Source: Halanaerobiales bacterium
Lineage (GTDB): Bacteria; Bacillota; Halanaerobiia; Halanaerobiales; M55B127
DNA length: 40,761 bases
Assembly: GCA_021736945.1 (NCBI GenBank)
Contig: JAIPEX010000007.1
Coordinates: 1 to 40,761, forward strand
Direction: 5' to 3'
Both the position numbers and the translations under genes were made by a program. The notes below the pieces were generated by a model. That model saw nothing but the letters and a program-made list of their open reading frames with translations, had not been told where the DNA came from and did no database searches. Position 1 is the stretch's first letter. Each line of letters begins with the position of its first letter. This document shows, in pieces, positions 1-40,761 of the stretch.

Positions 1-49
1 CAATATTTTAACTTTACTGTTTAACACTTTGCTTTTCCCCTCTGATTTT

Positions 50-283
50 TTATATTTTCTTTAAAAACTTCTTTACCTGTCTATCCCATTCTCGAGTTGC
101 AATCTCTACTACAGATTTATTATTATCTTTACAACAAGTGATTTTTACATGGCCTCCACCACCACTGTAGCTTACACATTCTCCCTCTTTATTTCCTTCT
201 AAACCTAAATCAGTTTCAAAAAAATCATTTGCTTTATCAAAAATATCTTTACATTCTTTTTTGGTTTTACGTTCGTAGACCAT
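50..283 (-). CDS. conserved hypothetical small protein (77 aa)
   Basis: ORF track; upstream purine-rich RBS (aggagg on minus strand near 290); no recognised family. Confidence 0.6.
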   Translation of the reverse strand: MVYERKTKKECKDIFDKANDFFETDLGLEGNKEGECVSYSGGGGHVKITCCKDNNKSVVEIATREWDRQVKKFLKKI

Positions 284-404
284 AATGAAGACCTCCTTCT
301 TTTTTTAAGAGGTACTTTACAGTTTTCTTAATTATACTATAACTCATTTTAACATTTATTTATGTAAATAAATTACATTTTTATAAATTTAATTGTAATA
401 ATAA

Positions 405-1121
405 TCATAAAAGAATACTTTCGGCATAAATCGATTCTGGATTCGAAATTAACTTCTCTGGATTTCCTTTTTGTACAATTTTCCCCTCTTTCAAAACAAT
501 AAGTTGATCAGCAAGTTTTAAAGCATCTAGTTTATCATGAGAAACAATTATAGTAGTAATACCAATTTTACTAATAATTTCTTTTAAACTATCCCTAATA
601 TTGTTTTTTAAATTAGTATCTAAGTTACTAAAAGGTTCATCCAATAGTAATATTTTGGGCTCAGTTACAAGAGCTCTAGCGAGTGCAGTACGCTGCTGTT
701 GACCACCACTTAATTGATGGGGATATTTACCACTATGATCCACTAGATCAACTAAATTTAAAGTTTCCATTACCATTTCATTTCTTTTTCTTTTTGATAA
801 ATAATTTATACCAAAACTAATATTTTCAAAAACTGTCATATGGGGGAATAAAGCGTAATCCTGGAAAACCATACCCACTTCCCTTTTTTCAGGTGGGACA
901 AAAGTATTTTCATTATTCATTATTTTATTACCAATTACAATTACCCCTTTTTCAGGTTTTTCCAAACCTGCCAATAACCTCAAAATTGTACTCTTTCCAC
1001 TTCCACTCTCACCCAATATACTAAGCGTTTGACCTTTATGTATATTTAGATCAAAGTCTTTTAATATAGTATCATTATTTTTATCATAATAAAAATCTAT
1101 ATCTTTCATAGTTACAAACAT
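405..1121 (-). CDS. fbpC: iron(III)-type ABC transporter ATP-binding protein
   Basis: Walker A GESGSGKST, signature LSGGQQQR, Walker B LLLDEP; downstream of FbpB-like permease. Confidence 0.88.
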   Translation of the reverse strand: MFVTMKDIDFYYDKNNDTILKDFDLNIHKGQTLSILGESGSGKSTILRLLAGLEKPEKGVIVIGNKIMNNENTFVPPEKREVGMVFQDYALFPHMTVFENISFGINYLSKRKRNEMVMETLNLVDLVDHSGKYPHQLSGGQQQRTALARALVTEPKILLLDEPFSNLDTNLKNNIRDSLKEIISKIGITTIIVSHDKLDALKLADQLIVLKEGKIVQKGNPEKLISNPESIYAESILL

Positions 1122-1124
1122 GAT

Positions 1125-2744
1125 TTACCTTCCTTTCCTTTTAATATTGGTTAAGGAATACACTAAGATCACACTAATAGATATCAAAATTAAAGATAAT
1201 ATTGCTGACTCATGAATCATTTCATCATTAGCATATTCAAAAGCTCTTGTTGCTAACGTATTAAAATTAAATGGTCTTAATATTAATGTTAAGGGTAGTT
1301 CTTTTAATATTTCTATAGATACTAATAAAAAACCACTCATTAAAGCAGGTTTCATCATTGGTAAGTCAACTTTAAAAAATGTTTTAGTAATACCGTTTCC
1401 AAGTGTTCTTGAAGCTTCATGAAAATCAGTTCCGATTTTATTAAATCCAGATTCAACTGAATTAAATCCAACTGCTAAAAATCTAATTAAATAAGCAAAA
1501 ATCAACATGAATATACTTGAACTTAATAGCAGTATATTATTTTGTCCTGTTAAAAATTGTATACCATTATCCATTTTCAAGAAAAATATCATAACACCAA
1601 CTGCTATTACTGCCCCTGGAATTGAATATCCTAAAACAGCTATTCTAGCATAATTCTTAGTTAAAATATTTTCCTTTATTCTTACTGTATTTGCAATAAC
1701 CACTGCTGATACTAAAATGATAAAAGCTCCTATTAAACTTACACCAATTGAATTAAGTACAGTTTTGATAATATTCATATTTACAATTTTCCCATAACTA
1801 ATTATACTCCAGTATATAAGCTGTAATACTGGTATAATAAAACCTAAAGAGAGTACTATAAAAGCATATGAGAACATTAACCAGTTTTTCCAACCTGAAA
1901 TCTTTTTTGCCTTTAAAGGTTTCACTTTTGTAGTACTATAACTATATTGTTTACCACCTCTAGACAATCTTTCCAATAATAAAACTATAAAAACAAAACC
2001 CATTAAATAAACAGACAATCTAATAGCGGAATTAATATCTCCCAGAGAAAACCAAGTTTGAAATATTGAAGTACTAAACGTTGAAATGCCAAAATATTTC
2101 ACAACTCCATAATCATTTAATACTTCTAAAACTACTAAAGTAGTACCAGCCACATAAGCACCTCTACTGATTGGTAGAATGATTCTAAAAAATATATCTA
2201 CTGGGCTTTTACCTAGTGTTTTTGATACTTCTACTAGAGAAGCAGATTGTTTTTGTAAAAAAGCATGTGTGATTAAAAACACATATGGATATAAGAAAAT
2301 TGTATATATAAATACTGCCCCACTTAAAGACATAATATCAAAATAAGATTGATTTAAAACTAAGTCAAAATTATTTCTTAAAAAAGTCTGTATAATACCT
2401 GTATAGTTTAATAAACCTACATAAGTATAACTACCAATATATGGGGGTACAGCTAATGGTAAAATTAAGCCCCATTTAAAGAAATTACTGAATTTGAAAT
2501 CATAAGCATTAACAAACCAGGCCAGACTAACTCCGATTATTATACTGAATAATCCTGTGAAAAAAACTAATATTGCTGAATTAAAGACATAGTCTTTTAA
2601 TAAGTACTTCCTGATATGTAACCAAGTATCACTAATCGGATTAAATAATCCCATTAATATAAATATACTGGGCATTAAAATTAATACAATTATAAAAAAA
2701 CTTATCACAGACCATTTATTTGTAAAACCAATTTTTTTAAACAT
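1125..2744 (-). CDS. fbpB: iron(III)-type ABC transporter permease, fused double permease
   Basis: 539 aa polytopic protein with two permease halves; operon context with SBP and ATPase. Confidence 0.88.
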   Translation of the reverse strand: MFKKIGFTNKWSVISFFIIVLILMPSIFILMGLFNPISDTWLHIRKYLLKDYVFNSAILVFFTGLFSIIIGVSLAWFVNAYDFKFSNFFKWGLILPLAVPPYIGSYTYVGLLNYTGIIQTFLRNNFDLVLNQSYFDIMSLSGAVFIYTIFLYPYVFLITHAFLQKQSASLVEVSKTLGKSPVDIFFRIILPISRGAYVAGTTLVVLEVLNDYGVVKYFGISTFSTSIFQTWFSLGDINSAIRLSVYLMGFVFIVLLLERLSRGGKQYSYSTTKVKPLKAKKISGWKNWLMFSYAFIVLSLGFIIPVLQLIYWSIISYGKIVNMNIIKTVLNSIGVSLIGAFIILVSAVVIANTVRIKENILTKNYARIAVLGYSIPGAVIAVGVMIFFLKMDNGIQFLTGQNNILLLSSSIFMLIFAYLIRFLAVGFNSVESGFNKIGTDFHEASRTLGNGITKTFFKVDLPMMKPALMSGFLLVSIEILKELPLTLILRPFNFNTLATRAFEYANDEMIHESAILSLILISISVILVYSLTNIKRKGR

Positions 2745-2766
2745 AAATTATTCTCCTTAAGTATTA

Positions 2767-2796
2767 AATAGGACAGTTTTTAGTCACTGCCCTATT
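2767..2796 (-). terminator. intercistronic stem-loop between fbpA-like and fbpB-like genes
   Basis: aatagg-a-cagt ...(loop)... actg-c-cctatt inverted repeat. Confidence 0.55.
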
Positions 2797-2806
2797 ATTA
2801 AACACT

Positions 2807-3838
2807 TTATTTCCAACCAACTCTATTAAATATCATGTAAGCCTTTGTATTATTTTCTCCTAGTTTTGAAAGATTAATATCTTGAGATTCAAATTCTCCC
2901 CAAGAACTGAGTAATTCAGATGGTTCTACATTAGGATTAACTGGATACTCATAATTTGCTTTAGCGAACATTTCTTGTGCTTCAACCGAACTAAAATATT
3001 CCATTAATTTAATCGCATTCTCTTTGTTTTTTGCATATTTAGTTAAACCAATACCACTAACATTAATATGAGTTCCTGTAGTTTCTTGGCTTGGAAAAAA
3101 TATTTCAAGTTGTTTTGCTACCTTTACTTCTTCTGGGTTAGATGAATTAAGCATTTTTCCTAGATAATAGGTATTCATTATAGCTATATCACCTTCACCA
3201 GAAGCTATGGCAGTAGCCTGAGCTCTATCATTTCCCTGTGGTTTTCTGGCCATGTTGTCTACAACACCTGCAGCCCACTCAGTTGCCCACTCTTCACCAT
3301 GTATTGCAATTAAGGAAGCTAAAAGAGATTGATTATAGATATTTGAAGAAGACCTAACAAGAATTCTATCTTCCCATTTTTCATCTGTTAAGTCTCCATA
3401 AGTAGATAATTCAGACGGATCTACTCTATCCTTTGAATAAACAATAACTCTTCCTCTAACTGTTAATCCAAACCAATAATTCTCTGTATCTCTTAGATTT
3501 TTAGGAATATTATTAAATAAAGTTTCATTTTCTACTGGTTGTAATAGACCTTTGGTTTTTGCCCTATGTAGCCTACCAGCATCAGCAGTTATTAAAAGAT
3601 CTGCAGAAGTACTTTCTCCTTCACGAATAATTTTTTCAATTAATTCGTCTGAACCTCCTTTTAATACGTTAACCTGTATCCCTGTTTGTTCTTCAAATTT
3701 ATCCAGGAGTAATTTGTCAGTATCATAATGTCTATTGGTATACAGATTTACCTCTCCCTCGGCTCCAATAACTATTGATGAAAATGCGAAAACTAATACA
3801 ACTATTAATAAAATGTTTCTTTTGTTTAAATATTTCAT
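2807..3838 (-). CDS. fbpA: iron(III)-type ABC transporter substrate-binding protein
   Basis: signal peptide, EVNLYTNRHYDTDKLLLDKFEEQTGIQV motif typical of FbpA/FutA-like SBPs. Confidence 0.9.
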   Translation of the reverse strand: MKYLNKRNILLIVVLVFAFSSIVIGAEGEVNLYTNRHYDTDKLLLDKFEEQTGIQVNVLKGGSDELIEKIIREGESTSADLLITADAGRLHRAKTKGLLQPVENETLFNNIPKNLRDTENYWFGLTVRGRVIVYSKDRVDPSELSTYGDLTDEKWEDRILVRSSSNIYNQSLLASLIAIHGEEWATEWAAGVVDNMARKPQGNDRAQATAIASGEGDIAIMNTYYLGKMLNSSNPEEVKVAKQLEIFFPSQETTGTHINVSGIGLTKYAKNKENAIKLMEYFSSVEAQEMFAKANYEYPVNPNVEPSELLSSWGEFESQDINLSKLGENNTKAYMIFNRVGWK

Positions 3839-3857
3839 TAAATAATCTCTCCTTTTT

Positions 3858-3876
3858 GATAATGATTTTCATTTGC
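3858..3876. promoter_or_regulatory. Fur-box-like operator
   Basis: GATAATGATTTTCATTTGC, 15/19 to the classical Fur box GATAATGATAATCATTATC; directly upstream of the fbpA-like RBS. Confidence 0.75.
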
Positions 3877-3920
3877 AATCCCTATTATATTTAAACCTAC
3901 CGTTTTTGTCAAGTTTAAAT

Positions 3921-3954
3921 AAAAAAAGAGATGACCCTTAAATAGGACCATCTC
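3921..3954 (-). terminator. Rho-independent terminator after the KASIII/LIV operon
   Basis: minus strand GAGATGGTCC-tatttaa-GGGTCATCTC followed by TTTTTTT. Confidence 0.85.
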
Positions 3955-3987
3955 ATGAATATTGTCGTTATTTGAATAAATTTGGTG

Positions 3988-4980
3988 TTAAACTCTTAAT
4001 AACATTGTTGCCATTGTATATCCTACTCCAGAAGCAGTTAGGCAAACTAAATCACCTTCATTTACCTCACCTTTTTCTAAAGCATCATTTAAAGCCATAA
4101 TAATACAAGCATTGCCGGTATAACCATATCTATCCATTATATTGTGGGTTTTTTCCATTTCAATACCTAAATTTTTACAAGTTAATGCAATAGCAGACTT
4201 ATTAATTTGTGTGAATATAAATTTATCAACTTCTTCAAGTTCATAGTCACTTTTATCAAGCATTTTTTCAATAATTACTGGCCACAATTCAGGGTTACGG
4301 TTCATCAATTCACCTTTCCAAAATGTTAAGTTTGGAGGTACGTCTCCCTCACCTTTTACATTTTCAACAGTCGCAGGAAATCTTGTTCCTCCAACATATA
4401 CACCTAACGTCATCCATTGGTCACCATTACCAATGAAGTGTGAAGATAAAATACCTTTATCTGAGTCATCCTTTTGATAAATAGCAGCCCCTGCTCCATC
4501 GGAGAAAACACAGAAAAATTTACCTTTTTCCATATCAGCAAATTTGGTCATATTGTAAGCTGAAATCACCATTACAGTATCGAATTGATCATTATTTTCA
4601 ATCCAATTTCGAGCATTTAACGAACCAAAAACAAAACCTGTACAGGTCGCATTGATATCAAAAAATGGTGCACCGTCTCTCATACCTAAATCATTGGCCA
4701 CAATAGCTGAACTTTGCGGAGAAATTATATCAGGGGTATCAGTAGATAAAATTAACAAATCAATTTCTTCAGCTGACATATCTGCTTTTTTCAAAGCCTT
4801 TTCTCCTGCTTTTACAGCTAAATCAGCGGTGCTCATTTCAGGACCAGTCTGATTTCTTTGTTTAATTCCAAGAGGTTCCATAAATTCACTGATATCTTCT
4901 CCAACAACCTCACTCATTTCATCAAGATCATAGGTGTTATCAGGAGCATAAGAACCTGTTGCTAATAATTTTACACCCAT
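3988..4980 (-). CDS. 3-oxoacyl-ACP synthase III-like (KASIII/thiolase superfamily) protein B
   Basis: DINATCTGFVFGS Cys motif; start moved to ATG at 4980 preceded by GAGGTGA; triad deviates from FabH. Confidence 0.85.
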   Translation of the reverse strand: MGVKLLATGSYAPDNTYDLDEMSEVVGEDISEFMEPLGIKQRNQTGPEMSTADLAVKAGEKALKKADMSAEEIDLLILSTDTPDIISPQSSAIVANDLGMRDGAPFFDINATCTGFVFGSLNARNWIENNDQFDTVMVISAYNMTKFADMEKGKFFCVFSDGAGAAIYQKDDSDKGILSSHFIGNGDQWMTLGVYVGGTRFPATVENVKGEGDVPPNLTFWKGELMNRNPELWPVIIEKMLDKSDYELEEVDKFIFTQINKSAIALTCKNLGIEMEKTHNIMDRYGYTGNACIIMALNDALEKGEVNEGDLVCLTASGVGYTMATMLLRV

Positions 4981-5009
4981 TAAACTCACCTCTTTTTTGT
5001 TATATTATT

Positions 5010-5717
5010 TTATATTCCTAAATATGCTTTTTGAATATGTTCATTACCAGATAGTCCTTCCACAGTATCTTCCATTTCAATTTTTCCATTTTCAAGAACA
5101 TATCCACGATCTATTATTTTTAAACCCTGCTGAACATTTTGTTCCGCAAGAAGGATAGATACGTTTTGTTTTTTTATCTCTCCCATTTTTTTAAACAACT
5201 CTGTTACTAAGGAAGGCTGTAAGCCCACAGAAGGCTCATCAAGGATTAGTAATTTAGGATTAGACATCAATGCCCTACCTAAAGCTAACATCCTTTGTTG
5301 TCCCCCACTCATGGTTCCTGCAAGTTGTTTTTCTCTTTCTTTTAATATAGGGAATATATTATACACAAACTCTAAATTGCTATCCGTTTTTTTCCTAGCA
5401 TGTGGAATATAAGCTGCCCCGAGTTTCAAATTTTCTTTTACAGTCATTAAAGGAAATAGTTCTCTTTTTTGGGGGACTAATGCAATACCTTTTTTAACTA
5501 TTTGATGAGTTTCTAAATCTCCTATTTCTTCACCATCAAATTTAATACTTCCTTCTCTGTTATCTACCAAGCCCATAATTGCTTTAATTAAAGTACTTTT
5601 ACCAGCACCATTAGAGCCAAAAATACTGACGGCTTCGTCATCTTTAACTTCCATTGATAAATCCCAGATCACCTGAATTCTTCCGTATGATACGTCTAGA
5701 TTATTTATTTCAAGCAT
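5010..5717 (-). CDS. livF: branched-chain amino acid (LIV)-type ABC transporter ATP-binding protein
   Basis: Walker A GSNGAGKST, MSGGQQRMLALGRAL, LAEQNVQQGLKI LivF-type motif. Confidence 0.92.
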   Translation of the reverse strand: MLEINNLDVSYGRIQVIWDLSMEVKDDEAVSIFGSNGAGKSTLIKAIMGLVDNREGSIKFDGEEIGDLETHQIVKKGIALVPQKRELFPLMTVKENLKLGAAYIPHARKKTDSNLEFVYNIFPILKEREKQLAGTMSGGQQRMLALGRALMSNPKLLILDEPSVGLQPSLVTELFKKMGEIKKQNVSILLAEQNVQQGLKIIDRGYVLENGKIEMEDTVEGLSGNEHIQKAYLGI

Positions 5718-5718
5718 A

Positions 5719-6432
5719 TTATTCCTCCCCCAGGTAAGCAGCTATAACTTCTTTGTTTTCAGATACTTTACTATATGGACCTTGAGCTATTATTTCACCT
5801 TTATTTAAAACTATAACTCGATTAGTAAGTTCTTTAACCACTTTCATGATATGCTCCACTACACAAATTGCCACATTTCTTTCTTGCAACTCTTTTACTA
5901 TATCCATCAATTCCCAGGTCTCCTCACTTGTAAGACCAGCCATTATTTCATCCAAAAATAATACATCTGGCTCTGAAGCTAAAGCCCTACCTAATTCAAC
6001 CTTTTTTAATTCTAAAACTGTTAACTCATCCACACTTTTATTTACATTTTCTAAATTCAAGAAATCACATATTTCCCTAGCAGTCGAACGGGCCTCAGAT
6101 AATTTATCACCTTTACCAAATAAAGCCCCTACCATAATATTTTCAATAGCGGAGAAATTTTCTAAGGGGCGAACAATTTGAAATGTTCTAGCAATGCCCA
6201 AACGATTTCTTGTATGTGCTTCCTTATTAGTTACATCTACATTATTAAATTCAATGGATCCTTTATTAACAGGTAAAGTACCTGCCATTAAATTAATTAC
6301 AGTTGTTTTTCCGGCTCCATTTGGTCCTATAATACCTAGAATCTCACCCTTTTCAACTTCAAAGGATAAATCATTGACAGCAACTAAACCACCGAATCTT
6401 CTAACTATATTATTGGCCTTAAGTGTGGGCAT
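5719..6432 (-). CDS. livG: LIV-type ABC transporter ATP-binding protein
   Basis: Walker A GPNGAGKTT, VVEHIMKVV; start chosen at ATG 6432 with GGGGGGGAT upstream. Confidence 0.92.
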   Translation of the reverse strand: MPTLKANNIVRRFGGLVAVNDLSFEVEKGEILGIIGPNGAGKTTVINLMAGTLPVNKGSIEFNNVDVTNKEAHTRNRLGIARTFQIVRPLENFSAIENIMVGALFGKGDKLSEARSTAREICDFLNLENVNKSVDELTVLELKKVELGRALASEPDVLFLDEIMAGLTSEETWELMDIVKELQERNVAICVVEHIMKVVKELTNRVIVLNKGEIIAQGPYSKVSENKEVIAAYLGEE

Positions 6433-7363
6433 TGTTATCCCCCCCAACGATATTACTCTTTAACAATTTATTTTTAATCGGAGTATATACTCCTTGTGGT
6501 AAAAATAAGACCACAATTACAATAATGAATCCATATACAACTAAATGGCCGTAAGGCATTATTAATTTTAGATATTCTGATATTAAACCTAAAATTAAAG
6601 CACCTATAATAGGACCATTAGTACTATATATTCCACCTACTAGTGCCATTGCGAGTGGCAATAGTAAAAAGTTAAGTGAAAATGTACTTTCAGGATTAAC
6701 AAAAGCATATTGTTGTGCATAAGCTGCTCCCACTAACCCCTGAATTGCAGAAGTTACTACAAAAACAAATAGTAAATATTTGAATACATCAATACCACTT
6801 GATTTAGCAGTTGTTTCATCATTACGAATTGCATTAATTGCATAATGAATCCTACTTCTACTGAATATTTCAGACATTAATATTGTAAGTAAAGCAATTA
6901 TTAATATCATATAATATAATTTTGTGGGATTCCCATTGAAAATTGCATTACTTAATTGAGTACCGCTTGCCCCTCCGGTAAGACCAGAGAGATTTCTAAT
7001 AATTACAGAAAAAACATGGGTTAAAGCTAAAGTTGTAATCGCAAAGTAAATTTGTCGTAATCTTAAAACTATAAAACCTAATGCAAATGCAATCAATCCA
7101 GAAAAAGCTGCTCCAATAAACAAACTTAAGACTGGGTTAAAACCCATATTGGCAACTATTAATACCGAAGCATAAGCTCCTAAACCAAAAAATCCAGCAG
7201 TACCAAAAGAAAGTTGTCCTGTTCTTAACATCATGTCCCAGCTTAATCCTAATGCCATAAATACTAATATTGTGTTAAAAACACTCATTACATAGGCACC
7301 AGCATATAAGGGAAGTGTAAATGCAATTATTAGTAAAAGTACAATAAATAAATTCTTTTTCAT
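6419..7363 (-). CDS. livM: LIV-type ABC transporter permease
   Basis: polytopic, LivM-type sequence GQLSFGTAGFFGLGAYAS. Confidence 0.92.
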   Translation of the reverse strand: MKKNLFIVLLLIIAFTLPLYAGAYVMSVFNTILVFMALGLSWDMMLRTGQLSFGTAGFFGLGAYASVLIVANMGFNPVLSLFIGAAFSGLIAFALGFIVLRLRQIYFAITTLALTHVFSVIIRNLSGLTGGASGTQLSNAIFNGNPTKLYYMILIIALLTILMSEIFSRSRIHYAINAIRNDETTAKSSGIDVFKYLLFVFVVTSAIQGLVGAAYAQQYAFVNPESTFSLNFLLLPLAMALVGGIYSTNGPIIGALILGLISEYLKLIMPYGHLVVYGFIIVIVVLFLPQGVYTPIKNKLLKSNIVGGDNNAHT

Positions 7364-8286
7364 TATTTTGCCCCCCTATATGATCTAGCTATAATTACTA
7401 TTATTAAAACTCCAAAGAATACTATATCGGACCAACCGCCATAATTTGGAATATAATTAATTGCTGACTCACCTATACCTAATAAGATACCAGCAAATAA
7501 AATTCCATTTAAATTACCAAGCCCTGCCATTGCAGCAAGAGCAAAAGATTTAAGTGTAAAAGGGGAGCCTACGGCAGGAAAAATTGATGTTCTAGGTAAC
7601 ATAGCTCCAGCAACAATCCCTAGAATTGCTACCGCTAAACTAAATACAAACAAATAGACATATTCAACATTAATTCCTACTATTTTTGCACCTTTAGGAT
7701 TTTGTCCAACAGCAAAAGTAGCCTGCCCTAATCTAGTTTTTTTCAAAAATAACTGTAATCCAACTAAAACAGCTACTGCAAATAATATATACAGTAATTC
7801 ATAAGTACCAAATCTAAATCCACCTATTTCAGTGGATGCATATGCATATTGAGTATAAACATTTCTTGCTTGAGAAGTCCAAATAATGTTTATAACTTCC
7901 ATTAAGATCAATGATACACCAAAAGTAATTAGCAGTTGACTTAAATGCCCTTTATTAACAACTTTTTTTACAGTTAAATAATATATAATACCGCCTAAAA
8001 TCGCTAAAAATATTATTGTTGGTATAATTGAAACTAGAGGATCCATACCAAACTTATTGTTAAGCATATATATAAAATAAAAACCAACAGTTAAAAACTC
8101 ACCATGTGCTAAGTTTAAGACCCCTAAAATACCTAATACTAAAGCTAATGGTAAGGCAATTAAAGCATATAAACTACCTCTTTGCAGGCCATCCATTAAA
8201 GCATTGGGGTTCCAAAAACCTACTATTATCATAAATATTGCTAATAATAATATTATTGTATATGTTTTTTTAAGAGAAAGTGACAT
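7363..8286 (-). CDS. livH: LIV-type ABC transporter permease
   Basis: polytopic, LivH-type GVLNLAHGEFLTVG. Confidence 0.92.
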   Translation of the reverse strand: MSLSLKKTYTIILLLAIFMIIVGFWNPNALMDGLQRGSLYALIALPLALVLGILGVLNLAHGEFLTVGFYFIYMLNNKFGMDPLVSIIPTIIFLAILGGIIYYLTVKKVVNKGHLSQLLITFGVSLILMEVINIIWTSQARNVYTQYAYASTEIGGFRFGTYELLYILFAVAVLVGLQLFLKKTRLGQATFAVGQNPKGAKIVGINVEYVYLFVFSLAVAILGIVAGAMLPRTSIFPAVGSPFTLKSFALAAMAGLGNLNGILFAGILLGIGESAINYIPNYGGWSDIVFFGVLIIVIIARSYRGAK

Positions 8287-8326
8287 TTTTCCCCTCCATC
8301 CATATTGAAATTTTATTTTTAAATAA

Positions 8327-8352
8327 CAGCCGGGCTATAATAAACCCGGCTG
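8327..8352 (-). terminator. intercistronic GC-rich stem-loop between SBP and livH
   Basis: cagccggg-ctataataaa-cccggctg, perfect 8-bp stem, between two genes of the same operon. Confidence 0.75.
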
Positions 8353-8365
8353 TTTTTAATTTAAA

Positions 8366-9607
8366 TTAAAAGCTATAAGGATATTCGATTTCAGAAGTTG
8401 CTAAATCAAATGGCCAAATAACATGTTGTTTACCATTTTGATACTGTAATATCTTTTGACTAGTAAAACCTTGATTTTGAATTACATTACTTGGAGTCAT
8501 TTTTAAAGTAGTACCTAGAGGAGAATCATATTCTGTATTTTTTAATGATTCAATCAATGCTCCTTTTTCAAGTGTGCCTGCATTTCTGATTCCTTTAGCA
8601 AGATACATAATATTAGTATAACCTAATGGTGCAAAGTAAGTTGCTGGTCTTTCACCATGCATCTTAATATATGCGTCCCAGAAATGTGCTGCTTGTTCAT
8701 TAACTTCTTTTAAAGCAGGGGCCCACATACCATATAAGATTACCTTATCGGAAAGTGGATTTGCTTCAAAATCTTGAGGCCATCCTGGAGGAGCTCCTAC
8801 AAATAGTGGTGGTTCAAATCCAACTTCTCTGGATTGGGCTAAAAGACCTATAGCATCAGCATCATATCCAGCCCAGATAAATAGATCTGGATCATATTCT
8901 TTAGCTTGACGTAACATAGCTCTATATTCTCCGCCACCTAAAGCAGCACTTTTAAATGAAGCTCCTGCAAAGTCTTCCATAATTTCAGCAAATGGACCTT
9001 CACCTTCTTGAGCACTTTCAAACATTGATTTATAAGCTTCAAAGGAATCAGTACCAAAAGCTCCTTCTTCATAAGCTAAGAAAACACGACCTACATCAAT
9101 TTCTTCGTTTTCTTTTACTATTTCTGTCCAACCTTCACCATAACTTGCACCCTGTTGGTAATCCCAAGGATGTAAATGGAAATACCAATCAGCATCAGGA
9201 CCAACAGCTTCTTCAGCTTTATGGGAAGCTGCTCCAGCCCAAACAGTTATTTTTTTATATTTTTTTAATGTAGGAATTTGAGCCTGGTGCACTCCACTTG
9301 ACATACCACCAACAAAAAAGTCAACTTCGTCTACAGTAGCTAACTTATCAATAGCAGCTGCACCTTTTTCAGGCTTAAACTCACTATCAATTACAACTAG
9401 TTCTACTTTTCTTCCTAATAAACCACCATTATCATTAATTTCTTTTACAGCTAATTCCATGGCTTTACTAGACTGTCTACCTGTAATATCTCCTAATGGG
9501 TTTACTGCACCAATCTTAATTGGATCATCTTGAGCCAAAGCACTTAAACTAAAAGTAAAAGCTAAAATTAATACTAATGAAACAATTAATAAATTATTTC
9601 TCTTCAA
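8366..9607 (-). CDS. LIV-type ABC transporter substrate-binding protein (Peripla_BP_6 family)
   Basis: signal peptide NNLLIVSLVLILAFTFSLSALAQ, IKIGAVNPLGDITGRQ; probable TTG start at 9607 with GGGGGA upstream (ORF call begins 9667). Confidence 0.92.
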   Translation of the reverse strand: MKRNNLLIVSLVLILAFTFSLSALAQDDPIKIGAVNPLGDITGRQSSKAMELAVKEINDNGGLLGRKVELVVIDSEFKPEKGAAAIDKLATVDEVDFFVGGMSSGVHQAQIPTLKKYKKITVWAGAASHKAEEAVGPDADWYFHLHPWDYQQGASYGEGWTEIVKENEEIDVGRVFLAYEEGAFGTDSFEAYKSMFESAQEGEGPFAEIMEDFAGASFKSAALGGGEYRAMLRQAKEYDPDLFIWAGYDADAIGLLAQSREVGFEPPLFVGAPPGWPQDFEANPLSDKVILYGMWAPALKEVNEQAAHFWDAYIKMHGERPATYFAPLGYTNIMYLAKGIRNAGTLEKGALIESLKNTEYDSPLGTTLKMTPSNVIQNQGFTSQKILQYQNGKQHVIWPFDLATSEIEYPYSF

Positions 9608-9708
9608 TTTATAATCCCCCTTAAAATAATTGTTAGTTTTTTTCAAAATTACTTTACTAAAATGCAATCATTTTGATTATCAATATCACATCCTTTCAAT
9701 ATAATTTT

Positions 9709-11001
9709 TTACCAAATCTTTAACTCATTAGCCTTTTCTCTAATTTCATCTCTAAAATCTGGATGCGCTATACTAATCATAGCATCTACTCTATCTCTTA
9801 TACTTTTTCCTTTTAAATGTGCTACTCCATATTCTGTCACCACATAATCAATATCATTTCTCCCTAAAGTAATCTTAGAACCTAGTGGTAATTGAGCTAA
9901 AATCGTAGAATATTCACCGCCTTTTGCAGTAGACCTGAGAGCAATAATTCCTTTACCCCCTTCAGATCTTTGGGCACCACGGTGAGTATCTACTTGACCA
10001 CCAGTACCACTGTAATGTTTGTTGCCAATAGCTTCTGAACAAACCTGACCAGTTACATCAACCTGTAAGGCTGTATTGACACTTATCATTTTGTGATTTT
10101 GACCTAAAATGTATGGATCATTTGTTACTTTACCTTGTTGAAATTCCACAGCTAAATTTTTATCAATAAAATCATATAGTTTTTGAGTACCCAGGGCAAA
10201 AGTACCTACCATTTTTCCTTTCCAGAGAGTTTTCTTTTTGTTATTAATTACTCCCTTTTTAAAGAGGTCAACCATACCGTCTGTAAACATTTCAGTGTGG
10301 ACTCCTAAATTCTTTTTATCTTCAAGTGCTTCTGTGATAGCATTAGGAATACCACCAATACCCAATTGTAAAGTAGAACCATCTTCAATCAACTCTGCAA
10401 CATTTTCCCCTATTTTTTGTTCCACTTCTCCGGGTTCTATATAAGGTAATTCAATTAATGGAGCATTATTTTCTACCACATAATCGACATCAGAAATATG
10501 AACTTGTGTATCCCCTAATGTCCATGGTAAATTTTCATTAACTTCTAATACTACCATATCAATATTTTCTACCATTTGCTTTTCATAGGTAAGCCCTAAG
10601 GATAAAGAAAAGAATCCATTTTTATCCATTGAAGTCGCTGTACCCCAGAAAATATTAATATTATCATTATCAATTTTAATTGAACCAGCTTCATGTAAAT
10701 TATTTGGGATATATGTTACATTGCCATGTTTATGATTAGCTCTATCTCCTGGACCATAAAACCAAGTTTCGTTTAAAAAATGACCTTTCATTTCTGGTTT
10801 TAAAAAATCATAGTCTCCCATCATAAGACAAGAAACTATATTTACATTTTCCAATTCATCCTTATGGTTACCAAGTTCTGATAAAAGTCCTTGTGGTTCA
10901 GAACCTGCCATAGCAGTACAGACTTTCTGATTGGACTCAACTTTGGAAACTGCTTCTGGTATTGAAATTAACTTTTCTTTATATAGTTCTTTGAAATCCA
11001 T
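9709..11001 (-). CDS. acetyl-CoA hydrolase/transferase family protein (4-hydroxybutyrate/butyryl-CoA CoA-transferase-like)
   Basis: LGIGGIPNAI, GVHTEMFTDGMVDL active-site Glu region; ~430 aa. Confidence 0.9.
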   Translation of the reverse strand: MDFKELYKEKLISIPEAVSKVESNQKVCTAMAGSEPQGLLSELGNHKDELENVNIVSCLMMGDYDFLKPEMKGHFLNETWFYGPGDRANHKHGNVTYIPNNLHEAGSIKIDNDNINIFWGTATSMDKNGFFSLSLGLTYEKQMVENIDMVVLEVNENLPWTLGDTQVHISDVDYVVENNAPLIELPYIEPGEVEQKIGENVAELIEDGSTLQLGIGGIPNAITEALEDKKNLGVHTEMFTDGMVDLFKKGVINNKKKTLWKGKMVGTFALGTQKLYDFIDKNLAVEFQQGKVTNDPYILGQNHKMISVNTALQVDVTGQVCSEAIGNKHYSGTGGQVDTHRGAQRSEGGKGIIALRSTAKGGEYSTILAQLPLGSKITLGRNDIDYVVTEYGVAHLKGKSIRDRVDAMISIAHPDFRDEIREKANELKIW

Positions 11002-11029
11002 TAATCCTCCTCCTTCATAGAAATAAAAC

Positions 11030-11770
11030 TTAAAGACTAATTCCTCCGTTTACATCTAACACTGTGCCATTACAGTAATCTCCAGCAGATGATGCTAGAT
11101 ATAAATAAGCATTAGCTACATCTTCAGGTTTCCCTAATTCACCAAAAGGAACTTTATCTCTTAATTTATTTAGTACTTTTTCTGGAATTTTTGCAACCAT
11201 TTCTGTCATAATGTATCCAGGAGCAACAGCATTAACATTAACTCCTTTTGAACCTAATTCTTTAGCCCAAGTCTTAGTCATACCAATTACTCCGGCTTTT
11301 GTTGCAGAATAATTTGTCTGCCCTATATTACCTTGTTCTCCTACTACAGAAGAGGTATTAATAATTTTCCCCTCTCCTTTATCCATCATGAGAGGCGCAA
11401 CGGCTTTTGTACAATTAAATACACCTTTCAAATTGATATCTATAACTTTATTCCATTGGTCGTGACTCATTTTTGTTAAAAATGAGTCGGCTGTAACACC
11501 AGCATTATTTATCAAAATATCAATTGTGTTATATTTATCTATTACTTTATCTACCATATCTTGAACCTGTTCCCATTTCGAGACATCAACTTTTATAAAA
11601 AATGCTTCTTTCCCATCATTATTAATTTTTTCAGCTACTTCTTTACCAGCTTCTGAATCAAAATCTGCAATTACTACTTTTGCACCTTCTTCAGCAAATT
11701 TTAGAGCACTGGCCTTACCTATTCCACTGCCTGCTCCTGTAATAATTGCAACTTTATCTTTCAATCTCAT
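11030..11770 (-). CDS. SDR family oxidoreductase, FabG/acetoacetyl-CoA reductase-like
   Basis: TGAGSGIG, NNAG, Ser-Tyr-xxx-Lys (SSVVG...YSATK), start at ATG 11770 after GTGGAGGT. Confidence 0.92.
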   Translation of the reverse strand: MRLKDKVAIITGAGSGIGKASALKFAEEGAKVVIADFDSEAGKEVAEKINNDGKEAFFIKVDVSKWEQVQDMVDKVIDKYNTIDILINNAGVTADSFLTKMSHDQWNKVIDINLKGVFNCTKAVAPLMMDKGEGKIINTSSVVGEQGNIGQTNYSATKAGVIGMTKTWAKELGSKGVNVNAVAPGYIMTEMVAKIPEKVLNKLRDKVPFGELGKPEDVANAYLYLASSAGDYCNGTVLDVNGGISL

Positions 11771-11807
11771 ACCTATAACCTCCACTTTCTAATTATGAAT
11801 TAAAAAC

Positions 11808-12818
11808 TTATCCCCATTTGATAGTGAGAGCATTCCAAGCATAACCGATACCTGCACTCACAAATACTACTAAATCTCCTGGTTTAACTTTTCCTTCTTC
11901 TAAAGCAAGTTCTAATGAAATAATTTGATCATTTTGTCCTATATGTCCATACTCATCTAGATATATACTCTGTTCCTCAGTTAATCCTAATTGTTCTAGC
12001 ATAAACTGATGAGCAGAATATTTCATATGAAGTATTGCTATATAATCAACATCATCCATTGTATATCCACTATCTTTAACAGAATCTTTTACAACCCCTA
12101 CAAAATTATCAATTGAAACCTCATTAAGTCTTTCTTTCATAAATTCTGGTTGAAGAACATCTAAATGATGTTCATTATTTTCTAGTCTTTCTGGAGTTAA
12201 TTCTCTTTTAGTGCCCCCAGCAGGAACAACAACACTTTCTGAAAGTGAACCATCTGTTCTAGCTGTAGCTTTTAAAATCTCATTTTTATCAATATTTTTT
12301 TTCAAAATAGCAGCAGTACCACCTGCACCCAAATTATACATAAAAGATACTTTGGGATTATCAAAATCAATGAGATCCCCATTTCTATAACCTGATCCTA
12401 TTAATACAGTATCCATATTTTCATTGGATAATAGCATATCTTTAGCCACTTTCATTGCCATTATCATTGTTCCACATCTTAGAGCAATATCAAAAGCCCA
12501 AGCATTTTTTGCACCTATTTCATGTTGTAATTTAATAGAAGCAGTCCACATTGGATATTCTTTATGCTCGGCACCTGCCCAGATCACTAAATCAATATCT
12601 TCAGGGTTTATATCTGCTTTTTTTATAGCAGTGTTTGCTGCTTTTATACCCATTGCACAGGTGTGGTCTTTTTCACCTGGAATCGGTTTTTTCTTAATTC
12701 CAAATTTATTTCTTATAACATCTTCTGGAATATCTGTTTTTTCTGCGATTTCCTCACTATCCATATAATTATCTGGTATATAAACACCAGTTGAGAGGAT
12801 TCCTACTTTTTCTTCCAC
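11808..12818 (-). CDS. 3-oxoacyl-ACP synthase III-like protein A
   Basis: KASIII-fold sequence; GTG start at 12818 with GGGGGTGA upstream; IALRCGTM Cys motif; first gene of the operon. Confidence 0.85.
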   Translation of the reverse strand: MEEKVGILSTGVYIPDNYMDSEEIAEKTDIPEDVIRNKFGIKKKPIPGEKDHTCAMGIKAANTAIKKADINPEDIDLVIWAGAEHKEYPMWTASIKLQHEIGAKNAWAFDIALRCGTMIMAMKVAKDMLLSNENMDTVLIGSGYRNGDLIDFDNPKVSFMYNLGAGGTAAILKKNIDKNEILKATARTDGSLSESVVVPAGGTKRELTPERLENNEHHLDVLQPEFMKERLNEVSIDNFVGVVKDSVKDSGYTMDDVDYIAILHMKYSAHQFMLEQLGLTEEQSIYLDEYGHIGQNDQIISLELALEEGKVKPGDLVVFVSAGIGYAWNALTIKWG

Positions 12819-12851
12819 ATCTTCACCCCCATTAATTAATTTGTTAATTAA

Positions 12852-12896
12852 ATTATAAATAAAAATAGTTACTAAGATGTTGCATTGGAGTTACAA
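12852..12896 (-). promoter_or_regulatory. activator-type promoter P1 of the KASIII/LIV operon with three phased heptamers
   Basis: minus strand TTGTAAC-TCCA-ATGCAAC-ATCT-TAGTAAC-N10-TATAAT; 11-bp period. Confidence 0.75.
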
Positions 12897-12937
12897 ATAT
12901 TATTTTGATTTATATTATTCTGAATATTACTACTATA

Positions 12938-12981
12938 ATTATAATAAAAATAAGTTACAAAATAGTTGCAAAAAGTTAAAA
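12938..12981 (-). promoter_or_regulatory. activator-type promoter P2 of the KASIII/LIV operon with phased heptamers
   Basis: minus strand TTTTAAC-TTT-TTGCAAC-TATT-TTGTAAC-N10-TATAAT; the last two repeats are 11 bp apart. Confidence 0.7.
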
Positions 12982-13006
12982 TAATCGGTTTATTAACAAA
13001 ATATAA

Positions 13007-13036
13007 AAGCCGGGGTTTTTAATAATTACCCCGACC
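13007..13036 (-). terminator. terminator of the SARP/MalT-like regulator gene
   Basis: cggggt-ttttaataatt-accccg stem, minus strand followed by a T-rich run. Confidence 0.75.
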
Positions 13037-13051
13037 TTAAATAGCTTAAAT

Positions 13052-16000
13052 TTAATTTTTCTTTATTTCCTTATATAATTCAATTGTTCTTTGGGTTGGA
13101 ATAACTCCTAAATCTTCTTCTAATTTTTCTGCACATCTTTGATAAGTTCTAATAGCTTGAGAACGCTGTCCAAGTTTGTTGTAAGCCTTCATCATAAGCT
13201 GGTATGCTTCCTCAACTGTTGATTCTTCAGCAATTAATTTTTCGGACATTTCAATAGCCTTTTGGTTTTTATCTAATTTTAGATATAATTCTGCTAATAG
13301 TTCTAATCCCTGAATGAATAATTGTTTATATTTTTCTCTAACTTCACGTGTCCAATCTTGATAGAGACAGTTTGGCAGATAGTTTCCATTATAAAGTTCA
13401 ATTCCTTCATTTAAACTTTTAATTGCCTCCCCTATTTCATCATTTTTAGACTTTCTTATACCTTTTTTAATCAATTCTTCAAATTGATTTACATCTACTT
13501 TATATGAAGAATCGGGGTTCAAACCATATCTAGATCCTTTTTTATTAATAAAATAAGGGGTTGCTCTTGCCTTTCTATTTGGTTCTAAAACATTATTGAG
13601 AGCGTTTAGTGCTACTTTAAAATCTCTTAAGGCTGATTTTTGATCTTTTTTAGTAGATATCATTTCAGCTAGTCTCTCTTTTGAAATCAATTCATCCTGA
13701 TATGTTAAAAATATTTTAAAAAGAGTCCTTGCCTTTTTTCTTTTCCAATCTTTATCTTTAATTTCAGTTCTACCACGCAGTAACTTAAATTTACCGAGCG
13801 TTTTAACCCTTAATGTATAACCGGGGTGATTTATTCCCAACTCAATATCCATGTCTTCGAGCATTAATTTACAAAAATCTTTTTCTATTTCCATATTATA
13901 ACCTGTTGTTAAAATTGGAAGTAAAGTAGTCTCATCACGAGGGCCTAATAAATTAATTGTTTTAAATATAAATTGCAAATTATTTTTTTGTATTATTGGT
14001 ACAACCTCTTCTAATCGATGTTTAAAATCAACTTTATGCTCAAGTTTGCAATCTATTAGAGTTAGCCAAATCTGTCCAACCGTCTTACCAAAAACATCAT
14101 TGCAATAATCAAATGATTTAACTGCCTTTGTTAACCACTCTGTAGCTTCTTTATATTTTTCAAGAAATATATAACCGATACCTAAAGAAAGTTGTATTAA
14201 ACTACCCAACCATTCATCTCCAGCTTCTTCACAAATATCTATTCCTTCTAACCCATATTTTTTCATCTGCTCTTCATAACCTAAATTTCCGTAAACTAAA
14301 GTTAACCCCCACAAAGCTTCGGCACGCCCTCTGCGCACTTCCAGCTTATCAACTATCTCTAAACTTTTTTCATAAGCATTAAGAGCCTTTTCTTGCTTGT
14401 CTTGACCGTTAATCTGTAAAGCATGACCCAATCTCATGTGAGCAACTGCCTGAGTAAATAAAGAATCCAAGTTTTTTGATTTCTTCAAACCAGTTTTAGC
14501 ATATTCTAAAGCTTTATTACTTTTTCCTTCAAAAGAAGCAATCAATGATAGTAATAAGATGGTTTCACGATGAGCTCTACCAACTTTTTTCTCGTTTTCT
14601 ACATCTTCTTCTTTAAGTTCTTCTTTTAATATATTTTCCGCTTCTTTTAATCTTCCAGTTCTGATTTTGACTCTTGAATCAAGGATAAAACTGGTATTTT
14701 CTTCATCAAGTTTATTTAATTTTTCCTGCATTTCTTTAGCTTTTGTAACATTTCCTCTATTTAAATAATTTTCAGCCACTAAACGAAGCAAAACGGACTC
14801 TTCCCAGTAATTTTCTTTTTCTCTTAGTTCCAAAGCCTTTTTAAGATACTTATCAGCCTCTGAAGGTTGAACAGTATCAAGATAAATCATAGCCATCTTC
14901 TGAAAAGCCACACTTACTCCCTTATAGTCATCCTGTTCTTTCAAATACTTTCTACCGAGATTATACCATTCAAGTGCTTCATTATAATTACATGTGAATC
15001 GGTCTATATCTCCCTTATATAGATATAAACGCGGAAAATTCTCTACTATTCTTTCGGGTAATTTTTCAAACCATTTGTCAAAGGTACTAAAACGACCCGA
15101 AGTAAGTAATTTATTCGCTCGTTTCTTAATAATTTTAGCAGCGGTAAAGTAATCACCACTTTCTAAATTATGATAGACTGCTTCTTCAAATTGATTATTA
15201 TCCATATAATATTTTGCTATATCTTTTTGTAAAAGAGAAATATTATTTAACTCTTCATTCGCATGTTCTTTCAAGAAATCATGAAATAAGTGGTGATACC
15301 TGTATTTATTATCATCTAATTGGATTATGAACAAATCATTTTTTACTAAATATTTAAGTATCTGATCACTATTATTCTTTTTACGAACAAAATCACAAAC
15401 TTCTGAAGTTAATACCCTTAAGATCGAAGTTTTAATTAAAAACTTCCTTACCTCTTCATTTTGCTTTAATAATATTTCTTTAGCTAAATAATTAAAAAGG
15501 TGATCTAAAGAATGCATTGATTCTTCTCTTACCACTTCTAAAGAATCGCCATTTTTTATTCCCTGTCTAATCATTTCAACCCCAATTATCCAACCTTCAG
15601 TTAAATCATAAATCAAGGTTATATCATCTTCACTTAAATTATAATCATAATGGCTATTATAAAATCTTTCTATTTCTTTTTTACTTAACTTAAGATCATC
15701 TTCATTAATTTCTAAAATTTGGTCTTTCACTCTCCACATGCTAAGTGAAGTAAGATCAGGTGTCTTTCTTGTAGATAAAACTACATGCATATTGGGAGGT
15801 CGATGGTCTATAAAATGCTCCATTAATTTATTAATACGGGGCTGATTATTTAATAAATGGTAATCATCAATAATTAAATAAATTTCATCATAACGATATT
15901 TATCCCAAATTTCATTTATTAAAGAGTTTAAAACTGGTATCCATTCCTGATTAGTTTCTCCTTTTTCTTTAATGAAATTCAAGGTTTTTTCACCAATATC

Positions 16001-16273
16001 AGAATCAGTCGTATTAAAAGCATATATTAAATTAATGAGAAAGGTTAATACATCTCCATCTCCCTTACTAACGTTGTACCAAAATACATTATCTTTATCA
16101 TTAAAACCATATGTCAGATATGCACTCTTACCATAGCCTGGTCCCGCTTTTACCATAGTTACTGGGTACTTAGCGGTTTTTTCAAAAATTCTTTTTAAAT
16201 GTTTTCTTGAAAATATTTTACTTTTATAATAAGGTGGAAGAAATTTTGTTCTTACTACAATGTTTCCAAACAC
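13052..16273 (-). CDS. large AfsR/MalT-like transcriptional regulator: STAND-type ATPase, TPR region, C-terminal OmpR-like wHTH + BTAD (SARP) module
   Basis: N-term GPGYGKSAYLTYG P-loop and LIIDDYHLL; central TPR-like helices; C-term RVKTLGKFKLLRGRTEIKDKDWKRKKARTLFKIFL and LEEDLGVIPTQRTIELYKEI typical of SARP/BTAD; GTG start. Confidence 0.9.
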   Translation of the reverse strand: MFGNIVVRTKFLPPYYKSKIFSRKHLKRIFEKTAKYPVTMVKAGPGYGKSAYLTYGFNDKDNVFWYNVSKGDGDVLTFLINLIYAFNTTDSDIGEKTLNFIKEKGETNQEWIPVLNSLINEIWDKYRYDEIYLIIDDYHLLNNQPRINKLMEHFIDHRPPNMHVVLSTRKTPDLTSLSMWRVKDQILEINEDDLKLSKKEIERFYNSHYDYNLSEDDITLIYDLTEGWIIGVEMIRQGIKNGDSLEVVREESMHSLDHLFNYLAKEILLKQNEEVRKFLIKTSILRVLTSEVCDFVRKKNNSDQILKYLVKNDLFIIQLDDNKYRYHHLFHDFLKEHANEELNNISLLQKDIAKYYMDNNQFEEAVYHNLESGDYFTAAKIIKKRANKLLTSGRFSTFDKWFEKLPERIVENFPRLYLYKGDIDRFTCNYNEALEWYNLGRKYLKEQDDYKGVSVAFQKMAMIYLDTVQPSEADKYLKKALELREKENYWEESVLLRLVAENYLNRGNVTKAKEMQEKLNKLDEENTSFILDSRVKIRTGRLKEAENILKEELKEEDVENEKKVGRAHRETILLLSLIASFEGKSNKALEYAKTGLKKSKNLDSLFTQAVAHMRLGHALQINGQDKQEKALNAYEKSLEIVDKLEVRRGRAEALWGLTLVYGNLGYEEQMKKYGLEGIDICEEAGDEWLGSLIQLSLGIGYIFLEKYKEATEWLTKAVKSFDYCNDVFGKTVGQIWLTLIDCKLEHKVDFKHRLEEVVPIIQKNNLQFIFKTINLLGPRDETTLLPILTTGYNMEIEKDFCKLMLEDMDIELGINHPGYTLRVKTLGKFKLLRGRTEIKDKDWKRKKARTLFKIFLTYQDELISKERLAEMISTKKDQKSALRDFKVALNALNNVLEPNRKARATPYFINKKGSRYGLNPDSSYKVDVNQFEELIKKGIRKSKNDEIGEAIKSLNEGIELYNGNYLPNCLYQDWTREVREKYKQLFIQGLELLAELYLKLDKNQKAIEMSEKLIAEESTVEEAYQLMMKAYNKLGQRSQAIRTYQRCAEKLEEDLGVIPTQRTIELYKEIKKN

Positions 16274-16403
16274 TTTTACACCCCTCTATATATTACTTCT
16301 ATTTAATTAAAATTCAATGAATCAATTAAAATTCCTTTATAATTAAATGAAATACTCAATAATTACCTTTTGCAAATATAAATAGAATAAATAAAAATAG
16401 TGC

Positions 16404-16431
16404 TTGACATTTTTTTCACAAGTGTGATAAT
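16404..16431 (+). promoter_or_regulatory. strong sigma-A promoter of secreted protein gene
   Basis: TTGACA -16 bp- GATAAT with extended -10 TG (tgtGATAAT). Confidence 0.75.
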
Positions 16432-16483
16432 ATTAACTTAAGTTGAGTAATTTGATAATAAATATATTAAAAGGAGGGATTTC

Positions 16484-16981
16484 ATGAAATTTAAAACTTT
16501 AGGTATTTTATTAATTGTATCAGTTCTTGTTCTCGTACCTGCAGCTGTTAGTGCTCAGGACACAGTGTCATCTGCTTCTCAACCAACTAATGATGAACAA
16601 TTAGTTAAAGCATTGGGGGAAGATGGTACTTGGATCATTATCTTTAATGATGACTATAGTACTGATAAGGAATTAGTTATGGAAGGCAAATTTGAAAACG
16701 ATGGTGAAGTTGACCGTAAGTTAGCTCTTTATGCCTCAGATAGTGACCATAATGTAACTGAAAGATATACACTAGAAGCTCCTAGCATAACAGTTAAAAG
16801 CCCTAGTGCTAGATTTCAAAATGGTACATTTGTTGGAGACGTTTATGTTGAATCCAACAACTTTGCTTTAAACGGTTTTACAGTTGATGGTGACATCTAT
16901 TTTGAAACAAAAGAAGCCAAAGCTACATTCACTGTTAATGGTGGAACAGAAATTACAGGAGATTTAATCAATAATTTCTAA
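16484..16981 (+). CDS. small secreted protein with beta-rich C-terminal half, unknown function
   Basis: RBS aaaggaggg, clear signal peptide (LILLIVSVLVLVPAAVSAQ-type), repetitive beta-like segments. Confidence 0.85.
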   Translation: MKFKTLGILLIVSVLVLVPAAVSAQDTVSSASQPTNDEQLVKALGEDGTWIIIFNDDYSTDKELVMEGKFENDGEVDRKLALYASDSDHNVTERYTLEAPSITVKSPSARFQNGTFVGDVYVESNNFALNGFTVDGDIYFETKEAKATFTVNGGTEITGDLINNF

Positions 16982-17010
16982 ATACAATTTAAAAAAGATG
17001 TAAACATAAC

Positions 17011-17047
17011 GGCTTGATAATTGTAACAAATTATCAAGCCTTTTTTA
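17011..17047 (+). terminator. terminator after secreted protein gene
   Basis: GGCTTGATAATT-loop-AATTATCAAGCC followed by TTTTTT. Confidence 0.92.
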
Positions 17048-17235
17048 TATATTTATGTTAATATTTTAACAACCTCTCTATTACTCTCTTCTTATCTTTC
17101 AAAATATATTTCACTTCTTAAATTATATAACCATCTCTTCCCTTCTAATTTGTTCATATTTGCACTTGTAACAAATATTAATTATAATAGACATATACAT
17201 ATTTTTAATATAATGTATCCATCAGTTTTTTCTGT

Positions 17236-17280
17236 TTGCAACTGGATTGTAACTTGTAGGTAACATTGTTTTATTAAAAT
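17236..17280 (+). promoter_or_regulatory. activator-type promoter P3 of the thiolase gene with three phased heptamers
   Basis: TTGCAAC-TGGA-TTGTAAC-TTGT-AGGTAAC-N10-TAAAAT; 11-bp period. Confidence 0.75.
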
Positions 17281-17324
17281 AGAAGTAGAATAGATTACAT
17301 AAAAATTTTTTAGGAGGGATTCTT

Positions 17325-18506
17325 TTGCAAGAAGTAGTTATAGCTAGTGCAACACGTACTGCTATTGGTTCATTTGGTAAGAGTTTAAAGAATGTTCCTG
17401 TTGTAGATCTTGGTACAAAAGTGATTGAAAATGCTCTAAACAGAGCTAATGTTAGTCCTGAAGTAGTTGAAGACGTCATAATGGGAATTATTCTACAGGC
17501 AGGTAAAGGACAAAATGCAGCTAGACAAGCAGCCCTTAAAGCCGGACTCGGTGTTGATGTACCGGCAATGTCAATTAATAAACTCTGTGGATCCGGACTT
17601 AAATCTGTGAACTTAGCAGTTCAAGAAATACTTCTAGGAGATGCCGAAGTTGTAATAGCAGGTGGAATGGAAAGTATGAGTAGAGCACCTTATGTTTTGG
17701 ATAAAGCCCGTTTTGGATACAAGATGGGAGACGGTAAAATTGTTGATACAATGATAAAAGATGGTTTAACATGTGCAGTTAATGATTATCATATGGGTAT
17801 CACAGCAGAAAATTTAGCTGAAAAATATAATATTAGTAGAAAAGAACAAGATGAATTTGCTGCCAAAAGTCAAAATAAAGCTATTAAAGCGATTGATAAT
17901 GACCGTTTCCAAGATGAAATAGTACCTATAGAAGTACCTCAAAGAAAAGGTGAACCAAAATTATTTAAAAAAGATGAACTTCCTCGCAGAGGCATTACAG
18001 CTGATTCTTTATCGAAATTAAGCCCAGCTTTTAAAGAAGATGGTACCGTCACTGCTGGTAATTCTTCCGGTATCAATGACGGAGCAGCAGCACTATTAGT
18101 TATGACAAAAGAAAAAGCTGAAGAATTAGATGTAAAACCTTTAGCCAAAATAGTATCATATGCAACCGCTGCAGTTGATCCTAAAATAATGGGAATAGGA
18201 CCTGTTCCCTCAATTAAAAAAGCTTTAGCGAAAATTGATTGGGAATTAGAAGACATTCAACTTGTTGAATTAAATGAAGCATTTGCTGCTCAATCTCTTG
18301 CAGTTTTAAAGGAGTTACCTTTTGATCCAAATATTGTAAATGTAAATGGTGGTGCTATTGCATTAGGACACCCAATAGGGGCAAGTGGTGCAAGGATTCT
18401 TGTAACATTACTACATGAAATGAAAAAACGTGAACTTAAAAGAGGTTTAGCTTCCCTTTGTGTTGGTGGAGGTATGGGAGTTACAACTATAATAGAAACT
18501 TTATAA
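17325..18506 (+). CDS. acetyl-CoA C-acetyltransferase (thiolase)
   Basis: [33 protein letters not shown] thiolase signatures; TTG start with AGGAGGG RBS. Confidence 0.95.
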
Positions 18507-18530
18507 TTTTAAAATATATGCTAATATTAA

Positions 18531-18562
18531 AAAACCTGTCTGGGAATTCCAGACAGGTTTTT
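18531..18562 (+). terminator. terminator after thiolase
   Basis: AACCTGTCTGG-gaatt-CCAGACAGGTT followed by TTT. Confidence 0.9.
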
Positions 18563-18590
18563 ATATTTATTATTAATTTTTAAACAATAA

Positions 18591-18617
18591 AAAAACCCGA
18601 CTCTATTACAAGTCGGG
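18591..18617 (-). terminator. terminator after cold-shock gene
   Basis: minus strand CCCGACT-loop-AGTCGGG followed by TTTTTTT. Confidence 0.9.
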
Positions 18618-18645
18618 GATTAGTTGCATAACTTATAATACTATA

Positions 18646-18849
18646 TTATAATTTAACAACATTTTCAGCCTGTAGGCCGCGGTCGCCTTCAACGATTTCA
18701 AATTCTACTTCTTGATCTTCGTTTAAAGTCTTGAAACCATCATCTTCAATAGCTGAAAAGTGAACAAAAACATCGTCGCCGTCTTCTCTTTCAATAAAAC
18801 CATAACCTTTTTTCTCGTCAAACCATTTAACTGTACCTGTGTAAGTCAT
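18646..18849 (-). CDS. cold-shock domain protein (CspA family)
   Basis: [30 protein letters not shown]. Confidence 0.97.
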
Positions 18850-18918
18850 TAAAATTTATTCCTCCTAAATTTCTTTATTGAGCATTGTTTCTTAATATTT
18901 TTTTTGCTCAACACATTA

Positions 18919-18947
18919 AATATAACACAATATATTGGTATTGTCAA
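18919..18947 (-). promoter_or_regulatory. sigma-A promoter of cold-shock gene
   Basis: minus strand TTGACA-17 bp-TATATT. Confidence 0.75.
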
Positions 18948-19105
18948 CAATTTTTACCCTGATAACTGAATTTAGTCCAATTATTATATATAAATTTTTA
19001 TTATTTTGTAATAATATATCAAATATGATACATTTTTTTAAATATAACTAAAATAGAATTATTTTATCCCTAGTAGTTAAATTATTATATTTCGGTTATA
19101 TGTTA

Positions 19106-19891
19106 TCATATTTTAATCTGTGCTCTGTCATTAAAAAAACTTTTCATTCCCCATTTAACCATTAAATAAACAGTTAGTGTAACACTACCTAAGATTCCCA
19201 TCATGATAGCTATCTGATATTTTATAGCTGTTAAAGGAGCTGCACCTGCTAAGATTTGACCGGTCATCATACCTGGTAGAAAAACTATTCCCATACCAAT
19301 CATTGAATTTATTGTAGGTAATACGGCATTATAAAATGATCTATTTTGAATTTCTTTGGTCGCATCACTAGGAGTCGCTCCTAACATCAAAGCATTTTCT
19401 ATCATTTTTTTATTATCATTTACTCCAGTTATTAATCCCTGTGCTCCTAAAGATATTCCAGTCATTGAATTACCAATTAACATCCCTGAAATGGGAATAA
19501 AATATTGAGGCATAAACCAGGGCTCAATATTGATTACAATAAATAGGAAAAATAATATACTTATTACAGTACCTCCAAACATAGATAAACCAATAATTAT
19601 TTTTAGATCTCTAGACAACTTTTTCTCAACCCTTGAATAAATATTGAAAATAGCAAATGTCTCCATAACCAAAAGAATTAAGATAGTAATATAAGGGTTC
19701 GGGTTTTCAAATACATAAGTTAAAACATAACCCACGAGCACTAGTTGAACTGTCATTCTAAAAGATGCTAAAATTATCTGGTTTTTATGGCCAATATTTT
19801 CTTTTTTTACAATAAATAATAACACAAGAACAAATATATAAGCTGTAACTAAACTTATAATCGAAATATCAATTATGGAATCTGTCATCAT
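19106..19891 (-). CDS. fetB: FetB/UPF0014 family ABC transporter permease
   Basis: polytopic UPF0014-like sequence with MLGATPSDATKEIQNRSF and GMVFLPGMMTGQILAG-like motifs. Confidence 0.9.
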   Translation of the reverse strand: MMTDSIIDISIISLVTAYIFVLVLLFIVKKENIGHKNQIILASFRMTVQLVLVGYVLTYVFENPNPYITILILLVMETFAIFNIYSRVEKKLSRDLKIIIGLSMFGGTVISILFFLFIVINIEPWFMPQYFIPISGMLIGNSMTGISLGAQGLITGVNDNKKMIENALMLGATPSDATKEIQNRSFYNAVLPTINSMIGMGIVFLPGMMTGQILAGAAPLTAIKYQIAIMMGILGSVTLTVYLMVKWGMKSFFNDRAQIKI

Positions 19892-19903
19892 TTTCTCCCC
19901 TCT

Positions 19904-20539
19904 TTAACTAATCTTATCTAATTTACCCTCATTAATAGTTATAATACGGTCTCCGTATTTCTTAGCAATGTCTTTTGAGTGAGTAACCATTACTAAAGTA
20001 CCATTTTTTTCATTTATACAATCAACTACCATTTCTATAATTAATCTTTCCGTTTCTTCATCTAAAGCAGATGAGGGTTCATCTAATAGTAATACATCTG
20101 GATCAAGTAATAAGATACGTGCTAAAGCCAACCTTTGTTTTTCTCCACCAGATAATTTTTCCGCTTCATCATCTAAATCTAATTCATGTAATCCAACTTT
20201 TTTTAATAGTTGTTCATATTTTTCATCAGACATTTCATACTGATCATTATATTGTAAGGTTATTGCAAAATTATCTCTTATATTCCCAGAAAAGATAACA
20301 GGGTTTTGGGGTAACATTAATACCTCTCTTCTTAATTTTATAGGATTATAATCATTAATTTCTTTCTCTTTGAATTTAATAGTTCCACTATCACTACTAA
20401 TCATATTATTTAATAACTTTAAAAAAGTTGATTTACCGCCCCCGCTTCTACCAACAATACAGGTTATTTCACCCTCATTAATTTTTAAGTTATCAACTTT
20501 TATTATATTTTTATATTCTACATTTTTTAATTCAAACAT
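19904..20539 (-). CDS. fetA: FetA-like ABC transporter ATP-binding protein
   Basis: Walker A GRSGGGKST, LSGGEKQRLALAR; start preferred at ATG 20539 (GGGGTGG upstream) rather than 20623. Confidence 0.88.
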   Translation of the reverse strand: MFELKNVEYKNIIKVDNLKINEGEITCIVGRSGGGKSTFLKLLNNMISSDSGTIKFKEKEINDYNPIKLRREVLMLPQNPVIFSGNIRDNFAITLQYNDQYEMSDEKYEQLLKKVGLHELDLDDEAEKLSGGEKQRLALARILLLDPDVLLLDEPSSALDEETERLIIEMVVDCINEKNGTLVMVTHSKDIAKKYGDRIITINEGKLDKIS

Positions 20540-20629
20540 TTTTTGCCACCCCATCAATGAAATATTTACTATCTGATATTCATTAACTAACTTGATAGAT
20601 TGCAGAAATAATAAAAAATTCAATATTAT

Positions 20630-22525
20630 TTATTCTTCATTAATTACAGGATAATCAATTAAAGAAATAAATTCATCTAAACTGCCTCCTGACAAAAAAC
20701 ACTCGATTATTTTTTTGCCTAATGGTAACAATTCATCTCTATTATAGTTCTTTAAATACTCTTTGAAAAACTCTCTTAATATATTAGCTCCTTGATCAAA
20801 AGCTTCTTTCCCAACTTCAGGCTGATTTTGAACCTTTAATAATTCTCTTTCTATCATCTGACCTTCTACCATTACATCTTTTAAAGTATATCCAAGAAGT
20901 GGTAATCTTGAAGGTTCTATCTGATCTTTAGTAAACCACGCTCCTCCTCTACGAGCCAGATATTCTCTTGCAATCCATTCCGGCATAAAACCAACTTTCC
21001 AGGAACCAATATACTGATTAGGGCATAATATATATTTTACTTCTGGTGATTCCACAATCTGTTTTAATAAAATATTTGCCTGATCAACTTTACGACCAGT
21101 TGCAAACGGCCAATAAGAACCTACACCTTCAGAACTCATTCCATCAGTATCATTTATACTCGGGTTTCCATAACCTCTTGGAGATACTAAACGCCATAAC
21201 CAAGCCAAAGCAGGTGGTAAAACATGAAATAAGCCTAGAATTCCATAGGTAGGGTTTTCTTTAGTACAAGGAGGTGTTCTAACCCCAAAACCTCGCACGT
21301 CAATATCAACCGAGCCCTCAATAACCTCAGGCACATTTTTTCGAGGAATAACAACTCTGGGATTAGGACAAGGTTTGCCTGGTTCATCTTCAATATGTTC
21401 CCATATTAAAGCAGTACTATTAGGAGCTGCATCAATATTTAAAAACATTAGTGGTCCTTTTGGATGACAGGTGATTGATTCCAAATGTGGATCTACACCA
21501 TATTGATCAATATGATCTACTCGAACAAACCATGCATTTTCTGCATCTTTTAATGATAATTTCCCTTCTCCTTTTTGGAGATAAGAAGGAGTTACAGCCA
21601 TATCATCTGCAATAGGTCGTAAACTACACCCCTGTGGTAATGTAATTTTATATTCATCATCTGTAACTATATTTTTTCCAAGTAATATTCTACCACTTCT
21701 TTCACGATGCATATCCTGTAACATTTCTGATTTGCCTGCTCCACTCGCACCTTCATATGCAATATTTATTTTATTATCATAAGGTGTTATTACTTGCACT
21801 GCTGAACAATGTAAGGTAGGCCATTCATTTTGTTCACCGAGATTAATTAACATACTATATACACCTTTTTTTGCACTAGGTCCAGGGTAAAGATTATAAC
21901 TAAATAATTCATAATTATTTTTTAACCTATTATGCACCACCACTTGTTTTCCATCAAAATGGGTATGCCTAAATGGGGGTGCTACAAACATGTAGCCTTT
22001 AGGATTTATCTCGGTTTCTATTTCATCAAAATTTTTAATTCCCTGTAAAAGAGCTAAACCAAAAGCAAAAAAGCCAGCATTAGCTGGTGCTATAGCCATC
22101 ACCGGATAATTTAGGTTTACTGGACCGGCTTCAAAAAAGAAAGTTACTAATTCTTGGGTCTTCAACCAATCAAAAGTTTCCTGTCGTGTCTTTTCAAATT
22201 CCTCTCCAAATCTCTCTTCATATCTTTCTTTATCTGTTGGATAGTCATCTGCAATCACCATACAATCAGGATCTCTTCTTCTCATATATGGTTCTAAAAA
22301 ATTAGCAGAAATCCCATTTCTAACTTTACAGACTTCAGCTTCTGTTATAGAAGTCTCTTCATTTATATTATATTTTACTCTTTTAAAATTATCTTTACTA
22401 TTTTTAAGTGAAAGCTCTTTTAATTTTTCAATACTATCTACTATTTGAAAATTTGGACACTGCTCAAATATTTCTCTAACTTCATTTGATAAATTAAAGT
22501 TTTTAAGCAATTCTTCTTTTTTCAT
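20630..22525 (-). CDS. DUF4914 / PEPCK-like P-loop kinase-fold protein
   Basis: EGASGAGKSEML P-loop; overall sequence resembles DUF4914. Confidence 0.75.
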   Translation of the reverse strand: MKKEELLKNFNLSNEVREIFEQCPNFQIVDSIEKLKELSLKNSKDNFKRVKYNINEETSITEAEVCKVRNGISANFLEPYMRRRDPDCMVIADDYPTDKERYEERFGEEFEKTRQETFDWLKTQELVTFFFEAGPVNLNYPVMAIAPANAGFFAFGLALLQGIKNFDEIETEINPKGYMFVAPPFRHTHFDGKQVVVHNRLKNNYELFSYNLYPGPSAKKGVYSMLINLGEQNEWPTLHCSAVQVITPYDNKINIAYEGASGAGKSEMLQDMHRERSGRILLGKNIVTDDEYKITLPQGCSLRPIADDMAVTPSYLQKGEGKLSLKDAENAWFVRVDHIDQYGVDPHLESITCHPKGPLMFLNIDAAPNSTALIWEHIEDEPGKPCPNPRVVIPRKNVPEVIEGSVDIDVRGFGVRTPPCTKENPTYGILGLFHVLPPALAWLWRLVSPRGYGNPSINDTDGMSSEGVGSYWPFATGRKVDQANILLKQIVESPEVKYILCPNQYIGSWKVGFMPEWIAREYLARRGGAWFTKDQIEPSRLPLLGYTLKDVMVEGQMIERELLKVQNQPEVGKEAFDQGANILREFFKEYLKNYNRDELLPLGKKIIECFLSGGSLDEFISLIDYPVINEE

Positions 22526-22568
22526 TATATAGATCCTCCCTACTTTCTACTCTTAATTTTAAATCATA

Positions 22569-23513
22569 TTACCAACGTACTTTATATCCCCTTGTATCGA
22601 TATGAATAAAAGGACTATGTTTAGAGGTTCTTTTATATAATCCTAACCCGCCTACAAATTCCCCATACTCTCTTCTCTTATAAACTCTCTCGACTAAATC
22701 ATATAAAATATCTGCATCCTTATAATTAATTTTGCCATCACTATTTAAATCATCCATATAACCATCTTTGGGATAAACATCGATAATTATATCAGCAGCA
22801 TCACCAAATATATGTCTACTCAAATTACCATTACCTAGATATTGATTATAATAAGGAGTTCTATAACCACTTATTATATGAAAAGTCTCAACATTAAAAC
22901 CCTTTTGATTAATCTCAAAAAGAAGGTATTCCAACTTATTTAATAAAAGTTCTTGTAAAACAATATATTTAGGATAAGTACCCTGCTGTCTGCAGATAAA
23001 TTGTTTCAGCTGAAAATGAGGAGTCAAATAAGTATCTTCATTTTCAGGCGTCACTTTTACAAAACCTTTTGGTAAATCATAATTTTCATCATTACTAATT
23101 AATCCAAAAGGATAATTACCTATCCGGAAATCATTTAAATATCCTTTGCTCAAATTACTAAATGGTTCTAAAACAAATATATTAAGTCTAATACTTTCTT
23201 TAGTAATATTATTGGTTATTGTAAACCGGTAATTACCTGGTTCTTTAGGAACCCTGATTTGCCATTCAAAATCATCAACTTTAATCATATTAATTTCTTT
23301 ACTTTCAACAACATAATCATTATTTTTTTGAGGACGATATATATTTAAATCCACTGTTGTTCCAGGTAAAACAAATACACTGGCCACTTCTTGTGAAATT
23401 AAATCTTTATTATTATATGATACTTTAAAACCCACTTTACCATTATTAAATGCTTGAGAGTTTATTGGATAAAGTAACAGTATGAATATTATAATTGCTA
23501 TTTTTTTATTCAT
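22569..23513 (-). CDS. M15A/YcbK (MepK)-like murein peptidase with EF-hand-like insertion
   Basis: ISGYRTPYYNQ...SRHIFGDAADI...HIDTRGY metal-site motifs; signal peptide. Confidence 0.85.
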   Translation of the reverse strand: MNKKIAIIIFILLLYPINSQAFNNGKVGFKVSYNNKDLISQEVASVFVLPGTTVDLNIYRPQKNNDYVVESKEINMIKVDDFEWQIRVPKEPGNYRFTITNNITKESIRLNIFVLEPFSNLSKGYLNDFRIGNYPFGLISNDENYDLPKGFVKVTPENEDTYLTPHFQLKQFICRQQGTYPKYIVLQELLLNKLEYLLFEINQKGFNVETFHIISGYRTPYYNQYLGNGNLSRHIFGDAADIIIDVYPKDGYMDDLNSDGKINYKDADILYDLVERVYKRREYGEFVGGLGLYKRTSKHSPFIHIDTRGYKVRW

Positions 23514-25149
23514 ATCTACCTACTTTCTGAGAATAGAAAACTTCAATTAGATTTTCATCTCTACTATAAATATCATCCCTAAATTGTAATTGTCCTTCAT
23601 CATCTACCCAGGCGGTCATATATATGATATGAATAGGAATTTTTTCAGACAACTCAATTTTGGTTTCTTTTTCACTACTCAATATTTCTTCAATCTTTTT
23701 AGGTTCCCACATATCGTTTTTCTTTAATATATATTCAGCTAATTTGAAAGGTTCTTCTAATCTTATACATCCTGAGCTAAAACTTCTTTCTTCCTTTTTA
23801 AATAATTCCTTTTGAGGAGTGTCATGTAAATAAACACTATACTTATTTGGAAACATGAATTTAATTCTACCAAGGGCATTGTTAGGTCCGGGTTCTTGTT
23901 TTAGATAATAGTGAAAACTATCCTTATCTAACTCTTCCCAATTTATTTCTTTAGGATCTGCCTCTTCAAATTTACCTTCTGATATTCTTAATACTTTATA
24001 ATTGTTGTTAAATAAATAATCTATATTCTCTTTAATTAAAGGTAATTTATCTTCAACAGCAATGCTCTTTGGTACATTCCAAGCCGGATTTATCACTAAA
24101 TAGGTGATTTCATCACTAAAAACTGGTGTACTTCGCTGTTCTTTTCCTACTATCACTTTCATATCTATCATATTTTTTTGTTTTTCTATTACTTTTAATT
24201 TGTAATCCGCTATATTGACAAATATATATGTATCGCCCAGTTTTTGGGGAAGCCACCTCAATCTTTCCATATTTATTGTTATCTTTTTAAGTTTTTTTTC
24301 AACATCTTTATTAAGAGCAATTTTAGTATCTTTACCTACTATACCATCAGGAGTAAGTCCATGTCTTCTCTGAAAATTAATTACTGCTTTATGCAAATTT
24401 TTATCAAAACTTAAATTTACTTGACCGTCAAAATCATCAGTTTGTTGTAATCTTATTTTAATTTGTTTAATATCATAGCCGCGCATTCCTTTTTCAACTA
24501 CCCGGCTAATATTCACACTTTGAAATCCACCGTTATTTTCAATGTTTTTATATAAATTAAGTTGCTTTTTTAATTTTGAATAACTTTCAGTTTGAGGCAA
24601 TAAAGAATATAATGAGTCTTCAATACTTCCTTTATTTGATACATTAGATAAAAAATCAGGTATATTAATTATATTTTCTATACTATGCCACTTTCTATCA
24701 TACGTTTCCGGACTCAAAAGTCCATTAGAAAAATGTGATATTAATAAGAGATAAGAATTAGATAATATAATTTCGGTTAATGCTTTATCTTCAATATTTA
24801 AATTATTATTAGAGATATTTTTCTTTAAATAATCATATCGGTATAAACCTGGAAATAAACCTTCGCCTTCTATATTCCTAATAACTTTCATTAATTTCAA
24901 AGCCGAATCATTAAAACCATTATTATACCATATTGGGGAAAAATTATTTTTTTCATAAAACTTAGCTAATTCATTTGAAAAGTATGGACGTTTAATTTTT
25001 AAACTATTAGTACGATAATCTTTAAATAAAAGCAACTGGTATTTAATAGAGTCTTCAATGTTTGTTTGAGCAAATATCATTTCCGTTGAAAATAATATTA
25101 TGATTAGAATAGACAAAAATATGATAGTGAATTTCGACAACTCTCTCAT
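23506..25149 (-). CDS. L,D-transpeptidase, YcbB/LdtD-like, with peptidoglycan-binding domain
   Basis: VYLHDTPQKELF ... RSFSSGCIRLEEP catalytic motif; PG-binding region GMRGYDIKQIKIRLQQ; signal peptide. Confidence 0.93.
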   Translation of the reverse strand: MRELSKFTIIFLSILIIILFSTEMIFAQTNIEDSIKYQLLLFKDYRTNSLKIKRPYFSNELAKFYEKNNFSPIWYNNGFNDSALKLMKVIRNIEGEGLFPGLYRYDYLKKNISNNNLNIEDKALTEIILSNSYLLLISHFSNGLLSPETYDRKWHSIENIINIPDFLSNVSNKGSIEDSLYSLLPQTESYSKLKKQLNLYKNIENNGGFQSVNISRVVEKGMRGYDIKQIKIRLQQTDDFDGQVNLSFDKNLHKAVINFQRRHGLTPDGIVGKDTKIALNKDVEKKLKKITINMERLRWLPQKLGDTYIFVNIADYKLKVIEKQKNMIDMKVIVGKEQRSTPVFSDEITYLVINPAWNVPKSIAVEDKLPLIKENIDYLFNNNYKVLRISEGKFEEADPKEINWEELDKDSFHYYLKQEPGPNNALGRIKFMFPNKYSVYLHDTPQKELFKKEERSFSSGCIRLEEPFKLAEYILKKNDMWEPKKIEEILSSEKETKIELSEKIPIHIIYMTAWVDDEGQLQFRDDIYSRDENLIEVFYSQKVGRYE

Positions 25150-25176
25150 TATATCCCCACTTTTCTTTTCCCAAAC

Positions 25177-25193
25177 AAATTGAGACTCAATTT
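25177..25193. promoter_or_regulatory. perfect palindrome (candidate operator) upstream of L,D-transpeptidase
   Basis: AAATTGAG-A-CTCAATTT. Confidence 0.5.
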
Positions 25194-25264
25194 ATTTAAT
25201 CATATTTATATGTTAAATAAATATTCAAAAGAAGTCAAATAAATATAATAATATACTTCCCATA

Positions 25265-26332
25265 CTAGATTCCTAAAAACCATAAAACAAATAATAATAG
25301 CATTAGAACATTTAAAAGTAACATCCTTTTTCTATTAACCTCTGAACTCAATAAATTATATAGTTCATTTACTTTATTAACTCGGTGTTCAACTAAATTC
25401 CTCCACCGCGGGATTTGAAAAGCACTGCTGGAAAGATAATAGAGCCTGGCTAAATACCAATGCCCTTGGAATTTTTCAAAATTATCCATAATATCTATAA
25501 CTCTCTCAAGTTCTACTCTTAAATCAGCAATACCTTTTATTTTACGCCCCATACCGGTTCTAAAAAAAGGTAAAACTCCAAAACGACTTTTATTATTACT
25601 TGTCATATATTCTGACAAGTAATCATCAATAAAACTATCATAAGTTTGTAATTTTATAAATTGAATGTTTACTAACTCAATTATAAATAACTTTTCTGGG
25701 AAATTTTCATTTTCATCAATTATAAGAGAATTATTCCAGTGTACGATTGTATAATCTGTTTTCAAAAAACTATTATTATACCTTAATACTGCTTCTTTCT
25801 GTTCTGAACTAAAATTAATCTTATGAAATTCGTCGCTTAAAAGACTCACTATTAAATTTTCATTATTTTTAACTAAGAATTCAGCATCTAAACTTCCATT
25901 ATTATCTATACAAAAAACTGTGTATAAATGATTAAATTGCTGTATAATGGTTTCAACTAATCCTTCAAATTTATAAGATATCTTATCAAAAACTTCATCA
26001 AATTTAGTTTCTATATCAGCACGGGGATCCTTTTCTTTTATTTTATTATAAAATTCTTCTATTGAATCAACCTCATACTTAATTTCAGTAGTTAAAGACA
26101 TAGCGCCATAATCATATACTTTGGCTATAATATTATTTTCTAAATTATCTAAAACATAAGAAAACTCAATAGGTTCGGGATATGAAATATATTCAGGATT
26201 TTCTGTTTTCTCATCAAAATCATATGTCTCCAAATTTTTAATACCCGTGTCTTTAAGTTTTTTTACAATCTGTTGTTTTCTTAGAGTAATCCCCAAATTA
26301 TAATATTTATATACTTTCATATAAATATCCAA
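25265..26332 (-). CDS. C-terminally membrane-anchored protein, DUF155/RMND1-like
   Basis: AKVYDYGAMSL and C-term HRVNKVNELYNLLSSEVNRKRMLLLNVLMLLLFVLWFLGI architecture. Confidence 0.6.
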   Translation of the reverse strand: MDIYMKVYKYYNLGITLRKQQIVKKLKDTGIKNLETYDFDEKTENPEYISYPEPIEFSYVLDNLENNIIAKVYDYGAMSLTTEIKYEVDSIEEFYNKIKEKDPRADIETKFDEVFDKISYKFEGLVETIIQQFNHLYTVFCIDNNGSLDAEFLVKNNENLIVSLLSDEFHKINFSSEQKEAVLRYNNSFLKTDYTIVHWNNSLIIDENENFPEKLFIIELVNIQFIKLQTYDSFIDDYLSEYMTSNNKSRFGVLPFFRTGMGRKIKGIADLRVELERVIDIMDNFEKFQGHWYLARLYYLSSSAFQIPRWRNLVEHRVNKVNELYNLLSSEVNRKRMLLLNVLMLLLFVLWFLGI

Positions 26333-26368
26333 TCTAACATCCCCCCTTTCTGATTTTTTTAATGTTTA

Positions 26369-27013
26369 TTAATTATTTTTTTGAAAAATAATTCCATTTG
26401 TATTATTTGTATTTACTATTTTCAGTGGATAATTACTTTCTAGGTATTTAAAGGTGTTAAGGTTATAAAAAGCCACATGAGTACTATCTCTTCTATACCA
26501 CCACTCTTTAAATTCTTCAGCCCCCGGATGAAAAGAAGTCATTACTGCTAAATAACTTTTGGGTTTAATTAATTTAATTAGTTTTTCGACTTCTTGTTTT
26601 GGTTCCCAGAAATGTTCAAATACTTCTGTAGAGGTAATCAAATCATATTTTTTCTTTTTATAATTAACCTCCGGATAAAAAAACGGATCATATTTAACTA
26701 CATTTAATCCCCGTTCTTCTAACATATCAGCCAAAACTGGTCCTGGACCGCAACCATATTCTAATACCTCTTCAATTTCATCTATATGTCCTACTATTAA
26801 AGTATTGATAAAATCTTTAAACCGTCTTACATATCCTTCATTTTCATGAGTGTTGTCATGACCTTTATATACTTCTAATTCTTTTTTATAACTAGGTAAA
26901 CTGCCAGAGGCAATAAAAATTAACTCACAATTCTTACAATAATAATATTTATCTTCTATTGATATTTGTTGTATTTTTTCACTACCACAAAGTTTACATT
27001 CCATGTATTCCAC
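26369..27013 (-). CDS. class I SAM-dependent methyltransferase with N-terminal zinc ribbon
   Basis: CKLCGSEK...YYCKNC; EVLEYGCGPGPVLADM. Confidence 0.88.
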   Translation of the reverse strand: MEYMECKLCGSEKIQQISIEDKYYYCKNCELIFIASGSLPSYKKELEVYKGHDNTHENEGYVRRFKDFINTLIVGHIDEIEEVLEYGCGPGPVLADMLEERGLNVVKYDPFFYPEVNYKKKKYDLITSTEVFEHFWEPKQEVEKLIKLIKPKSYLAVMTSFHPGAEEFKEWWYRRDSTHVAFYNLNTFKYLESNYPLKIVNTNNTNGIIFQKNN

Positions 27014-27034
27014 CTCTAATAATTAATCTATTTA

Positions 27035-27520
27035 TTATAATACTAAAATAAAAAACCAAATTATGATGGAAAATAATAATATTGCTTTAACTATTCCACT
27101 ACCTATAAAAGCAAAAACTGTCGAAAAGGCTATTTTAAAAGGTTTGTTATATTCCTTACTTTGACTTTGATAATATTCTGCCAAAAATATTGCGGCAAAT
27201 GGACCAATAATAATACCAAGTGGACCTAAAAAAACCAAACCTATTGCTAAGCCAATAAGTGCAGCGATTACCGATAAGTTACTTCCTCCGGATTTCTTAA
27301 CAACTATCGCGTTTGTTAAAAAATCTGCTAATAATGAAATAACTGAAAAGATTATCAATACAAACCAAAAGCTGCGGGGCAAAGTATAATTAAATGGACC
27401 AAATTGATATATTAATACAGAAATCCAAACCGGAATTATATCAGGAACCATTGGAACAAAAACACCTATAACACTTATAATAAATAATAATATTATTATA
27501 ACCCAATATATACTAATCAA
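27035..27520 (-). CDS. DUF456 family membrane protein
   Basis: small polytopic protein with Gly-rich GLAIGLVFLGPLGIIIGPFAAIFLAE; probable TTG start at 27520 after AGGGG. Confidence 0.8.
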   Translation of the reverse strand: MISIYWVIIILLFIISVIGVFVPMVPDIIPVWISVLIYQFGPFNYTLPRSFWFVLIIFSVISLLADFLTNAIVVKKSGGSNLSVIAALIGLAIGLVFLGPLGIIIGPFAAIFLAEYYQSQSKEYNKPFKIAFSTVFAFIGSGIVKAILLFSIIIWFFILVL

Positions 27521-27647
27521 ACTTATTCCCCTCTCATTAATCCTTCTTATAAATATGAGTTTAATCAATTTTAACTTAAAATATTATATAATTCAATACT
27601 ATAGTAACACAAAATTTGAATATTTTAAAAATTTTATCTAAATAAAA

Positions 27648-27680
27648 AACCTGCCTTTAGTGGTTATTTAAAGACAGGTT
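27648..27680 (-). terminator. terminator of TCS/ABC-2 operon
   Basis: minus strand AACCTGtCTTTA-loop-TAAAGgCAGGTT followed by TTTTT. Confidence 0.85.
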
Positions 27681-27704
27681 ATTTTTGTGTTCTACTAAAT
27701 ATTA

Positions 27705-29306
27705 TTAAATGGATATCTTTTTAAATCTTTCAATCATAATATTGTAAACATAATATCGACTTATTAAATAGAAGATAAAAAATAATATACTTGCTGTTAT
27801 TATTACGGTATAATAATTTGTAAAAAGATTCGGTAGTAATTTATATAAACCATAAATAACAACTCCCATTACTACTCTAATACCTAATGAAATAGTTACA
27901 TTCATATTGTTTTTAACTGCAGCAGTTGGATGAGTCCAATTCAATATTGGTCTTAATATATTTATCATAAAATCTACAGTACCTAAAAATAAAGTTGTGG
28001 CTCCTGTAAAAAATATTGCAATTAAAATCATTTCAAGTTTTAATGGTAATATAAAATAAGAAAATATCCCTAATGCTAAAGAACCAGTTAAATTTATTAT
28101 TATGGTAGTCATTATCCTATATTTCATATTAACCCTTGCACTTATGGGTAATACTTTAGTCTCCCAAAAGGATTTACCCTCTCTAGTAATTGCTGTAGAA
28201 GAAATATTAGATACTATAGCAGGAAATATAACAATTAAACAAAATATTAAAATTAAAAAGGGTTTAATTTGCTCTGATAACAGTAATTCTGTTGAAAACT
28301 GACCGCTAAAAGTCATAACTATAAAAATTAAAATAGGAACAACTAAACTCATTAAAGTATTTAATAAAAATGTAGGTTCTTTTATTATTATCAAAATGTG
28401 ACGTTTAAATAACTGCCATCCCTTTTTTCGCTTTCTATAATAAATTGAACCAGTTTTAGATCCACCTTCTACAAAAGTTAATAAAGCTTTTTTAAAAAAT
28501 AATTTTGCCATATACTGTAATAAAATTACAAATAAAATATTTATACCTATAAAATAAAAAGCATCTAATAATGAGCCCAATAACATTTTAGTCATCCAAA
28601 TACTTGGTGGAAATCTTATTCCAATCAAACCTATTAAACCCTCATTATTTAATAATGCATTTTGAATTTGCTCTGGATTTCCAGCATAATTTGATAAGCC
28701 CATCTGAATAGCAATTATGGCTATTATAAGTATAATATTACCTAATAGTAATAATATATTTTTATATTTACTTTTTCTAATTATCTTATTAATAGATAAA
28801 ATTAATAATGAAGAAATTAATAAGGGTAAAAGTGGTGCCAAAATAAAAGTGATCATCCCAAAAATTACTAAACTAATACTTATACCAGAGTTTAAACCAT
28901 AGACAATAATGCTTGGTAATATAAATATTCCACTTATTGCAAGCAGATAAATATATACTGTACTTAGTTTGGATAAAATAATTTTGTCTTCTTCAACAGG
29001 TAAGGTGGTTAAAAATTTAATATCTTTTGAGAAAAAGAATACTGAAATTATAATAGGTATTCCAAGAAAAAACATTAATATAACTGAATTTAAATACATA
29101 GTTGTCATAACTAATTCGGGTTGGTTTAACTGAGCAAAAGCTTTATAAGTAACCATCGAAAAATATACAGATGGAGCAACAATTGAACCAATTATTAATA
29201 ATTGTAGTAACTGTATTAATTTTTTGTTCTTTATATTCAAACTACTTTGAGCATTTCCTAAAAAATCTTTCAGTTGTATAATAACCAAGGATTTAAATTT
29301 TTTCAT
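27705..29306 (-). CDS. ABC-2 type transporter permease
   Basis: 533 aa polytopic protein overlapping ATPase gene. Confidence 0.85.
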   Translation of the reverse strand: MKKFKSLVIIQLKDFLGNAQSSLNIKNKKLIQLLQLLIIGSIVAPSVYFSMVTYKAFAQLNQPELVMTTMYLNSVILMFFLGIPIIISVFFFSKDIKFLTTLPVEEDKIILSKLSTVYIYLLAISGIFILPSIIVYGLNSGISISLVIFGMITFILAPLLPLLISSLLILSINKIIRKSKYKNILLLLGNIILIIAIIAIQMGLSNYAGNPEQIQNALLNNEGLIGLIGIRFPPSIWMTKMLLGSLLDAFYFIGINILFVILLQYMAKLFFKKALLTFVEGGSKTGSIYYRKRKKGWQLFKRHILIIIKEPTFLLNTLMSLVVPILIFIVMTFSGQFSTELLLSEQIKPFLILIFCLIVIFPAIVSNISSTAITREGKSFWETKVLPISARVNMKYRIMTTIIINLTGSLALGIFSYFILPLKLEMILIAIFFTGATTLFLGTVDFMINILRPILNWTHPTAAVKNNMNVTISLGIRVVMGVVIYGLYKLLPNLFTNYYTVIITASILFFIFYLISRYYVYNIMIERFKKISI

Positions 29307-30018
29307 GTTCAGTCAACTCCAAGAATATATCTTCTAAAGTATTATCTGGTTTTTGTTTTAAATTTTCTAATGTGTCACAAGCAATAAGTTTACCTTCCTC
29401 AATAATACCAATTCTATCACACAAATTCTCAACCACTTCTAAAACATGGGAAGAAAAGAATACAGTACCTCCATTTTTACAATGATTTCTCATCATACTC
29501 TTAAGTATTTTTGCAGATCGAGGATCTAACCCCCCTAAAGGTTCATCTAAAATTAATATTTTAGGAGTTGGTAATAAGGCACCCGTAACTAATAATTTTT
29601 GTCTCATCCCATGTGAATATGATTTAATAGGTTGTGTTAAGTCTTTGTATATACCAAAATCTTTAGTATATTTTTCTATTTTTTGTTTACGTTCTTCTGT
29701 AGAAACTTCATACATATCTGCTATAAAATTTAAATAGTCTATCCCATTTATTGAATCAAAAATATCGGGATGATCTGGAACAAATGTAAAATTACTTTTA
29801 GCCTTTACTGGTTCCTTCTCAATATTTTTCCCATCAATCTCTATTTGACCACTGGTTAAATCCAATATACCCGTTATCATCCTAATGGTTGTGGTCTTAC
29901 CGGCTCCATTCGGTCCTAAAAACCCAAATATTTCACCTCTTTTTACTGAAAGGTCCAAATTATCAACTGCCATTTTCTTTCCATCATATGTTTTTGATAC
30001 ATTTTTTAACTTTAACAT
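29293..30018 (-). CDS. ABC transporter ATP-binding protein (CcmA-like)
   Basis: GPNGAGKTTTIRMI, SHGMRQKLL, LDEPLGGLDP. Confidence 0.93.
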   Translation of the reverse strand: MLKLKNVSKTYDGKKMAVDNLDLSVKRGEIFGFLGPNGAGKTTTIRMITGILDLTSGQIEIDGKNIEKEPVKAKSNFTFVPDHPDIFDSINGIDYLNFIADMYEVSTEERKQKIEKYTKDFGIYKDLTQPIKSYSHGMRQKLLVTGALLPTPKILILDEPLGGLDPRSAKILKSMMRNHCKNGGTVFFSSHVLEVVENLCDRIGIIEEGKLIACDTLENLKQKPDNTLEDIFLELTEHEKI

Positions 30019-30046
30019 TTTATATACCTTCTTTCTTTTTACTTAT

Positions 30047-30556
30047 TTATTTTAAATAATTTTGTATATCTTCTTTAACCATTTTTGCTGTAGCTGAATC
30101 TTTACTTCTTATTAATGTTACTTTATTATTTCTCACCCAAGCAATGCTGGTATAACCTTTACTGTTCTGAGTCCAGTATCTTCCGTAAAATGGAATATTA
30201 ATTTCAAATGAACTTGTTTCTATATTCCCAGTACTAATCTCCTGATAATCCCTTAAAGCTTTTCTTGCACTAAATGGATTACCATATTTGAAATAGGAAA
30301 TTATAACATCATTATTTTCAATATTTATTCTATTCAATTCTTTACTAAATAGGCCTTCATTATCTAAAGTTTTTAACTCGTTTACTTTATCATCTACAAC
30401 ATAACTTACATTATTATAATTATTGAGATAATCTTTAAATGTATCCTTACTTTTGAAGACAGGTAGGTCAATATATAAACTAACTCCAACCATAATTAGA
30501 ACTATCAACAATCCAAAAACAAACAATATTTTACCAATTAATTTCATCTTATTCAT
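30047..30556 (-). CDS. membrane-anchored hypothetical protein
   Basis: N-terminal TM, soluble domain; in the efflux operon. Confidence 0.7.
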   Translation of the reverse strand: MNKMKLIGKILFVFGLLIVLIMVGVSLYIDLPVFKSKDTFKDYLNNYNNVSYVVDDKVNELKTLDNEGLFSKELNRINIENNDVIISYFKYGNPFSARKALRDYQEISTGNIETSSFEINIPFYGRYWTQNSKGYTSIAWVRNNKVTLIRSKDSATAKMVKEDIQNYLK

Positions 30557-30603
30557 CTCCTTATAAATTAAAATGTATTTTTCATTATAATGATCAAATT
30601 ATC

Positions 30604-31374
30604 TTATTTAACAATATCTTTTTTTAATAAGTGATTAACACTTAAACCCATGAAAACTATAAAATATATTCCGGAGGTTAATATGAAAATTGCTAAACCA
30701 TTTTGGATTCCCAATGAGGTTAATAGGTATCCGGTATTAAAATAATCACTAATTATAAACGGCCTGAATACTGAAGATAACTGTCTCATTGTATTCATGA
30801 TAAAAATAATTCCTATACTTACCCCGACTAAAGAACCACCACTTTCCAACTTCAATCCTAAAAATATTATAATAAGACTAAAAGCAGTTAAAGGGATCAC
30901 TGATAATAGATATAATAAAGAAGTATATAATATTCCGGACCCTTCGCTTAATAACAAATCATTAAACTCAAAAGGGATTCCCCACTCCAAGAAAAAACTG
31001 CCGCTTACATAAGAAACTACCATCGTAAATAAAACCAAACCAGTAATTACCAAAATTATGGTTAGAACCTTGGAAAATAGAAGTTCTGTTCTACTAACTC
31101 CATTTACTAAATTTATTTTCATTGTACCTTCACTATATTCGTTTGTAATCATGTCAGCTACTAAAATTGAAATGAAAATTGGTATAATCATTTCAGTACT
31201 CCAGGCTAAATTTTCTAATGGTAAGATATTCACTTTAAATACAATACCCCCACCATCAAATTTACTAACTATAATTGGAATAAGAGTCATTCCGGTAATG
31301 ATTATCATAAAGATATATATCTTTTTCTTCTTCAATAATTTATAAACCTCATTTTTCAATAAACTATATAACAT
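30604..31374 (-). CDS. ABC-2 type permease (BcrB/lantibiotic-immunity-like)
   Basis: 256 aa polytopic with EYSEGTMKINLVNGVSRTELLFSK. Confidence 0.85.
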   Translation of the reverse strand: MLYSLLKNEVYKLLKKKKIYIFMIIITGMTLIPIIVSKFDGGGIVFKVNILPLENLAWSTEMIIPIFISILVADMITNEYSEGTMKINLVNGVSRTELLFSKVLTIILVITGLVLFTMVVSYVSGSFFLEWGIPFEFNDLLLSEGSGILYTSLLYLLSVIPLTAFSLIIIFLGLKLESGGSLVGVSIGIIFIMNTMRQLSSVFRPFIISDYFNTGYLLTSLGIQNGLAIFILTSGIYFIVFMGLSVNHLLKKDIVK

Positions 31375-32284
31375 CGAAATGACCTCCAGTTTCTTTTAAA
31401 TAATACTCTTCTAATGATTCTACATAAGGAATTATATATTGTACTTTTATTCCTCTATTATTCAATTGATAATTTATTTTTTCTATTTCTTTTTCAAATG
31501 TAAATATTTGAATTCCATTTTTGCTAATATTTAAATCAGATATCCCATTATAATCTTTTAACATTAATTCAGCTTCATTCTTCTGTTTAGTATAAAATTC
31601 AACCCATTTTTTGTTCTCTTTTTCTTTAATAAATCTATTAGATATTATTTCACCGTCCTGTAAAATAGCGACCTTATTGCAGATTTGTTCTACTTCATTC
31701 AACAAGTGAGTACAGATAAAAAAAGTAATTCCTTGATTAATCGCTAACTGCTGAATCAACTCCCTAATTTCTTTTTTGCCTTGTGGGTCAAGACCACTTG
31801 TTGGTTCGTCTAAAATAACTAATTCTGGTTCATTTAATAAAGCTCTAGCTAATCCTAACCTTTGTTTCATTCCAACAGAATAGGTTTCTACTTTGTTTTT
31901 ACCCCTATTTTTTAACCCAACTTTTTTTAAAGATTTATTAATATCTATATGTTTAACATTTTTGTATAAATTGGCAACCAATTTAAGATTTTGATAACCA
32001 CTTAAATAATCATAAAATTTTGGTGTTTCAACCATTGCTCCCATATATTGTAGTGCCTTTTTGTAATCTTTTTTTATATCATATCCTTTTATTCTAATTT
32101 CTCCTTGATCAGGATGAACTAACCCTAATATCATTCGAATCGTAGTAGTTTTCCCGGCTCCATTTGGGCCCAAGAATCCAAATATATCACCTTTTTCCAC
32201 ATCCAAATTTACATTTTTCACAGCTTTAATTTCTTTATAATTCTTTTTTAACTTTCTAATTTCTAATATATTTTTGCTTTCCAT
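31364..32284 (-). CDS. ABC transporter ATP-binding protein (BcrA-like)
   Basis: GPNGAGKTTTIRMILGL, YSVGMKQRLGLARALL, LDEPTSGLDPQGKKEI. Confidence 0.93.
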   Translation of the reverse strand: MESKNILEIRKLKKNYKEIKAVKNVNLDVEKGDIFGFLGPNGAGKTTTIRMILGLVHPDQGEIRIKGYDIKKDYKKALQYMGAMVETPKFYDYLSGYQNLKLVANLYKNVKHIDINKSLKKVGLKNRGKNKVETYSVGMKQRLGLARALLNEPELVILDEPTSGLDPQGKKEIRELIQQLAINQGITFFICTHLLNEVEQICNKVAILQDGEIISNRFIKEKENKKWVEFYTKQKNEAELMLKDYNGISDLNISKNGIQIFTFEKEIEKINYQLNNRGIKVQYIIPYVESLEEYYLKETGGHFDVI

Positions 32285-32289
32285 AAAAA

Positions 32290-32332
32290 ATACCTCCAGT
32301 ATTTACTCTTAATAACATAATACTAGAGGTAT
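32290..32332 (-). promoter_or_regulatory. RBS-sequestering / terminator-like hairpin before BcrA-like gene
   Basis: minus strand ATACCTCTAGTATT-N15-AATACTGGAGGTAT then TTTTTATG; right arm contains the SD. Confidence 0.7.
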
Positions 32333-32366
32333 CTTAAATCTTACTTATAAAAATATTAAGTTTTTA

Positions 32367-33776
32367 TTAATTAGCAATAGGAAGTTCAAAATAAAAACTA
32401 GCTCCCTCTCCCCTTTTACTTTTAACTCCTATCTTACCATTATGGGATTCAATGATTTCTCGACAGATAGCTAGTCCAAGGCCAGTACCTCCGAATTTAC
32501 GCGAACGCGATTTCTCCCCTCTAAAAAATTTATTGAATAACTTGGATTGGTCTTCTTTTCTTATACCAACTCCATTATCAGTAATGGTTACTTTAAGGTA
32601 AGTGTCTAATACTTCAAATGATATTTTGACAAAACCATCTTTATCAATAAATTCTCGAGCATTTTTGATAATATTGTCAACTACTTGTATAATCCTATTT
32701 TTATCAATCTTTATCTTTTCATCAGGAATCGGTCTATCAACAATTAGTTTATGTTCAATTTGTTCAAATTCCATTTCTATAGGTTTTAATATTTGTTCAA
32801 AAACAGAGGAACTTTGATATTCCTTTTTATTAATATTCAATCGGTCCAATTCTAATTTTGAAAAATAAAATAAATCATCGATTAAATGATTTAATTTAAT
32901 CGACTTATCTTTTATTATTTCAAGATATCTATTATATGAATTAACATCCTTTGGTATACCATCTATCAAACCTTCTATATATCCCTGAATTGAGGTAATA
33001 GGGGTTTTTAGATCATGCGAAATACTAGCAATTAATTCTTTGCGATTGTTCTCATATTGCGACTGTTTTTCAAGAGATTGTTTTAATTTTAATCTCATTG
33101 TTTCAAAAGCCTGACAAAAACTCCCTAATTCGTTATCAGCACAGTAATCAATCTCATAATTCAAATTTCCTTCAGCAATATTCTTGGTAGCTTCATTAAG
33201 TTCTTCTAAAGGTATTAAAATTTGTCTTGAAATTGTTTGACTAAAATAATATACTAAAAAACCTAACAGTATTATAGAAATTACAATACCAACAACTATA
33301 TACTTCATTACCGTACCTTGCACGCCTTCATACATTGCATCCATATCTAAGACTAGTGAATATACATAATTACCAGTAGGAGTATTGACCTCATCTAGAT
33401 AAGTAAAGTAATCAGTATCTGAACGAGCATTTATATTTAATTTATTATATTCAAATTTTGTTATATTTTCATTTTCTGAATTGAATATAATGAGATCGGA
33501 TTCTGAATTAATTATCTGTAATTCCCCTTTATATTGCACTAACAAATCTTCTATACTATTTTTGAAAGCTTCATAATCATTTAAAGATTGAATATTGTTC
33601 TCTATTCTTGTCTCAAATTTATCTATGATAGTTCCTACTTCTGTTATTGGACCATTACTATTTAAATACATTCCCAAAATATTAAAAAAACCTATATAAA
33701 ATATGATAGGAATTAAAACTATTAAAATAAAATATATTATTAATTTAGTTCTTAAGCTAAAATTAAATCTGCTCAT
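32367..33776 (-). CDS. two-component sensor histidine kinase
   Basis: HAMP-like region, ISHDLKTPITSIQGY H-box, NIIKNA, GGTGLGLAI. Confidence 0.95.
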   Translation of the reverse strand: MSRFNFSLRTKLIIYFILIVLIPIIFYIGFFNILGMYLNSNGPITEVGTIIDKFETRIENNIQSLNDYEAFKNSIEDLLVQYKGELQIINSESDLIIFNSENENITKFEYNKLNINARSDTDYFTYLDEVNTPTGNYVYSLVLDMDAMYEGVQGTVMKYIVVGIVISIILLGFLVYYFSQTISRQILIPLEELNEATKNIAEGNLNYEIDYCADNELGSFCQAFETMRLKLKQSLEKQSQYENNRKELIASISHDLKTPITSIQGYIEGLIDGIPKDVNSYNRYLEIIKDKSIKLNHLIDDLFYFSKLELDRLNINKKEYQSSSVFEQILKPIEMEFEQIEHKLIVDRPIPDEKIKIDKNRIIQVVDNIIKNAREFIDKDGFVKISFEVLDTYLKVTITDNGVGIRKEDQSKLFNKFFRGEKSRSRKFGGTGLGLAICREIIESHNGKIGVKSKRGEGASFYFELPIAN

Positions 33777-34480
33777 ACTTTGTCACCAACAAATTTATAA
33801 CCAACACCCCAAACAGTTTCTATATATGTAGGATTTTTACTATCAACTTCCAGTTTTTCACGTATTTTTCTAATATGAACTGTTACTGTATTTATATCTC
33901 CATATTCATTAAAACCCCAAATCTTATTAAAAATTTGTTCCCGGCTGTAAACTCGTTCTGGATTCAAGGCTAGAAATTTTAAGATCTCAAATTCTTTAGC
34001 AGAAAAAGGTATTTTTTGGTCGTTTAAATACACATTATAACCCTCTAGGTCAATTTTTAGATTTTTAAATTTTAAACTTTTATTTGTATTATTATAGTCT
34101 GAATTAGAAAACTGTTTAACTCTTCTTAATTGAGCTTTGATTCTTGCTACAAGTTCTTTAGGACTAAAGGGCTTGGTCATATAATCATCTGCTCCTAAAC
34201 CTAGACCTAAAACTTTATCAACATCACTCTTTTTGGCACTTAACATTAATATAGGTAAATTTGATTTGCCTCTGACAATTTTACATATCTCCATCCCATC
34301 TATTTTGGGCAACATTAAATCTAATACAATCAAATCAGGACCAAATGTATTAAATTTTTCCAAGCCAATTTCTCCATCTTCTGCCATAGAAACCTTATAA
34401 CCTTCAATTTCTAAATAATCTCTAATCAGTTCTCTTATTTCTTTTTCATCATCAATTATCAATATTTTCTCTTCAGCCAT
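33773..34480 (-). CDS. OmpR/PhoB-family response regulator
   Basis: receiver VLDLMLPKIDG and GADDYMTKPF; C-term winged helix. Confidence 0.96.
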   Translation of the reverse strand: MAEEKILIIDDEKEIRELIRDYLEIEGYKVSMAEDGEIGLEKFNTFGPDLIVLDLMLPKIDGMEICKIVRGKSNLPILMLSAKKSDVDKVLGLGLGADDYMTKPFSPKELVARIKAQLRRVKQFSNSDYNNTNKSLKFKNLKIDLEGYNVYLNDQKIPFSAKEFEILKFLALNPERVYSREQIFNKIWGFNEYGDINTVTVHIRKIREKLEVDSKNPTYIETVWGVGYKFVGDKV

Positions 34481-34562
34481 AGTTTCACCTCGTTAAAATA
34501 TTCTTATTTCCTATATTATATTTAATTATTATTTTAATTTTTCCTTTATTAAATTAAAAAAA

Positions 34563-34585
34563 CCTGGGTAGTAAATATACCCAGG
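34563..34585 (-). terminator. terminator after DUF523-DUF1722 gene
   Basis: minus strand CCTGGGTA-loop-TACCCAGG followed by TTTTTTT. Confidence 0.9.
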
Positions 34586-34605
34586 GATCTTAATTCATAT
34601 TTATA

Positions 34606-35586
34606 TTATCTCAATTTATCATTATTTTTACCAGAATCTGTTAAATCTACAAGTTCATTGGGAAAGGGATCAATAAAACTTTGGCCTTTCAAATAATCAA
34701 CATCATATTCAATAATCCAAGCTTTAAGTAAGTGAATAGGAACTGATAATGGAACTTTATTTTCCCTATATTTATCACTAATATTTAAGAAAAACTCTTT
34801 TTCATCAGAAGTTAATTCGTTTTTGAAATATCCAAATATATGTTTTAGAACATTTAAGATGCTTTTATATTCTGGTTTCTTTTTAAATATTTCAATGAGT
34901 TTATTTTTATATAGATGATAAACTTTTTCTGGCTTAAGTTTTTCATGATTTGCTACGACTCTACCCAAATCTTTTAAAATATTTTGATTATAAGCCATTA
35001 GTAAATATTTGTTATCACTATGAAATTTAACTAAATCATTCATCTTTTTTGTTTCACTTATTTTTCTAAAATTAGCAAAAGTAAATAATTTTGTTAAAAA
35101 ATGTTCTCTTAGTTGTAAATTGTTTAACCGTCCATCACCTTCTACAGCTGCAAAAGGAAATTTGTCTTTAGCTTTTTGCGCAAAAAATCCTACTCCATCT
35201 TTGTGAATTACTTGCCCCTGTATATCAGAATAAACTTTTACATTTTTCGGACCACAAGATGGTGAACGTTCTTTAAAAATAAATCCATCAATACTATCAA
35301 ATTTATTTAAAAATTGTTCTGAAAAATCAAGCATTTTTTTAGTAAGTTCTTTTTCTGTTTTCGGTTGGAATAACCTAAGTTCATTTTTATTGTCCTTACT
35401 TCTGACTATTCTAATAGTTTGTCTAGGCACACCTAAACCAATTTCCATTTCAGGACAAACTGGCTGATATTCAACATACTTTCCAAGCTTATCTACAAAA
35501 TCAATATTAAACATTTGCCCACTATAATAACAGGGTTCAAAACCAAGACATTTACTGATTATCACTTTAGGTTTTACAAAATTCAT
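34606..35586 (-). CDS. DUF523 (TudS-like)-DUF1722 fusion protein
   Basis: SKCLGFEPCYYSG, CPEMEIGLGVPR, KERSPSCGPKNVKVY; C-term DUF1722-like (NKYLLMAYNQ). Confidence 0.85.
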   Translation of the reverse strand: MNFVKPKVIISKCLGFEPCYYSGQMFNIDFVDKLGKYVEYQPVCPEMEIGLGVPRQTIRIVRSKDNKNELRLFQPKTEKELTKKMLDFSEQFLNKFDSIDGFIFKERSPSCGPKNVKVYSDIQGQVIHKDGVGFFAQKAKDKFPFAAVEGDGRLNNLQLREHFLTKLFTFANFRKISETKKMNDLVKFHSDNKYLLMAYNQNILKDLGRVVANHEKLKPEKVYHLYKNKLIEIFKKKPEYKSILNVLKHIFGYFKNELTSDEKEFFLNISDKYRENKVPLSVPIHLLKAWIIEYDVDYLKGQSFIDPFPNELVDLTDSGKNNDKLR

Positions 35587-35600
35587 TTTTAATACCCCTT

Positions 35601-36530
35601 TTATTTTGTTATCAATTCCAAAAAGACCTGATGTAAACTAGCTTCACGGGTATGAATACTCAATATTTCAAATTCTTCTTTTAAGTTGTCAATATCTGCT
35701 CCAAGATTATTTTTATGCAGCGGTAATTCAATCACTATTTTATCAGTTTCTAGTTTTATGTATTTATCATCAACTATATTTTTTAGTTTATTTATTTTGG
35801 ATTCATCTCTACTAAGCACTATTTCTATTTGTTTAGTACCGAATTGGCTTTTTAATTCAGATGGAGGTGTAATAGTTACAATTTCACCTTCGTTAATAAA
35901 TGCAATCTTGTCACAAAGACGATCTGCTTCTTCCATAAAATGGGTACTCAATAAAACTGTTTTCCCTTCTGATGTAAATTGTTCAATAGCTCGATGTATC
36001 ATCTCCACTGATTGTGGATCTAATCCACTTGTTGGCTCATCTAAAATTAACAACTGTGGATCACTTAATAAAGCCCGACCAATAAGAAGTCTCTGTCTCA
36101 TACCCTTAGAATAATTTTTAACCTGTCTATCACCAGCACTACTTAAATCAAAAAAATCTAAAAGTTCTTCCACCTTTGTATATTTTACATTATACAAATC
36201 TGCAAAAAATTTAAGATTTTCCCTTCCGGTCAGTCTCTTATATAAGTTATTATTTTCAAATACAATTCCAATCTTTTGTTTAGTATTTTTACTAATTTTT
36301 TCAGATTTTTCTCCTAAAAGATAGCTTTGACCAGAGGTAGGACTCAACATACCTGTCAGAATATTTAAAGCAGTACTTTTACCGGCTCCATTTGGGCCAA
36401 GGAAGCCAAAAACTTCTCCCTTTTTAACTTTAAATGAAATCCCCTTGAGAGCCTCTACTTTACGATATTCTTTTTTTAAATTATCTATTACAATTGGATA
36501 CTCATCTATATTCAATATATTTACACCCAC
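35601..36530 (-). CDS. ABC transporter ATP-binding protein
   Basis: GPNGAGKSTALNILTGM, LDEPTSGLDPQSVEM. Confidence 0.93.
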   Translation of the reverse strand: MGVNILNIDEYPIVIDNLKKEYRKVEALKGISFKVKKGEVFGFLGPNGAGKSTALNILTGMLSPTSGQSYLLGEKSEKISKNTKQKIGIVFENNNLYKRLTGRENLKFFADLYNVKYTKVEELLDFFDLSSAGDRQVKNYSKGMRQRLLIGRALLSDPQLLILDEPTSGLDPQSVEMIHRAIEQFTSEGKTVLLSTHFMEEADRLCDKIAFINEGEIVTITPPSELKSQFGTKQIEIVLSRDESKINKLKNIVDDKYIKLETDKIVIELPLHKNNLGADIDNLKEEFEILSIHTREASLHQVFLELITK

Positions 36531-36531
36531 T

Positions 36532-37020
36532 TTAATCTTTGTTTATGATACCAGGATTCCACAACAAATATTTTTGATTACTATCACTAACTACAAAGGT
36601 TTCTTTTTCAATTATTTTTTCTTTTTGACTACCAGCATTTTTATAATTTGTTTTATATTTAATGGATATTTCATATACTTTAAGATTTTCCTTATCAGAT
36701 ATGATATCTTTAAAAACATCTGGCAAGTTCTCCTTAATACTAACTTTTAATACTTCGATCTCAGATATCTCAAGTTCATACTTTTCAGTATTTTTTTTCT
36801 GAAATTCGATGTATTTTTCTTTTTTTAAAACTTCCTTTATTTCAGGATGCATATGATTATAGACAACTTCATATTCGTTTTCCTGATAACTTTTATATAT
36901 ATTATATATATAATCTTCTATTTCAGTTAAATCACTTTTCTCTTCAGCAAATACTGATATCGTAAGGGTCCCTAATAATATTACTATAATTATACAAACA
37001 AAGAAATTTTTAATTTTCAT
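36532..37020 (-). CDS. secreted/anchored hypothetical protein
   Basis: signal peptide; overlaps ABC-2 permease stop/start. Confidence 0.7.
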   Translation of the reverse strand: MKIKNFFVCIIIVILLGTLTISVFAEEKSDLTEIEDYIYNIYKSYQENEYEVVYNHMHPEIKEVLKKEKYIEFQKKNTEKYELEISEIEVLKVSIKENLPDVFKDIISDKENLKVYEISIKYKTNYKNAGSQKEKIIEKETFVVSDSNQKYLLWNPGIINKD

Positions 37021-38042
37021 TAACGATACACCCTCTTAAATACATAGAATAAGATACTGGATAAAACAACACCAAAAACCATTAAAATAGATAAGTTATA
37101 CCAAACTTTACTGTAATTAACACTAATACTTAATAAATTATTTATGACTTGGAATAAATAGTAAGTCGGAAAAAATTTAGCAATCATCTCTGTAAAATCA
37201 GATAGATTATATATTAAAGTTGGGAATAATAACGGGAAATAAATAATTGTGCCCATTGATCTAGCCGAAGACTGTGAATCAGACTTAGCTCCAATTATTA
37301 AGCCAATTACATTAAACACTAACGAACTTAAGAATATTGCCAATACCACCAATAAAACATTTTTTATAGGTTGTCGGTAAAATCCATTTATAAAAAGCAT
37401 GATAAGTGCGGTTACTGTAGATAAAATAACACCGGAGAGTATCTTTCCAATTAAAAACAATAAATTGTTGGCCGGAGTAATGTAAATTGCATCCATAGTC
37501 TTATTTTCTTTTTCTTCTGCAAGATTACCTGATATTATCAAGACGCCTATCATTGTTATAGTTATAGTTAACCAGATTGGTAAAAAATTAAGCTTACCTT
37601 CTATCTGATTTACTGAATTAACTTGTAATTCATATTGAGGCTCTATCCCCAAATACCTGTCAATTATGTTTTCTAATTGGTTCTGTAAAAAAAAGTAACT
37701 ATTTGTATTTGCTGCATTCAAATATAATTCAAAATCATTTTTATTATGAATATGAATTATCCCATCAATACGATCTCCAATTTCTGATTCTGCTCTTCCT
37801 ATATTGTCATAATTATATACATTTATATTAGCAATATTTGAAGTAACAAAACTATTGAAATCAGAATTAATATCATCAACTAAACCTATATTGAAATATT
37901 TATTTAGTCCAGCGTCTTCTATAATTAAAAAGAACAATGATGCTAAAAGAGGTAGTAATATGACAATAATAATTGTTTTATTACGGAAAAATTCTTTCAT
38001 ATCTTTTTTTATTACAGACTGTATAATTGATAAAAAATTCAT
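37020..38042 (-). CDS. ABC-2 type permease (NatB/YhaP-like)
   Basis: polytopic, AEEKENKTMDAIYITPANN motif. Confidence 0.88.
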   Translation of the reverse strand: MNFLSIIQSVIKKDMKEFFRNKTIIIVILLPLLASLFFLIIEDAGLNKYFNIGLVDDINSDFNSFVTSNIANINVYNYDNIGRAESEIGDRIDGIIHIHNKNDFELYLNAANTNSYFFLQNQLENIIDRYLGIEPQYELQVNSVNQIEGKLNFLPIWLTITITMIGVLIISGNLAEEKENKTMDAIYITPANNLLFLIGKILSGVILSTVTALIMLFINGFYRQPIKNVLLVVLAIFLSSLVFNVIGLIIGAKSDSQSSARSMGTIIYFPLLFPTLIYNLSDFTEMIAKFFPTYYLFQVINNLLSISVNYSKVWYNLSILMVFGVVLSSILFYVFKRVYR

Positions 38043-38146
38043 TTTTAATTCACCTTCAAAACTATAAAATTTTCAAAATAAAAAGGATATTTATAACTAT
38101 AAGGAAATATATAAATAACCCATAAAAAAATTAAAAGGAGTTTATT

Positions 38147-39043
38147 ATGAAAAATAAAATTAATTATAAATCCGTTATAATATCATTATCGTTAGTTTTC
38201 TTTACTTTAATAATATTATTGTCCCCTACAACCATGGGAAATGAATTAGACAAAAATTTAACTCTTAATAAAAAGACTTTGAAACAAGGTGAAATTTTAA
38301 TTATTAAAACAGACGTTTCTTCACCATTTACAAAAATTACTTTTGATGATAGAACTTATGATTTTAGAATTACAAACGAAACTAAAATTTCATTAATACC
38401 AATTTCATATTGGACTAATCCAGGCCAATATACTTTAACATTTATCAGTCCAGACCGAACTTTCAATAAATCTATTACAGTATCATCCGGTAATTTCGTT
38501 AGTAGTTATTTAGAAGTTGATAAAGAACAAGAACAAAAATTAGAACCTGAAGATGAAAAGACTATTCAAAAGAAAAAAGAAGATCAACAACTAATTAATG
38601 AAGCTAGAAGTTCAAGTTCTTCTCAAAAAATATGGGATGATAATTTCATTTGGCCTGTTAAGGGCGAGATAAGTACAGAATTTGGTGCTACTAGATATGT
38701 TAATGGCAAATTACAAAACCGCCACTCGGGTATAGATATTGCTTCCCAGAATGGAACTTCAATCAAAGCAACCAATTCTGGCATTGTAACATTAGCACAT
38801 AATTTACTTATTACAGGTAATACCATAATTATTGATCACGGTTGGAACGTTTATTCAGCTTACAGTCACCTTTCAAAAATAAACGTTGTTAATGGAGAAA
38901 AAGTTAAAAAAGGACAAAAAATTGGTGAAATTGGTTCAACTGGTTTTTCTACTGGCCCTCATCTCCATTGGACTATAAAAATTAATTCAGTATATGTCAA
39001 TCCTAAAGTTATCGTTAATAATAAAAATTTAAACTTGCAATAA
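38147..39043 (+). CDS. M23 family metallopeptidase
   Basis: RHSGIDIA ... GPHLHWTI zinc motifs; N-terminal signal anchor. Confidence 0.94.
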   Translation: MKNKINYKSVIISLSLVFFTLIILLSPTTMGNELDKNLTLNKKTLKQGEILIIKTDVSSPFTKITFDDRTYDFRITNETKISLIPISYWTNPGQYTLTFISPDRTFNKSITVSSGNFVSSYLEVDKEQEQKLEPEDEKTIQKKKEDQQLINEARSSSSSQKIWDDNFIWPVKGEISTEFGATRYVNGKLQNRHSGIDIASQNGTSIKATNSGIVTLAHNLLITGNTIIIDHGWNVYSAYSHLSKINVVNGEKVKKGQKIGEIGSTGFSTGPHLHWTIKINSVYVNPKVIVNNKNLNLQ

Positions 39044-39065
39044 TATACATCATCTCAAATAAAGA

Positions 39066-39100
39066 AAGGGAAATAACATGTTAATTATTTCCCTTCCTTT
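39066..39100 (+). terminator. terminator after M23 peptidase
   Basis: AAGGGAAATAA-catgttaa-TTATTTCCCTT followed by T-rich run. Confidence 0.85.
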
Positions 39101-39112
39101 TCTTTTAATTTG

Positions 39113-39184
39113 TTATGGAGTCATATTGTTTAAATAATATACAACAGCCCAAATCACAACTATTAAACCAATTATTTCTAACAA
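39113..39184 (-). CDS. unannotated 23-aa membrane microprotein MLEIIGLIVVIWAVVYYLNNMTP
   Basis: TTG start preceded at 7 nt by GGGAG; single hydrophobic helix; absent from ORF track (too short). Confidence 0.6.
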   Translation of the reverse strand: MLEIIGLIVVIWAVVYYLNNMTP

Positions 39185-39295
39185 AGATATCACTCCCTTC
39201 TTAAAACTTTTTAAACTCTATAAATACTCTATTTACTAATAAAACCAATTATATAAATATATCCTATCTCAAATCAAAAAATATAAATTAATAAT

Positions 39296-39730
39296 TTATT
39301 CATCAATTTTAATGACGGAATTTGCTCCACACTCCGGACAAATCTTTCCATGTTTTTTACAACCATGCTTCCTACGTCTTCGATTTACTTTTAAAACAAA
39401 CTCTGCACCACATTCTTTACATCTATATTTACCCTTATCAAGTTCATAATCTCCACCTTCAAATCTAAGCGCTTTCCCCTCTAATAAAGCTTCGGCTACC
39501 TTTTCATGTGCTTTGGTTATAATTCTTTGAAAGGTGGGACGGGAAATATTCATTTTTTCGGCACTTTCGTTTTGATTTAATCCCTGCAAATCTTTTAATC
39601 TTAATGCCTCTACTTCCTCTAAACTTAATAATACCTCCTCTAATTTTCTACCAGGAATTCCGGCTGGTTTAAAAAATCTTACATGAGGTATATTCTTTAT
39701 TCTTCTACGTTTAGGAGGTCTTGGCATCAA
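39296..39730 (-). CDS. DUF134 family DNA-binding protein with C-terminal zinc ribbons
   Basis: MPRPPKRRRIKNIP, NISRPTFQRII, multiple CxxC. Confidence 0.92.
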   Translation of the reverse strand: MMPRPPKRRRIKNIPHVRFFKPAGIPGRKLEEVLLSLEEVEALRLKDLQGLNQNESAEKMNISRPTFQRIITKAHEKVAEALLEGKALRFEGGDYELDKGKYRCKECGAEFVLKVNRRRRKHGCKKHGKICPECGANSVIKIDE

Positions 39731-39792
39731 ATCACCTCTTTTCCTTCCTTAATCATATATTATCATTAATTTAAGCATATTTAAAGATTTGT

Positions 39793-40446
39793 TTATTCAT
39801 CTTTTTCTTTGCGTTTAATTATTAGATTATATTCACCATTAAAAGGTCTTAACCCCTCTTGAAACAAATCTGTAAACCAATCCATCGTATTTGGAAAAGG
39901 TCCTTCACCTGGATAATCTGGTAAAATTTCTCTCATTTTTAAAGCAGCCCTTCTCCCAAAATCTTCATCAGTTTCTTCATCTTCACATTTCATCAATTCC
40001 CCAATTTGTATTTCTACTGGATTTCTTAAAGATAATTTTTTCGTACCAGATATTGCTATTGGTAATATTGGAATATTCATTTTTTTCGCTATAGAAAATA
40101 CGCCAAGATGAAAAGGGAATATTTCTCCTTCGGCATGTCCAAGTCTGCCTTCAGGAAAAACTGCTAAATTATTACCGTTTTTTATAATTCGCATCATTGC
40201 CCTTAAAGCTTTAATTCTGGATTTAGGATTATCTCTCTCGATTGGTACAATAGGTTTCCCCATAAAATCTATAAATTGTTTTTGAACTTTTGTATCATAA
40301 ATCCCTTCATTCTCTGCTATAAATATTATTTTAGGACTAGAAGGAAAACTCATTAATATAAAAAATGGATCACTCCAGTTTAAGTGATTAGAGATAATTA
40401 TATAATTTCTATTTTGGGGAATATTGTTTTTACCTTTCACTTTCAC
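39793..40446 (-). CDS. plsC: 1-acyl-sn-glycerol-3-phosphate acyltransferase family
   Basis: SNHLNWSDPF (NHxxxxD) and FPEGRLG motifs. Confidence 0.88.
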   Translation of the reverse strand: MKVKGKNNIPQNRNYIIISNHLNWSDPFFILMSFPSSPKIIFIAENEGIYDTKVQKQFIDFMGKPIVPIERDNPKSRIKALRAMMRIIKNGNNLAVFPEGRLGHAEGEIFPFHLGVFSIAKKMNIPILPIAISGTKKLSLRNPVEIQIGELMKCEDEETDEDFGRRAALKMREILPDYPGEGPFPNTMDWFTDLFQEGLRPFNGEYNLIIKRKEKDE

Positions 40447-40686
40447 ATTAAATAATATATTAAATAAACCTTTTACTATATATTTGGCAATATAGAACTG
40501 AACTGGTGGATTTGATATAATAATCCCCCCTCAAATAACTACTTTTCTATTATAAATATATATTTCTATATAAATTTACAGACACCTTTTTTAGATATTA
40601 AATACTTAATATCAACTCCATTATTTAGATTGCAAGGTTTAATGCACGGTTTTTTTGGTTTTGAACTTGGATAAGCCCGAATTAGA

Positions 40687-40761
40687 CTAGATAACCCCTC
40701 TAGCATGTTGAAATAACTGCCGTGATGTCTTGAAATCAAACATTTTCCTGGGATAAGTATT
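40687..40761 (-). mobile_element. C-terminal 24 residues of an IS30-family-like transposase, truncated by window edge
   Basis: minus-strand translation NTYPRKMFDFKTSRQLFQHARGVI*, matching the IS30-type C-terminal N-x-x-PRK...TP pattern. Confidence 0.7.

Follow-up and report, generated by a model that had tools for sequence, protein, structure and literature searches.

The DNA analyzed here (the window, 40,761 nucleotides of a Halanaerobiales bacterium) encodes one very large regulator next to genes for CoA-ester catabolism, which raises the question of what kind of regulator this is and which promoters it controls. A first-pass annotation, made from the letters alone, had placed a large regulatory ORF at positions 13052-16273 without giving a strand; ORF analysis and profile searches confirmed it as a minus-strand gene with a GTG start and a product of 1073 aa (here REG). 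Judged by its sequence, REG couples a STAND sensor of MalT type to a SARP effector, with the two halves in the order opposite to that of AfsR, and a salt-loving anaerobe appears to use it to switch on a pathway for organic-acid breakdown.

The proposal that the N-terminus resembles MalT was borne out by both profile and structure matches. The NCBIfam MalT model NF003420 scored 260 bits over residues 7-523, and the solved MalT structure 8bob aligned to residues 33-412 (E 5e-35). The ATPase (NOD; approximately residues 1-345, window 15239-16273, minus strand, borders approximate) carries a P-loop (GPGYGKS), a Walker B motif (LIIDDYH) and a winged-helix-like region related to that of MalT (YRYHHLFHDFL), a set of features that identifies it by sequence as a MalT-type STAND ATPase. 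Because the NF003420 score lies under the model cut-off of 537, however, we consider REG a relative and not an orthologue of MalT. Profile matches place an arm and TPR sensor region next (approximately residues 346-815, window 13829-15238, minus strand, borders again approximate). At the C-terminus there was no Pfam match to a LuxR-type HTH; the protein instead ends in a SARP module, composed of an OmpR-type DNA-binding region (approximately residues 816-925, window 13499-13828, minus strand; assigned by SARP profile alignment and weak when taken alone), with RDFKVALNALNNVLEP as its presumed recognition helix, and a BTAD (residues 926-1070, window 13064-13498, minus strand; Pfam).

The first-pass annotation had described this C-terminus as a winged helix plus BTAD, and the two halves fared differently. 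The BTAD was unambiguous (96 bits against a Pfam cut-off of 22.1), whereas Pfam Trans_reg_C did not reach E 1e-3 on REG. The DNA-binding region was recovered with a profile of 20 orthologous C-termini (261 aa), positions 8-258 of which matched the cryo-EM chains of AfsR (E 8e-11) in an alignment that spans the DNA-binding region plus the BTAD, as in a SARP; the same profile also aligned to EmbR (E 1e-3), and a profile of the DNA-binding region alone aligned weakly to PhoB (E 0.23). Structure prediction, the check that had been suggested, helped little: the AlphaFold model of whole REG was poor (pLDDT 47, pTM 0.27) and was discarded, and a model of the SARP module by itself (pLDDT 57) had AfsR as its best Foldseek match (E 3e-4, TM 0.4), which is weak support. 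It is the matches to MalT, TPR and BTAD, together with the AfsR and EmbR profile alignments, that lead us to describe REG as a MalT-type sensor with a SARP effector.

Since a SARP module, a NOD and TPRs are all found in REG, it could in principle be an AfsR orthologue acquired from Actinobacteria, but we regard this as extremely unlikely. The domain order is reversed (not SARP-NOD-TPR), the ATPase is of MalT type, relatives of REG are spread over many Bacillota families, and the AfsR model NF053617 gave only 47.7 bits against a cut-off of 1430, with its best stretch in the SARP part. Domain order and profile scores thus refute an AfsR orthologue, and the AfsR-like make-up proposed at first has to be given up. 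The same is true of the idea that a BTAD outside Actinobacteria would be notable in itself: REG is the sole BTAD protein found in its own 2.36-Mb genome, but BTAD matches were also obtained in the control genomes of B. subtilis, E. coli and T. maritima, and BrpL has been published (PMC5987052), so this occurrence is already known and not new.

Control of the adjacent pathway by REG is suggested in the first place by synteny across genomes. Downstream of REG and on the same (minus) strand, profile searches identified an operon that begins with a FabH-like enzyme of the PRK06840 type (FabH1, 11808-12818) and continues with a FabG-like short-chain dehydrogenase (SDR, 11030-11785), a CoA-transferase of the 4-hydroxybutyrate / butyryl-CoA:acetate type (9709-11001) and a LIV-type ABC importer consisting of a substrate-binding protein (8366-9667; Pfam Peripla_BP_6) and two permeases plus two ATPases (5010-8286). 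A second FabH-like enzyme (FabH2, 3988-4989), assigned by profile searches and synteny, is the last gene of the conserved operon. On the other flank, a 165-aa ORF and then a divergent thiolase (17325-18506) lie on the plus strand. Regulators 31-93% identical to REG adjoin the same kinds of gene in other genomes, and the conserved synteny reaches several Bacillota families outside the class of the window. The connection to a CoA-ester catabolic operon that had been drawn from this one stretch is therefore much strengthened, both by synteny and by the predicted operators before the operon and the thiolase described below.

Several features of the neighborhood are recorded here in their own right. 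Both FabH-like enzymes depart from the canonical triad, each in its own way and each conserved across genera: mostly Cys-His-His in FabH1, and Cys-Gln with a YGYTGN motif in FabH2, the canonical FabH triad being Cys-His-Asn. FabH1 and FabH2 might act as a working pair. The 165-aa ORF (16484-16981) has a signal-peptide-like start and no Pfam match, and is absent from this place in two related loci (L004 and L005). The operon is followed here by another ABC importer (405-3838), made up of a binding protein, a fused permease and an ATPase; this importer, too, is not found there in L004 or L005, and the scan showed no operator upstream of it. An Rfam search of the window gave no match.

The 233-bp gap upstream of the operon (12819-13051) contains two predicted operator-promoters on the minus strand: P1, a doublet (12938-12970; TGCAACT-4-TGTAACT-9-TATAAT), and P2, a triplet (12852-12895; TGTAACT-4-TGCAACA-4-AGTAACT-9-TATAAT). 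A third, also a triplet, precedes the thiolase, its predicted target, on the plus strand (17237-17280; TGCAACT-4-TGTAACT-4-GGTAACA-9-TAAAAT). The layout common to all three is a series of TGYAACT-like heptamers with an 11-bp period, followed by 9 bp and a -10 box. The P1 doublet and P2 triplet stand in tandem at a distance of about 75 bp, an arrangement that L003, L004 and L005 preserve.

This geometry fits published SARP operators. In these the spacing of direct repeats is 11 or 22 bp, and 8 bp separate the 3′ repeat from the -10 box (PMC10936776); classically, each unit consists of a heptamer and a spacer of four bases, arranged for PimR as a triplet and a doublet (PMC5930380). The difference between 9 and 8 bp depends on the heptamer start chosen. 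When the -10 box is set to begin at -12, the last two heptamers occupy -39 to -33 and -28 to -22 and so each fall within one half of the afs box of AfsR (-40 to -30 and -29 to -19). The scan found no operator in the gap upstream of REG itself (16274-16483), and for this reason REG is apparently not self-regulating here; in two other genomes (G417 and G435) a site does precede REG.

How specific is this pattern? The exact form, TGYAACTNNNNTGYAAC, occurs three times in the 2.36-Mb genome, every copy at the REG locus, against 0.29 expected under a first-order Markov model of the window, and the triple array occurs genome-wide at two promoters, both at that locus. At lower stringency the genome was less instructive: off-locus matches with one mismatch were about as frequent as those to a reversed control pattern, and a scan of the window alone with two mismatches (5 seen, 3.7 expected) was uninformative. 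Because the half-site pattern had been taken from the REG locus before it was tried elsewhere, the fair tests are those at other loci. In 34.9 kb of noncoding DNA from 28 loci, encoding regulators 31-59% identical to REG or their trans targets, 17 exact TGYAAC pairs were spaced at 11 bp and no other spacing between 7 and 30 bp had more than one, counts that are not fully independent since some of the loci come from related genomes. With one mismatch allowed, 35 pairs lay at 11 bp compared with no more than 7 elsewhere, and those 7 fall at 22 bp, that is, two helical turns. A TA...T box followed the last heptamer at 9 bp in 38 of 48 non-redundant sites, the next best spacer accounting for 8 of 48, although one family (f59) had better -10 boxes at 8 bp. 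By manual count, 23 of the 27 exact sites in 17 REG-bearing genomes are at pathway genes; 20 genomes without a REG match contain two sites, neither near pathway genes. Around some orthologues (L054, L058, L103 and others) the DNA read contained no site. One further genome carries a second, partial REG copy (L065, G004:C37; 68% identical), which precedes its own FabH1-SDR-CoA-transferase genes with an operator.

These counts leave the question of whether the repeats belong to REG or to another factor. OmpR-family relatives such as PhoB also bind tandem repeats near 11 bp, and the genome encodes five Trans_reg_C proteins, one of them a response regulator in the window (33773-34480), so that REG might act elsewhere while such a protein owns the repeats. 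This candidate was rejected because it was not found beside the repeats at other loci. The best evidence for REG is that the operator letter co-varies with the regulator subfamily. In a sister subfamily, 26-30% identical to REG and lacking both the pathway operon and exact TGTAAC pairs, TGTAAG pairs occur at 11 bp instead (3 exact and 13 with at most one mismatch, against no more than 4 at other spacings), and no TGTAAG pair at 11 bp was found in REG loci. A phylogeny of residues 1-815, and thus without the DNA-binding module, places the two subfamilies apart and implies a single C/G change of operator letter, counted over rows with a site in the DNA read. Given also that sites abound in genomes with REG but are scarce in those without a REG match, we consider ownership by another factor highly unlikely.

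The presumed recognition helix differs along the same division, with F-K-V or L-K-V in the REG group and F-[N/S/Y]-V in the sister group. REG K886 aligns with AfsR R87; the AfsR residues that read bases, T88 and R92 (PMC10936776), correspond to V887 and A891 of REG and are not conserved. Such a loss would be expected of a protein reading another heptamer and is not proof of binding. Neighbors of the sister subfamily include chemoreceptors and a PAS-HD protein. At L055-L062 this subfamily, with its TGTAAGT repeats at 11 bp, lies near chemoreceptor and signaling genes, sometimes with several REG-like genes in a row.

With REG as the probable owner of the repeats, we propose that it activates transcription as an inducer-gated STAND protein. 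The ATPase of MalT type, together with the TPR arm, would presumably sense a pathway metabolite and ATP, and, by inference from MalT, both ligands would release autoinhibition and allow self-association; for comparison, what stimulates AfsR is the binding of ATP and not its hydrolysis (PMC10936776). Once REG has associated, adjacent SARP modules would occupy the direct heptamers at their 11-bp spacing; these heptamers, ending 9 bp before the -10 box, would stand in for the -35 element, and RNA polymerase would be recruited as it is by SARPs. In this way REG would turn on the operon from FabH1 to FabH2 through two promoters and the thiolase through one. Heptamers that overlap the -35 position would also allow REG to bind as a repressor, blocking that region until the inducer comes; nevertheless, no separate -35 box is evident near the good -10 boxes at the 9-bp spacing, and the characterized SARPs and MalT are activators (PMC10936776), which makes repression very unlikely. 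We have good confidence in REG as an inducer-gated activator on 11-bp heptamers that replace the -35 element and drive the operon and the thiolase, for what is most likely hydroxyacid breakdown.

What the pathway degrades can be judged in part from sites elsewhere in REG-bearing genomes. On another contig of one such genome (G014) lies an additional cluster of FabH1-CoA-transferase and LIV genes, in which a single site precedes each unit, and in G045 a site precedes an SDR on another contig. A wider scan added sites at an SDR and thiolase unit and at an alpha/beta hydrolase (G005), at an SDR and LIV unit (G043), at a lipase-like alpha/beta hydrolase (G042) and at acyl-CoA ligases (G440 and G248). 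Three exact 17-base sites were found in G042, the first at the REG operon, the second upstream of a unit including a PHB-depolymerase-family esterase and the third upstream of a MaoC / acyl-CoA dehydrogenase / ETF unit. In G435 an esterase of the same family lies just past the REG cluster on the same strand, with no site in the DNA read there. Some trans matches lack an evident link to the pathway (for example G168 C88) and may be due to chance.

From these enzyme families, the pathway most likely imports and degrades hydroxyacids, perhaps 3-hydroxybutyrate or polyester monomers, a substrate class for which we put the chances little better than even. For the inducer, the first-pass annotation had suggested an acyl-CoA or the transported carboxylate; going by the predicted regulon, the candidates are a hydroxyacid, the CoA ester of that acid, or a product of polyester breakdown. 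The regulator and operators could be just as described and the pathway nonetheless serve another carboxylic or beta-keto acid, a reading that falls only slightly short of an even chance. LIV-type binding proteins and FabH-like enzymes suit many acids, and the substrate is an inference only, since the esterase family PF10503 also includes other esterases and had no match in the window genome. The sites before the PHB-depolymerase-family and MaoC / acyl-CoA dehydrogenase / ETF units, and those at SDR, thiolase, alpha/beta hydrolase and acyl-CoA ligase genes, argue for hydroxyacids. A search of the literature for a carnitine pathway gave no lead.

As far as sequence comparison can establish it, the advance here lies in the conserved operator code of SARP type and in the predicted regulon of a MalT-SARP class across Bacillota. 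A concrete DNA code for these large regulators makes their regulons readable from genomes, and the REG operators point to a carbon pathway common to halophilic and other Bacillota. Because TGTAAC goes with F-K-V and TGTAAG with F-[N/S/Y]-V in the presumed recognition helix, the pair of subfamilies offers a direct test of SARP specificity. More broadly, activation of the SARP type, known from antibiotic control in Streptomyces, may be a promoter mode of more general use, to which different STAND sensors can be attached. The fullest version of this proposal is that a Bacillota-wide MalT-SARP family, with TGTAAC or TGTAAG according to subfamily, controls anaerobic use of polyester-derived hydroxyacids, by -35 replacement outside Actinobacteria, in primary metabolism and under inducer and ATP control; we advance it tentatively, at clearly less than even confidence.

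In open-licence papers, a sample that gives weak evidence, neither a MalT-SARP hybrid nor its operator was found described, and the known systems each resemble REG in part. BrpL (SSA_0427) of Streptococcus sanguinis is, like REG, a BTAD and TPR protein in Bacillota; the passages considered link it to glucan and biofilm and describe no operator or STAND mechanism (PMC5987052). EmbR of M. tuberculosis shares the DNA-binding region and BTAD, but lacks a STAND ATPase and a TPR sensor and carries an FHA domain (PMC10936776). MalT, the E. coli STAND activator of maltose genes, shares its ATPase and following region with REG residues 7-523, and activation gated by inducer and ATP is presumed for REG by analogy with it; MalT ends in a LuxR-type HTH where REG has a SARP module, and REG differs further in its predicted tandem 11-bp heptamer operators and its target genes. 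AfsR and SARP-LAL regulators such as PimR of Streptomyces combine, as REG does, a SARP module with a STAND-type ATPase, and their operators consist of heptamers with 4-bp spacers in doublets or triplets near the -10 box, as predicted for REG (PMC10936776, PMC5930380). In those proteins, however, the SARP module is N-terminal, whereas REG carries it at the C-terminus behind an ATPase of MalT type, has different residues at the base-reading positions, would recognize TGYAACT and appears to target catabolic rather than antibiotic genes.
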